Assembly: GCA_002049455.2 (NCBI GenBank)
Contig: KV918859.1
Coordinates: 173,783 to 237,782, forward strand
Direction: 5' to 3'
From: Porphyra umbilicalis
Lineage: Eukaryota; Rhodophyta; Bangiophyceae; Bangiales; Bangiaceae
DNA length: 64,000 bases
The first letter of the stretch is position 1. Every line of letters begins with the position of its first letter. Both the position numbers and the translations under genes were made by a program. Shown here one piece after another: positions 1-64,000 of the stretch. The notes beneath the pieces were generated by a model. That model did no database searches, had not been told where the DNA came from, and saw only the letters and a program-made list of their open reading frames with translations.

Positions 1-590
1 ACCCCGCTGAGCCGTGCGCACGGCACCGCACCCTACCCCCCTGGTGGAGAGACGTGGGCGGGCGACCCTGTCCCCATGAGGGACGTGGGCAGGCGACCAC
101 CAAGAGGGGCGCGTGCAGGCGGTCCGGACACGCAACGACACACCCCGCTGAGCCGTGCGCACGGCACCGCACCCTACCCCCCTGGTGGAGAGACGTGGGC
201 GGGCGACCCTGTCCCCATGAGGGACGTGGGCAGGCGACCACCAAGAGGGGCGCGTGCAGGCGGTCCGGACACGCAACGACACACCCCGCCGAGCCGTGCG
301 CACGGCACCGCACCCTACCCCCCTGGTGGAGAGACGTGGGCGGGCGACCCTGTCCCCATGAGGGACGTGGGCAGGCGACCACCAAGAGGGGCACGTGCAG
401 GCGGTCCGGCCCCAATGGTGGAGAGACGTCGGCAGGCGACCACCAAGGCGCGTGCAGGCGATCCGGCCCCAATGGTGGAGAGACGTCGGCAGGCGACCAC
501 AAAGAGGGGCGCGTGCAGGCGGTCTGGCCCCAATGGTGGAGAGACGTCGGCAAGCGACCCTGTCCCCATGAGGGACGCGTGCAGGCCTTC
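1..590. repeat. Minisatellite, 141-bp unit grading into 57-61-bp units
   Basis: The anchor CCCCGCTGAG/CCCCGCCGAG recurs at 2, 143 and 284, an exact 141-bp period. From about 410 a shorter related unit (anchor CCCCAATGG at 410, 467 and 528) takes over with a 57-61-bp period. Because 141 is a multiple of three, long open frames exist through the array, but they are a product of the period and not evidence of a gene. The left end is cut by the window. Confidence 0.9.
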
Positions 591-840
591 AGGACACGCA
601 ACGTCGCGTCGAGGCTCAGCCGCGCGCACTGCACATCGCCCCCGGCGTCGAGGGGGGCGGTGCCGAGTGGCGACGCTCTTCTCTTCAGTGGTGTCCAACT
701 GTGGGACATGCGGATGTTTGTGCCCGCCGTCAACATCGGGTCGCCCACTTCAAGACACTTCCATATACCAGCTTGACCAGCGACCGTCCCTTCGTCCTGC
801 GCTTCGTACTGCTCACCACTTCGTGCCTTTGGTCGCCGAG

Positions 841-945
841 ATCTACCTGTCGGGCGCCGAGAACTACCTGACGGGCGAAGGGATCTACCTGTCGGGCACC
901 GAGAGCTACCTGACGGGCGAAGGGATCTACCTGTCGGGCGACCGG
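841..945. repeat. 42-bp direct repeat upstream of the C2H2 gene
   Basis: ATCTACCTGTCGGGC recurs at 841, 883 and 925, a 42-bp period of about 2.5 copies. Each unit also holds the near-repeat CTACCTGACGGGC. The array ends about 20 bp before the start codon of the zinc-finger gene, so it occupies its 5' leader or promoter. Confidence 0.8.
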
Positions 946-965
946 TTGGGCCGCGGGACAAGGCG

Positions 966-1616
966 ATGAGTTCTTCCAATGCGGCTGCCCGATTCAAGTG
1001 CGACAGCTGTGACAAGACCTACGGTACAGCTCTTCGACGGGACTCGCATCACGCAGCAGTTCACCTCCAACTCCGGGCCTTCAGATGTCCTAAGTGCGAC
1101 AAGGCGTTTGTGAGAAAGGACGTGTTGCAAGTTCACATCACAGCCGTTCATGACCGCGAGCGGTACTCGTGTCCGTACTGCGACAAGACCTTCACGCAGA
1201 AGAGCAACGTGACGACGCATGTCAAGAACGCTCACCATGACGTCCGACATCCGTGTCCACATTGCGACAAGACATTCGATTATGCCGGGTCAGTCGCGGA
1301 GCACATTCGTTTCATCCATGGCGGTGTACGGGTCGATTGCGAGTTCTGCGGCAAGAGCTTTGGGTTTGCCAGCGGACTGCGTGCACACATCCATCGGGTG
1401 CACGACAAGGAGCGGCGGTTCTGCTGTACGCAGTGTGACATGAAGTTCTTCGCTCTGTACGACGTAGAGCGACATGTTGAAGTCGTGCACAACGCCCCAC
1501 TCCCTGCAAGATGCCGTGTATGTAAGACAAGATTCCCGACAAAGGCCGCGCTCAAAACGCACTTGGTCGCGGAACACTGCCCGCCTTGCGACTGTGGATG
1601 TGGGGGTGAGGAGTAG
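966..1616 (+). CDS. C2H2 zinc-finger protein, seven fingers
   Basis: A 216-residue intronless protein made almost wholly of classical C2H2 fingers. Successive Cys pairs lie near residues 12/15, 41/44, 69/72, 97/100, 125/128, 154/157 and 183/186, each followed by the His pair (for example SHHAAVH, HITAVH, HVKNAH, HIRFIH, HIHRVH, HVEVVH, HLVAEH). Linkers are six to eight residues and not the TGEKP type. A short Cys-rich tail (PPCDCGCGG) ends the protein. By family it should bind nucleic acid in the nucleus. No other domain is present, so its target is unknown. The ATG at 966 is the first in this frame that does not run into the 42-bp repeat. It could be a host transcription factor or transposon cargo. 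Confidence 0.85.
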   Translation: MSSSNAAARFKCDSCDKTYGTALRRDSHHAAVHLQLRAFRCPKCDKAFVRKDVLQVHITAVHDRERYSCPYCDKTFTQKSNVTTHVKNAHHDVRHPCPHCDKTFDYAGSVAEHIRFIHGGVRVDCEFCGKSFGFASGLRAHIHRVHDKERRFCCTQCDMKFFALYDVERHVEVVHNAPLPARCRVCKTRFPTKAALKTHLVAEHCPPCDCGCGGEE

Positions 1617-1854
1617 GACGGGTGGTTGTCTGAAAATGGCGATCGCCCTAGGGAGAGATGCTAGGGAGAGTTGAGCGTACGACATGCGACGACACCACGA
1701 AAAAAGCAAGCCGGTCGAGACAATACGAAAAACAAAAAAAAACAAACCGTCAGCAGTCTGCGCTCCAAAACCACGGACCGGCTGGACCACCAGGAGCCCA
1801 GTGAGCACCCCGAATACAACGATTGACGGCAGGCAAAGAACACGGACAACGTAC

Positions 1855-2385
1855 CACAGAGTGTACAGTGCTGAAACTCAGACCCGACATGAGCGCGCCC
1901 AGTAGGTACGAGCTCTTGACCTTGTCAGCAATGGACATCAGGCCAATGGACAACAGGAAGATCATCATCAGCAGCGCGTTCTCCGTGTGCTGCGGTGGCG
2001 TGCGCGGCAGGATGACCTTGCCGAGCAGCGGTGGCACGACCGCAATTGCAAAGAAGCCGACAATCACGAGCAGGAGCACCGCCGACACGACTGGGATGAG
2101 CAGGTCCTTAATCTTGAGCTCCTCCAAAACCTGGAGCTCAGAAAGCAGGACGACGGCAATGACGTCGTCAATGTCCCCAGCGGCGACAATGACTTGCCCC
2201 GACGGCATGTTGAGTGTGCCGCCTGACTTGAGGACGCCGAGCACAATGGCAAGCGACGTTGGCTGGAGCACTCACCCAGCGGCGAGCGCCGCGCGCCAGC
2301 TAAAGCCAAACGGAAAGCCAAAGACAAACCCAATACCAAGTGGTAGAGCCGTACCCGTCAAGGCTACGGCTGTTGAGCTCTGCTT
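1855..2385 (-). pseudogene. Fragment of a CPA-type Na+/H+ (monovalent cation:proton) antiporter
   Basis: Minus-strand translation gives membrane segments typical of CPA-family antiporters. In order they are LTGTALPLGIGFVFGFPFGF, WRAALAAG, PTSLAIVLGVLK, then GQVIVAAGDIDDVIAVVLL with the paired acidic residues in the ion-binding helix (GDIDD), followed by two hydrophobic helices. The frame is interrupted by TGA at 2272-2274, between WRAALAAG and VLQPTS, where the family normally has one ordinary residue. A good donor (GTACGTTG, starting 1854) follows HSV, but no further exon is recognised, and no start codon is seen upstream. The piece is either one exon of a damaged gene or a captured exon. 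The family call is firm; that the locus is dead is inferred from the stop and the missing parts. Confidence 0.6.
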
Positions 2386-2624
2386 GGGAATTCCATTGGA
2401 GCTGTGCTTACATGTGGGCTCATGATGACTCAAGCTCGTTTACTTGCATGAGTTTTATTGTTGTTTGACTTGTACTTGATTGTATTTGGTTTTTGTATCT
2501 CGCACACCGTGCCGGAGCTGCTTCCTTAAACAATTCTGACTCCGAAATCGAATTTTCTGAAGGACCATTCGCCAGATTGTCTTACATCGGTTCCAGGATT
2601 GTCGACAGCAGATGATTGAACAGT

Positions 2625-3005
2625 AGGGTTGCTCAGAACGCCCGGGGCGTCGTTAAGGGCGTCGTTAAGGGCGTCACCAGGGCGTCATTTGGGCGTCGTG
2701 CGCCCCTAACGCCCCAACTCAAAGGGGCGTCAACAAGGCGTCGCGAAGAGGAAGTTTTCAGTGGGGTCCACATGATTCAGCAGGTGGCGGCTGTGCACCT
2801 TGGTTGGGGACAGGCACCCAGTCTTGACACAAAAACGAGATATGAGAGCGCGATATGGGTGCTACTTGTACGATATGGACAATATTGAGGGTGCTACTTG
2901 GGGCGTCTTCGGGGCGTTTTGGCTGCCTAATGGGGCGTCAGTAAGGCGTCATATCCGTCGCGCGCCCCTGACGCCCCCGAAATAGGGGCGTCGTGTGCAA
3001 CCCTA
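2625..3005. mobile_element. Small non-autonomous element, hAT-like ends
   Basis: The ends are inverted repeats: TAGGGTTGCTCAGAACGCCC at 2625 against TAGGGTTGCACACGACGCCC read inwards from 3005. The TAGGGTTG start resembles hAT termini. AACAG precedes the left end (2620-2624) and recurs at 3007-3011 on the right, possibly a decayed target duplication; a clean 8-bp hAT duplication is not seen. Inside, GGGGCGTC-type motifs repeat many times in both orientations. There is no coding capacity. Confidence 0.6.
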
Positions 3006-3203
3006 TAACAGACACGCAGACTGTCGCCGGTTGCGTATGGGACAATCAACACGATGGTCATGGGGAATTAACAGGATGGATCGACTCTTGCTGATCCTCA
3101 GACACTTATGACATGGCCCAGCGGATAGTTCTTTGAGACGGTCCTCAGAACTATCCGCAACCAGTCGGCAAACGGTCCGTCGGACCGTTTGACGGACAGC
3201 CTG

Positions 3204-3676
3204 TGTAGTACAATGAATCACGATCACCTCGGAGAGGAGGGAAGTACCGGCCGTCCTAGCCGCTCGTGCGTCACCCGCTATGGGACTCGAGGTCCAAAAA
3301 GTCAGGCCGACCGAAACGCCAAGACAAACAGGCACGGTCTACTTGCCGGCGACGACGGTGCCTCCCACCGTCGTCGCCCTTCGTCCTAAAAGGGCGGAAA
3401 CCGCTGCGCGGGGACCGGGGCCACTAGATGGCCCGTTCCCGCGCTGCCAAATACCTGCGATGCAGATACTTCCCTCCAATGCAAGACACTATCCAATCTG
3501 GATTAACCCGCCCCGCTGTCAGCACACGACAATCCGACGAGCTCTCCCGGACAGGTGCACCGCAGGCGTTCACAAGCCGCAGCGGCACGCCACAAAGGCG
3601 ACACACCACCGGTCACCCGGCTCCCGCGCACCAGCGCCCACAGCCACGAGTACAACGCCCCAGGCTTAGTACTACA
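3204..3676 (-). repeat. LTR of the non-autonomous element (3' LTR in element sense)
   Basis: 473 bp, almost identical to 7312-7784; only a few substitutions are seen (for example CTTAGTACTACA against CGTAGTACTACA at the edge). It contains a perfect 13-bp stem hairpin, GGCGACGACGGTG at 3348-3360 and CACCGTCGTCGCC at 3366-3378. Confidence 0.85.
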
Positions 3677-4879
3677 TTCCCCCCATCTGAGACTGCGGCG
3701 TCCGCGCCGTACGACGGAGGCCGCCCACAGCGCATCGACGCGCGAAACAGGAGATCCGGAAAACCGCCGAAGACGGTGTGGCCGCCGAGGTTCCCGTAGC
3801 CCAGGGAGGAAGGCCGCGCCGTGGCGCACTTTTTGAGGCCAACGGCATCCGCAGCCGACGACGGGAAGGCCCCAGGTGAGGTGGGCCAACATCGCCCGCC
3901 TACGGCGGCGGAAGACGAAGGCGCCGCCCCGCGCCCCTCGGGTAAGACGCCCGCCGATTGGAACCGCGCTTGATCCGGCGGCGCCGCCGCAAAGGACCGA
4001 ATCTTGCAACGGCGCCACCGCGCCCCAGAGCCGCGCCAGCGGAAGCACCCCGTCGTTGCCGCCGCCGCCGCCGCCCGCCAGGGGCTGCGCGCCCCCACGC
4101 CGAGGGCGTTGTGGCCCCCGACTTTCCCCTACGCCAGGGGGAAAGCGCGTCTCGCGGAGCCCGCGCCGCCGTCGTAGCAGCGCGGATCGGACGACGGGAA
4201 GACCTTCCCCCGTCGGCGTCACCGCGCCCGCCGACGAAGACCGGGGCAGACGAAGACGAGCGTCGCGCGCCGGCCGCAAGACTGTCGCACATTGCTTGAG
4301 CGCCTCGTCCTGCGCCGCCGGTGCCTCGTCGCGCCCCGCTGGCGATCTCGCCGCCGTCGTTCAGCGACGACCAGCTCAGAAACGCACGCCGCGGGCGACA
4401 CTGACCAGGCACATGCCCGCCATCGGGTCGGCTGCCGGTCACGAATCAGTATCTGCCCCGGTTGGGCTGTCCGGCGGAGTCCCGGGGGGAGGACTAAGGC
4501 TACGTCGGCGACCGCCGTCACCCGCCACGACTCGGAACGCGTCGTCGACGCCTGGGTCGTGCCGCCACCGCTGCAACCGCCACGCCCGGTGGGGGAAGCA
4601 CCGCGGGCCCGCCGTGCCCGCGATCCCATGAACGCTACGAGGGCGGCTTGGCCGGCGACGCCGGCGCCGGACACAGGTGCCGCCTGTTCGCCACCCTATA
4701 TGGCCCACAGAGCGCAGCGCTGCCTTGTACCGTCGTTGACGCCCAGAGGATACCCCCCTTGCTGTTCAGGTGCTCGTTCCAATGAGCGCCCGCCCCGGCG
4801 GGGCAGTCCGTCACGGACCGCGTCAGCATCGCACCATTTGCGGTTCCATGTCAGGTAGAATATAGGCGGCGACGACGAT

Positions 4880-6180
4880 GATCGACCATAGTGCCACCAA
4901 ATTGGGCCGCGTCGACGACGCCCCCACTCAATCTCCGTCCCACGGCGCAAGGCAGACTGGTCGAGTGTGCCGACGAACGTCATGGGCGTCGCCCCCCGTC
5001 CCCGTCTCAACGGAGCCAACCGGCACGGCTCAGCCGCTCCAAGCACGCATCGCACCGAGCCTTCCGGCCGCCTCGGGGGCCGTGCGCTGTTAGCCAATCA
5101 GCGTCCGCCCCAAAGGGACAGCTCTTCGGCATGCGTGCCTGCAGTGCCGGTTCCGTCTGCCGGATCTCGCATCGGGGGAAGAGGACGGCGACGCCGATAA
5201 CCGCCCATGGCGTCCCTAAACTCAATCGCGTTGGCGACGCCCTTGCTCGGTCTCCGTTGTCGCCGCAGCTGTGGCCGCCGTCGACACGCCGCCGCCGTCT
5301 TCGACAACCATTCGTCCTCGGGGATGCCCCGCGTTGCCAACAAGCGACTATCCCTGTCAGGGGCGTCACCCGTTGCCGTGCCCGTGCCCGCGCCGTCGTT
5401 ACCACGACACGGGGACGGACAGGCCGCGTGCACCGACACCCGGCACGGGCGTCGCCCCTCCCCCTCGTCGACGGGGCCGACCGTGGCGGCTGAGCCGCCC
5501 CAAGCACGCAACGCTGCGAAACGTCCCACTTATTCCTGGGTGGAGCGCTGGCCACCAATCAGCGCCCGCAAAAGAGGGACGGGTCGTTGCCACGCGTGCC
5601 GGCGATGCAGGTTACGCCTGATCGATCTTGGGTCGGGGGCAGAGGATGGCGACGCCGATGACCGCCCGTGGCGTCCCTGAACTCAATCGTGTCGACGACG
5701 GTCTTGATCGGTGGCCGTAAACGACTCAGTCGTCAATGACGCCGACGCGCCACCGCCGTCGTCGAAGACCGTCCGTCCCCGGGGATTCCCCGCGCTGCCA
5801 ACGCGCGTGCATCCCTTTCAGGGGCGTCACCCGTTGCCATGCCCGTGCCCGCGCCGTCGTCCCAACGACACGGGGACGGACAGGCCGCGTGCGCCGACGC
5901 CCGGCACGGGCGTCGCCCCTCCCCCTCCTCAACGGGGCCGACCGTGGCGGCTGTGCCGCCCCAAGCACGCATCGCTGCGAACCATCCCACCCCCTTCCGG
6001 GCGGCGCGCTGGTCACCAATCAGCGCCCGCTCCGGAAGGGCGTCTCGTAGGCATGTGTGCCGGCGGTGCCGGTTCCGTCGGCTGGATCTTGGGTCGGGAG
6101 ATGAGGACACCCACGCCGATGTCGGCCTGTCGCGCCGCTGAATCCGATCGCGTCGTTGACGCCCTTGATCGGTCGCAGTC
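4880..6180. repeat. Three tandem copies of a 461-bp unit inside the LTR element
   Basis: The anchor CAATCAGCGYCCGC occurs at 5095, 5556 and 6017, exactly 461 bp apart. Flanking blocks such as CGGGCGTCGCCCCTCCCC and CGACGCCGATGACCGCCC repeat at the same spacing with moderate divergence. The frames are not conserved, so the unit does not look coding. Each unit contains a CCAAT sequence. Confidence 0.75.
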
Positions 6181-7311
6181 AAAGACTCAGTCGTCGATGC
6201 CGCCGACGCGCCGTCATCGCCGTCAGTGTTGAGGTTCCCGACGGCTCGTCGTCGTTATCGGAGCGGCCCCCCTTGTGTCTTCCGCTCGCCCCAATATCTG
6301 CTTCGTCTCTCTCTTGCGTTGCGCGATACTAGTTGCGTCTTATCTTGCCCGGTTCTTGTCGCAACTTAGTAGCGCTGCCTGCCGAAGTACCCCGCGTGGG
6401 GACGGATGTTCTCCAAAATGCTCCACAGGGCTTCAGCACCGGAATGGGCTGCCACGAGCAAATCCCCACCTGTGAAGGTCGCTTTAGACCTTCACACCAC
6501 CCACAGTTCCGGCGACGTCGGGGGAAGACTCCGATGGTGACGACCCCGCCAAGAATCTTGGTCTTCATCCGCCTTACGCTCCTCCGTCGAACACCCCACC
6601 GGGAATTCATGGGAGAGCTCTCCAACGCTGAGCACCGCCGCCTTCCGGGTCGCAAATCCGGGACAGTATCGTATCCCAGCGCCAAGGACGCACTTTCAAT
6701 CGTACCGCGGCGCGGTCGGAATGAACTTGTTAGATCCATCGCCACAACCGACAGAGCTCACCAGCCAAGCGCCGCTTGACGTAACCCGCGCCCCAATGTG
6801 AAACGGCTAACGTACCATAGCCCGGCGAGCATTGATTCCAGGGGTTGGTTGGAGGCCCCCTGGCGGACATCGCGGCACACTGTGCCCGCAGCCACCCGTT
6901 CCGGATGAGGGGAACACGAGTCCCGTTGGTCGGCGTGTGGCCGGGGTCCTCGGGTAGGGAGTCCAACTCACCTACCACCGTCCCACCGCCGCCGAGCCGG
7001 GGCCGACCCTCTGCCGAAAACCCGGGTCCCGGGTTGGCCGCGCCGGCGTGCCGTCGTCTCCCGCCGATGGCGTGGTTGCTCTTGATGCTTGTCAGGCATG
7101 TCGATCTACCACGCGAGATCGTTAAGCGTGGAAGGAGAGAAAGATCCGCAATCCAAAAAGACAACAGGAAGCACGGTCCCTCGGGACGGCCTCGCTCGAC
7201 CGACAAATTCGCACGCGAGACAACCCCTCTGAGGTCACGCGACCTCTGCACCAACATGGTTCGTCCCCGGCACCGCGCCAGCAATGCCAGAGTCTCACCC
7301 GGAGCGCCAAC

Positions 7312-7784
7312 TGTAGTACAATGAATCGCGATCACCTCGGAGAGGAGGGAAGTACCGGCCGTCCTAGCCGCTCGTGCGTCACCCGCTATGGGACTCGAGG
7401 TCCAAAAAGTCAGGCCGACCGAGACGCCAAGACAAACAGGCACGGTCTACTTGCCGGCGACGACGGTGCCTCCCACCGTCGTCGCCCTTCGTCCTAAAAG
7501 GGCGGAAACCGCTGCGCGGGGACCGGGGCCACTAGATGGCCCGTTCCCGCGCTGCCAAATACCTGCGATGCAGATACTTCCCTCCAATGCAAGACACTAT
7601 CCAATCTGGATTAACCCGCCCCGCTGTCAGCACACGACAATCCGACGAGCTCTCCCGGACAGGTGCACCGCAGGCGTTCACAAGCCGCAGCGGCACGCCA
7701 CAAAGGCGACACACCACCGGTCACCCGGCTCCCGCGCACCAGCGCCCACAGCCACGAGTACAACGCCCCAGGCGTAGTACTACA
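7312..7784 (-). repeat. LTR of the non-autonomous element (5' LTR in element sense)
   Basis: 473-bp partner of 3204-3676. The primer binding site lies immediately outside its left edge at 7309-7292 on the minus strand. The conserved hairpin is at 7456-7468 and 7474-7486. Confidence 0.85.
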
Positions 7785-8099
7785 CCCTGGGAAGGTCCGT
7801 TCAACTTGTCTGCTGGACATGCAGGGCATGGATTTTGGGGGTGCGGTCTTGAACCCATTCAGGCGGGCTCCTCGGAAGACGATCATCTCGACAGCTCAGA
7901 CGCACGTCCTGCGGATAGGTGTACCAAACGTGCCTGGCATCATACGGGTCCGAGAGGTCCCTCACATCAGCTGTAACCAACATCTTAGAGTGCTCAGGTC
8001 GTTGGCTGCTCCCTGTCCCCCCATCCACCGCATTAGTCGAGCCCGTCCGCCGTCCTGCTACTCGCACGGTCAAAGAGAGCTAGTCTATTGATCGGAGCT

Positions 8100-10948
8100 A
8101 TGGACATGAATGGGTCAAAGAGACGGAGGCGTGGACCTCGTGCGTCCGCTTACTTTTCTTTTGAGAGTGATGAGCCTGTGCCTGTGCGTCGTAACTGTGT
8201 GGGAAAAGCGTCTGCTGATGTGAGCACCCCTGGAGCCTCATGCGCTTCGTTGCCTAACGCTCGTGGCGGCGCTGAGATGAATGGTTCGAGATCTGGGAGT
8301 GACGGTGAGGCGAAACATAGTGCCCCTCACGTGCTTCCTCTTATGGTTCCTCCCGTGCCTTCTCTTGGCGGTGGCGACGTGGACGTGGAGGAAGGCGGAA
8401 GTAGTCCATCCGCGTCAACGACCGACACTGAGTTCTCCAGTCTTTCAGAGGAGGATAGTGCCAACTTTTCTTCTCGTCGGGAGCTGCTCTGTTACGGTTA
8501 TTTGTATGGGCGTGCACGGTTGTCAACAAGACAGTACGACATCATGCGCAGTGTAGAGAACTCTTTATCGTCAACAGAGAAGTGGCAATCCCGGTGGCGT
8601 CTGCAGCAAGTGAGAGCAAAGCTCCTGCTCGCAGCTGCACCTGTGAAAAAGCAGGTTACATCCAGGCATTTCCCGTCGGGCAAAAGGAAAACTACCAAGG
8701 ACGCTTCATGACGTTGTCTTGCCGTACACGACCTTCTCAGAACATGTGAGGCGAGACTTTGCCGACTCATTGACAGCCGCCATTTTTCATGATGAGGGTG
8801 ACGCATTGCTTGCGACAGTGGACAGCCAAATAGAGTTGTTCCAGACAGTGGCGGCGATCGATCCTGGGCCCTATAACTTTCGGCGTCAGATTGGACTCGA
8901 CGGCAGACTGTACGCGCTCGGAGACATTGTCTCCATGGCCATATCGGCGTCTGTGCGGCTCAAGGCCGAGCTGCAGAGTACGGGGATGACCACAGACGGC
9001 CAAGTGGCTTTGTCGCCATCAGATTATGCCTCCGGTCATGCTCTGCGTGTCGGAGACTTAACTGCCACGTTTATGCTGACCGAAGATTCGGCTCGACCGG
9101 CGTTAATATCCTTATGCTTCACGGGAAACGGGACTTTCACTGCGGGATTCACAAGGTGCGGGAGTATACATGCGATGGGCGTTCTGGGTGTCCAGGAGGG
9201 AGCTCCAGTTGCATGGAACGCTGTGTCCACCGTGTCCAGCATGAAAGTGGACGTAGCTGTCGTCAGAGAAGACGCCCAGCTCGTGTCGAAGGATGCGTAC
9301 AAGATAGTAGTCTCGTGGTATGGCGACCAGTACGGCACCATGAAGCGTCGGCGTGGTGATGTTGAGGGGCACTATGGCGCCTACACATCTGTCTCACTCG
9401 ACTTTCGGAGTTCAACTGTGCGTTCGTTGTATAATTTTCCGCCGGGTGCTGCTAGCGCGCCATTGATAGCCGCCATTGTTAAGGACTTATGCCACGCCTC
9501 CAAAACGGGGATTACCGTGTATGACGCTTTTACAGGGAGAAATGCACTGGTGCGCATCTATCCTGCCGCCGGCATCTTTGACACTCCAATGGCAGGTAAG
9601 CTATCCAATACAATTGGCGCTACCTGCGCGGAGCACTGTACTAGCTGCGATAGTGTCGGTCTAAAAACGACTTCTGAAAGAAAGGAACGCGCGATGAGCA
9701 GCACCATGGTTTTTGACGTCAGAGACGCTCGATATGCCCGCGTCCAAGAACGCACTGTTGCTGTGCAGCGCACTGTCATTGGGGCTGGCCTGAGCTCTGA
9801 GGCAACCATAAAAGCAGCGCTGTTGCTGAACGGGATGCAGAAAGGTCCTGGCGACCTGTTCATGGGTTTGTCCGAGTCACGTGGAGCTGGATCTTTCGAC
9901 GTCCACCATCACGTCATAGTGGCGCCATCTCATCTGCTATTCTTCAATCTAGCCGGCCCGCTACTTCAACAGGTTCACAATGCGCTTTCAGTCCTTCAAC
10001 GGGATGAGTATGTGAATGACATGCGTGCGTGTCCCCGATATCTACCCCGACATACCGTTCTCAAGGCCTTTGAGCCAGAGAAGATGGGTGGCACAACGTT
10101 GTCCATGCCCGACCACGCTGTTCTTTTCACCATTACTCCGACAGTGATGGATGACATGCACTCAGAAACCGTTCTACCGGCGTTGGCTGCGTCGGGTCTT
10201 GCGGCGCTTAAAGCTATACGTGCGTTTGTAAACGCGTTGTTCTTCCGCCCAACAAATCGGAACGATGAGGAACATGCCGTCGGCTGCAAGCCAACCGTTC
10301 ACACGCTACAGCTGTCGGGATTTTCTCTTCTCAACGAGCTCGCCTCCCTCACAATTAAGGGATCAACTGGGAAAAGCCAAGCGTGCACAGAGTCCTCGAG
10401 CTTCTCTATCGGGCCCTGCCACTTGTTCAAATTGGGCCGGCCATATGCGAGCTGCTGTTTGAAAAGTTCCGTCAAGTTCCAAGAGAGAAGTTCAGCGAAG
10501 CAATTGCCATGATCCTGCTGGCTTCTCGATGCAGAGATGGCGGGATGTTGAGATGCTTTCCAGGGTTGTTGCCGCTCCAGATAAGAACGGCATTCCACAG
10601 GAGTGGCTGACACACCCTAGCGGACAGGAAACGGAAGCTTTGCTTCAGCATAAGCTCGGATTTGGCTCTTGGCTTCCTGACAGGCGTACGGAGGCGTGGT
10701 CGACACGAAGAAAGCAGCAATGCTCGCACGTCAGCGCTTTGTGGACCCAGTACGCTGCTGGTGGGATTTTGAGATTCTGGAAGAGCGCAAAGAGCACTCG
10801 CCATCTCTCCAAAGTGCATGCAGGCGCCACTATCGCCGTGCTGCAAACCCCTCCGACGCAGACGGATGCGAACGCGGCACAATCTGTGCCCGAAGCTGTG
10901 CCTGAGCTGCATTTCCACCGCGTGCTTGACGTCGCCACAATTGAGTAA
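8100..10948 (+). pseudogene. Tnp2-like transposase gene, copy 1 (frameshifted)
   Basis: The first frame (8100-8711) encodes a KRRRRGPR basic start, an acidic serine-rich stretch and a conserved block (SRRELLCYGYLYGRARLS...SRWRLQQ). The main frame (about 8706-10370) continues with HVRRDFADSLTAAIFHDEGD and a CAEHCTSC cysteine cluster. It then has a region like the second catalytic block of Tnp2/Transposase_21 enzymes (FDVHHHVIVAPSHLLFFNL). The paralogue at 63039 reads straight through the place where copy 1 changes frame (about 8695-8712), so one gene is broken there. Near 10370 homology-like text moves to another frame (HRVLELLYRALPLVQIGPAICELL) and near 10530 to a third. An intron could explain one shift, but several make a dead copy likely. 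The superfamily call rests on motif style and is moderate. Confidence 0.55.
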
Positions 10949-11740
10949 TAAGTTTTCTTTTCATGCCAACGATGGTTGCCTTGGGTACGTCACCTGGTCG
11001 TCAATGGGGGCTCTCCCCAAACTGCATCGGCAGCCGCCGACGGCGGACCAGCAAGGGTAGAATTGGAAGACCCTTCGAGACGGTGCATTGTAGCGTGCGA
11101 GAGCGAAAAGGAGCTGGCGCTCGCCCTACCATCTGGGTCGGCTTTTCAATTGTTCTCCAAGCGGTCCGGTTTTCCATTCAAATATCGTTGATTTTGTGCA
11201 CTGACCTGATGAGTGCTAATAGCTTCATTCATTTTGTGCCCAAATTATTAACTTATTCTCAATATTTTCACGAGTGGAAAATGTGCATCTTCCTGCAGAA
11301 CAACGCGACGCGAAAAGGTCAGTGCTGCTTGTCAGCAATCTTTCTGTATAGGCAGCTGTCTGATTTATCGATGTTTGATCGTGGGCCTCGGAGCATCACA
11401 CACATTGCGAAGTGGGGCTCTCGCGAAAAACGAAGAACACTTTCGTTTTACAGAAAGACCCATGCACGGGAGTGACATAAAAAATGAGAGAATCACGATC
11501 ATAAGCGAAAGAAATTCATTTCACCCGCTGAAGCAGTCTCCTCAATCCGCGAATAAGCTGCTTCCCAGCCTCCCCACATAGACGGGAAACTACCGAAGGC
11601 TCGTGTCAGCCTTTCACGACAACCAAGGTGATGTTCCCCACTTTCTTCCTGTGTCATTCGTCATAGGTGCTTTACACACCGCGCCAGCACGACAGAGGAG
11701 CCTCCTCCTGCGCTCTTTTCCCAAAGTTCTCAAGGCACGT
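10949..11740. other. Intergenic stretch between convergent genes
   Basis: Relatively AT-rich compared with its neighbours, holding the 3' ends of the transposase and JmjC genes. I see no conserved ORF, RNA gene or clear inverted repeat here. Confidence 0.5.
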
Positions 11741-13019
11741 CTAGCACACTACGGCAGGTGCCCAAGAGAGAGCATTGCAGTCTTTCCACAGGGCACCGTC
11801 TCTGGAGTGGTCGACGCGCATGTTGCTTGACTCTGTGGACGGAGGAGTTCGCGCTATCCAGAGGAACCTTCGGACGGCTTCCAATACGCCACAGAAAGGC
11901 ACCACCGACATTTTGCCGTCTCGAGAGTTGACAACGGCCGTCATGCGATCGACGCACTCCGAGACGAACTTCTCGGCCACCTTGACGTCCCTGAACAAGT
12001 TCTCGGGATCGCACGCTTTCAGGATGTTCGCGTCTCCCCACCACCAATTCCCTGCCACCAATTGTTGAGATGACTGTATTATCATCTTCTCCAGAGGATA
12101 GGGCACGTGGCGGCCCAACTCTCGCGCGCAAGGGCCATGCTCAATTCCCAGGCGCCACCAGCTTAGGGTGGGGAAGTTGGTAGCCGACGTGAGGTTGAGA
12201 CCCAGGTTCATGCCACTGTGGAAGGCCCCAGAGGCCGTCACAATGAAGTTGCTTGAATGCTGCTCCGCTCGTGTGACCTGAACAACGTGCTCTAGGAAAA
12301 ATGTCGGTAGAAAGAACAGACACTTTCTGGCCAGTACGTCCCGGATGTTTCCGTCTGCCGCGGTCAGCACGAATGGATCAATGTACTTCAGTAACAGAGC
12401 GTTGACAAGTGTTCTCTGATGAGCCGGCACGACCCACCATACCTTGGGCTTGCCCGACTGGCAATATGATACCGAGGGAAGCATGCTGTCTTCGACATGC
12501 CAAGGGAACATCGTCCCAAGTGATCCGCGATAGAGCATGTTCGTTGTAATGCCCTCGTACGTCGTGCAGGCCTGCGCCATACCAAAGTGGTTCAGGATTC
12601 TCGGACTTGCCAGTCGACTGGATGGGACAAGGCGCGGTGCCTGCCAGGAAACCATCGGATCACCAGGGCTGCGGCTCAGGCCGTCGGCAGGACTTGGGAG
12701 AACCTCGCTGGGGTAGAACAGGCAAATCGCATCGACAGCTGGCTTTCGGGTGTACTGCAAACAGGGCTCCCATCCTACCACAGAACTGTCTGTGCTGTGC
12801 GTTCCGGGAAGGGCGACCTTTTTCCCAAAAGAGACCGGCCTCGTTTATGTTGTCCACAATGAGCTGCTCGATGAACTCGGGAAAGGTAGTCTGCAGCGCT
12901 CTTGAGCTCAGCCGAGTCGCGACTGCTACTTCCTTCAGCGTCATCTGCTTCGCCGTCGAGCTGGGAAAAAGATATCTCAATTTCGCCGTCTCCCGACCCG
13001 AAATGTCCGGGTCACTCAT
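11741..13019 (-). CDS. JmjC-domain 2-oxoglutarate/Fe(II) dioxygenase
   Basis: The open frame 12781-11741 contains a full JmjC core. It has ITTNMLYRGSLGTMFPWHVED with the Fe-binding HxE (residues 95 and 97 of this frame), SVSYCQSGKPKVWWVVP with the lysine expected near 2-oxoglutarate, a helical insert, then FIVTASGAFHSGMNLGLN with the second Fe histidine (188). These match KDM4/KDM5-type histone lysine demethylases. All metal ligands are present, so activity is plausible. Upstream, 13019-12825 in another frame (start MSDPDISGRETAKL) probably supplies an N-terminal exon; the join is not settled. No PHD, Tudor or ARID domain is visible. It runs convergently toward the Tnp2-like transposase, so it could be transposon cargo or a host chromatin gene. 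Confidence 0.7.
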
Positions 13020-13061
13020 GTCTGTGCTGACAATGGTGGGATAGGATGGGAACTTTCGGCG

Positions 13062-13427
13062 TCACACTGAAACTCTTCCTTCTGCAGGCAGAGCACATAA
13101 CGACGGCCGTAAGTCACGACTGACGCGGAGAATAACTTCTCCGTCCGTATCAAGTGTTCGTGTTTGTTGGCGAATCAAGTACGGCACACCGTGCAGTGGA
13201 AGACCATTCACTGGCACGACCCGAGATGCCACAATGGATTTGGATTTCTTAGGCGGTAGTGCATCTTTCGCAACCATCACGTTGCCGACCACTTTTTTGA
13301 CGTCTGGGTGTCTCCCTGCGGAGACAGCCGTGTTGTCCTGACGTTGTGACAACGAAAGAGACTCTGTCTCGCTGCGTGACGAGCTCGACGAGGACAGTGA
13401 CGCGTCTTTGGAGGAATTATTGGCCAC
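13062..13427 (-). CDS. Possible Ser-rich N-terminal part of the JmjC gene, or unknown small protein
   Basis: A 121-residue minus-strand frame starting with a low-complexity Ser/Glu/Asp segment, followed by a more ordinary stretch (VKKVVGNVMVAKDALPPKKSKS). It lies just upstream of the JmjC frames and on the same strand. It may be an upstream exon, but no splice pair is convincing. No domain is recognised. Confidence 0.25.
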   Translation of the reverse strand: MANNSSKDASLSSSSSSRSETESLSLSQRQDNTAVSAGRHPDVKKVVGNVMVAKDALPPKKSKSIVASRVVPVNGLPLHGVPYLIRQQTRTLDTDGEVILRVSRDLRPSLCALPAEGRVSV

Positions 13428-13729
13428 ACGAAACTCCTTCCCGTCGGATGAGTGCGTTAAACCAAAGGGCTCCCAGGAAACATGCCCTCAGAGCCGGAGC
13501 GGTTCGCTGCAGACGGAAATGCCGAAAAGGCGCCACTAGCTGGCGAGGAGCTTTAGGTCGCACTCGAACCGCTGTTTCCCGATGACGGGCATGCGCTCCA
13601 TTTGAATGACGCCGAGCCCGAAGTGCCACTTGAGAGGGACTTTTGGCTGTTGGTGGAACCCGTGTGTCTTGCTGGCGACTCATTTACCACCGCAACGCGC
13701 TTCTTCTTGGCCTGTCGGCGCGCGTTCAT

Positions 13730-15589
13730 TTACGTAAAAGCGCAATCAATAACCACCTCTATGCCCGAGCCCAGTGGTGCGGGGAAGCTAACAGTGGGTG
13801 CTAAGCCTCTGTTCCTCCTTGAATTCGACGCCAACAGCACTGGCTGCGGGACGGGGTAGCGGTTGCCCGCTCGCGCCGACTCCCGCGCAGAGGCAGCCGC
13901 CTCACCACGGGTTTCTTGTTCGTGTGGCGACCGACGTGGATCCCTTCCGGAGGCAGGCCCATCGTCTTCATCGTCGTCATGCCAGCGACCAGAAAGGACG
14001 CCGGCTTGTTCTTCGCAGCTCATACCGCGTCCTGAACGGCCATCACGGAGGGGCGCCGCGGGCGACAACCTCGGGGACGGCAGGGTCGGCGACGGGGCGG
14101 CCGCGGCAGGCGCGGCGGACCGCCCGGACACCGGCAGCACCGGTGCGGGCGCAGCAGCTCCCCGCGGCGGGGCCGGCGACGCCGCGACCGGCACCTCCAG
14201 AGATGTCAGGGTCGGAGACGCGGGGACACCGGCAGGGGCGAGGGATCGGCCGGACACCGGCGCACCCCCCACCGACATCACCGGCGGCGGCGCCGGCGGG
14301 GGCGCAGCGGGCGCGGGCTCGCGGCGCGGCCGCACCGGCGACGCCGCGGGTGTGGGCTCTCGGCGCGGCGGCGTCAGCGGGGCCTCATTCCCGCCACGTC
14401 TCGGATACCCACGTCCGTCGCGGGGCGACACCGGCGGTGGCGCCCAATCGCGGCGCCCGCCGCCATGGCCCCGGCCGTACCCGGGACAGGGGTCATCACC
14501 CCGAGCGCCCTCGGACCCGGGCGCGCCGGCACCGTCGCCCCATCCGCCGGCCTGGCCGCCCCCGCGGTAGCTGCCGCCGTGGTGCCCTTCTTCGCGGTCA
14601 TCCCGGCCGTGGTACCCGGCGCTGTAGGACCCGTCGTACCCGCGGTCGTCCGCGCCGCGGTATCCGCCGCCGTAGCGGTCGTAACCGCGGTCGTCACCGC
14701 CGTGGCACCCGCCGTCGCGGTATTCGCCGCCGCGGTCGCCACCGCTGTGATACTCGCCGCCGCCGTACCCGCCGGCGCGGCCGTCGCCACCGCGATAATC
14801 GCCGTCGTACTCGCCGCTGCGGTTGTCGCCGCCGCGGTACCCGCCACCGCGCTGGTGGTCACGGCGGTCGTACCCGCGGCCATCACCGCCGCGGTAGCCG
14901 CCGCCGCGGCCCTCTTCGCCGCGGTCGCCGCCGCTGCGGTACTCGCCGCCGCCGCAGCCGCCACCGCCGCGGTACTCGCCGTCGCGATCGCCACTGTCGC
15001 GGTATCCGCCGTCGCCGTAACAGCCGCCGCGACCACCGGCACTGTAGTACCCGCCGCCCCCGCGGTACCCGCCGCCGTACTCGCCGCCGCCGTCGTCACT
15101 GCCAGGCTGCCAGCCCCCGCCGTGGCGCGGGCCACTGGTGCCGGCCCCCTGGCCGCCGGGCAAGGCAGCGCCACCGCCGGCAGGGTAGTCACGGCCCCCG
15201 CGGCCCCTGGCGTACGCCGGTGGCTCCCACCCCGTAGCGGCCGCACCGGCGGTGGGATACCGCTGGCCCCCGCCTGGATCGGCCCCGCCGCGGCCGCCGG
15301 CACGCCCGGCCCCGCCGCTAAGCGATGCGGCACCCTTCGCGTCCGAAGGGGCGTCGGCGCTGCCCCCTTGGGGCTCCGACCGCGGGGACCGCGGCGGACC
15401 AGCCCCGCCGGCCCCACGGGGCTCGGCGGACGCCGCCGGGTGCGGAGCACCGTACCCGTCCCCGCCGATGTCCACATAGGGGAACTGAGGCGGCAAGTCC
15501 GCCTCGAGGGCGGCCTCCGTGCACCCCAACCCGGTCGGCGACGACGCGCAGGGCGCTACGCCCACCCAGTGGCGCTCGGCGCTCATCAT
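13730..15589 (-). CDS. RGG/YGG-repeat protein of unknown function
   Basis: A 619-residue protein from the tandem ATG at 15589. I chose this because the frame upstream of it overlaps the end of the neighbouring ORF and looks non-coding. After about 170 residues of Pro/Gly-rich sequence it has a long tract of GGGYRGGD-, GGEYRSGGDRG- and DDRGYDRYGG-like repeats. A Pro/Ala-rich segment and an acidic serine-containing tail follow. RGG/YGG tracts are typical of RNA-binding and condensate-forming proteins, and of some retroelement gag proteins. No RRM, zinc knuckle or helicase motif is seen. Its start is 50 bp from the end of the upstream same-strand ORF, so the two may be co-transcribed or be exons of one gene. 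Confidence 0.45.
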   Translation of the reverse strand: MMSAERHWVGVAPCASSPTGLGCTEAALEADLPPQFPYVDIGGDGYGAPHPAASAEPRGAGGAGPPRSPRSEPQGGSADAPSDAKGAASLSGGAGRAGGRGGADPGGGQRYPTAGAAATGWEPPAYARGRGGRDYPAGGGAALPGGQGAGTSGPRHGGGWQPGSDDGGGEYGGGYRGGGGYYSAGGRGGCYGDGGYRDSGDRDGEYRGGGGCGGGEYRSGGDRGEEGRGGGYRGGDGRGYDRRDHQRGGGYRGGDNRSGEYDGDYRGGDGRAGGYGGGEYHSGGDRGGEYRDGGCHGGDDRGYDRYGGGYRGADDRGYDGSYSAGYHGRDDREEGHHGGSYRGGGQAGGWGDGAGAPGSEGARGDDPCPGYGRGHGGGRRDWAPPPVSPRDGRGYPRRGGNEAPLTPPRREPTPAASPVRPRREPAPAAPPPAPPPVMSVGGAPVSGRSLAPAGVPASPTLTSLEVPVAASPAPPRGAAAPAPVLPVSGRSAAPAAAAPSPTLPSPRLSPAAPLRDGRSGRGMSCEEQAGVLSGRWHDDDEDDGPASGRDPRRSPHEQETRGEAAASARESARAGNRYPVPQPVLLASNSRRNRGLAPTVSFPAPLGSGIEVVIDCAFT

Positions 15590-15639
15590 CGTCCCCCGAT
15601 GGGCGTAGGGGATGGTGGGGGGTGCCTTCCCCGGGTGGA

Positions 15640-17499
15640 TTAAGGAAGGCGCTGGCGCACAAGGCGCCGCGGGACGTGCGGCCACGCCGCCAGGATGAGG
15701 CGCATCGTGGTGGCCCGCCAAGTGTCCCCTTGGGCGAGAGTCACCGGCCCAAAGCGGGTGAGCGCCCACGTCCCCAAAGGCGGGGGCCGGAACAAGCGGC
15801 GGTCCCGCTCGTACGCGGAAAGGACGGCGCTCACCATCGCACAGGCCGCCGCGAGGCGCGCTACGCCAAGGAGGGGGTCCCTCGTCGCCGTGGCAAGGCG
15901 GTGCGCGTGATGGGTGAAGACCCGCGGCAAGAACCAAGGAAGCAGCCGCGGCGCGGCGAAAACAAAGTCCCAGTCGGAGGGAGCCGGCGGCAGGAGGAAT
16001 GCCCGGTCTGCGGACTCACGCAGCGGCAGGCGCAACGCGCCGTGGCCCACGCAGGCCACCGGCGCTAGCCGCCCCATCATGCGGGCGTCCCGCTCGTTGG
16101 CCCAGTCGTCCCCGGGGACAGGAATGGTGGTGAGGAGTAGCTCACGCCCCACCCAAAACTCCAACCCGACGCTCACGTCCCCCCACGTCGTCTCTCGCAG
16201 CGTCGGCAGCTGGCGCTGTAGCGCCACCAGCCACGCGAACCCCGCGGCGCCGTCGATGCAGAACATCTCGGTGACGTCCGCCATCGGCTCCGGCAGGAGT
16301 ACGGCGACCTCGTTTACCTGCAGAATGCGGCGGAAGTACTCGGCGGCGAGCGGGCGGTCGACGGCGGCCAACGCCTTCAAGACGTTCGGCGCCGCGTCCG
16401 GGGCCAAGTACCCGCCCGCCTCGCCCACGGTGAGCATGCGGGTCCATGCCTCGTCGATGGCCGCCGTGTCGCCGGGTCCCGGCGTGGCGCCCCCGGACGC
16501 GGCGCGCACCGTCGGCCGAGGGCCCTCGCCGTCCACGTCGCAGGCGTCCGCGACCTCGATCGGCACCCCGACGGGCAGCGGTGCCGGGGCCGCCGGCGGC
16601 GGGAGAACGGCCGTGTTGGGGACTGGGTCCCGTTGTCCCGGCGGGAGCGCCCGAGGCGGCCGCGGCGTCGGTCGCAGATGGTCCCGGTCGGGGACCCGGG
16701 CCCATGTCGCCGTTCGGAGAAGATTCTCCGCGAGCTCCGAGCGCGACCGCCCTCCGGACGCCGCCGACGACGCTGCCGGCGCACCCCGTCCCGCCGACAC
16801 GGGACGCCGCACCGCCGATCCGCCACCCCCGCGGCCGGCGGCCCCCGCCGTCGCGGCCGACGCCCCGCCTCCGAGAGTACCTCCGGCCGCCGCTACCGCC
16901 GCGGCACCGCCCAGCACGAGAGGCGGCGTCGTCGAGCGGTGCCGTTGCCCCGCCATGCCCGATGGACCCTGGGGCGCGGTGCCCGTCGTCTCCGCCGCCC
17001 CCGTCGCCGCGGTGGTCCCCGGCGCGCGGCACCCGTCGGTGGCCGCACCGGCCGACGCCGCCGCCGCCGCGGCCGCGACTCGGGCGCGCCGCCCCGCCGC
17101 CGTCCGCGTCACGGGTCCACCGGGTCGAGCCGCCCCCGCCCTGCGCCGCCGAGGACGGCGGCCGCTTGGGAGGGGGTGATGTAGCACCACCGGGCGGGGG
17201 TGGTGCTGGCAACCCCTGACGGGGACCGGGGGGACGCGGCCCGTGGGTGGCAAGCAGCGGGACGCCGGGCACGGGCCACACGGCCACGCGGGGAGCGGTG
17301 GCGTGGGTCCCGCGCCCAATCCGGGCGCCGCGCGCCGTGGCGGTTTTGGGGCCCGCGCGCGCCACCGCGTGGCCTCGCCAGGGGCCGCCACGTCAGGCGC
17401 GCCCCGGCGGCTGCGATATCCCTCGTCTCTACTTATCGCATTGGGGGACTTGCCTCGTATTGTACTTAGTTGTATTGGTTGGTCGGCGGCCGGGGCCAA
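15640..17499 (-). CDS. Unknown protein with helical C-terminal domain
   Basis: The first half of this 619-residue frame is Ala/Gly/Pro/Arg-rich and may be partly non-coding. From about residue 340 it becomes a balanced, globular-looking sequence (DEAWTRMLTVGEAGGYLAPD, LLPEPMADVTEMF, RETTWGDVSVGLEFWVGREL, LATATRDPLLGVARLAAA) ending 50 bp before the RGG protein. I do not recognise the family. Position beside an RGG-rich ORF and an LTR-like fragment would suit a retroelement gag-like gene, but no pol motif is near. The true start is uncertain, since the first codons overlap the LTR-like fragment. Confidence 0.35.
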   Translation of the reverse strand: MAPAADQPIQLSTIRGKSPNAISRDEGYRSRRGAPDVAAPGEATRWRARAPKPPRRAAPGLGAGPTPPLPAWPCGPCPASRCLPPTGRVPPVPVRGCQHHPRPVVLHHPLPSGRRPRRRRAGAARPGGPVTRTAAGRRARVAAAAAAASAGAATDGCRAPGTTAATGAAETTGTAPQGPSGMAGQRHRSTTPPLVLGGAAAVAAAGGTLGGGASAATAGAAGRGGGGSAVRRPVSAGRGAPAASSAASGGRSRSELAENLLRTATWARVPDRDHLRPTPRPPRALPPGQRDPVPNTAVLPPPAAPAPLPVGVPIEVADACDVDGEGPRPTVRAASGGATPGPGDTAAIDEAWTRMLTVGEAGGYLAPDAAPNVLKALAAVDRPLAAEYFRRILQVNEVAVLLPEPMADVTEMFCIDGAAGFAWLVALQRQLPTLRETTWGDVSVGLEFWVGRELLLTTIPVPGDDWANERDARMMGRLAPVACVGHGALRLPLRESADRAFLLPPAPSDWDFVFAAPRLLPWFLPRVFTHHAHRLATATRDPLLGVARLAAACAMVSAVLSAYERDRRLFRPPPLGTWALTRFGPVTLAQGDTWRATTMRLILAAWPHVPRRLVRQRLP

Positions 17500-17726
17500 G
17501 TCCCATTAGGGGAATTGGGCCCCCGCAACGGTTTCCGCCCGATTTAGGACGAAGGGCGACGACGGTGGGAGGCACCGTCGTCGCCGGCAAGTAAACCGTG
17601 CCTGTTGTCTTGTACCTTTGGCGGTCCCTCTTCCCGGATCGGGTGATCCGATAGGGGGCACGTTCTTTGGGCGGCCGCGGTGGGTTGCTTCCCTCCCCGG
17701 GACCGTGGCTACGGGGTTGTGCTACA
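17461..17726 (+). repeat. LTR-related fragment, possible solo LTR
   Basis: About 100 bp (17525-17625) matches the minus-strand sense of the LTRs at 3204 and 7312, including the blocks CGGTTTCCGCCC, TAGGACGAAGGGCGACG and the 13-bp hairpin (17555-17567 and 17573-17585). TGTACTTAG at 17461 and GTGCTACA ending 17726 would give a TG..CA LTR of 266 bp. No target duplication is visible (CGTAT against CCCGA), so a truncated LTR or a sister family is likely. Confidence 0.5.
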
Positions 17727-17754
17727 CCCGATGGACTTTCGTTTCATTTTTTTG

Positions 17755-18302
17755 CACTAGTTGAGGGCCGCCGTCACGACATGATCTTGTACCACGAGTC
17801 TGGCATAGACGCGCAGCTTGAGGCGACGCTTCTCATTGACGAGACACAATTTTGCATCTATGGTGATTCGGCGTACATTCTTCGTGCCTCGATACAGCGT
17901 GGCTATGGTGCTTGGCCTGATGGTGACGCAGAGGAGCAAGCGTACGATGGTGCTATGAATCGCCTGCGAGAAGCGGTTGAGTGGGGATTCAAAGAAGTGA
18001 AGCAGAAGTTCACGTCCCTCGACTTCAAGATAAATCTCAAGACATGCAAGACCTCTGTGGGCGCTCAGTACCTCTCGACGTTCTGTTGTGGAACATGCGC
18101 TCCTGTTTCTACGGCAACCAGACGTCTACGTACTTTGAATGTGCAGCTCGATCGATTGAACGCTACTTGCAGTGCCAAAAAAACCGACATGGGTACCGCC
18201 CCATTTTTTTCTCCCACAAACGCGCGTGAGAGACATAATCAACAGACAAAGTTACAGGATCCGGGCGACGAGTCAAAAGTTGTCGGGAGAACAGGTGCCT
18301 AA
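17755..18302 (+). pseudogene. PIF/Harbinger-type transposase, 3' fragment (module A)
   Basis: The frame holds the C-terminal half of a DDE_Tnp_4/HARBI1-like transposase. It has VEGRRHDMILYHESG with the second catalytic Asp, then FCIYGDSAYILR, then MNRLREAVEWGFKEVKQ with the catalytic Glu. The N-terminal half and first Asp are absent; upstream sequence is the LTR-like fragment and unrelated ORFs. Part of the domain is therefore lost, or lies in an exon I cannot see. It is convergent with a Myb/SANT-like gene, the usual second gene of PIF/Harbinger elements. Confidence 0.65.
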
Positions 18303-18408
18303 CTTATTGTTTTTCTCTTCGATGCAAAGTAGAATGACGCACTGTTTATTCCTGATGGAGAAACAAAGGAAATCCAAGCAGTGCACCGGCTAAAGGTATC
18401 AGAGATCA

Positions 18409-19416
18409 TCAGTTACCCGAGCTGGTCTTGCTGTTGGCCAACGCCTCGAGAGCGCGCGTCAGGGCCTCCCGCTCAACACGTGCGGTCTCTGCAGCGTCAG
18501 TGTCTTGTGCCTCCCGCCGCAGGCGCTCAGCCCGATCCTCTGCACGCCGCTGACGAGCTTCCTCAAGCAGAGCACGGTCATGGGCAAGCTGCTGCTCCCG
18601 CAGGGACAGCTCGCGACTGGCGAGCTCCTCCTTGCGCGCCTCAGCGCGCTCCAGCAAAGCGACGACCTCCTCGTCGTCGCCGTTGTCCGCCTGGGTGCGG
18701 GCGCGAGAGCGCGCCCGGGTCTTCTTCGATCCGCCCTTGTCGTTCTCTGCCACGAGCGCACTCGTTCCGGATGCGGCCCCGTCAGTGCGACATGCCATGG
18801 CCAATTCCCTCACCACCTCACCTTTGCGGGTCAGCTCCTCCTCAGTGGCCGTCTTCTCCTTGCGCTCGGCGTCCGTCCGTTGCTTGTGCGCGTCGCACTC
18901 AATCACCATCGTCACCAGCAACTTCTCCGTCGGCGTGAGCTCCTCCTCGACCCCCGACTTGTCCCGGCGGGTCTTGTCCAGCTTCTCGAAATTGTCCTTC
19001 AATCGAAAAATGCGGTCCTTGACATGCTTGTGGTCCGTTTTCCAGCGCGTCGTCGGGTCAGAGTTGAACTTGTCCGCGGCCTGCTGGTAGCGCGCCGTCA
19101 TCTTCCCCCACGGCGACACGTGTGCCTGGGCGTTAATGATCTCCTTGAGCACTATGTAATCGTCTTGGAGGCTCCAGCGGCGCCGAGGTCCCTTGGAGGG
19201 CGACGGCGACGGGTCTGTCTCTTCAGGAGGGTTTTCGCACGCCCCGGCCGGTGCATTGGGCGACGTCGGGCGCGCAGTAGATGTGCCGGCAGTCGAGTTG
19301 AGCTTGTCGGCGGGTGGTGCGGACACGATGACGGCCGGGGGCGTTGTCGAATTGGAGTGGGATTTGGGGTCAGCGAGGGGATCGGTGCCAATGCATGATG
19401 AGGAGTTGGCGGCCAT
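18409..19416 (-). CDS. Myb/SANT-like DNA-binding protein with coiled coil (module A)
   Basis: 335 residues from the ATG at 19416. After a Ser/Thr/Pro-rich leader comes a Myb/SANT-like domain: RRRWSLQDDYIVLKEIINA, WGKMTARYQQAADKF and KHVKDRIFRLKDNFEKLDK, followed by SGVEEELTPTEKLLV. This arrangement is common in transposon-borne Myb-like proteins. The last third is a long Glu/Arg/Ala coiled coil (ARKEELASRELSLREQQLAH). In PIF/Harbinger elements such a protein carries the transposase to DNA or into the nucleus; that role is assigned here by analogy. The frame is intact although its partner transposase is truncated. Confidence 0.7.
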   Translation of the reverse strand: MAANSSSCIGTDPLADPKSHSNSTTPPAVIVSAPPADKLNSTAGTSTARPTSPNAPAGACENPPEETDPSPSPSKGPRRRWSLQDDYIVLKEIINAQAHVSPWGKMTARYQQAADKFNSDPTTRWKTDHKHVKDRIFRLKDNFEKLDKTRRDKSGVEEELTPTEKLLVTMVIECDAHKQRTDAERKEKTATEEELTRKGEVVRELAMACRTDGAASGTSALVAENDKGGSKKTRARSRARTQADNGDDEEVVALLERAEARKEELASRELSLREQQLAHDRALLEEARQRRAEDRAERLRREAQDTDAAETARVEREALTRALEALANSKTSSGN

Positions 19417-19741
19417 GATCAAAGCAGCGTGGTAAAAATGGTACAGAAAGGATCGTTGGTGGGTGGGTGGGTGGGTGGTGGGGGAACGGGTGTCAATGGC
19501 ACCGGGGAGACGCGGCGGGGGAAGGGCGCCGGACGTGTGCGAGAAGAGCGATCGGGCGACTGTCTTTCGGCACCCGTAAGACCGGGCATCGAAGGCCAAC
19601 GGATGCCAGCGATTGGCGAAAACAGCCATGTAAGCTACTCATGAACTGCTACGTGGCGGCGGTCACCTCGGTCGGTACCGGTTTTTGACATGGGTCGAAG
19701 GGCCTCCCTAGCGATATATGGGATGGAAATGTGGGTCCAAG

Positions 19742-20188
19742 TGTGAATCTTTGCACCCAGGCGTGGGATGACCTGTACCTGTCGAGATCCCACCCTTCCG
19801 CCAATCACCGGCCGATGATTTGGATGGACAAATTGCATGCGAGATTCGGCGTTGTGCCACGCCGGAACGGAAAGGAGATTGCATATTGCGCCCCCGAGTG
19901 TGTGGCTGTGTGTGATTGCGCTGGTGGGCCGTTACCCGTCAGTGGCTTGTGTGCATCTGGCACCCCTGAGAGCGGGGGTTGCCTGGGTGGCTTGTTTGGC
20001 CGGGTTGGCCCGCGTGCGTGCGCGGGTGCGGGCATATGAGGGCACCCCGCACCGGCTAGCGGGGGGGTGACTGGCCCGGCAGCCCAGAAACCGAGTGCCG
20101 CCGCACCGCAAGCAGGGGAGCGTCGGTGGGTCGGTGCACGGGTGGGCAAACACTGCGTTCTTTGCCCTTTTTCGCCGGTTTTCCCACA
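19742..20188 (+). repeat. Copia 5' LTR (447 bp)
   Basis: It runs from TGTGAATC to TTTTCCCACA and matches the 3' LTR closely. At about 20034 it has the uninterrupted GGGCATATGAGGG, the empty site for the MITE present in the other LTR. A CCAATCA box is at about 19801. Confidence 0.9.
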
Positions 20189-20647
20189 ATCGCGATTTAC
20201 GTTGGCGAGCACGACGCGACCGTCTGGTGCGCGTGCACGCGTGCCCGCGTCGTCGAGCGGGTAAACGTCGCCCAAGAGTACGTCTTTGCCGGTGTGGCGC
20301 GGTGCGAGTCCACGGAGCGTGTTGTGCGAAGCGTTGCCATCGGTATGACGGGGTGCTTGAATACGCTGACGGGTCCGCGCGGGGCCTTGGCCTGTCTGTC
20401 GCCGTCTGGCGCGCACTCTGACCTTTCCCCCGGACTCTGGAGGTCCTTGTGGCCGTACTGGAGGGGCAGCTTCGTCTGCTCCACCCGGGGGGAGGCCTTA
20501 ACCGTTGACACCGCAGGGGGATTCTCTGCCGATCCTCTTCATCCCGCTCAACCTGTTCATCCCGTCCATCCTGTCGGTCGTGCCATTGAGTCCGACACAC
20601 CCTCAAAGATCGTCAAGACCTGCGGGTAGCAATATGTCGGATGCACG

Positions 20648-22381
20648 ATGGCGCCGCCGCCGAGCATTGAGTCGGACCCTATCTTCCTTGGCGCCATGGA
20701 CCAAGACCATCTCACGGACCTACAATCGGACTTAATCCTGATCATTCGTTCCGTTGAGCGCGACGACGGCGGGGAGTTGCGCAAGGGCGAGGAGCTGCGT
20801 AATAAGATCGTCGACATGTACACGCCGTCGATGCTCTTCTGCCCAGAGCTGTTGCGGCACCCGGCGCTGCACCAGTCGTTGTTGACGCTTCTTCTCAAGC
20901 GGGAGGTCAGTTTGCCGATCGATGCCACCCAACCGAGCGTCATCAATCTTGCGCAGGGGCTGTACGTCGACTGCGGAGCCACTTCGATTGCCGTACATTT
21001 CGTGCACGACTACGAGCGGTCATTTGCACTCAGTTCTGGGGACATGCCGGTGCCTACGTCTACGGGCAGCGGCGGGCGCAGCTGTGGTCGCGGCCGCTCG
21101 CCGCGGCGCCCCGCTTCAGCCTCAGAAGGTGGTAGCCAACACGGCGGCTGTGACACCGACAAAGACGATGTACGCACGAGGCGTGGTCACGACGGTCATG
21201 CTGCATGTGACGGCGGCGCCGGCGAGCACGAGTTCGGCATCGCCGCGAGTGATGGTGACAGGAACAGCCACGTGGCGGCCAAGGCAGCGCGCGACGTGTC
21301 CGTTCGATTCAAGGACGAACGCGCCAAGTTTAGCGGTACCCAAGACCAGTGGTGGCCGGACTTTGTCTCAACATACAACCTGATCTGTCGCGACTACGCG
21401 CTCTCCCCCCGATTGAAGCTGCAGTTCCTGCACAACCTGCTCACTGGCGCGGCGAAGGTGTTCTTGTTGGACAAGGTTTTGTCTGTCGCCAGCACCTATG
21501 AGGACGCAGTCGACCATGTGCACCGAGAATACCACCCCGTCGTCCAGCAAAAACAGATGAAGAACGATCTCAGCAACCTACGGTTGAGCTACCTTGTTGG
21601 CAAGGACATGACCGTGGACTTGGCGCTCGTGGAGGTCTACAAGCGGGTATCAAGCAGATCAAGGATGGTCCCAGCGGCGTACCAGGGCGAGGAGCACCGC
21701 GTCGCCTTCTTGCGCGGCGCAGTCATCGGGTGCACTTGGGCCACGGAGCCTTTGAGCCGCATCGACACACACAACTTGTCCATCCAACAGCTTTACACGG
21801 AGCTGTCGTCGTCGTTGTCCCTTTGCCGGGAGAGTGCGAATGCCGTTGCTCGCGATCGCATTCTATCTGGGTCCGGGTCGGTCGTTGATGACACGGCGGA
21901 CAACATGTTTCAAGGCCAAGGGCAGTACTCGATGCGGAACCAAGGCGTAGGTAACCGTGCCGGTGCCATCCGAGGCGCGTCGACGGCGCCGCACTTTGAC
22001 CCGTTGACCATCATGGGCTGTTTCAACTGTGATGACCCGAAGCACACGATCAACAACTGCCCGAAGCCCAAGAACACGCTCAAGGCCGCTAAGCGCCGAG
22101 CTGAGTACCTACTCAAGCGCAAAGAATCCCAAGTGCTTCCTACGGTGAGCAGGGTGTCATGGGAGCTCTGCACGCAGCTCGATGCACACCAAGATCCAGC
22201 AGTGACGGCAGCACGGGACAGATCCGAAGGGGTCAATGACGACTTGGCGGGAGGAAGCAGCGACGGGGGCGACGTCGGGCAAGAGTTCTTCGCGGCCTTG
22301 ACGGGCAAGCAGGTTGATAGTGCGAGCCACCACGAGGCCTACGGTGACAGTGGCAGCGCGTGTTTTGTGCCGAGGGACTGA
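20648..22381 (+). CDS. gag: Copia gag polyprotein
   Basis: 577 residues. The central helical part resembles copia gag (DERAKFSGTQDQWWPDFVST, LQFLHNLLTGAAKVFLLDK, AVDHVHREYHPVVQQKQMKN). It ends with a CCHC zinc knuckle CFNCDDPKHTINNC, spacing C-x2-C-x4-H-x4-C. The N-terminus has a low-complexity Gly/Arg insert near residues 140-200. Gag would form the cytoplasmic particle that packages element RNA. It overlaps the protease frame by about 20 bp in a -1 relation. This could be programmed frameshifting or simple decay, and I cannot tell which. Confidence 0.8.
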   Translation: MAPPPSIESDPIFLGAMDQDHLTDLQSDLILIIRSVERDDGGELRKGEELRNKIVDMYTPSMLFCPELLRHPALHQSLLTLLLKREVSLPIDATQPSVINLAQGLYVDCGATSIAVHFVHDYERSFALSSGDMPVPTSTGSGGRSCGRGRSPRRPASASEGGSQHGGCDTDKDDVRTRRGHDGHAACDGGAGEHEFGIAASDGDRNSHVAAKAARDVSVRFKDERAKFSGTQDQWWPDFVSTYNLICRDYALSPRLKLQFLHNLLTGAAKVFLLDKVLSVASTYEDAVDHVHREYHPVVQQKQMKNDLSNLRLSYLVGKDMTVDLALVEVYKRVSSRSRMVPAAYQGEEHRVAFLRGAVIGCTWATEPLSRIDTHNLSIQQLYTELSSSLSLCRESANAVARDRILSGSGSVVDDTADNMFQGQGQYSMRNQGVGNRAGAIRGASTAPHFDPLTIMGCFNCDDPKHTINNCPKPKNTLKAAKRRAEYLLKRKESQVLPTVSRVSWELCTQLDAHQDPAVTAARDRSEGVNDDLAGGSSDGGDVGQEFFAALTGKQVDSASHHEAYGDSGSACFVPRD

Positions 22382-23891
22382 GTATTCGCCTGCCCCTCAA
22401 GCACAGACTCCCACCACCGAGCCCGGACGAAGTCGTTGAGCCCGCCGTCTTCGAGCTGCTGGCCACAACGGTTGACTTCCTTGGTGCGTGCTTGGACACC
22501 GGCGCCCAGCGCACGGTAATCGGTATGCAGCAAGCGGAGGCGTACATCAAGCTCACTGGCGGCACGGGCACCATCAAGAAGGTCGGCCCCAAGACGGTCT
22601 ACCAGTTCGGGGGCGGCAAGCACGATACGGTCGGGTGCCTTGACATCCGGGTGCCCATCACCGCCGAATTCATCATCATCATGGCGGTCGACGTGATCAA
22701 GCTCAACGTGCCCTTCCTGCTTGGGCTGGACACGCTTGACCGGTACAAGATGTACGTCAACAATGTCACGGACGAGCTGGTTTGCGTGAACGAGGGGGTC
22801 AGCCTCCCCACGACTCGTTCGGATGGACACGTCTACTACAGCTGGGAGTGGAACCCGGACATCCTCTACACATTTCCAGAGTTAGTACGCATCCACCGCC
22901 ACTTCTTCCATGCGAGCCCCGAGCGACTGTACGCCGTAATCATTACGGCACGCCTCATGTTGAGGCGCGCGAAGAACGGGGATGCTGTTCCCGAGACGCT
23001 TCAACGTCTGCAAGACGTGGCGGCGGCGTGCGATGTATGCCAACGCCTGGCGAAGGATCCGGGTCGCTTCCGTGCCGCGCTGCCCGAGGGGGACGTGATA
23101 TTCAACCGGGTCGTCCTGATTGACCTGATGTTCCTCAACGGTCGCGCTGTACTCCACATTGTCGACAAAGACACCCTCTTCAGCGCGGCCACTTTCCTAC
23201 GCGACGGTCAATCGACCGCCGCCGTTTGGGACGCGTACATGAGCGTTTGGGTGACCAGGTACGCTGGCTACTCGAACCACATCCACGTCGACGCCGGCAC
23301 TCAACTGCATTCAGCATAGTGGAAAGCGCTTCTCCATGCCGCGGGTGTCCAAGTGTACGACTCGGGAGTGGAGAGCCACAACTCCCTTGGAGCCGGCGAG
23401 CGCTATCACGCCTACTTGCGTAATTGTACAACCGGGTGTCGGCAGATCGACCTGGCATCTCGCCTGACATGGCATTGGCGCTCGCTCTCTTCGTAATGAA
23501 CCAGACGGCAGGGCCTAGCGGCTTGTCACCCATGCTCCTACTTTTCGGCGTGAACCCGCCGGTGCCTGTCAAGCCGGTCGACCTGCCAGGCCACCGCGAG
23601 CGGAGCAAGGCCATGGCCCACGAGCGCCTGGAGATGGTCAAGTGCGTCGCAAAGGCACGCTTGGACGCCGCGCTACGCAACAAGGTGTCGAGCGGCACAA
23701 TGGTCGATGTACAACCCGGCATGGACGTACTTGTCTTCCGTGAGGTGCCAGACAAGAAGTGGGAGGGTCCCTACAAGGTCGTCGGCGTGAGTGGCAAGAA
23801 GGTATGGCTCGACGGGAAGCAGCGGCTACGAATGTATTCAATCACCCAAGGTCAAGGTGTACAACCCGCCACCGAACATCGAGCCCGCTGA
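22360..23891 (+). pseudogene. pol: Copia protease and integrase segment of pol (interrupted)
   Basis: The aspartic protease signature is FLGACLDTGAQRTVIG. Integrase follows with its HHCC zinc module (HRHFFHASPERLYAV ... CDVCQRLAKD), the core region with VLIDLMFLNG and HIHVDAGTQLHS, and after a stop (23317-23319) a GVESHNSLGAGERYHAYLR block near the third catalytic position. The reading then moves to another frame from 23424 (MALALALFVMNQTAGPSGLS, PLLY-like copia spacer) to 23891. The stop plus the frame change mean no full integrase can be made from this copy. Confidence 0.75.
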
Positions 23892-25692
23892 CCCAGACGT
23901 GGCCTCCGTCGAGCGCGAGACTCCGCCCGTCCCGACGGCGCCGGCTGAGTCCACGAGCGACAAGGGCACCATTGTGGACAGCATCATCGCGGGTGATACC
24001 CTTATGACAAACCTGCACCGCGCTATGGGCCAGCTACGTGACAAGGCGTACCGTGGTGCCTCTGCTGCGATGCAGACGCCGGAGGATGTCTGTATGTCGG
24101 AGGTGCTCAAGTCAGATGACCCGCGGGCAACATCTCCAGAGATGGACGCAGCATGCGAGTCTGAAGCGGATGGGCTAGTTTCACGTGGCGCATTTCGGCG
24201 GCGGCTGCGGACATCAGTGCCTCCCAATGCCAACGTCCTCGGCGGCCGGATGGTGAAGGTGATAAAGAGGGTCAACACGGCGGATGCATCCGCCAAGGCC
24301 CGCTTTGTCGCGCAGGGCAACACGGACAAGGCCAAGGCTTTCGTCGTCCACAACCTCTCGGCGTTGCGGCAGAGTTACACTAAGATCCTCGTGTCCACTA
24401 GGGCCGTGCTCGGGCTCCGTATCTTTTCCCACGACGTCAACCAGGCGTACCTCCAGAGCAAGGACAAGCTGTCGCGTGAGGTATTTGTACGACCTCGCGC
24501 GCGGGACGCCAGGTACTTTGGTGTCCGCGATGACGAAGTGCTTCAAGTACTACTTCCGCTGTATGGTCTCCCGGACGCGGGAGACTACTGGGATGTTACC
24601 GTACTGGACCACGTGGAGAACGAGCTGGGCATGGAACCGCTTGTCGGTGACCCGCGTCTCTTCGTCAAGGACGGTTCCAACGCACTACAAGGTCTCCTTG
24701 GCGGCTGTGTGGATGATTTCCTCATGGGCGGTGACACGCACTTCCAGACTCTCACCGAGAAGACGCTGCAGAGGTTCGAGTCCAAGCCGCGCGTATGGGA
24801 CAACATGGAGTTCATCGGCGTGTCAAACAAGACCGCACCCGGTCCTCCGAGAGTGCTCTCCATCGACCAGACGGGATACATCGATGCGGCGCGCAAGCTA
24901 CCGTTAAGCATCAGCTACGACAAGTTTGTGTCGGTGCGCGCTGCGTTCGCGTGGCTGGCGCATAGCCGCCCTGACCTGTGTTGCGCGATTAACCGTGCCG
25001 CGCAGGTGACAGCGTCTACATTCCGCGAGGAGCACATCAAGGAGCTGAACAAGGCCATCAAGCACGCAAACGCCACGAAGACGCTCTCCCTTATGTATGC
25101 CCCGCTGGGCAAGGACTATGCTGACGCCTCCTTTGCTTCCAATGACGACCTGTCATCCCAGCTGGGGTACATCGTACTTCTGTGTGATGGGCACTCGCGC
25201 TGTCACGTCATGACGTACTCAAGCAGGAAATCGAGACGCGTCGTCAAGAGCATCATGGCGGGGGAGGTCTACGTCTTTGCAGATGCGTTTGATGCCGCTT
25301 TTATCATCAAGCACGACCTCGAGCGCATCTACGATCAGCTCCTGCCGCTGGTTATGTTGACCGACTCCAAGCAGATGTTTGATGTTATCATCCGTGCCTC
25401 TCATACAACGGAGAAACGGCTGATGATTGACGCGGCGGCGGTACGCGAGGCGTACAAGCGCTACGAGATCTCCAATGTTGGCCTGGTGCGGTCCGAGCAC
25501 AACCCCGCGGATGGGCTGACAAAGCCGCAAATATGTGCGGCGCTAGACGTTACTCTCCGCACGGGCACGGACGTCAATTCGGTGGAGCAGTGGGTCACTC
25601 GGAACGAGACGATGGCGGACTCGGTGCCCGAGACCATGACGACGGCGGAACGGACGGATGGGCGCTCGGATGAGGAAGACCCGGGAGTGTGA
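23865..25692 (+). CDS. pol: Copia reverse transcriptase and RNase H segment of pol
   Basis: The frame is open to 25692, where its TGA lies within the first bases of the 3' LTR. RT motifs run in order: AKARFVAQGN, FSHDVNQAYLQSKD with the first catalytic Asp, LLPLYGLPDAGDYW, then GGCVDDFLMGG as the catalytic DD box (CVDD in place of copia YVDD). RNase H follows with KDYADASFASNDDLSSQLGY, IMAGEVYVFADAFDA, MLTDSKQMFDV and RSEHNPADGLTK, giving the expected acidic residues. It has no start of its own; it is the downstream part of gag-pol, in a different frame from the preceding segment. Coordinates mark where homology-like sequence resumes. Confidence 0.85.
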
Positions 25693-26268
25693 ATCTTTGC
25701 ACCCCGGCGCGGGATGACCTGTACCTGTCGAGATCCCACCCTTCCGCCAATCACCGGCCGATGATTTGGATGGACCAATTGCATGCGAGATTCGGCGTTG
25801 TGCCACGCCGGAACGGAGGGGAGATTGCATATTGCGCCTCCGAGTGTGTGGCTGTGTGTGATTGCGCTGGCGGGCCGTTACCCGTCAGTGGCTTGTGTGC
25901 ATCTGGCACCCCTGAGAGCGGGGGTTGCCTGGGTGGCTTGTTTGGCCGGGTTGGCCCGCGTGCGTGCGCGTGTGCGGGCATACAGCCGTTTTCGCAAAAA
26001 CCTCGCACGCAAACTGTCGCACCGCTCTTACAAATCGGCCTTCACGGGGTCGCAGAGGCCGATTTGTAAGAGTGGTGCAACAGTCGGCGTGCGAGGTTTT
26101 TGAGAGAACGGCTGTATGAGGGCACCCCGCATCGGCTAGCGGGGGGGTGACTGGCCCGGCAGCCCAGACACTGAGTGCCGCCGCACCCCGAGCAGGGGAG
26201 CGTCGGTGGGTCGGTGCACGGGTGGGCAAACACTGCGTTCTTTGCCATTTTTCGCCGGTTTTCCCACA
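25688..26268 (+). repeat. Copia 3' LTR (581 bp including a MITE)
   Basis: Same ends as the 5' LTR. The extra 134 bp is accounted for exactly by a 132-bp element plus a 2-bp TA duplication at 25981-26116. Confidence 0.9.
25983..26114. mobile_element. 132-bp Tc1/mariner-like foldback MITE inserted at TA
   Basis: It starts CAGCCGTTTTCGCAAAAACC and ends with its near inverse (GGTTTTTGAGAGAACGGCTG). Arms of about 55-58 bp pair around a loop of about 16 bp (TTCACGGGGTCGCAGA). TA lies on both sides (25981-25982 and 26115-26116), and the 5' LTR preserves the empty site with a single TA. TA target duplication and CAG-type ends are the mark of Tc1/mariner-mobilised MITEs. No coding. Confidence 0.92.
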
Positions 26269-26273
26269 CCAAG

Positions 26274-27601
26274 GCTTAACGTGGCGTGAAACGTGTCGCC
26301 GACCCACGCCGTCAACCCCCATTTGACATGCCGAAGGTCTCTAATACAGTAACTAAGAAATGATGACCGCGCAAACAATGAGGATCTGATCGTACTGCAA
26401 GGCGCCACATCGTCAGGAATGTGTACCACCCTACTTGGGGGGTACTGGGGCGTACTGGGGCCCGATTTCCGTACTGTGGGGCCAAAACGGAGGCCCGGAG
26501 CCCAAAATGGAGCCCGGCCGCAGCCCGGCCTGTGCCAGGCCGGCCGAAACGTGGGATACAAGTCTGCATGTCAGGTACTCGAGACGGCTCGAGACGGCTG
26601 GAGACGGCGACCGGATTTCGCGTCGTGTAGCCCACCTCTGAAGCAGACTACAAGTCGATCAAAACACAGGAAAATCGAGGCCTCCGGGGCCATTTCATCG
26701 GCACTCTGCACACCCTCGCCATTCCCAGACGGCTCCCAAGTTCTACGACTTGTGCCCGCCTGAAAGCAGGCTACAAGTGGAGCGATTCGGCCCACTTTAA
26801 GCAACCGCTAGGCAGCTCCGGGTCACAAGTCAAAGATGATCAGCGTCGCTGGAATGCCCGGCGGCCTCTTCACTGAACACGAGCGCAGCTGACTGTTTCG
26901 TGGCAGCCAAAAGTCACACATCATGCCTGAGGGCTATTCACAGTTTCGGGTACTTGTGTTCCGGGAATCGGCTTCCTTGACCTAATCCAGCGGGATCTCA
27001 CACACAGATGTGTGAGATCCTGGAACGCCGACGAGAGGTTTTCCAGGATCTGTGTGTGTCCCGCACAGAAAATGTCCAGTCGTGTATTGAGGCGGCAGGC
27101 TGGTCCATCCATTCCTGGCAGTCGATGCGCATTCCGTCCGGACTCGATTGTCGTCTCGCGTCCAAGAAGCTGGCACAGGATCACGGCCGGGCACGACTCG
27201 CGCGGCGACGAGTTGCAAGCGCCGTCAAATCACGTTCCGCACCGACCGACCGCCCCCTACCCTCACAGCGCCCGGGTTCTAGGCGGCTGCCCACCCCCCC
27301 CCCCCCCCCCGGATTCGCACGTCGTGGCCCCATTGATCCACCGGGCACGCGCACTATCCAGTCTCATCGAGGTAAGCACATTTGGGTTTGAGGAACAACA
27401 TCGGGCGTGAACCCTGTTGGAAGCGCTTCTTTAGAGGCCTATCTGCTCCGCCTTTCTAACACCATTGTCAGCGTCACGAAAATTCTGTGGATGATTGCCT
27501 GCCGGCTCCCCTAGTCTGTACTCTACCTTTCGGCTGGACCCACCCCTCTTCTTTGGTGACGGTCGGCTTAGTCAGGTCGAGCTGACGGAAGGTCGCTGGA
27601 T
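26274..27601. other. Non-coding stretch with a cruciform-type inverted repeat
   Basis: No convincing gene. At 26991-27063 nested inverted repeats occur: GGATCTCACA with TGTGAGATCC, then ATCCTGGAA with TTTTCCAGGAT, all inside an outer CGGGATCTCACACACAG / CTGTGTGTGTCCCG pair. A run of C occurs at about 27292-27311. ATTCACAGTTTC at 26936 has an exact inverse at 31331, discussed as a possible element end. Repeats of TACTGGGGCG-type sequence lie near 26435-26480. Confidence 0.45.
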
Positions 27602-29528
27602 ATGGACTCTCTTTTTTCCGCCCGTGGGATGGATCCTGATCTGGATGACGCCATTTCGGCTCTCGTGGTCGCCCAGTCGGCCGCCAAACTCGGGAGCTCG
27701 TCCGTTGCAGACGACGGTTTCCATGCCTGGGCGGTCGTCTTACTCGACCTGATTGCCGGGCTAGAGCCGGCCGCAGCGACGAACTGGTGTGTTGTTCGTC
27801 GTGCTCTTGGGGCACTTGTTTCTACTGCGGGGATGGGGGAGGGCCACCGCGACGCCGCCGAACTCCTTGAGTTGGTTGAGTTGGCAGATCTGGTTGATGT
27901 ATGCGGACAGACAAACCGCGCCCCACCCTTTGCTCGTGACCTCGTCGGCCGGTTCTTTAAGAAGAGCGTGACGCAGGGTAGCTTTTTTAGGGATGTGAGA
28001 ATGACCCCTGCACTTTTCGATGAGCTTGTTGCCTTGACTTCACCGCACCTCCCTCCCTCTTCTCGTGGCCCTGCCACCATGCCTTCGGCCTATCGCATTT
28101 TTTCGGTACTGTTTTGGCTTGCTCAGGGCGGCAGGCAGCGCGTTGTAGCACGGGCGGTCGACGTTGCCGAGTCAACGTTTTCCAAGCACTGTGAGCCGGT
28201 CATTGATGCTCTGCTGGCGGGCTTGCCCAAGCCCGACTGGCCTGGACCGGTGGAGCGCCAGCAGATTGCGAGAGACTTCGCCCAGCTGACGGGTGGCAAC
28301 CCCGTCGGATGGAAGGGACTGTACGTTCGTTTTCCGGCTTCTTTGCATTCGGCTGAGCGATGGCCGGCCTAAGGTGCGCGGATACAGGCCGACAGGCCAG
28401 TGGGTGTCAGTGCGAACCAAGATAACCACCATGCATTAGGGAAACGTGGGGACGGCATCTTCGTTAGCTAGCCCCACTCTCGTGTTCGGTATTCGAGTAC
28501 GTGAAGCGCTCACAAATTCTGTCACGTGTCGTCCTGGATGAACTTTACGCTTCACGGCCACGAGGCTCGTCGCTGTGCTTTTGCTATCGGTTGAGACATG
28601 AATGGTATCTTTTCGTCACAGATGCGGAGCTGTCGATGGTTGCCTGACACCCATCCTTACTCCATTCGGGGAGCACAAGGAAGACTTTACCGACCGGAAA
28701 GCCCAAAGCTCCCTTCTGCTCATCCCTGTGTCTGACACACGACGCTTCAGGTACTTTGTCGGCGGCTTCCCTGGCTCTCGGGGCGACTCGCTCGCATTCC
28801 GCGGTCGGTCGTGGCATCAAACTGCGGCGGATCCATTGCTACGAAAGTATATCCTGGGCAACGACGAGTTCGTCCTGAGAGATGCGGGCTTCGCGCTGAC
28901 GCCCTTCCTCGTACGTTTTTGCTCAATCTCTTTCCGTTGTCTATGTGCTGGTTAGCCGCCAGTCGAAGAGCAAAGAAAGCGCGTTGGGGACAGCGGTGGG
29001 GAGCTTTCACGAATCTGGTGGACATGCAAATGCTGCACCGAGCTCAGATACCCCAGTTCCCAGGCAGCTACCTAACATAACCGACGTTGCCTCGACGCGG
29101 CACCCCACGCCGTCACCTGTTGCCCTGCTCTTTTTTCTTCGCTACAGGTTACCCCCTTCCGGGAAGTTGACATCTCGGGTCCCAATGCGTCCTCTATGCG
29201 GAGGTTTAACCACCTGCACGCAAGAATGAGGGTTGTTGTTGAGAACGCATTCGGGCGTCTCAAGGGCAGGTGGAACGTCCTGCGGTTTATTGCCGCCCAC
29301 CCTGTACTTGCGGCGGTCGTGCAAGAGGTCACAGTGGCCCTCCACAACTTCTTAGAGGCGAGGGACTCTGAATACGAGGCGGAGTGGGAGGAGAGGGAGA
29401 GCTCTGCCGACACGCCTGTTATTGAGGAGGGGGTTGAGACAGACGATGCGCGACGTACAGCGGGTGCCGCCCGCCGCGTGCAACTCGTGAAGGCCCTTGG
29501 GCTTCCCTGGGTGGACGGCGAGGAGTGA
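27602..29528 (+). CDS. PIF/Harbinger-type DDE transposase, three exons (module B)
   Basis: Exons 27602-28320, 28622-28910 and 29148-29528 join in frame to 462 residues. Donors are GTACGTTC and GTACGTTT; acceptors are TCACAG and CTACAG. The N-terminus has the helix-turn-helix-like region of HARBI1 proteins (FRDVRMTPALFDELVALTS, RQRVVARAVDVAESTFSKH). The catalytic residues fall where expected: Asp245 in CGAVDGCLTP, Asp295 in GSRGDSLAF and Glu368 in RVVVENAFGRLKGRW, with RDAGFAL near 328. The family cuts and pastes DNA in the nucleus and usually needs a Myb-like partner, present here convergently. The length fits. With the triad and splice sites intact this copy may be functional. Confidence 0.82.
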
Positions 29529-29843
29529 GCGGCTGCTAGTTTCTGAGTGAATGCGGGGGTGTGGTGCGGAGGGCGGAGTATGAGAAAACAACATGTGGGG
29601 GGCTGCCATGGGAAGGGGGTGGCTGCCGTTGTGTCGTGCGCGAGCAGGGGCTGTGATGTCGAGCAACGACAACGAAGAATAAGGGCCACATCTCAGCACA
29701 AGACGTTGGCGCCACGCTGGAATTTTACAGTGACGCGTGACGTGTGCAGAAAAGGTCCTCGGCCACACTTCCATGTATTGTCCGCTTTTTTTACTAGAAA
29801 AACATCAAACAGAGCAATGCAATAACGGACACGAGGTGATCAA

Positions 29844-30851
29844 TCACTGGCGACGGGCCTTCTCGGTAATCGCCCGGATCATGTCAATCACAGCAACGCG
29901 AATGTCGTTGTCGTTCACAGAATTGGCCGACTGGCCCGACCCCGGGTGCCCGCCGTTGTGCCGCTCGGCAAATATGACGCGCTCCCGCTCGTTCTTGGCG
30001 TGCAAGTACTCGCTAACGGCCGCCGAGGTGCTCGCCTTCTTCGCCTTCTTTGAAATCTTGTGCGCCTCGGCGGCCGCAAGGATGTCAACGGCCTTGGGAG
30101 TGTCTTGCTCGCCGTCGCTGGCACTCGGGGTACCACTGCCGTCGCCCAGCGTGTCGCCCGCTCCATTGTCCGCCACAGCACCGCCTTCACCAGCCGTGTC
30201 AGCTGCCTCTGCGGCAGATACAAGGACGGAGACGCGGCCAGGGGCGTCAGGGATACCGTCTCCTACACCCGCCGCCTTTTCCAAAGCGCCGTAAGCGGGT
30301 GGGGCTGGGCCGCCAAGCGCCACAGGCTCGCGCCCGGTCGACTCGTTGGCGACAGATGATGTCTTGAACGCCTCGCGAGCCAGCGCGTAGAGCTCCGCGC
30401 CACCAAACTTAATGAGGATGTCCTCCCTGTGGGAGGTACTAAGCCCTGTCTTACGAAGTTGGGCTCGTGCTGCCACAAACTTGGTGCGCGTGTCCTTGAG
30501 CTTGCGGTCAACCGAAACGGCCGACCGCGTGCGAGCCGCCGCACGACTGGCCGCCCCTGTTGCCGCGACAAACGCTGCCACGAGCCCGTCGCCGGTGCGA
30601 CGAGTCTTGTCATGCGTCCTGCTACCGCGGTAGTGGGCCCAATGGGTCAGTGCGACTGTAAGCGCGCCCTTGAGCTCGCTGTGGGCCCAGTTCGGGGCAC
30701 GGGGCGCGGGCGGGTCCGTAGCCTTGCGCTTGCCTGAAGTCTTGCCACTGGCTGGGGCCTTGTCACTGCCGTTGTCCACGGTGCCCACTTCAGAGGGGGG
30801 CGATGCCATGCTAAGCTCCACCACCTTGGGGGTTGCGGTCCGAGCGTCCAT
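29844..30851 (-). CDS. Myb/SANT-like protein (module B)
   Basis: 335 residues from the ATG at 30851. A basic leader (SGKRKATDPPAPRAPNW) precedes a helical domain (HSELKGALTVALTHWAHYRG, GDGLVAAFVAATG, DRKLKDTRTKFVAARAQL) like the Myb/SANT-like domains of transposon accessory proteins. Then come an Ala/Gly/Asp-rich linker and a C-terminal segment (KISKKAKKASTSAAVSEYLH, NDNDIRVAVIDMIRAITEKA). It has the same length as the module A protein, although the C-terminal parts differ clearly. Its convergent position 315 bp from the transposase stop supports a two-gene PIF/Harbinger element. DNA binding is inferred from family. Confidence 0.6.
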   Translation of the reverse strand: MDARTATPKVVELSMASPPSEVGTVDNGSDKAPASGKTSGKRKATDPPAPRAPNWAHSELKGALTVALTHWAHYRGSRTHDKTRRTGDGLVAAFVAATGAASRAAARTRSAVSVDRKLKDTRTKFVAARAQLRKTGLSTSHREDILIKFGGAELYALAREAFKTSSVANESTGREPVALGGPAPPAYGALEKAAGVGDGIPDAPGRVSVLVSAAEAADTAGEGGAVADNGAGDTLGDGSGTPSASDGEQDTPKAVDILAAAEAHKISKKAKKASTSAAVSEYLHAKNERERVIFAERHNGGHPGSGQSANSVNDNDIRVAVIDMIRAITEKARRQ

Positions 30852-31016
30852 CGTGCACAAGTGGCCGAGGGGGGGGGGTGGAACGGGTCGGAGGTGCCGT
30901 GGTGCGATGGTAAAGTTGTGCGGTGGTGCGGTGGTATGAGCAAGACGCATTTGGAAGGGTGGTCGTTGAGGTTGCGGAGTAGTGCCGAAGCGGGTGGGGC
31001 GTGCTCTTGTACTCAA

Positions 31017-32980
31017 CTGGCATCTCTTTACAAATCAAAATGGGGTAGTGGGGATGTCCGCGCCGGATCACTCGCAGGGCGGCGGCAGGGAGAGAAGGCG
31101 TGGGCAGCGACCGGCGGGCAGGCTATAGACGCGCGCGCGGTCGGAAAGGGCGCCAGTTCGGCAGCAGCAACCCAGAATCAGCGGGCTTTCTCTTCGCGGG
31201 AAGAATTTAGCAAGGGGCTCGGTGGTAGTGAAGTGGATTTACTTGGAGTTGGATTCTCCTATAGGCGACCACGCCCCCAGTGCCTTGAAATGCGGTTTCA
31301 CACAAGAACCCCCACACACATAGATCTTGGGAAACTGTGAATCATCCTCTGGTGTACAGTGTGTGGTTCCTTTGTCAGCCGACTCAGATGGAGGAGCCAA
31401 TAAGAAGACGTGCTGAAGCACGAACGTCGTACTGGGATGTGCCAAATGATACGGGCTCACACGCTGTCAGCTGTGGTGGGCCGCGCCAATACGTATGTCA
31501 TGCCATCTTTGTGCCTGGGTTGTTTTTCGGTGGCACGACACGGCCGCATGAAAACACCGCCTTGCAGACCTCGAGCGAATCGCGTCCCGTTCAATCTCAC
31601 GCGGAGGCTCCTAGCCGCTGGGGGTGATACCAGAACAGTTACGTGGCAGTCCGACGCTGTGGATCGAGGCCACCGCAAGCCTGATCCACGGGCTCGACCT
31701 TCGCGAGCACGCGCCGACAATAAAGTCAGAACATGACGGCTCCCGTAGCATGCGACCTTGCAATCGCACCGACCGTCTTCCTCACCCCCGCCCCGTCCCG
31801 CCTCCCTCCTCGCCGACTCGCCCAGGGGCGCCCCGGCTCTTCTCTTACAGTTTCCAGGCATGCGAACGCACGAGATCTCTTTTGACGTGAACGGTGCAGT
31901 GCACTGCACGGGTCACAATTGGCACTTGTACGTGCTAGACATTGCGCCTCTTTCGCGTGTGTTTCTCTTTTTTGTGCGTACGTGACATACGAGAATACCA
32001 TCAACTGCCTGCGCTCGAGTGGTTTACTTCCTTAGAATACCGTGCGCTGCCGACAGAGAGAGTGCTGACCGATTCTCCTTTTCTCTGCTCCTCTCGTGCC
32101 TGCCTTGGACGTTGTGATCGCCTCGCGTCTGCTTGTCCTGGTGTCACTGTGATCTGCTGCCTGGTGTCATGTTTTTCTCGCGTTGATGGTGGCTTGGAGG
32201 GCCTGCTTCTTATCGTGTTCGCGTTCCGCCTCCGCTCTCTGCCCTCTGCTCTGGTTGTTTCTTCTGTCTTCCTGCCTGTTGTCCGTTTTCTTGGCGTCCT
32301 GGGTGGTGCGCAGGTGTATGCCTGCCTGCAATAGTGGTAGTCTCGGCGTGTATGCGGGTGTGGGCAGTAGGGCTGATGAAGCGTAGGAAAAAAGAGCCCG
32401 GACGCTGTGTCAGCAATCCTCTAGAACGACTGCCGGCAGGCCCGAAGCGTAGCGCCCACAAATTCGACAGGACGCATCTCTGCGAGACACGTACCGTTGT
32501 CGGCGCGCGATACGTTTCAATGGAATGGTCGGCTACGCTTCAAGTCTTGTGCAATTGCATTCCGTCTGGACAGGGCCCCCACAGAGCCCTTGAGGGGGGG
32601 TGTATGATAACCACCCCCCCTCGCAGAGACATCATTGGCCAGTGTCACAGTACATGCACGTCTTAAAACGCGAATAATCGCTGATGTACTAGTTTGGAAG
32701 AACACTGTGGGGAAACGAGGCAAGTAACCCCGCGAATATGTGTGCTGGGCCCATTTCACCTCAATCTGAAATGCGACGCGCTGTACTGGTCAGTACGCCC
32801 AAGTACAGTGGTACACTTTCCCGACGATCTGCTTCGTTCTTGACCGACGTGGGAGGCGTGCCGCGCATGTAATTTATTCCAGACATCCCGCTGCGGCTAC
32901 CGACAGCATTGGTGGGCGTCGCACTCACCTTCCACCAAACCGCGAACCCTCGTCCCACCCGTCTCCCCCGCCCGCCCCCC
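31017..32980. other. Gene-poor stretch with a GC hairpin
   Basis: I see no supported gene between the Myb-like gene and the transporter. GAGGGGGGG (32592-32600) and CCCCCCCTC (32614-32622) form a 9-bp stem with a 13-base loop. GAAACTGTGAAT at 31331-31342 is the exact inverse of 26936-26947. Open frames here are short and uneven in composition. Confidence 0.4.
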
Positions 32981-35900
32981 TTAAACGCCGACCGCCTGGT
33001 CGGCCACCAGCTGCGCGTACACCCCTTCCCCCGCCAGCAGCTCTGCGTGCGTGCCCACCTCGACGACGACCCCACCCTGGACGACCGCAATGCAATCCGC
33101 GGCGGCCACCGTCGACAGCCGGTGGGCGACGATCAACGTCGTCCGCCCCGCCGCGGCCGCGTCGAGGGCGCCCTGCACCGCCCGCTCCGCCGCCACGTCG
33201 AGCGCGGACGTAGCTTCGTCGAGGAGCAGCACCGCCGGCCGCCGCACGACCGCCCGCGCCACGCAAATGCGCTGGCGTTGGCCGCCCGACAAGCCCGCCC
33301 CGCCGTCGCCGAGGCGCGTGGCGTACCCGTCGGGGAGGGCGGTGATAAAGTCGTGGGCGGCGGCGGTGCGCGCCGCTGCCTCGACCGCCGCGTCGGTCAC
33401 GACCGCGCCCGGCCCGAAACCGTACGCAATGTTGTCGTGCACGGACGTGGAGAAGACGGCGGGCTCTTGGGCGACGAGCGCCAGGTGGGACCGTAGCGAG
33501 CCGACGGCGTAAGCGCCGACGGCCGTGCCGTCGAGCGTCACCGCCCCCGCCGTTGGGTCGTACAGGCGCTCGAGGAGGGCGAGGACGGTCGACTTCCCGC
33601 CGCCGCTCGGGCCGACGAGCGCGAGCGTCTTGCCGGGTCCGACGGCGGCGGAGAGGCCGCGGAGTACTGGCGCGTCGGGCCGCGTCGGGTAAGTGAAGTG
33701 CACGTCAGAGAGGGCGACGGCACCGTCGACGGTTGAGGGCGTTACGCCCGCGGGGTCGGTCGGGTCAATGGCCGACGTCCGGTCGAGGAGGCGAAAAACG
33801 GCGGCCGCGGCGTTGACGGCCGAGGACACGTCTGGCGCCTTGGCCGCCGTAATGCCAACCTGTGCGTTGGCGTCGCGTTGGCAGAGGAGCAAGTCGACAC
33901 GTCAGACCCAAAGACAGGGGGCGGCTCGAGGCAAGCGCGCGGGAGCAGAGCACAAAACACAGCACACAGCGGGTTAGCTGCCGCTAATGCACAGCACACA
34001 GCGCATGCCGGGCAAACGCCAGACTCCCCGCAGCCCACATCTCTCAAGAGCGAAACAAACCGCCGCCACTTGGTCCACGCCCGCCCGCAGCCCCCCCCCC
34101 CCCCCCGCAACGCACCATGGCAAACGCAAACATGACCGCCAAGAACCCCGCATACTCTCCCCCACCCCGCACTGCGCAGTGACGCCGAGGGTGCCCACAT
34201 ACGACACCCACACTGCCGACACGGCAAAGAGGCAGCCTTCGGAAAAAGCAAAGCCGCCCCCGACCAACGCCGCGCTCCGCCGACCCCGCCGCACGAGCGC
34301 CCGCAGCTGGGCGGCGTACGCGTCGACAAAGTGCCCCTCGGCGCCGAGCGTCGCGACCGTCCGCCCGTCGGCGGCCGCCTCCGCCGCCACCGCAGCGGCG
34401 CGGGCGGACCCCCCCCGGGACGCCGCGTCGTCGCCAATGAGCACCCGCGCCTCGAGGTAGTGGCCGAGCGCGACACCCGGAAAAATGGCGAGGACGACCG
34501 CGGAGGAGCGCCAGCACAACCCAAACGACACGCCGAGACCGACCGTGACCGCCGCGGCGACCGCCGCGCCGGCGCCGAGAACGTCGCCCGAGAGCCCCCG
34601 CACGAGGCCCGCGTCCTTTTCCAGGACGACCCCCAGCGCGCCGACCGCGTGGGCGGGCGCGTCGAAAAACGCCGCCTCCTGCCGCAGCAAGTGGCGGTAC
34701 ACTGTCGCCCGCAGCTTAAAGGTGAGGCGCTCGCCGGCCACGCCAAGCACCGCCACCTGCACGTACCCCCCGATGGCCGCGGCGGCGCCGAGGGCGACCA
34801 AGTAGGCCGCCGACCGGTTGACCGCCGCCGCCGCGTCGGCGGCGGCGGCCGCGTCGGCCACCGGCTCGCCGAGGCGCAACACAATGTCCGCCACGAGGAC
34901 CCCAATGATCGGCCAGCTGACGCCCACGACGAGCGCGCCGGCCACGCCGGCGGCGGTCGCCACCCACTCGCGGGGGGTGTTGAGCGCCATGGCGCGGGCG
35001 ACGACACGCCATACAGACGCCGGGGGAGGGGGGGGCTTGTCCGTCGCCGCCGCGCCCGTGGCCGCCGCGTCGGGTGCGCCCGGCCGTCGGGCCGCCGCGT
35101 CGGGGCCGGCCGCGCCGCCGGCGCCACGGCGCAGCAGCTCATCGTCCGAGTCGGCCACGTCCGCGTCGGCGCCGACGGCCGACGCCGCGCCCGCCCCGCC
35201 GTGGTCCGTGGCGGGCACCCCCCCCACCCCCCACCACTGGCGGTGCCCCCCCCCCCCCCCCACCACCTGCGCGTCGACCATTTGGCGGTACACCCCCCCG
35301 GCGATGCGCTCAACTCAGCGTGCGTGCCGCCCTCGACGACGCGGCCCCCCTCCATGACGAGGATGGCGTCGGCCGCCCGCACCGTCGTCAGCCGATGTGC
35401 GATCACCAGCGTCGTCCGGTCGCGCGCCGCCGCCGCCAGCGCCGCCGCCACCGACCGCTCGGCCGACGCGTCGAGCGCGGCGGTCGCCTCGTCCAGGACA
35501 AGCACCGCCGGCCGCCGCACGAGCGCCCGCGCAATCGCAATGCGCTGGCGTTGGCCGCCCGACAAGCCCGCCCCGCCGTCGCCGAGGCGCGTGGCGTACC
35601 CGTCGGGGAGGGCGGTGATGAAGCGGTGCGCGTGCGCGGTCGTTGCTGCCGCCACGACATCGGCGTGCGTGACGGGGGCGGGGGACAGGGAGCGGCTGCC
35701 GTCGGCCGCGGTGCTCGCCACGACGCCCGCGCCGAGCGCGATATTGTCCCAGATGGAGAGGGAGAAAAGGACGGGCATTTGGGAGACGAAGCCGAGTTGG
35801 CCCCGGAGCCACCGCACGTTGAGGTCGCGGAGGTCGACGCCGTCGAGGCGGATGGCGCCGTCTTGGGGGTCATACAGCCGCGCGAGCAGCTGCGCGACGG

Positions 35901-37594
35901 TCGTCTGTGGGGGGATGCCAAGGCCGGAAAGGAGTGGGCAGGCGTAGGCGTCGAAAGAGGAGCGGTTGGGGAGGCACAGCAAGGGAAGCGCGTCAACAAG
36001 GTTGGGGAGGCACAGCAAGGGAAGCGCGTCAGCAATCGCGCATGTCCAACTCTGCCTCTACGGCGCCTCTAACTGGGCCTGACGCCCTCGAGCGGGCCCA
36101 GTGGGACTGGGCGAGACGCGCCAAAAACCAACCCCCACCCCCCCCGGTCCCCACACACCCCCGCGGTCACCCCACGTACCTTGCCACACCCACTCGGTCC
36201 GACCAGGGCGAGCGTCTCCCCCCGCCGCAGCGTCGCGGAAAACCCGTCGAGGGCGCGCGCCCCCCCCCCCCCGCGTAGCCAAAACCGACGCCCTCCAGCG
36301 AGAGCTCCCCCCGGACAACGTCCAACACGCGCCCCGCCCCCGCATCCAGCGGGTCAATCCCTGACGCCCGGTCGATGAGCGCGTAGATGCGGGGCGCGGC
36401 CGCCCGCGCGGCCGCCATCGCATTCACGGCCGGGAGCGCGTGGCCCAAGCCCATGGACCCCGTCACGGTTGCAAAAAACACCGTGTACGTCGCCCCCGCC
36501 GACAGGTCCCCCGCCCGCACCAGCCGCGCGCCGTACCAAAACGCGAGCGCGTACGCCGCCTTGGTGACCGCCATCGTCACGCCGGCGCCGAGCCCCGCCA
36601 CGTGCCACCGCCGCTCCGCGTCGGCCGCCGCGTCGCGCAGGTGGCGGGTGTAGCGGGCGGCCTCGACCTCCTCCCCGCCAAACACCGCGACGGTGCGGAG
36701 GTGGCGGAGCGCCTCGGCCGCCACGGCGCCGGCAGTCGTGTAGGACGCTTGCGAGGTGGCCGTGGAGCGGCCGACGGAGCGCGCGACGGCGGCGGCCGAG
36801 CCAAACAACACGGGGACGGTCGCGAGGACGACGAGCGCGAGGCGCCACCCAACGACAAACGAGACGGTCAAGCCCGTCACAAAGGTCGACAAGTGCTGCG
36901 CGGCGTACGCGGCTTTGGCGCCCATGCCGACGACCATCACGTCGACGTCGGACGCGACGCGCGCGGCGAGCTCGCCCGCGTCGTGGTCATCCAGCCACGC
37001 CATCTCCTGCCGCAGGAGCGCCTGAAAGTAGTGCGAGCGGAGGCGCGCGCCCTGCGCCGTCGACGTGACAGTAAAGGAGGCAACTTGCACAAAGGCGGCG
37101 ATAAATGCGGTGGCGCCGAGGATGCCGAGCTTGGCCGCCAAGCGGGACAGCTCCTCCCTCGTGCCGACCGAGATGGTCCCCGCCCCCCCCGACGCGGCGG
37201 TGCCCGTCGTAAAGGCGTCGCCGAGGACGACAATGCCCGCGGGCGTGAGGGTGCCGTGGAGGAGCGCCGCCACGACGCCAATGACCATCAGCGCCACGTC
37301 GGTGCGGCTCGCAAAGCGGAAGAGGGCGGCGACGCTCACGGGGGGGAGGGGCGGCGACCGCGTCGACGATGCGCTGGCGCCGCCGGGCTTGGCGATGACG
37401 CCCGACGAGCGCGTCGAGCGGCTGCCCGTCACCAAGTCGCCACTGCTGCTGCTGCCGTCGGCCGCCGGGGGGGCGTCAGCGGGGGGGGCGACGCGCAGCG
37501 GCGGCACGTCGGCAGGGTCACTGACCGGCCGCAGCGCGCCGGTGGTCGCGGCGGGGGAACCCACCGACGCCATGGCGGCCGGCGGAGAGGGCAA
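32981..37594 (-). CDS. ABCB-type full ABC transporter (multidrug-resistance/P-glycoprotein-like)
   Basis: The order is TMD1-NBD1-TMD2-NBD2, the full-transporter plan; about 1,200 residues is near the family's usual 1,250-1,300. TMD1 lies in 37594-36300. NBD1 has Walker A GPSGCGK split by an intron right after the Lys (36179-35905, GTACGT..CACAG), then [25 protein letters not shown] and AHRLTTV. TMD2 spans about 35010-34120. A second intron runs from about 34121 (GTGCGTTG) to about 33857 (CGCACAG). NBD2 has [34 protein letters not shown] and AHRLSTV. The frame slips at C runs near 36260-36272, 35293-35299 and 34158-34163 (plus strand), probably base-call errors. It should export or move hydrophobic substrates with ATP; the substrate is unknown. 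Confidence 0.85.
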
Positions 37595-39718
37595 TGGGGG
37601 GGGCCTGCCGAGGGGCCGACCACAGCGGCGGCAGGCCGATGGAGGCGACGGGTGTGCAGCCGGCCTGCCGTGGAACCGAGGTGCACGCGGCGCTCACCGC
37701 CGAGGCACGCCGCCGGCACGCCGCCGGCAGCACCCACCGTTGAAATAGCACGAGCGCGTGCCGCCGCTGCCGCCGCCGCCGCCAGTCACGGCCACCGGCG
37801 GTGCGCCTCGTCCGCCCCCCCGGGAGGGGGGACCCAACGCGGCTGACCGTGTCCACGACCGCGACAGCCACCGGCGGAGGGCGACCGACCGACCAGCCGC
37901 TGCAACCAGCCGCCGCGACCAGCCGTCGCGGCGTGCCGAGACGGACGTCCCCAGCAGGGCGGTCGGCGACGCCGTACACGGCCTCTGCCGGCGGCGCGAC
38001 GCCGCACGTAGCGTCGGCGTCGGCCGCCCCGGTCAGCAGGCGGTGGCGGGGCCCTCGATATGGACTGCCCCCCTGCCACATCGGCCGCCGCCGCCGCATC
38101 CACGCACCCGCCCCGTGCCGCACCCGTGGCGCGCGGCGGGCGGTCCCCGTCGGCGACGCGGCCGCGCGGGCGCGGACGCTGTCACGCCGGTGCGGCGGTG
38201 GGGGCGGTCCGCGGGCGGCGACATTAGGGCCATGGGCGCGGAGGGGGGGGGGGGGGGGGGGAGGGGGGGGGGGCGTTCGCACCGACGCCGGCAGCTGGCG
38301 CACGTCCCGCACCGTCGTCGCACGTGTCTGTCTGGTGGCGAGAATGCCACCGCGCCCGCCGCCGGCGCCGCGTCAGCCGTCAGGGGCCGCCGCCGCGGGC
38401 GCGCCACCCGCCGCACGCGCCCGTCGCGGGGAGGGGCCGCCGCACGGGTTACCGCCGTGCGGGAGCGGCGGCCGGTGAGCCGCCGGCCCGCGCGGGTGTC
38501 TGTGCCGGTCGGGCACCCCCCGGCCGCCCCCCCGGATGTCTTGCCACGGCGACAGAGGGAAAGAACAGGCCGACACGCTGCGGCAGAGGTGCGGCTCCCC
38601 CCCGCCGCGCACAAAAACAGTGGAAGGAGCGACCGCGTGGGGTGTGGGCGGCGGCCGGCGGGAAGACGGGGGGGGGGGGGATGGCCGTACGGCGGGTTAT
38701 GGTTAGCACGGCGATCCAGCGGCGACCACGCCTCGTGGCAGGCGCGTCGGCCGGCCGGCCGCCGGCCGCCGCCCACCGGGCCGCTGTAGGATACACAAAG
38801 GAGGTGTGGGCAAGCGCGTCCAGGGTCAGCACCTCACGCAACGCGCGGGGAGCGCCGCAGGCGGTGCAGCCGGCCGTGGGGTCAGCGCCGTTGGAAAACG
38901 GCGGTCAGCCGGCGGCCCGTGCACAGCGGCCGGGGGGGGGTCTGGAGGGAGGGCGCCACCAGTGCGCTGACGACGCCCTGCCGGCCAGGCGGGTGCGCAC
39001 GGGGGCCGGCGCCGAAACGGCCACCCGTGAAGGGCGGGGGGGACGCGCTCTTGGACGCGTGACAGCGACCGTCGTAGGCGCCGGCCTGTGCCCGAGGGTG
39101 CCATCCAGAGATGCACCGCGAAGAACGGCAGGGGGGCGCTCCGTCTGCGACGTTTGGCCGCGGCGGGGGCAGCAGAGCCCAACGGCCAGAGGGATATGGA
39201 TGCGTCAGGATCGTGTTGCGGCGCTGACCTCCTCAACGGGGGTCGGAGCACAATTGCTGTTTTGGCTCATATGGACACAGCAGTGTTTTGAGGAACCCCA
39301 AGAAAGGGCTAATTGGGGTGGATTTTAGACGCAAATCATTGTACACTAAGTTCGTTTTGCGGTTGACTGGACCACATTACACTGTCAGAAGTAAGCAGCC
39401 GATACACTCCCCTATCATGGCCAGCTGCGGCGGCATAAAAAAATTGCATCGCTTCTGTCGTCCAGCGGGACACTCATTAGTCAGATGCATCGTGTCTTCC
39501 TTTTCCCTATTGGCTGTTCCTTTTTTGCTCAGCACTTTTTCGGCCTGGGGATGCACGCAAAGGAAACGTGGTTGCTGTATCACACAGTCCCACGATAAAG
39601 TTGAAACAAAAGCGGCATTGCGCACCTACAGTACCCTTTTTTTGGGGAGGTCAGCGCGGGGCACAGCAACGGCGGGCGGCCGCCACGCCGCGCGCGGGAG
39701 TTAGGAATCGCGCCGTTT
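37595..39718. other. GC-rich upstream region of the transporter
   Basis: Very GC-rich, with G runs at 38247-38275 and about 38668. Long frames exist on both strands but are Arg/Pro/Ala-rich with no recognisable domain, as expected from base composition alone. From about 39250 the composition becomes ordinary. I see no RNA gene or known element here. Confidence 0.4.
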
Positions 39719-39756
39719 AGCTTTCACGCGACATTCGCGTGAATATGCCGCGTGAA
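39719..39756 (+). repeat. Left terminal inverted repeat of the 15-kb element
   Basis: It reads AGCTTTCACGCGACATTCGC and continues GTGAATATGCCGCGTGAA. Inside it TTTCACGC and CGCGTGAA are inverse copies of one short motif. A run of about 16 G follows at 39762-39777. Confidence 0.8.
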
Positions 39757-40423
39757 TGCCGGGGGGGGGGGGGGGGGTCGGGCGCGCGCTCGGGGTGGGG
39801 CCGGATGCCGGAAGCGATTGTCTCAATCGCTATTCTGATTTCATTGATTCTACGTCATCCGTGTCGGATTCGAATCCAATCTGCATGGATCGAGTGTCCG
39901 CTGAAGTGGACCGATAAGAATCAGTCGATCTCGTGGTCGGGTGGCGGACGGCTTCTGGGCCCTCCCGATCTGCCGCGTCTTTCGTCGCGGCCAGCGTCTG
40001 GTCGTTTGTGGACCAGTCGCCATCCGCCACCATGGCGCCATCGTTGTCGGGGCGTCGTCTTCGCACCGCCTCGTCGCACACGATGCGATGGCGACGTCCG
40101 CCTCGTCCAGCGACACGGGGTCGTTACCCTAGTCCTACATGCAGTCCCGATTGGCGCAGTAGCAGGGGTGGCTGCACACGCTGGTACGCCGTGTGGCCCC
40201 GCTCTATGCTGTTCTTGTTTGCATCTGGGACTATTTTTCCGTGCGCTCCTGGCATCGTTTGTCAGGGCGAGAGGCGAGGGCTTGCGGAGATGATGGGCGC
40301 CCATACTGGAGATACCTCCTACATGATCATTCTTCATCCTGCTGACCGGGACGTCACGTGTTCTCCATGTACCTTTTTCCGCTGTGCTTTGCTTTCCCGT
40401 TCACTTCGACCTCCGCCGACAGA
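39757..40423. other. Left subterminal region of the 15-kb element
   Basis: A poly-G run is followed by roughly 600 bp without a supported gene. It would hold the promoter of ORF1. I see no tandem repeat corresponding to the right-hand 184-bp array. Confidence 0.4.
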
Positions 40424-42774
40424 TGGTGAGGGCCGGCATCGAGGTTGTGCGCGGCGCTCTCGGCGCGCCCGACGTGGCTGCCGTGTCGGCCGGCGGGCCC
40501 ATCGCGCCTCCGGCGCTCACCGTGCCTACCGTACCCGCCAGCATGCCCGATGGGGCCGCTGGGCCCGCGGAGCCCGCTGTGTCCGCGGTGCCCGCCGCGC
40601 CCGCGATACCCGCCGCGTCCGCGGTGCCCGCCGCGCCCGCGGTGCCCGCCGCGCCCGCGGTGCCCGCCGTGCCCGCCGTGCCCGCCGTGCCCGCGGTGCC
40701 CGCCGTGCCCGCCATGCCCGTCTTACCTGCTGTACCTGACGAGGAGTACATGCAGTTCTTTCGGTCTTTGGGCATTGGCGAGAACACCAAGGTCGCCTTC
40801 CTCGCCCGTCTGCTCGAGACCTTCCACGAGGTCGCCATGAAGCTGGACGAGCACCTGGCGCCAACGGGGGCCATCCTTCACGCTGCCATCAGTCGCATGT
40901 GCGAGGGCGACAGTCCCATGGACGCCCCTCAGCACCGGTGGATCCGTATCGTTGACAGGATTGGCTTCTTCTCGGACGAGGACGACCACGCAAGCCGCGT
41001 GATCAACCTCGGGCTTTCGTTTGCCTACCGGCAGAAGGAGCTTGACGCGGCCTCCAATGCCATTGCGCTCCGATTGGAGCGCACGCGCGCCGCTGTTGGT
41101 CGAGAGCGGTCGGAAAGCGCGGCACTCGAGCAAGAGGACACGGGCGCTGCAGCCCAGGAACAAGGCGACTCAGCGGATGCTGACGTAGTGCCGATTGGGG
41201 GTCTCGTCGTCCGCAACGATGGCTCGAGCAGACACATGGAGCCCAAGGCGTTGGGAGGTGGAGTGGGGAAGGCCGCCCGACCGGATGTGGACGGCCTTGA
41301 CGTTCCTCTCGGCGGTGTCGTCGTGCGCCGACATGTCGCCGGACAACCAGGCTCCGCTGGCCCTTGTGAGATCCCCGACGATGGCGTCCTTGTTGTTGCT
41401 CGACGCGACCCCCCCGGTGTTGCACCCTCCGCTGACGCAGCAGCCGCGGCTTCCACCGCGCCTAACGCCGCTCATGATGCACAACCGGCGGCGCTCGTAG
41501 AGATTGCTGGCGCCGCCAAGACGACTGACCGTGACACGCCACCCCCGCTGTTCAAGCCCTCCGACCAGTCGGTCGCCTGCGTGACGCGTGTGCTCGAGCT
41601 GATCCGGGAGCGCGATGATTGCAAGGACGTCATGCGAAAGCTACATGTCGATGGCCTGGTCTGTCTGGCTCGCCTTCACGGTGGGCAGGCTGTCGAAGGA
41701 GTGATCGCAGCCAGCAGCGTTGAGACGGATTGGGCGCCTGTGCGCACCTTGCTCAAGACGTGGTGGCCGTCATGGAGCATCCCGTCTGGGTCTCAACCGA
41801 TGACGCCCATCCCCGGGACTGCCGCGGCCGTCCTCAACCCTCTGCGGCGGGCGCAGTCGTCCAACTGGGTGATTAGCGTCGACATGGCGGTCATGAACGT
41901 CGCCATCCGCCAATGGTCGGGCAAGGCCGAGCGGTACTTCAAGGTGAAGGAGCTGACGAACACCGTCGACGTCGTGCGCATGGCCCCCTCGCTCAAGCCC
42001 CCAATGGCGACCATTATCGCCTCCATGCTGCTGGTTGGCACGTGGGACCCCGCTTTTTGCTCGCTTGTCACCCAACTGGCGACTGCCGGACGTGCCCGAA
42101 CCCCTCGTGCAGCGCCGCTTGAGATTGCCGCATGCCACAACTTTGAAGCGGCGGACGTGAGTGAGCCTGCTGTCTTGCGGTCGAGGCGAGCGGCCAACGG
42201 TGCCGCGGCCATGACCGCGCCGCTGCCTCATGCGCCCGGTCAGCGCTCCCAAGAGGAGCTCATGGCGGAGCGTCAAGCCGAAATCGACGCCCTCCTCGCG
42301 GCTGACAAGACCATCAACGCTACGGCCAGCCGCGCTCGCCGCATAGACGCTCGACGTCGCCAGTCGACAGCGTCTGGGTCGGGCGTAGATGGGTTGAGTG
42401 GGACTGGCCGGGCACGTCCGCGAGCCGCCCCGAGTCGGCGGAAGACGGGCGCGCCGCCAAGCTCGAGTCACTCACGGTTTGGCGCCACGCATGTTGGCGC
42501 TGCCCTTGAGCGCCACGGCGGCACTTACAGGGCGGTTGATACAATCAGTGTGAGCCAAGTGACGGCAGTTTTACCCCATCCTGACAAGGTAGTGAGTTCG
42601 CTCGACCCTGATCCTGTTGAGTCGTCTTTCGTGGGAGCCTCTGCTTCTGCCGTGTGCCCTCCCCGACCGGAGCTGAGCCCCGATGCGTCCTCATCTCTAT
42701 TTACTTCATTGCCAAATGCGGACGTACCATCGCTGGATAGCGAGGAGGAGGATGGGTCTGACGGAACTAAGTAA
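40424..42774 (+). CDS. ORF1 of the 15-kb element: large protein of unknown function
   Basis: 783 residues from ATG 40424 (the frame also has an ATG at 40385). Near the N-terminus lies a Val-Pro-Ala tandem repeat encoded at about 40540-40735 (VPAVPAVPA). Then comes a folded-looking segment (DEEYMQFFRSLGIGENTKVA, LLETFHEVAMKLDEHLAP). An Ala/Asp-rich linker containing two V(V)PIGGLVVR / VPLGGVVVR repeats follows, then a second folded part (ACVTRVLELIRERDDCKDVM, VISVDMAVMNVAIRQWSGKA), and a basic, Ser-rich tail. I recognise no family. It is convergent with the helicase gene, with only 14 bp between stop codons and an AATAAA at about 42774. A structural or DNA-binding accessory role is a guess. 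Confidence 0.6.
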
Positions 42775-42788
42775 TAAATGTAATATAG

Positions 42789-45767
42789 CTACAAACGTGG
42801 ACTGTCTCTATACAGTTGCAAAGCATCCGCGTCGGCCATCACACGGCTACCGCAAAAAGAACGCACGTGCATGCGCCTCTTGTCGGGCACCCGGCTCATT
42901 GCAGCCAACACCATGCCCGACCCAAAAGCCTCCCCTATATCCAACACCGCCTCCGACAAGGTCAAGCTCTGCGACCGGTGAACAGTGATGCCCCAGCCCA
43001 GGACAAAAGGAACTTGAACACGCACAGCAACAGCTCCCGGTCGTGATAGAATGCGAGACTCAAACTCGACTGGTGGACAACACACTTCCAACCAATCGGC
43101 ACCCGCCCCCCGCACCCCCTGCCTACCCGACCGAGTACCCTCCGTGAGCTCGTGGTCATCAAATCGAACGACGGGGGTCCCATCGGTCTCGTAGTCCACC
43201 AGGTGGCCAATGCTCCCATGGAAGAGGCCAAGACCTAGAAAGTGGTTGGACGTCAGCATGACGCGCGCACCGCGGCAATGCTCCACCCGCCGGGGAGCCA
43301 CAAAATCGATCAGAGCGGCATCACGTGCCTGCACGGAGACGTTGCCGAGGTTGGGCGAGGCCACGTCGCGGTCCCGGTTCGGGTCCTCCTTCACGTCATG
43401 GATGGCAATGGAGACAGTGGGTGGCGAGCCCGCGCAAAGCCGCCTCAAGCACGCTTGGTTGTGGTTGTCCACGTCTTCGTGTCGCGGCATAATGTGAAGC
43501 GCCTGGTACTGGAGCGTGTCATACGCTTCGTCCGACACGGACCGCTCGTCCATGAGCGCCTGCACAGCGTCGGTGCACCGCCCGAACCGAGCGTCGTGGA
43601 TTGCAGCGACAAAGTCCGGCTGGCCTTGGCGGTGCACGCGCGTCAGCTCCACAAAGCCGTCTCCGAACATCAATGGCCAGCAGTGGCCTGTGAATGCCAT
43701 CTTCCCAAACGGGGGGCTCAACTGCAGGAAATTCCCAAAGGTGTAGATGACGGCCGGCGGCTTGCCCCCCCGGGACTGTTGCAAAAGCTCGTGCATGACG
43801 TCGAAGTTGTCCGCGGGCACCATAGAGATCTCATCGATCATGAGCACCTCCACCTTGGCGAGTCGCCGTGCGATGGGCCGCCACCGGTCAAGTGCCAGCA
43901 GGCAAGCGGCTTCTTGGATGGGGTTGTCCGACTGCATCTTGTAGTCCTTGGTGAAGCCGAAAAACGAATGATACGTGACGCCCTTCGCCGTCTTCGCGGC
44001 GCTCCCGGTCGGCGCAACGACGACGACTGCACCGGTTCCCGGCAGCCGTCTGCGCACAAAGCCGTGAAACGAACGCAAGAATGAGGTCTTGCCAACCCCA
44101 GGCCCACCACTGACAAAAGTGCTCAACCCCCGATCAAACAGACGCTGGAAAACAGCAGTCCAAGAGCAGTCGGCAGCCATCCGCGTCAGCGGGCCTGGCG
44201 ACGGCGGCAGGCTGGCGTTTGACGAGCCACCACCGACCACATCGGCGCCTCTCGGAGGCGGGCAGGTGTCATTACCGGGGACGGCGTCGGCACCAGGAGC
44301 CCCATCGGCGCGGTCATCTCCGAGGCCGGTGGCCACCGCGAGTAAAGAGCCGCCCGCCTTGTCGAGCGACGCCCACGCTGCCTGCCGCTGAGCGCCAAGC
44401 GCAGCGTCGCGACGCAGGGCCTCCTCGTAGTCGTTCTGCTCCCACTGAGAAACCGAGTCTGCCACCATGCGGTGAATGCTCTGGAATGTAAACTGTCCCT
44501 GACCTGGGTCGCCGGGCCCCACCCAAGAAGGGTTCTTGCAGTCCGACGGGCCGCCCTTCTTGACGCACCCACGCGAGCCGCTGCCCCCGACGTTGGCCGA
44601 CTGGAAGCTCCGTCCTCCGCCCGAGCGACGCAAGCCGCCGGCGCCATTGTCAGGCACTCCAACCAAACAGGCGACTGCCCCACATGGGCAGGGTGAAGGG
44701 GAACGGTCGACGCCGCTTTGCCACGCGCCACGAGATGAAGACGGCGCCGACGCTGTCGCATTAGAAACTCCTCGGTCTGCTGACCCGTCGAGGTGGCAGC
44801 TGCGCTTGATACCGGGGCTAGGAGCTGGCTTCGGCGCCGCAAGAGCCCGCCCCACAGCACTTGCACACAGCGTCGAGGACGTGAGCGGGCGGCTCGGCAC
44901 GACCGCCGACGGTGTGGTGAAGCGGCCAACACGAGCGCGCTTGTGGACGGGAGACACAGCGGCGGGCGCCGCCGACGGCCAACGCAGCGGCGAGGGTGCC
45001 CGGGGGCCTGGCACCGACTCAAACTCTAACGGGGACCGGACCAAGGGTGCCGGCAGTGCTTGCTTCTCAGCGGGTGGCGCACTAGCTGGGGCAGTGGTTG
45101 CCACCAACCGCTGCATTGCCCCACCAGCGTCGTTAGCAAGCCACAGGTAGGCGTCTGTAGCGACCGAGAAGCTTGCCGCGACACATAGCGTAGACGCCGT
45201 CGTCTGCATCAACTGCACCGCACCACCAACGCCAGAGGTGTTGATCTCAAAGCAAGCCCGCGCTCCTCGACCAACGACGGCAAGCCAGGCAGCTGAGCCC
45301 ACCGTCGCAGAGACCGCCGCACTCGGCTGACCGATGACGCCAGCGGTCACAGCCGCAATCGCGTCGGGGTCGGTCAGCCAACACATCGCCTCCTCCGATG
45401 ACCCAAAGGAGTTGCAAGCCAGCACACTGCCAAGCTCCAATGCCAGTAGCTGCTGCGCGATGCTGCCAGCATCGGAGGCGCGAAGGAGTACCGACGTCAG
45501 AGGAGTGATGACAGCGAGCAATGGGCGCGAGCCCACCGCCGCACCGGCAGGGGGCATCTCCGAACCGGAGCGCGCCGCAAAGCCGAAAAGAGAGGGGGGG
45601 AGCGCAGGGGTATCACCGCTCAGGTGCCGTACCGCCGCGGAAGACAAACCAGTGCGGCGGTGGGGACGGCCAGGAAGACGAAGATGCCGTGGGACGGGGG
45701 GAGCGACCCGTCGACCACCCCCGTCCGCTACACAACACAAAGAGGCCCGTCGGTGGGGAATGCCCAT
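42789..45767 (-). CDS. PIF1-like superfamily 1 DNA helicase
   Basis: The C-terminal half of this 992-residue frame has the PIF1 motif set. Walker A SGGPGVGKTSFLR lies near residue 555, VVVVAPTGSAAKTAKGVTYH as motif Ia, VLMIDEISMV as Walker B near 640, GNFLQLSPPFGKM as motif III near 675, and GWGITVHRSQSLTLSEAVLD with AAMSRV as motifs V-VI near 922. Motif III has Asn where PIF1 proteins usually have Asp (GDFLQLPP). The first half is low in recognisable domains; two similar segments (EEAMCWLTD and TDAYLWLAND) recall viroplasmin/RNase H N-domain repeats, a weak resemblance. By family it unwinds DNA 5'-3' with ATP. No HUH nuclease motif accompanies it, so it is not a Helitron protein. The start is uncertain. 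Confidence 0.8.
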   Translation of the reverse strand: MGIPHRRASLCCVADGGGRRVAPPVPRHLRLPGRPHRRTGLSSAAVRHLSGDTPALPPSLFGFAARSGSEMPPAGAAVGSRPLLAVITPLTSVLLRASDAGSIAQQLLALELGSVLACNSFGSSEEAMCWLTDPDAIAAVTAGVIGQPSAAVSATVGSAAWLAVVGRGARACFEINTSGVGGAVQLMQTTASTLCVAASFSVATDAYLWLANDAGGAMQRLVATTAPASAPPAEKQALPAPLVRSPLEFESVPGPRAPSPLRWPSAAPAAVSPVHKRARVGRFTTPSAVVPSRPLTSSTLCASAVGRALAAPKPAPSPGIKRSCHLDGSADRGVSNATASAPSSSRGAWQSGVDRSPSPCPCGAVACLVGVPDNGAGGLRRSGGGRSFQSANVGGSGSRGCVKKGGPSDCKNPSWVGPGDPGQGQFTFQSIHRMVADSVSQWEQNDYEEALRRDAALGAQRQAAWASLDKAGGSLLAVATGLGDDRADGAPGADAVPGNDTCPPPRGADVVGGGSSNASLPPSPGPLTRMAADCSWTAVFQRLFDRGLSTFVSGGPGVGKTSFLRSFHGFVRRRLPGTGAVVVVAPTGSAAKTAKGVTYHSFFGFTKDYKMQSDNPIQEAACLLALDRWRPIARRLAKVEVLMIDEISMVPADNFDVMHELLQQSRGGKPPAVIYTFGNFLQLSPPFGKMAFTGHCWPLMFGDGFVELTRVHRQGQPDFVAAIHDARFGRCTDAVQALMDERSVSDEAYDTLQYQALHIMPRHEDVDNHNQACLRRLCAGSPPTVSIAIHDVKEDPNRDRDVASPNLGNVSVQARDAALIDFVAPRRVEHCRGARVMLTSNHFLGLGLFHGSIGHLVDYETDGTPVVRFDDHELTEGTRSGRQGVRGAGADWLEVCCPPVEFESRILSRPGAVAVRVQVPFVLGWGITVHRSQSLTLSEAVLDIGEAFGSGMVLAAMSRVPDKRRMHVRSFCGSRVMADADALQLYRDSPRL

Positions 45768-48348
45768 ATGGACAGGACGATCTCAAACGACCGAACACTC
45801 GTGCAAGCGAGATGGGCAGAAAGGGGGGGGCGGAGCACGACCAGAGCGTGCCAGTGCGACCCGGGGGGCGCCGATTAATGGCGCTCAATGTGCGTCCCCA
45901 GGGGGGGGTACAGAACCCCGAGAACGCCGGCCGCGCGGCCAACAACGGGCCGAAAGGGTGCTCAGCAAACCGCCCCAGAGACCTCATTTAGGGGGGTCGT
46001 CCTGGCCGGGCCAGACCCGCTGAGATTAACCCCAAGGCCAAGTGCAGGACTTACCAAGACACCACATGCCGACCCCATTGGTAAAACGCCGATGGTGAAC
46101 CCGTCAAAAAAAATATCTGCGGGCAAACGTAAAATCTGGCAGCCCTCAGATACGTTGAAAGCGACAAGCGGCATCGACCGCCGGGCCAGATGGGCTCTGC
46201 CAGAACCGCCGATCTGGCGCATGGCCCGATGTCAGGCGCACAGGGAGTTCAAACATGCTTTTTCCGAGTCACGAAGAACTCCGATTTTGAGCTCTTGTGG
46301 TTGAATCTATCGGTAAGATCTACTGTCGACGGAACTGTGGGTGGGTAAACGCTTTTCTCGACGTGACGCCCTCGCGGCCCAGCTGGACCTTGTGGGAGCT
46401 GTTACCCAACCGACGCTGCTTGCGCGTTCCTCGTGACACCAGGGGGCTCCTTGATCCGTGCAGTATCTAAATTGAATCCATGATCTTCTTCGCTTATGGA
46501 CCCGTCACGAGCTCTGTGGTCACAATACACAGCAGTTCGGCCACTGTAACATACTTGTTCATTGTGATAATCATGCAGACTACGGCGAGTGTGCCTTGGG
46601 AGGCGTCAGGAGAGGAGAGCGCACCCAGCGGAATCGGCTTCCTGTTGTGGCGGTCCCCTTTTTTGTCAAATTCCGCGCTCTGTGAAGCACGTCCATGTTA
46701 ACGCAGGCCTTTGTTGAAAAGTACCATGTTTGTGTGATCCTTTTCGAAGCCCATCGCCTTCGCCCAGTCAGAGCACCTCGATCTAGCGAAGGAGCTGTTT
46801 CCATACTCTATTGGGGGGGGGGTACAGGTTGCTGCTGGGGCGCCCGAACAGCTGCTTTCTATCGATGTGGGCTCTGCTGAGGGAGGGTGCTTGTCGCTCG
46901 CAAGTATGAGAAACGCTGCCTGTTGCGTTTGCTTGGGCGTCCTGGCTACTCCACCTGTTCCTCCTGCCGCACCTGGCATGGCGCAGTGACGCCCCCATCC
47001 GGCTGTGCTCACTGGGTAGCCGCACGTGTCGTGGCGCTCCCTCGTCCGCCGCTCCGACAGCACCATTGCGGTGTACTGTGACTGCAGCCAAACCAGCCCC
47101 CCCCCAGCACTTTCATGTCCAACGCCTGCACTTCAGACTGCCTGCCAGAAATGCGGTGTTGGTCGATGGTCCTGCACCTCATGCGAGCGGTGCCTAAACC
47201 ACGCCCACCACGCCGTGCCAGAATCCGCCAGTCCACACCCGCGTGGCGTGAAAGGCTTTTCTTGCAGTCACATTCCCACAACCCCATGAGCGTAGGTGCC
47301 GGCGCCAGTCGTGACCGACGCTGCTGACGGGTGCCATATGCCAGACGGTAGCCAACGCGGGGGCCACCGCCACGCAAGTAAACACCGTTTGCTACGGGAG
47401 GGCGTATGGCTCTGGGCCTGGGGCAGAGCAGGGGCAGGCGTAAGCCCGGGGAGGGCGCGCGGTGATAGGCGGGGCGGGTTCGATGACATGATTGCATGGG
47501 CTGTCAGACTAGGTGGGTTGTCCGCCGTGCGTGCACGGATGGCGATGCACCGGTCTGGGCAGGTTGTCACAGACGCCTCGGCCATCCACTCTCGCTGCAA
47601 AGACACAGCTGGCAACCTGAGGTACAGCTCGCTCTCACACTCTGGGTGGTTCCCCCGAAGTCCTTCCTCTGGAAGGTATCTTGGCTAGATATGAGGTGCG
47701 GCACAGAGCACCGGAGTCTCACCAATGCATAACCAGTCTGGCACTCATGAGTGCAAGCGATTGCTGGAGTGGGGCTTGTGTGAAGTGAGTCGATGTTACT
47801 ACAAACGGTGGCCCTACCCCAGCGCCCGCCACCCCTCCGCTTGCCGCTGACGTTGTCAACCGGGAGAGCCATTGCACGGACTCGTCGTGCAATGAGCTGG
47901 GTGCCGACCAGTGGTCTGGGCGGGCGGCCACCCGGTCGGCACTGTCACAGTCTTTTCGGCTGCCGTCGCTGAGCTCATCCTTTACCCCCTCGTGGTTATC
48001 CACGCCACTGCTACCGTGGCCGTCCCCCATGGCACATAAGCGACAACCGCCTCTGAAGCTTCTCCAACCCTTGTGAACTACCCCAGCCACAGTGTGCGTC
48101 TGTCCGGGGGCGTGTCACCGCATCACAGTGCGCTTACGATGTGGCCGCTCGGGGGTCTGTTGTTTGTTTAGGGTTTTGGATTGCACGTATGGGTCAAGGT
48201 GGTCTTACTGTTTGTACAATGCGCACAGAGCAAGGGCCAACACGAGATGATGATGAATGCACAACGCCTGCGGCTCCTAAGCACACCCAAACAATACACA
48301 CAACCACAAGCCTACTCCCTGCCAACACTGCACTCGCACAGAACGCCA
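45768..48348. other. Central non-coding region of the 15-kb element
   Basis: 2.6 kb between the helicase and the transposase/protease gene. Frames up to about 160 codons occur on both strands but have no domain and uneven composition. A plus-strand stretch near 47140-47190 has clustered Cys codons (CQKCG, CTSCERC) without a supporting frame. It probably holds the helicase promoter and the 3' end of the transposase transcript. Confidence 0.4.
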
Positions 48349-48999
48349 CTATTCCTCGACGGCCGTGCTCGAGCCGCCCATCGTGGGCAGAAGGCTGCAG
48401 GCATCCTCAGTCACCAAGCTGTCCACATACAGCATGGCGCTCACGCGCTGGCGCAAAACAGGCATGTCCTCTTGGCTAAAGCAAAGAGAAGCACCAAGCG
48501 AAAAGCAATCGGCCGCCGCCAAGACAAACACTCCACAGCTACCACCGTCAGACTGACGCGGCAGGCCAACGTCCATCACGCCCTCCCACTCCTCAATCTT
48601 CCATGACTGGGACACATCCTCGCCCAGGCGAGCCGCAACCTCGTCCGTCAGCCAGCGCCGCGCGGTCGACAAGATTGACGACGCCCCACCCCCGTGCATC
48701 GAGTCAAAGTACTGGAACCGCCGGGCCTGCAAGTCAATGACGACCAGCACCCAGTGCAAGTTGCCCACATTGACGGGCATCATGACCAGGTCCACGGCGC
48801 CAATGTTAAGACCGTTCTTGAAGCCCCACGTGCGAACGCCGTTGTAGTCATAAAAGCCAGCGCGCTCGATCAGGCGAGGAAAAAAGAAGGTGTTGAAAAC
48901 GTACGTCCTGGGCGCCAAGGTGCGCGCGGCCGTCCCGCCCACCGACGACGAGCACAGCAGCTTGGCCCGATGGTTGAGCAATGCCACAAACGAGTTCAT
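48349..48999 (-). CDS. Ulp1-like C48 SUMO-protease domain, continuing the transposase frame
   Basis: A 216-residue frame that continues the transposase frame directly after a single TGA (49000-49002). Its catalytic residues fit Ulp1/C48 cysteine peptidases: His82-Trp83 in VGNLHWVLVVIDL, Asp99 in FQYFDSM, Gln149 and Cys155 in PRQSDGGSCGVFVL. The domain's own N-terminal motif (RWLNDE, as in Ulp1 WLNDE) lies on the other side of the TGA, so the stop cuts one domain. The ATG right after the stop is a chance Met or a re-initiation site. By family it would remove SUMO-like modifiers; Zisupton-type transposases carry the same domain. The lone TGA suggests a recent nonsense change or readthrough. Confidence 0.75.
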   Translation of the reverse strand: MNSFVALLNHRAKLLCSSSVGGTAARTLAPRTYVFNTFFFPRLIERAGFYDYNGVRTWGFKNGLNIGAVDLVMMPVNVGNLHWVLVVIDLQARRFQYFDSMHGGGASSILSTARRWLTDEVAARLGEDVSQSWKIEEWEGVMDVGLPRQSDGGSCGVFVLAAADCFSLGASLCFSQEDMPVLRQRVSAMLYVDSLVTEDACSLLPTMGGSSTAVEE

Positions 49000-51900
49000 T
49001 CACTCGTCATTCAACCACCGCTCACCGACCAACAGCCGAAAGTCGGAGACTGTGAGCGTGATCTTCGCCTTGTTCGCCGTCCGCACGGGCGAGGATGGCG
49101 GGCGGTCCGCTACCAACGCCTCAACAGCCGCCGTATGCTCGTCACACAGCGGCTCCGTGCTCATCGGCATCCAACGTGGCCTGACCGACAAGCACTGCAT
49201 GGCCCCCACCGCGTCGAGGGCAGCGTCGTCGGGAGGATGCGCGGACCCGCCGTCGTCACCTTGCACGACATTGTCAACAGCAGCGGCAGCGCCATCGCCG
49301 ACTGCAGCCGCGGAAGGGCTTGGCGAGGCGCGCGGCGCAGGCGAGGTGATCTCCTCGGCCAAGTGCGTTGGCCAGCCAAGCTTGACGGCCAACGCATCCG
49401 CTGTGTCGCGGTGCCCGTCGTTGGCAATGGAATCTTGGCAGTCACAATCCGACCCCCGCTGACAATGACGGGAGAGTTGACTGTGGAAGAAGGGCGCCAA
49501 AGGGATGTGGTCGTTCTCCGCCTTGGGGTTGGCCGATGCCAACCGCTGCTGCTTGCGGATGTTCATCATAGCGATTTGCACCATCTTGTGCGTCATGTAC
49601 GTAGCCGGTTTCATATACGCGAGGCTCGTCCGGTTGGCCACCGCAATGGAGTGCGACACTTCAGCCGCCTGGGTTGCCACGCCGGCCGTGACTCCCAAGC
49701 TCTCATCCGGCATGTAGATCGGGGAGCAAGTGTGGGTGATTGAATGGGGGCGGTCCAGGATGCAGCGCACATTGTGCGCGCGCAGGATGGGACGCACGCG
49801 CCGCAGCGCGTTCTTGTCCAGCTTGCAAGCAACATCGTAAAAGATTACTTTAGGTAGTTGGGGGAACCGCTCCAGAACGATTGACAGCGCCTCCCCGACG
49901 CTCTCAGCACGAAACAGGCAGCGAAAGCCGAGCGTAATCACGTGCGGGCACACCACGTTGAATACACCTTGCGTGCTGCCGCACTTGATGGAGAACGCCT
50001 TGTTGCACGAGTCGCCGTCGCCCTCGACGTCCGCGGCATGCTTGTCCTTCCCCTTGTAGCCGACCCGCCGCTTGAGAGCCTCGCTGTCCTTGATGCCCGG
50101 CCGCACCCGCTGCAACCCGGGAAAGGACTCGAAACTCTTCAACGGGTTGTCCATGTCTGCGACGCTGGCGGCGGGCTTGGTGGCCAGCCACGCCGCGTAG
50201 TCGGTCGGCGTCGGTCGGCCACCCCACTTGCGGCAGTAGTCGGCGTTGACCCACCCCCGGTCGAGCGTCTCCTTCTTGTTGGCGGCGGTCGAGAAGAGCT
50301 CATCGATATCATGCTCCATGTCGACGGCTCGCAGCAGCGTCGTGCCCAAGGCGTAGCGGAAGTGAGGGTCATTGTCGATCTCATCAGCAAACCAGCCGAC
50401 AAAGTTGGTGAGGAACCCAATGCCGTCAACAGCGTCCGTCACGTCGCGCCACATGCCCGCGTCTTGGAGCCGCAATGAGTTGGCCATTAACCGCGCCGCC
50501 GCCTCGTTGTGTCCTTGAAACATCCCCGTCACGGTCTCGCCCAGCAGGGCTTGGAGAAAAGGACGGATGTGGAGCCACGCTCCGTCGTCACGCCTCGGGT
50601 AGTTGTCAAAGTCGGGCGCACAGTGGCCGACCCGGTCGCGCCACGAATCCGACGGGAGCTTGGCCGGGGTGCCCTTCCCGCCAAGCGTGAGGTTCCCATC
50701 CTCGTCCTTGCGCAGCTTGGCCTCGAGGCCGGTGCTCGGCGTTGTTCCCTCAGTCTCAGCGGTTGCGCCGCCATCGGACGTAGCGGCCGATGCGCCCGCC
50801 TTCCCCGCAGCACGTGTTGGTCCGGTAAGAGTCCCGCTCCTGTCCACCCCCGTGCCACCAGCCTTGGTGCCAAACGGGAAGAAGCGGAAAAACAGACGAG
50901 CAGCGGCGGTCTCGACGCAGGACCGGTCGTTCACGGAGATCGTCTTGTGCCACGCGTCCAGCAACAGCGTCTGCGAGGCCGTAAGTGCCACGGCGGAGCG
51001 GAGCACCTTGCTGATGGCGACGCGCAGCGGAGCGGACTGCACGACACACAGCATCGACGCCGCCATGTCGAGCACGGGAACCTCCTCCTCGTACCGGGCG
51101 GGGTTGGCATCGTCGTGGTCGGTGCAGACTAAGGCCTGCCCGTCGATGACGACAAACTCGGGATTAGGACCACAGATGGGGCAAACCGCGGCCTCGGCGG
51201 GGATCACAAACGTCCGCAACATGGCCGTCCCAAGTCTGACGACGTCTTGTCGCCGCAGCGCAAAGGAAAGCACGTCCGATGTTAGGTGCCGCGTCGCGGC
51301 CGTGTAGGTGGACCGCGCCGTAATGATGTAGGAGTAGAGCTTGTCGAGTAGTGCACGAGTGAGCACGACCCACCGGCGCTGCTTGTCTCGCCGCCGCGAG
51401 TTAAACAGAGCGTCCATGCTGCCTTCGTACTCCACCAGCCGCTGACATTCCGCTCCGTCGCACGCCCAGCGACCCACAAGCATCTGGGTAAAGATCACAG
51501 CGCAAAACACGATCAGGTCAATACATCACAAGCAGACAGCAACAGAGCAGAGAGTCAGAACGAACCCTGTTATCGGCGCGCATGCCACGGGAGGCCACAC
51601 TAGTGGCATGAGAAGAATGGTCACGGCATGCGATCACGCAAGGACAACTGGGCAGTGACCACGGCAACTCACCTCAATGACTGGCGCCGTAGGGTGATGC
51701 GTGTACAGCACAGCTCGCTCCTTCTTCACGACGTGACGGTCCTCCCGCATACGCCCACAGCTGCCGCAAAACCGCTCCACTGGTACAAACGTGCGCGGGT
51801 GAATCATCCCGAGCCGAACAGAGCGCTCCACGAGGTTGCTCATCACCTCCAAGTCGCTCGCCCGACTGCCGCCCGCACTCGAGCACCGCCCCGAAAAGAG

Positions 51901-53178
51901 CGCTCGCCAGTCGGCTGTCCGGGCCCAGACGGCCCCCGCCTTTATCTCACCCACGCAGGGCAAAAGGTTGCGGCGAACGCGAGCGGCCACAGTTGCCTCG
52001 GCCGCGTCGCCCGTCGAGCGCTCCGTGTCGCCGGGCTCCGACTCGATGCCAGCATCCTCGTCGTCGGGCCCGCGAGGCACCGTGGGACCGTCGACGACGG
52101 CGGCGGGCTTGTCCTTCGCGATCTTGGGGACTGGTGCCATTGCCGCGTCTGAGGCGGCGGCTGCCCGGCGCTCCGCGTTGGAAGGACGCGACAACACGAC
52201 GTGACCGCACCGCGCTCGAAATCGGCGACAGCTTGGGGCAATGCAAGTGGCCACCTGGCCTGCGGTGGACGTCACAAGCGCGAACACAGAGCGGTAAAGG
52301 ACCACCCGAAACCGCATGGGCCCGTACTGCTGCCGGCCGACGAAGTTGGCGGGGGTGGGGTCGAGGTGCATCCGTCGCCAAAACGTGGCGAACGGGATGC
52401 CGTTCTTGCTCAAACTTGTCCTCAAAGCCGTCGTGTGCTGGCATAGACAGCTTCGAGAGGAAGCCGACAGGAACAACGCGTTGTGCGTCCCAGAAAAACA
52501 CGAGCACAGGATACCACCGCGGTAGGAGCACCAGAGGATAGCAGCGTCCGCCTTGCCGCTACCGACGCGCAACAAAATGGCTCGCGACCGCGACTCAGGG
52601 TCCCCCACCATCACGGCACTCACCATACTGGCGTGCCTCCCGATGGGCGTCGACGACGGCAGCCCACAAGATCTACGCACGCAAGCGCTCAAGACCTCCA
52701 TCATGCGCGCGTCCACGGGGGGAGGAGGAGCACGATGCGACGGGGCACGACCCGGTGTGGCACGGAAGGACGAAAACGCGACGTCCACCACACCACCGTC
52801 ACCGCCCTCGTCGTCTTCCGCGAGTGACGGTCCAAGGGGAAGTGGCCGCGGGCGCTTCTCGACCCGTGCCCGCTCGCGAGGGACACGAGCACCAACTTGA
52901 GCCGGCGCCCGAGGTGAGGCCGACACCACCGCCCGTCGAACGCCGACGGCCTGGACGCGGGCACTCCAGGTCGGATCAGCGGGGCGAGACTCCGTGCCGG
53001 CCCCGCTGACGGCGACCGGGATGCCGAGGGCACCCGACGGCAAAGACGCCAGGCGGTCGACAAGACCGGGCAGGGCGACAGGGTCCCCGAGGTACGGCAG
53101 CACCACGGGAGCGTGGAAGCGCCGCTTGCGCGGCGGCCGCTCATCACCCATCTGCGAGAATCGAACGGAAGCTCGCAA
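49000..53178 (-). CDS. KDZ-superfamily transposase with N-terminal CxC/SWIM-like zinc clusters
   Basis: Exon 1 runs from 53178 (or ATG 53151) to 51673; an intron 51672-51484 (GTGAGT..ACCCAG) is removed; exon 2 runs 51483-49000. The join is phase 0, about 1,320 residues. Exon 1 has zinc clusters: CSCFSG..SCLCQH (CxC..CxH, SWIM-like), TCIAPSC..RCGH and FCGSCG. Exon 2 has the KDZ core, numbered in its open frame: Asp123 in CPICGPNPEFVVIDG, a conserved FSIKCGSTQGVFNVVCPHVI, Asp559 in VIFYDVACKLDKNAL, DRPHSITH near 586 and Glu617 in VATQAAEVSHS. These fit the expected acidic triad. It should cut and join the element's ends in the nucleus. The frame then runs into a Ulp1-like domain after one TGA. 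Confidence 0.8.
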
Positions 53179-53494
53179 GCAGCACCATCACCGGCACAAT
53201 CTCGGATGCGTTCGCCCGAGACGGGCCTGCACCGCGCGGCAGAGGGCAAAGCGAGGGAGAGGCCACAACGAAGGCAACGTACGGCGCCGCGTTGGCCACG
53301 GACACCGGCGAGGAAGAAGCCGGCCGACCGGACCCAGGTCGGCGTGGCCAGGACGAGGACCACGACGACGGGGCGAGCACGACCCGACGGCGCAGGCCCC
53401 TGAACCCAGCTGCAGACCAGCCGCGTACAGTGACCAGAACCGACAGTCCACGAAAACACAGCGAGCAGGCCCCCAAATGCAACAAACGGCCGCA

Positions 53495-54410
53495 CCGGCC
53501 AGAACAGGAGCGTGCTGGGGGTGCTCCAAAGGGGCCACAAACGCCTGTGAATGTTTTGACCGATCCCATTGGTCGGGGATCGGATGTATGCCGGCCACGC
53601 CGACCACTAAAAAGGGCGGTCCAAACAGGGGGCCCCCAAGCGCCGCCAACGGGGCCCCGGCAGGTACGGAGCCCGCCACCGCCCAAAAAAGGTGCGTGCT
53701 GGGGGTGCCCCAAAGGGGTCACAAACGCCTGTGAATGTTTTGACCGATCCCATTGGTCGGGGATCGGATGTATGCCGGCCACGCCGACCACTAAAAAGGG
53801 CGGTCCAAACAGGGGGCCCCCAAGCGCCGCCAACGGGGCCCCGGCAGGTACGGAGCCCGCCACCGCCCAAAAAAGGTGCGTGCTGGGGGTGCCCCAAAGG
53901 GGCCACAAACGCCTGTGAATGTTTTGTGCGATTTCATTGGGCAGGAGGCGGTCGGCAGCGGGCGATGCAGACCGCAAAAAAATGGCGGCGCCATGGCGGG
54001 CCCCCCAGCGCGGCCTGTCAGCCCCCCTGAGATACGGAGCCCGCCACCGGCCAAAACAGGTGCGTGCGGGGGGTGCTCCAAAGGGGCCACAATCTTCTGT
54101 GAATGTTTTGTGCGATTTCATTGGGCAGGAGGCGGTCGGCAGCGGGCGATGCAGACCGCAAAAAAATGGCGGCGCCATGGCGGGCCCCCCATCGAGTCCA
54201 GCTAGCCCCCCGGAGATATGGAGCCCGCCACCTGCCAAAACAGGTGCGTGCTGGGGGTGCCCCAAAGGGGCCACAAACGTGTGTGTATTGTTCCGTGCAT
54301 TTGATTGGTCAGGTGTCGCATTGCCCATTGTATCTCGTTGGTAGGTATCGTTTGAGGACCTTTGCGGCCCGTTTTTGACACGTCGGTCCCGCTGCTGGTG
54401 TCTGGTCGGA
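53495..54410 (-). repeat. Five tandem 184-bp units with CCAAT boxes, upstream of the transposase
   Basis: The anchor CGTGCTGGGGGTGCYCCAAAGG (given here in its first bases) starts at 53511, 53695, 53879, 54063 and 54247, always 184 bp apart. Each unit has ATTGG at the same place (53568, 53752, 53936, 54120, 54304), a CCAAT box when read in the direction of the transposase gene. Units 1-2 are nearly identical, 3-4 form a second subtype, and unit 5 is diverged. The array ends about 290 bp from the right terminal repeat. It may act as promoter or transposase-binding array. Confidence 0.85.
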
Positions 54411-54698
54411 CCAGTAGTGAGCCTCTTTCGTCCAGACATTGTCTGGACCCGGTCTCTCTCGTGCGCCTCTCAGCCTGTTTTAGCGCATTGACACGAGCAA
54501 TGTCGGTCTGACGGTGGGCCTGACGCGGCATTTTTTTGTGTCTCAAGCCCCCCTATGGGCACGATGTCTGAGCGGGCTGTTCGTGTCTGGCACGTATCCG
54601 GTTGACGGCCCTTGCATGGGCGTGTCGACAGGGGCTATTGCAGGGGGGCACCACAGGGCACGAGCTCTGGATGCTACCATGTGATTGGCGCATTCTGT

Positions 54699-54736
54699 TT
54701 CACGCGGGGTGTTAACGCGAATACGGCGTGAAAGCT
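54699..54736 (-). repeat. Right terminal inverted repeat of the 15-kb element
   Basis: Read inward from 54736 it is AGCTTTCACGCCGTATTCGC followed by GTTAACACCCCGCGTGAA. It matches the left repeat at 31 of 38 positions, with the outer 11 bases and the CCGCGTGAA block identical. Confidence 0.8.
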
Positions 54737-55161
54737 GTTGCGCCTGTTTCCTTCACGGCGCGGGGAGTGGCGGGTCAGACTCGGGCGCGGGGCGGGCGAT
54801 CCAGGCGGCGTCAGGACTTGCAGGCTGGCGGCGCTGTCGTCGACCCGACCGAACCGATCGATCGATCGAGTCTGCCTCCACAGCATGGCTGGCACCTTGC
54901 CATGGTCGCTCGCCGCGCCACCCCACGTTGCCGCAGCGGCGAAACGGCAGCTGCCGTCGCCGCCGTGCTACTGCTTGCTGGTGCCGCTAGGGTGTCGCCC
55001 CGCCCGTGTGCTTGCCCGTTGCCCGCGTCGGTTGCGCCGCGCCCGCGGGGGCGCCGCGCCCCGCTTGGACCGGCGGGCGCCCGCCGCCGCCGCGGGCCGC
55101 CCCCCCCGCCGCGCGGCGAGCGGGCGCGCGACACCCCCCCCCCGTCCCCCCGAGGCCAACC

Positions 55162-56373
55162 ATGGCGACGGCGTCGACGCCGCTGCTGCCGTCGGCGGCT
55201 GGCCCTGCCCCCCTCCGCCGGGGGTCCGCCGCCCCGTCCACCCCCCGCCGCCGTGCCGTGGCCGTGGCGGCCACGACGCTCTGCGCGCTCCTCGGCCTGG
55301 CGCTCGTTTTGTCGCGGGGCGACGTGGGGCGGGGGGCCGCCCGCCCCGCCCCGCCCACCGCCGTGGCGGCGGCGGCGGCGGCGGTTGGGGGCGGCGGCGC
55401 GGCGGCGTCGGCGGCGGCCGCGCCTCCCCCCCCGCGGTCGCCGTTCCCGCCCCTCCCCCTCCCCTATGCCGGCGTCAAGAAGAAGCCGGCGCCGACGCCG
55501 CTTTGTGGCATCCCCGGTGGCGTGTGCGCGCTCGGCGTGCCGTGCTGCGAGCCGACCGACGTGTGCATGCAGCAGCTGCTCTTCATGCAGTGCGTCGGTA
55601 AGACACGGGCGGCGGGGGCCACGAGGCAGCGTGGCGGCGACCGCCGCCGCACGCACGTGGTCGTCCTCCACCGCGGCTGGCACGGCGGCGGCGGCGGCGG
55701 CGGCGGCTATGGGCACGGCCACGGCCACGAGCACGGGCACGGGCGGGGGGTTGGCGGCGGCTGGGGCGGCGGCGGCTGGTGGTGGTTGTTGCCTCACCCT
55801 CACCACGCGCACCCCCACGGCCACGCACGCAACGGGACCAACGCCGGGGGGCACAACGCGTCGTCGTCACGCGCGGGGGTGCCCCCCCCCCCGCCGCGCC
55901 CACCACCGTGCGGGCGGTGGAGGTGTGGTGGGGCGGCGACGGCGCGCCCGCCGGCCGCCCCGTTGCGCTCGTCGCGCCCGCGTCGGCGGCGCGCGTCGAC
56001 GCGGGCGGCGACGCGTGGGTGTGGGCGGGCTCCCCGCCCGACGACGACGCGGGTGTGCCGGTCGGTCGCCTCGCCGGTGCGGGCGCCGCCGCTGCCGCGC
56101 CGCCGCCAGCCGACGCGGCGGTCATTGTGTGGACGGTCGAAGTCGACCGCCCCCCGCCGCGGGTGCCGGGGGGGCGCGCGCCGCCGTATCCGCTCTTTTC
56201 GGCGACCGTGCGGGGGGGGGGGGCGAAGCGCCCCCCGCCGCCACGACGACGGCGGCGGCGGTGGCGCTCCCGTCGGGGGGGGCGGTGCGGCTGGTGCGGA
56301 CGGTGGTGCGTGGGGGGGGGGGGGGGGCGTGCCCCATGGGGTCGTGTTAGCCGCCGAGCAGCTCGGCCATTAA
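55162..56373 (+). CDS. Putative membrane-anchored/secreted protein with knottin-like cysteines
   Basis: From ATG 55162, a basic leader is followed by one hydrophobic segment (AVAVAATTLCALLGLALVL, residues about 32-50), a signal anchor. A Pro/Ala/Gly-rich stretch follows, then a cysteine motif, C-x6-C-x5-CC-x5-C-x8-C (CGIPGGVCALGVPCC then VCMQQLLFMQC). The spacing recalls small disulfide-knot modules but proves no function. A Gly/His-rich tract (YGHGHGHEHGHGRG) comes next, then sequence that reads well only after frame changes at C or G runs near 55880, 56215 and 56320 (VEVWWGGDGAPAGRP, VIVWTVEVDRPPP, VALPSGGAVRLVRTVVR), ending near 56373. A donor-like GTAAGA at 55598 could instead end exon 1. 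Homopolymer errors seem the simpler reading. Family unknown. Confidence 0.4.
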   Translation: MATASTPLLPSAAGPAPLRRGSAAPSTPRRRAVAVAATTLCALLGLALVLSRGDVGRGAARPAPPTAVAAAAAAVGGGGAAASAAAAPPPPRSPFPPLPLPYAGVKKKPAPTPLCGIPGGVCALGVPCCEPTDVCMQQLLFMQCVGKTRAAGATRQRGGDRRRTHVVVLHRGWHGGGGGGGGYGHGHGHEHGHGRGVGGGWGGGGWWWLLPHPHHAHPHGHARNGTNAGGHNASSSRAGVPPPPPRPPPCGRWRCGGAATARPPAAPLRSSRPRRRRASTRAATRGCGRAPRPTTTRVCRSVASPVRAPPLPRRRQPTRRSLCGRSKSTAPRRGCRGGARRRIRSFRRPCGGGGRSAPRRHDDGGGGGAPVGGGGAAGADGGAWGGGGGVPHGVVLAAEQLGH

Positions 56374-56937
56374 CGCGGGGGGGGGGGGGGGGGGGTTTGG
56401 TGATGCGCGCGTGGAGGGGGCTGCGGCGGCTGCCCGACGGCGGCGGGGGGGGGGGTACGGAGAGCGATGGCCTTGTTGGGGAACCCGTCGGGCTGGCGGA
56501 GGAGTACGCTCTGGGAGGGGCGATGCCGTCGTTGTTCACACTGGTTTGCTTCTTCCGCGTTACCGTCGTGGGGCCGAGGGCGGTGGACCCGCCTCGAGGC
56601 GCTGTCGTCGGCGCCCGCATACGTCTCTGAATACCAGCCCGACTGTATCGTGTCTGCCCCGTGATAGCTGGTCCGGTCTGGGCTGGGTTCCGCCGAGCAG
56701 GGAACAGCAGCAGGCTGTAGCTGGGGCTCTCTCCGTCGCCAGAGACGCTTGGCTGCACGGTCTGTGTTTGACCAGCTCGTAACCGCCCGGCATCGATGCT
56801 CATCTCTGCCCGGTCTCGAGCCATGTAAGCTCGGTGCCTGTACTGGCCGACATTTGCAGCGGCATTCGTAGCGACAAACTCTTGTAGCTGGAGGCCCCAC
56901 TCGTGGCGACGACCGCCCGTCGCTTCCAACCAGCACC

Positions 56938-57095
56938 GTCAGCTTTCGGAAGAATTCCCCAACTGGCTGCATCGGCCGCCACCAGGCGCCCAAGCCCATC
57001 GAATCGGCGTTTCGATGGGGCCGGATGGGACACGATGAGGCCCATCGCGCACCCACCGGTCGCCCACCGAACAGGGGTTCCGATGGGCGTTCTCA
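56938..57095 (+). repeat. Dispersed repeat, copy 1
   Basis: It starts GTCAGCTTTCGGAAGAATTCCCC and includes CCCATCGAATCGG, GATGAGGCCCATCG and CACCGAACAGGGG. It is homologous to 59825-59684 read on the minus strand, with several small gaps. No coding is seen. Confidence 0.55.
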
Positions 57096-59683
57096 CGAGC
57101 CCCGCCCGGAGTTCCTGGCCGAACAGCCGACAGCCGGGGCTCGTTATGCAAGGGTGCTGATGTAAAGCATGCCACGTGTGAAGACAAGGACTAGGACGAA
57201 GGCGAGTTATTATCAAACATGGTGTCTTTGGCTGCCAAATGCACTGGCCTGGGTTCGACGCCTTCAACGGACTCGTCGTCTGATCGCCGTGTGACCGTCT
57301 TGCCTCTCGCCTGCGATCCACATGGGCACCCTCACCACTTGCCCCGACCCCCTCGTCCCTCCCGCTCCCCTAACGTCGCTGTGTCAAATATGGATCACTT
57401 TTGTCCTTTTCTGGGCTCAGAGAAGGCAACGTCCATCAGAGCACGGGTTGCGCGAGTGCACTGGAAAGCCTGTGAGTTTCTCTACAAACGCCACGCGAGA
57501 AGTAATACGTTTTGTGCATGTCTTCTTACTCTTTTCTGCTCTTCTATAGCGCTCTCCAGTGTGACGTAGAATTACCATCCAGCGGCATCTCTGGATCACC
57601 GATCGTCGGATCGTTTCACACCACGCGACGGCAATCGATCGAAAAAGGACACACGAAGACACAATGAAAGAGTAATTGTAGGATCATTGCTGCCCAACGG
57701 GGAACAATACTGTGTCTCGGCCATCTGAGGCCAGCGACGTAGCCGCGCCTGGTCACGCTCTGTGGACGTGCATTCGCTTGACGCCCATCCAGTGGATCTC
57801 GCGCCGGTTGGATGGACGGCCACGGAGGACTTTGCGGCCACCGAGTGACAATATGTTGGTGATTAAAATAAATTTGCCTTCGATCGATCGTGTGTGTGTA
57901 ACAATACAAGCGACTTGGCGGCGGTTCTGCCCGATCGATAGGGCTATGCGACATAAACACGTGTTTATCTTCGATCATGGTGCTTTTCTCTACACCGTTC
58001 GAAAGCCCTTCAGCTCAGGCTTCTGCTCGTATGTTTATAGCCCTCCCGCGTGCTTCTGTACTGAGCGCTCGTCAGAGGAAGAAAAAACAGTGGGCAAATA
58101 GGCTGAAATCGACGATTCCGGTGATCCACATTTGACCTGAGTGATCCAGAATAGGCACAGGGACGATACCAGACCACCGATGCGAGCGGCTCGCTGCTTA
58201 CCACCGTCTCCACCGCCGCCACTGGCACGACGGTCATCAACCAAACAGCGGGGGGGGGGGGTGATGGGGGGGGGTCCGCGGCACCCTCGTCCTCTTCGTG
58301 CACGTGTGGGGGGGGGGGGTGGGGCGGGGGGCAGTGTTGCCGCCGCCGCCGCCACCGTGGCGGTGGGGACGCCGCCGTGGCTGACGGAACCGACCCGACG
58401 CCGTCGGCCGCGTCGGCCGCGCGTTCCGCCTTGCGTCCGTGCGCGTGGCGGTGCTGTTGCGTTTTTTGCGTTTTTTTTTGTTTTTTTTGCTTGTCGTCCC
58501 TTTGCCATCTGACCCGGCGGCTGTACGACTTTTTTCCCGTTCGGCGCGCCCCCGCGCGCGCCGCTTGGCCGGGCGGCGGCGGTCGGTCTGGCGGCGGCGT
58601 GTCGCCGGCGCGGGGGGGATGCCGCGCCGTCTGCGACGCTGTCACGCGGGGGGGCGCCGCGGTCGGGTCGCCGCGGCAGGGGGTGCCGCCCGTGGGGGCT
58701 CCCCGCCGCTGCCACTGCCGCCGCCGCCGCCGTCACCGTTGGCGGTGGGTCCGTCGCGCGCCCGCCGGGGCTCAAGCCATGTTGCTTGCGGCCACCCCCA
58801 CGCGCCAGTGGGATGGTACGTTGGAGCTGCGTGGGCGTTGGTCGGGGCTGGGGGGAAGGAAGGTGGCGACGGTCCTGTGTGGCGAGCGGCGACCCAGCTG
58901 CCTGCGGCACAGTGGTGGACGGGGACGTTTTCGACCGCACGAGCTGCGGTGCACGTCGTGCCGCCCCGCCACCACCATGGCCGCGGCCATCTCCACCGGC
59001 TGCCGCACAGCTGGCGCTGCATACACAGGGAGGCCTCTCTCATTTGTCCGACCGTCCGGCTACCCGCGCGCCGCAGCCGCTCGCTGCGGCGACCTTTGCT
59101 GCGCCGATGTCAGTGGCGCCGGGGAGGTCGCCGCGGACCGTGCCGGCGCCGGCTGCGCACTTGGGAGGGCGTCGCCCCCTGTGGCAGTGGGGTGTCATGG
59201 TCGACTGATTTTGGTAGCCGGTCCTCGGTGGGGGGGGGGCAAGGCAGAACGGGCGGGTCGTCTTCCTAGAGTTCTGTAGGGCTTGCGGTGGACCCGTCCC
59301 CACCGCCGGCGCACGGGAAGCGGCCGGCCGGCCGCCGCGACGAGCCCTGCACCCACTTCTCTCAGTACGCGTATTGACCTGGTTCGCATATGCATCGCCA
59401 TGGGCACTTTTTTCTCGTGCCAGACACCACGCGTACGTCATCAGAATCGTCCTAGCTGAGCAAGAAATGCATGGCGAAGAAAAAGAGAAACACGCCCAGG
59501 CGCGCGTGTTTCTTGGACAGGTGTCACCACCGGTCACGATCAATACCCCTCAGTACACCCACTTGCAACTTGCCTGCATCATTCCCTTCCAAAAGGCTCC
59601 TGAGGCATGATGTGCATATTGGGATTCTGGTTGGTCGCAGAAGAGCTGTCAGCAGCCTTGGTCTCGTGACTCACGCCGATGGG

Positions 59684-59825
59684 TGCCCGATGAGGCCGAT
59701 TTCCCCCGGGCATTGTCCCCATCGGGGCCCCATCAGTTCCAACCGGACACCCGATTCGATGGGCTTCGATGCCCACCGAACACCCCCCCCGATGGGGATT
59801 CTACCGGAAGCTGACGACCGCGCCC
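59684..59825 (-). repeat. Dispersed repeat, copy 2 (inverted)
   Basis: On the minus strand it starts GTCAGCTTCCGGTAGAATCCCC, then has CCCATCGAATCGG and related GATGGG blocks, matching the copy at 56938. The pair are inverted with 2.6 kb between them. Confidence 0.55.
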
Positions 59826-60012
59826 GGGGGTCGGCGGAACACGATTTTCCCGTTGCACCGCCCATCGAATAGATCGATTCGATGTGCCAGTACCAGCCGT
59901 TGCGAGTTGCTCAGCCGTTACGCCCGACGCCACCCAGCGCAAACTGTGCGTCCCCGCTCGACACCACCCTGCCTCCGTCGCCGCCCCCCCCCCGCCGTGG
60001 GCTGCCCCTGAC

Positions 60013-61569
60013 ATGACCGTGTCGGTCACCATGACGACCGTCTCCCGCGCCGTCGTCCTAGGCACGTACCGCCGCGCCCTGCGCGTGGCAGCGTCCCTGC
60101 CCTCTGCCGACGCGCGCGCCTACTACGCGGCCAACACGCGGCAGCAGTTTGCGGGCCATGCGGACGAGGTGGACGCGGCGCGGATTGGGCACCTGCTGCG
60201 CCGTGCAGAGGAGGGTATTGTGTTTGTGCGCAACAAGGTACGTGCGCTCATTGCTCCTCGTCGTAGGTCTGCTGCTTGTTTTCATGTGCTTGGTTGGCCC
60301 TTGCGCTGGTCCTGTCTGTCGGCGGCTGCCTGTCGGTTGGCCGACCCATGTAGGCATTTTCTTGCATTCCGGGCAGCCGCCGGCATCATTGGACCACTTC
60401 CCCTCACTTGCCCTGCGTCCATGTTGTCTGTCCTCCATACCTCTCCACGCTTGAGCTGACGTGTCTGCAAAGCCCCTGCAGAAGTGTTGCCTCCTCGTTA
60501 GCGTTGATAGGTGTTGCTGCCTACTTACGCTCGTCTGCTGGCACATTTTTTCTGACCTTGCTACGTTGTGCTCTCCCAGATTCTTGTTCTTTCTGTATGT
60601 GTGCCTACTTTGACAGTACCTGTTGTGAGACTGGCGTGCTATTCGTCTTCCTTGTGTGACATTGGCTTTTGGGTGTTGGTGGTACTGTCGCACATGGTGT
60701 GTTTAGTTCTGGTGCGCCATCCCCATCCATTCAAAGCGTGCTACCGCCATGGGAGGTATCTCCCCATCCATCCACGTGCACCTGTTCAGCATGGCATCGA
60801 CCTTTTCCTCCATCATCTCGTCCACGGGGACCGGCGGCCGCAGGGTTGGAGTGGGAATGGCGTACAGGTTGCCCTCGACGGTTGACAAGAAGCCATTAGT
60901 GTTGAGGACGTGGAGCAAGCTCGTCCACCCGCTTCGTCAGGTTACTTCTTGGCCACTTCGAGGCCACACACCCGAGAACCATGAAGTCGCAGAGGGGGGC
61001 TACAAAGAGAGTCATATGACTGTCTTTACAGCCCCCCTCGGCGACTTCACCATATGGTCATACGGTGGATCCAAGAGGGCACCCTGGCAAACGGATACAG
61101 TCATTATTCGACATTGTCCCACTGGACATTGTCACGCTGTGACAATGTCCAGTGCGATCGTGCAAAACCAATTTATTCAGACGACCGCCCCAACTGTATG
61201 AGCTCATCACTTTGGGTTGGATGACCGCCTGTCGGGTGCGCTCGTCGCCGCACCGACGGTCCTTTTCCGCATGTCCTAGCCCACATCACCGTGCGTGATC
61301 ATCGCGTGCTCTCGCCGCGCTGATCCCCACCTCTCTCCCCGCTCTGCACCTCCGTTCATTTTCCACCCATCCAGACGTTGTGGCTGATTGCAAAGATGGC
61401 CAACGTCCCCACCCCGTGCCCAAGCTCTGTCGATGCGGCCGCAGCCGTTGCCCGGGAGGCTTTTTGTCAAGCCGCACCCGATTTGCTGTCCCAGTCCGCT
61501 GATAGAGACGTGCACGCGATTGAGGACACTGTTGACCTGGCCCTGAGTGGTCAGGATGATGATGCTTGA
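60013..61569 (+). CDS. LYR-motif protein (LYRM4/ISD11-like), two exons
   Basis: Exon 1 is 60013-60237 (75 codons, donor GTACGTGC). Exon 2 is 61375-61569, after a long pyrimidine tract and ATCCAG. The join is phase 0 and gives 139 residues. Exon 1 matches the complex1_LYR pattern: VLGTYRRALRVAASLP (LYR as TYR), then ARAYYAANTRQQFAGH and IGHLLRRAEEGIVFVRNK, like the helices and conserved Arg/Phe of LYRM proteins. Exon 2 (TLWLIAKMANVPTPCP onward) adds an acidic tail that is longer than ISD11's. LYRM proteins work in mitochondria; LYRM4 binds the cysteine desulfurase for Fe-S cluster assembly and others serve respiratory complexes. Which member this is cannot be settled here. The 1.1-kb intron contains foldback repeats. 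Confidence 0.6.
60979..61053. repeat. Foldback repeat in the LYR-gene intron
   Basis: CCATGAAGTCGCAGAGGGGGGC at its left (first 20 bases matter) pairs with GCCCCCCTCGGCGACTTCAC at its right, 29-bp arms with a few mismatches. The centre GAGAGTCATATGACTGTC is itself palindromic (AGTCATATGACT). The transcript could fold into one long hairpin. Confidence 0.75.
61121..61153. repeat. Perfect 15-bp hairpin in the LYR-gene intron
   Basis: ACTGGACATTGTCAC (61121-61135) and GTGACAATGTCCAGT (61139-61153) pair perfectly around GCT. ACATTGTCCCACTGGACATT just before it adds a short direct repeat of the arm. Confidence 0.85.
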
Positions 61570-63038
61570 TGTATTTGACTTCTTTTTTTCGTGCTTGATT
61601 TTGTAGTGCACAGGGTCTTGGTCGCGGAGCGTGCGTTGTAGAGGAACCTCGACCAGCCGCGCAGGACAGAAAATATATGTGGCGGTGGTCCGTCTGCACC
61701 AAGAGACATGAGTGTCAGCAGGAGGGGTCGCTTTCGACAGATGCAGGAGTGCCCACATCACTTGCAAGACTGGTCTCGATCGTTGCCAAATTCGAACGAA
61801 TTTTCAGTCGAGCGACTCTGAGTCTGCCACGAGGCGAGACGAAGAGTCCTTGCTGGCGCTTCACAGCGATTTGCGACCTCTTCCTTATTTAATCCTGGCC
61901 CCTAAATGAGACTGTCTGCAGAGGTTTCCACAGGACAGTCCTTTTCGTGCAGCCAGGTCAATCCCGCACACAGGTTGGAACTATCCGCTGAATTATCCCA
62001 CAGCGATCGACGGATCGATACGAAGGAGTCCCTAGAATTGTTCGACGGACGATCCCAATATCACGCCACAATCATCACAGGATTGGTATAGGTTCTTTCT
62101 CTTGGAAAATGCAGAGAACTCTTCTCGGGCGACTTCTGTCTTGTTCACCGGGATAATCCTACGAACTGACCTGGGATCAGAGGCGGACTGCACGGTGGAT
62201 AGTCCGTGGGAACAATCGAAGAGCAGAGCAGCAGACTATCTCTGGGATTGTCTGAGAGATTTTTCTGTCGCTTGTTTTAGAGATCGGCGCACGTTCCAGT
62301 TCTGCGATCGTCCGTCGCTCGAAGATGTAGGACGCTGCACGGATGGTTCGTTCGGCTCAAGGAGGGGGCCAGCTTCAGGATTCTATGCATAGAGACGAAT
62401 TAGATTCTTGCGAGCATGTAGCCCACGCGGCTAAGCGGTGTTGGGCTCTTGTCATGCCACAGTACAGTCTTTCTCCAATGCTGTCCACCCTCTATGGCGA
62501 TCGTACGACCAGAAAGTAGCCCACATTTTTCGTGCAGAAGACGATGATTGGGAGCCACGATCGCTGTTGATTGTACCGTAGAGGCCGGTCGACCGCGTTC
62601 GTTGCTATCCCCCCCTGGACAAGAACGGAAGCGACAAGAATGGAGAAAGACTGTACAGCCGAAGTGCGTGGAGACCTGTTTGCTCGGCTTCTGTTCGTAC
62701 TTGGCACAGTAGCGAGCGTCCTATCGTCCTTCCACCGGTCTGATCCGTATCGATTCTGCTTGGGACTCCCCCCTCTGTCATCGGTCGGGTTGAGTGCCAG
62801 TCACTCAAGCTGGCATCTCGGCTTCCGGCACCATTCCTGGCCCACAGGCGGCATCTCAGACTGCGCTCTCGAATTTGTTGACGCCTTTGTCTTACGTCGC
62901 AGCGTCCACAGGCACGCCCCGTGAGCGCCTCCCTGCGAATACGGTTGATATGCTATACGTTGAAGTGCCTGTTACTGGGATCCGAACTGCGCTTCTGCGT
63001 GTTGTGAGCGTGTCAAAAAGACAGTGCATAACGAAACG
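61570..63038. other. Upstream region of the second Tnp2-like gene with recurring short motifs
   Basis: No gene is supported. Between 61775 and 62575 the motif CGATCG recurs with CGG or CCG nearby (GCGATCGACGGATCG at about 62003, TGCGATCGTCCGTCGC at about 62302, GCGATCGTACG at about 62500). GAACTATCCGCTG at 61978-61990 is shared, inverted, with 3119-3131 near the first Tnp2-like copy. This looks like a subterminal repeat zone of a transposon; ends were not identified. Confidence 0.4.
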
Positions 63039-64000
63039 ATGAAGCGTCGCAGGCGTGGACCTCGAGGCACCGCGTTCTTCGATCTTGCCGATGGAGACCT
63101 CCGGCATTTTCAGTCGCAACGGGCCACGTGTACAACAGGTTCGAGAGCTATGACCATAGAGGAGTCTGGAAGCATCTGTGTGACGGAGAACCCGAGCACG
63201 TTGGGAGAAACGCCGTCACACACTGCCGCTGCGGAGGTCTACCACGATGTAGTCATGTCCTCAGACTCTGAGCCTGATGGATGTCCCTCGGACGATACAG
63301 ACATCTCCAGTGAAGAAGAACGACCACCTGGACAGTTTGCTTCTCGCCGGGAATTCCTGTGCTTTGGCTACCTCTTTGGACGAGCTCGTCTCACACTCCG
63401 GCAGTACGACATCATGCGCGAGGCAGAGAACTCATTCAGCCCCAAGGAGAGGTGGCCGTCGAGGTGGCGCTTACAACAGATGCGAAAGAAAATGTTGAAC
63501 TCCGCAATACCGCTGAGACGCGAGGTGACGACGAGGCAGCTACCCGTTGGCAAAGGAAAGACCCTCCGCAAGCTGCCTGACGTTACTGTGTCCTACATTC
63601 CGTTCTCTGTGCACATAAAGAGGGACTTTGGGGACCCAGTGACAGCGGCTCTGTTCCATCGCGAAGGGGATGCACGCGCCGGGACTGTTGAGCGCCCTGT
63701 AGAGTTCTTTCAGACAGTGGCGGCCAGGGATCCGGCTCGTTTCAACTTCAAGAACGGCTTTTTCAGAGATGGATACATGTACGGTATCGGATGCATTGTC
63801 TCTGTCTCCTTGGATGACAACACAAGGTTTCAGGCCCGATTGGAAAGTACAGCGATTGCATCCGACGGCGACGTCTCTATCTCAGAGTCATCGTACGCTC
63901 CCCAGAGCACTCTCCGAGTTGGGGACTTGCTGGGGCTGTTTGAGGTCCTTAATGAGTTTGAGCCTCCTGAGCCGTGGGCGTCGTGCTTCCAAGACGATTG
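63039..64000 (+). CDS. Tnp2-like transposase gene, copy 2 (5' part; cut by the window)
   Basis: The frame opens at ATG 63039 (MKRRRRGPRGTAFF) and stays open for 320 codons to the window edge. It parallels copy 1 block by block: basic start, acidic Ser-rich segment (MSSDSEPDGCPSDDTDISSE), SRREFLCFGYLFGRARLTLR, SRWRLQQMRKKM, then HIKRDFGDPVTAALFHREGD and STLRVGDLLGLF. Divergence from copy 1 is large, roughly half the residues, so they are sister families and not a recent duplication. It has no frameshift where copy 1 breaks. The region with the catalytic residues lies beyond the window. A transposase role is inherited from copy 1 and is moderate. Confidence 0.55.
   Translation, partial: MKRRRRGPRGTAFFDLADGDLRHFQSQRATCTTGSRAMTIEESGSICVTENPSTLGETPSHTAAAEVYHDVVMSSDSEPDGCPSDDTDISSEEERPPGQFASRREFLCFGYLFGRARLTLRQYDIMREAENSFSPKERWPSRWRLQQMRKKMLNSAIPLRREVTTRQLPVGKGKTLRKLPDVTVSYIPFSVHIKRDFGDPVTAALFHREGDARAGTVERPVEFFQTVAARDPARFNFKNGFFRDGYMYGIGCIVSVSLDDNTRFQARLESTAIASDGDVSISESSYAPQSTLRVGDLLGLFEVLNEFEPPEPWASCFQDD

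Follow-up and report, generated by a model that had tools for sequence, protein, structure and literature searches.

The window, a 64,000-nucleotide stretch of the Porphyra umbilicalis genome, contains a large transposable element that carries three genes: ORF1, a PIF1-family helicase and a spliced transposase (Table 1). The initial annotation was right to place all of the named coding regions between two inverted arms but counted four genes, whereas KDZ and Ulp1 are parts of one spliced gene. A separate Ulp1 gene was ruled out: the two domains share a single open frame in C162, C200, C145, C71, C51, C32, C164 and C356, and in the window copy, where an in-frame TGA (49002-49000) splits KDZ from Ulp1, the reading frame of KDZ carries on into Ulp1 beyond the stop. 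Owing to this TGA, the window copy probably cannot make the full transposase, and it may be mobilised in trans.

Table 1. Features of the element and its flanks, in window coordinates
Feature	Position	Strand	Remarks
Left target-duplication copy	39690..39697	.	GCGCGCGG; 7/8 match to right copy
Whole element	39698..54757	.	15,060 bp; defined by ends conserved among copies and target duplications
Left terminus	39698..39718	+	begins GAGTTAGGAA
Left subterminal palindrome	39719..39760	+	includes 38-bp left arm (39719-39756)
G17 tract just inside left end	39761..39777	+	
ORF1	40423..42774	+	783 aa; relatives among genome loci
PIF1-family helicase	42789..45557	-	conserved Met to stop; open frame starts at 45782
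Transposase exon 2	48349..51483	-	Cys clusters, KDZ core, C-terminal Ulp1 (C48) domain
Transposase intron	51484..51672	-	189 bp, phase 0, GT...AG
Transposase exon 1	51673..53151	-	SWIM-like CxC...CxH motif; start codon assumed
Subterminal tandem array	53493..54279	+	184-bp unit; core GCCCCAAAGGGGCCACAAA in each unit, 0-2 mismatches
Right subterminal arm, 38 bp	54699..54736	-	
Right terminus	54737..54757	-	5'-CGTGAAGGAAAC on minus strand
Right target-duplication copy	54758..54765	.	GCGCGGGG

The gene assignments rest on profile matches and on comparison with related copies. The KDZ domain (PF18758) is matched by 8 of 9 aligned members at E ≤ 0.1 (best, 2.6e-5); the window protein itself scores 24.4 bits, just under the Pfam cut-off of 26.6, and 26.9 in the genome scan. 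In all 11 copies that were aligned for this purpose, the GT and AG of the intron fall at identical places. Exon 1 has no Pfam match; its SWIM-like motif, which is also found in the relative C34, and the invariant Cys were recognised by eye. The helicase matches Pfam PF13604 and PF05970 as well as PDB PIF1 profiles, and its motifs are retained, with single substitutions, in 8 of 8 aligned copies. ORF1, for which no known family was found in Pfam or PDB, is conserved in an N-terminal domain (residues ~97-217) and in its C-terminal half, and bears three P-x-G-G-x-V-V-R-like motifs. A search of IMG/VR for relatives of the transposase and ORF1 confirmed none. Frames with the ORF1 N-terminal domain also occur at C55, C246, C7, C140, C457 and C31.

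The ends of the element were defined by comparison among its copies. The two 38-bp arms, initially taken as the termini, are indeed inverted repeats (82% complementary), but they are subterminal: similarity between copies extends 21 bp beyond each arm and ends at 39698 and 54757, where the 8-bp duplications start. Terminal inverted repeats are made up of the arms and the GAGTTAGGAA / CGTGAAGGAA ends, the outermost 21 bp being inverted-repeat only in part. The left arm forms an imperfect palindrome, and among diverged copies changes in one half go along with changes in the other. A pattern for the left terminus, GAGDTAGGAANTGC, from which the window's own end departs, has 44 matches in the genome versus 0 for a backwards control. 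Among 21 end pairs from 25 elements of the family, taking the best of 1-12 candidate end pairs per element, 17 had exact 8-bp target duplications and 3 matched at 7/8, whereas swapped flanks gave 0 of 420 at 7/8 or better.

In 8 of the 13 gene-bearing elements examined, the ends and a duplication enclose ORF1, the helicase and the transposase (seven elements at 8/8, the window at 7/8), which bears out the initial proposal of a single mobile unit combining KDZ, Ulp1, PIF1 and a large protein. In the other five (C155, C164, C13, C51 and C32), one end was not located or was not the element's own; in C32, the left end first assigned to the gene-bearing element was rejected because this end (106692) belongs to a copy of N1, a non-autonomous family described below. 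The inverted ends of C34 were missed when searched for directly and were later found via the terminal motif.

The same ends also bound copies that lack the gene set. N1 is a rearranged non-autonomous family of 3.45 kb and C1 a 5.5-kb derivative, both with the family ends. Since N1 copies are 94-99% identical and have exact target duplications, they indicate recent movement. Ends without the helicase or ORF1, which the initial annotation regarded as evidence against a single unit, therefore do exist, but N1 and C1 have the appearance of derivatives that are moved in trans, and the co-inheritance described below carries more weight. They show only trans mobilisation of the ends, and a requirement for the helicase or ORF1 in transposition is putative. 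Long gene-less copies of the ends (C341, C238, C71b and C32a), considered as another autonomous form, proved to be N1 copies split by insertions of 11-16 kb.

The two ends of the element differ in one respect that may bear on the helicase. Of 29 left ends, many of them closely related and about half of them N1-type copies, 28 carry a run of at least eight G whose start lies 60-78 nt into the element; the tract is interrupted in C5. No G or C run of this length occurs within the first 150 nt of the right ends (0/23). It is plausible that the left-end tract is a candidate substrate for the PIF1 helicase. A serious alternative, to which we give somewhat less than an even chance, is that it is a mutational hitch-hiker, an ancestral homopolymer kept long by slippage. 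G runs occur often in this genome (the part of the window outside the element, 48,926 nt, has 31 homopolymer runs of G or C that are 8 nt or longer), and the relatedness of the left ends also agrees with simple descent. However, the position and strand of the tract are constant while the first 62 nt diverge to ~38-43 matches out of 62 (C34, C12, C136 and C71), and the absence of such runs from the 23 right ends likewise speaks against this alternative. Subterminal arrays comparable to that of the window were found in C162 (183 bp), N1 (185), C145 (185) and C34 (157).

Copies with an equal gene set, whose existence the initial annotation proposed to check, proved to be numerous. Among 37 related KDZ loci of the same genome (at least 44% identity), 36 have a helicase downstream on the same strand, in 34 of these within 7.7 kb of KDZ, compared with an expected 0.006 helicases per locus. 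All three genes are present in one order at 34 of the 37, with transposase identity down to ~47-51%; the exceptions are C312, without helicase and ORF1, and C257 and C442, without an ORF1 match. The count used 58 of 58, 43 of 62 and 49 of 72 rows of three genome searches, the omitted rows being extra pieces of included loci or ORF1-domain loci without a KDZ match, and the genome-search numbers are minimum values (54 of 278 candidates were scored in one search and 46 of 4721 in another). Chance is excluded by this genome-wide co-occurrence together with the target duplications and their swapped-flank control.

The three genes also appear to have evolved together. Across 15 pairs from six copies, dN/dS was 0.15-0.20 for the transposase, 0.23-0.32 for the helicase and 0.27-0.39 for ORF1, and dS for the three closest pairs was 0.61-0.67, 0.48-0.60 and 0.46-0.65, respectively; judged by these rates, purifying selection acts on all three genes, and their dS values are similar. 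Their trees have two splits in common, each with support 1.000. A third split conflicts (transposase C99+C162 at 0.597 versus helicase C162+C200 at 0.932), so some exchange among copies is possible. More distantly, the KDZ loci C342, C24 and C172 have a PIF1 gene and an ORF1-like domain nearby in a different gene order, and several of the 11 distant KDZ loci have no PIF1 near (C104 and C154).

On this evidence (co-occurrence, purifying selection, agreeing trees and the distant loci with PIF1 and ORF1-like domains), the helicase and ORF1 look like core components. It is unlikely that they are cargo, that is, genes captured from the host or another element and carried passively, like the TET/JBP genes in fungi. 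Accessory genes are known on KDZ elements of fungi and brown algae (PMC12477816, PMC12730594), and the genome holds 125 PIF1 matches, mostly outside the window element's family. Passive carriage, however, fits poorly with a gene order that holds despite such transposase divergence, with selection on both genes, or with the presence of both partners in a rearranged distant lineage. It is very improbable that a KDZ transposon and a separate helicase/ORF1 element, such as a Helitron relative, lie side by side or nested here: nested insertions are frequent in the family (C341, C238, C71 and C32) and PIF1 helicases belong to Helitrons too (PMC12730594, PMC6431247), but a single end pair with a duplication surrounds all three genes in the 8 located elements, whose flanks are unrelated, and the Pfam matches of five scanned frames include no Helitron Rep domain.

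We therefore regard the window element, with high confidence, as a member of a large red-algal KDZ (Zisupton-like) family whose core is a SWIM-KDZ-Ulp1 transposase, a PIF1 helicase and ORF1. The three genes are enclosed by duplication-flanked termini and have been passed on together in many diverged copies, with purifying selection acting on them. Helitrons carry a PIF1-family helicase but use an HUH Rep and are not known to generate target duplications; the window element shares the helicase but has a KDZ transposase, inverted ends and duplications of 8 bp. Among the five long frames scanned, there was no Pfam match to the protein-primed DNA polymerase B or integrase of Polinton/Maverick elements. 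With Zisupton/KDZ elements, the family shares the KDZ catalytic region (PF18758), terminal inverted similarity, putative zinc-type Cys clusters and large size, and its 8-bp duplications are as described for Zisupton (PMC12730594) and Cryptococcus KDZ1 (PMC12810828). Assignment to Kyakuja is unlikely because that group is described as having 7-bp duplications and no inverted ends (PMC12730594). Unlike Zisupton/KDZ elements, the window family has constant PIF1 and ORF1 partners, the SWIM-KDZ-Ulp1 transposase, the left-end G-tract and subterminal arrays of 157-185 bp.

Large size, put forward in the initial annotation, is not new by itself, as published KDZ elements span 9-31 kb (PMC12810828, PMC12477816). 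The giant KDZ elements of Ectocarpus and Chlamydomonas are likewise big (10-31.7 kb) with extra genes; compared by description, these accessory genes are mostly of unknown function, and PIF1 is not named in the accessible text (PMC12477816). No helicase-bearing KDZ element was found in the open-licence papers searched. What appears new relative to known KDZ elements is a PIF1 helicase and ORF1 as constant core partners, together with the left-end G-tract.

How these parts might work together can be outlined conditionally. The transposase would bind the subterminal palindromes, and perhaps also the tandem-array core, and would cut and join with an 8-bp stagger. The helicase would open or clear DNA, either for the transposition complex or when the element is replicated and repaired, and its likely target would be the left-end G-tract; ORF1 may be a partner of the transposase or the helicase. 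Cooperation between helicase and transposase, and a link of movement to replication, are inferences. A more specific and rather speculative version is a helicase-dependent DDE-type transposon with inverted ends, in which PIF1 acting on a strand-specific, G-quadruplex-prone tract at one end would give polarity (for example, if strand displacement or replication began at the left end, so that movement would involve copying and not purely cut-and-paste) and ORF1 would be an obligatory third partner, possibly an Ulp1 substrate given its repeated di-Gly motifs.

In eukaryotic DDE transposons, the transposase alone is usually thought to be sufficient. Here, a replicative helicase and a third protein have stayed with the transposase in dozens of diverged copies and in a sister lineage with a rearranged gene order, which points to transposition machinery with additional components and suggests that such transposons need a helicase of their own for moving or copying. 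Through the asymmetric G-tract, a connection of the helicase with one of the two ends can be tested directly, and the non-autonomous copies that moved recently are ready substrates for assays.

The transposase, the PIF1-family helicase and ORF1 are mobile as one unit that makes 8-bp target duplications, with all three genes under selection, in line with the initial annotation's proposal of a single mobile element. A genome search with the element ends (83.8 Mb in 665 contigs, also searched for the genes and loci), as the initial annotation had suggested, revealed other copies, with 25 matches to the left-end query and 18 to the right. The window itself corresponds to C99:173783-237782. On the plastid contig of this genome, rbcL, rbcS and a cbbX-like frame (named by eye) are adjacent, and rbcL matches PDB entries 8bdb and then 1bwv best, those of the red algae Griffithsia and Galdieria, making a red-algal host most likely. 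The 38-bp inverted arms at window 39719-39756 and 54699-54736 had been taken as the termini; when copies are aligned, similarity runs 21 bp further out. We therefore cannot retain them as the ends. Using the patterns GAG[G/T/A]TAGGAA (left) and CGTGAAGGAA (right), with at most two mismatches each and the best of 1–12 candidate pairs kept per element, end pairs were obtained for 21 of the 25 elements tested and not for C164, C13, C32 and C51 (copies are named by contig). The flanking 8 bp are identical in 17 of these 21 pairs and match at seven of eight positions in three (the window element, C71b and C89n); the remaining match, 5/8, is that of C155, whose left end was not truly located. Pairing ends of different elements gave 0/420 at seven or more of eight. 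At C71, the duplication was read at the right end and afterwards matched exactly at the left. The left end tested for C32 was rejected as the element's own, as it belongs to a copy of N1, a non-autonomous family. Tightening the left pattern to GAGDTAGGAANTGC gave 44 genome matches versus 0 for the backwards control; at C91, C129, C143, C148, C223, C42 and C51 the match is oriented as expected and precedes ORF1 by 0.8–1.2 kb.

Merging of pieces left 48 KDZ loci in the genome, 37 of them at least 44% identical to the window's KDZ. Of these 37, 36 have a same-strand helicase no more than 25 kb downstream (7.7 kb or less in 34 of them), versus 0.006 helicases expected by chance per locus, and 34 also have an ORF1 convergent with the helicase; C312 has neither gene, and C257 and C442, the latter at a contig start, have no ORF1. 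Identity of the transposase correlates with that of the helicase (Spearman 0.73, n=36) and of ORF1 (0.54, n=34). Pairwise comparison of six copies (15 pairs) gives dN/dS values of 0.15–0.20 for the transposase, 0.23–0.32 for the helicase and 0.27–0.39 for ORF1, and dS is alike across the three genes in the closest pairs. Two splits are common to all gene trees at support 1.000, and a third is discordant with weaker support (C99+C162 at 0.597 for the transposase; C162+C200 at 0.932 for the helicase and 0.466 for ORF1).

Six of the 11 more distant KDZ loci lie no further than 13 kb from a PIF1 match (two at C342, and one each at C24, C172, C230 and C450), where our arithmetic, given 125 genome PIF1 matches, expects about 0.4. 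At C342, C24 and C172, an ORF1-like N-terminal domain lies beyond PIF1 (27–32% identity, E 1e-4 to 3e-11) and the transposase gene is reversed. Two other distant loci, C104 and C154, have no PIF1 nearby, and the PIF1 near C155b was discounted as part of the main C155 element. The first 16 of the 125 matches all score 187–208 bits, far above the KDZ family's helicases, in frames of 796–1866 aa; these high-scoring frames are possibly Helitron helicases. Domains resembling the ORF1 N-terminus also occur in six frames with no KDZ match near (see table).

Coordinates of element genes, neighbouring window frames and related features elsewhere in the genome
Feature	Position	Strand	Remarks
ORF1	window 40423-42774	+	
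Helicase	window 45557-42789	-	
Copia-type reverse transcriptase	window 23791-25689		RVT_2, 5.4e-10
JmjC-domain frame	window 11744-12844	-	2.6e-18; probable host gene
ABC transporter frames	window 33745-37693	-	ABC_tran 1.3e-19, ABC_membrane 3.4e-55; probable host genes
Insertions within N1 copies	C341:47676-59621, C238:1187-17055, C71:132284-143816, C32:74332-85621		
ORF1 N-terminus-like frames, no KDZ near	C55:2108, C246:42978, C7:230982, C140:3655, C457:11831, C31:31135		34–38% over about 85 aa

Of the four genes initially placed between the ends, the transposase, helicase and ORF1 stand, but KDZ and Ulp1 are not separate, sharing a single open frame in C162, C200, C145, C71, C51, C32, C164 and C356. 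The transposase is one minus-strand gene, in which exon 1 carries a SWIM-like motif and exon 2 the KDZ region, an in-frame TGA in the window copy, and the Ulp1 domain; the 189-bp phase 0 intron has identical GT and AG positions in 11/11 copies. ORF1 and the helicase are convergent, with stop codons 14 bp apart. The helicase frame matches Pfam AAA_30 and PIF1, its profile matches PIF1 helicases in the PDB (best 1.9e-29), and its Walker A, DE, motif III, TVHRSQ and SRV motifs are conserved in 8/8 copies with single substitutions. ORF1 has no match in Pfam (best 0.17–0.3) or the PDB (best E 0.14). At aligned codons of about 252–322 it repeats P-x-G-G-x-V-V-R-type motifs, three in 4/6 copies, two in C51 and one in C145; 0–1 of 500 shuffled sequences reach three. 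Speculatively, the Ulp1 domain might act on this di-Gly as a substrate.

Ends without the helicase or ORF1, which the initial annotation had held to speak against a single unit, do occur, but as derivatives: N1, split N1 copies and C1. N1 copies (3.45 kb) share the same ends, are 94–99% identical and have exact duplications; their closest gene-bearing relative is C42 (76–86% in pieces). Longer gene-less copies proved not to be a separate form, being N1 split by 11–16-kb insertions. A further derivative, the 5.5-kb C1, retains part of ORF1, has an exact duplication and bears an insertion at its left end. At C135:10000-20121, a KDZ element with genes apparently contains an N1 copy (15354-18740), placed between ORF1 and the KDZ element's left end at 20121.

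The left arm forms a 10-bp dyad. Across ten copies, 83% of its cells are paired, and 5/10 pairs are changed on both sides. Its covariation score was reached by 0/500 shuffles and its number of two-sided pairs by 25/500; slid versions score far lower. A symmetric protein-binding site and a DNA hairpin fit equally well as candidates. A run of at least eight G starts at offset 60–78 in 28/29 left ends, about half of which are N1-type copies and so not independent, and is 16–17 long in 18 of those 28; in the sole exception, C5n, the G-rich stretch is interrupted by T and A. No G or C run of eight occurs within the first 150 nt of 23 right ends. The tract is also present in C34, C12, C136 and C71, which agree with the window at only 38–43 of their first 62 nt. 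ViennaRNA, with quadruplexes allowed and RNA parameters, predicts a quadruplex in 10/10 left ends tried, off the usual place in C5n. The stretch from the transposase to the right end holds a tandem array, whose 184-bp units each carry the core GCCCCAAAGGGGCCACAAA (five matches at two or fewer mismatches versus 0 expected); arrays of 157–185-bp units also occur in C162, C34, C145 and N1.

Among known KDZ elements, 8-bp target duplications are described for Zisupton, and 7-bp duplications without inverted ends for Kyakuja (PMC12730594). Cryptococcus KDZ1 is given as about 11 kb with 8-bp duplications (PMC12810828), and maximum sizes are 30.3 kb for Ectocarpus and 31.7 kb for Chlamydomonas, with accessory genes already known (PMC12477816). 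Searches limited to an open-licence paper library brought up no PIF1-bearing KDZ element.

Judging from its protein family, the KDZ core would cut and join DNA by DDE-type chemistry. The FYDVAC, ILDRPH and AAEVS blocks hold acidic residues that are candidates for the catalytic role; C32 lacks the first D. The Ulp1 domain may have desumoylating or processing activity. PIF1 helicases unwind DNA 5'-3' and remove G-quadruplexes, and the element's helicase would, by family membership, do the same. Its most likely role would be to aid replication or repair through the element ends, or assembly of the transposition complex, and a replication-linked cycle is possible.
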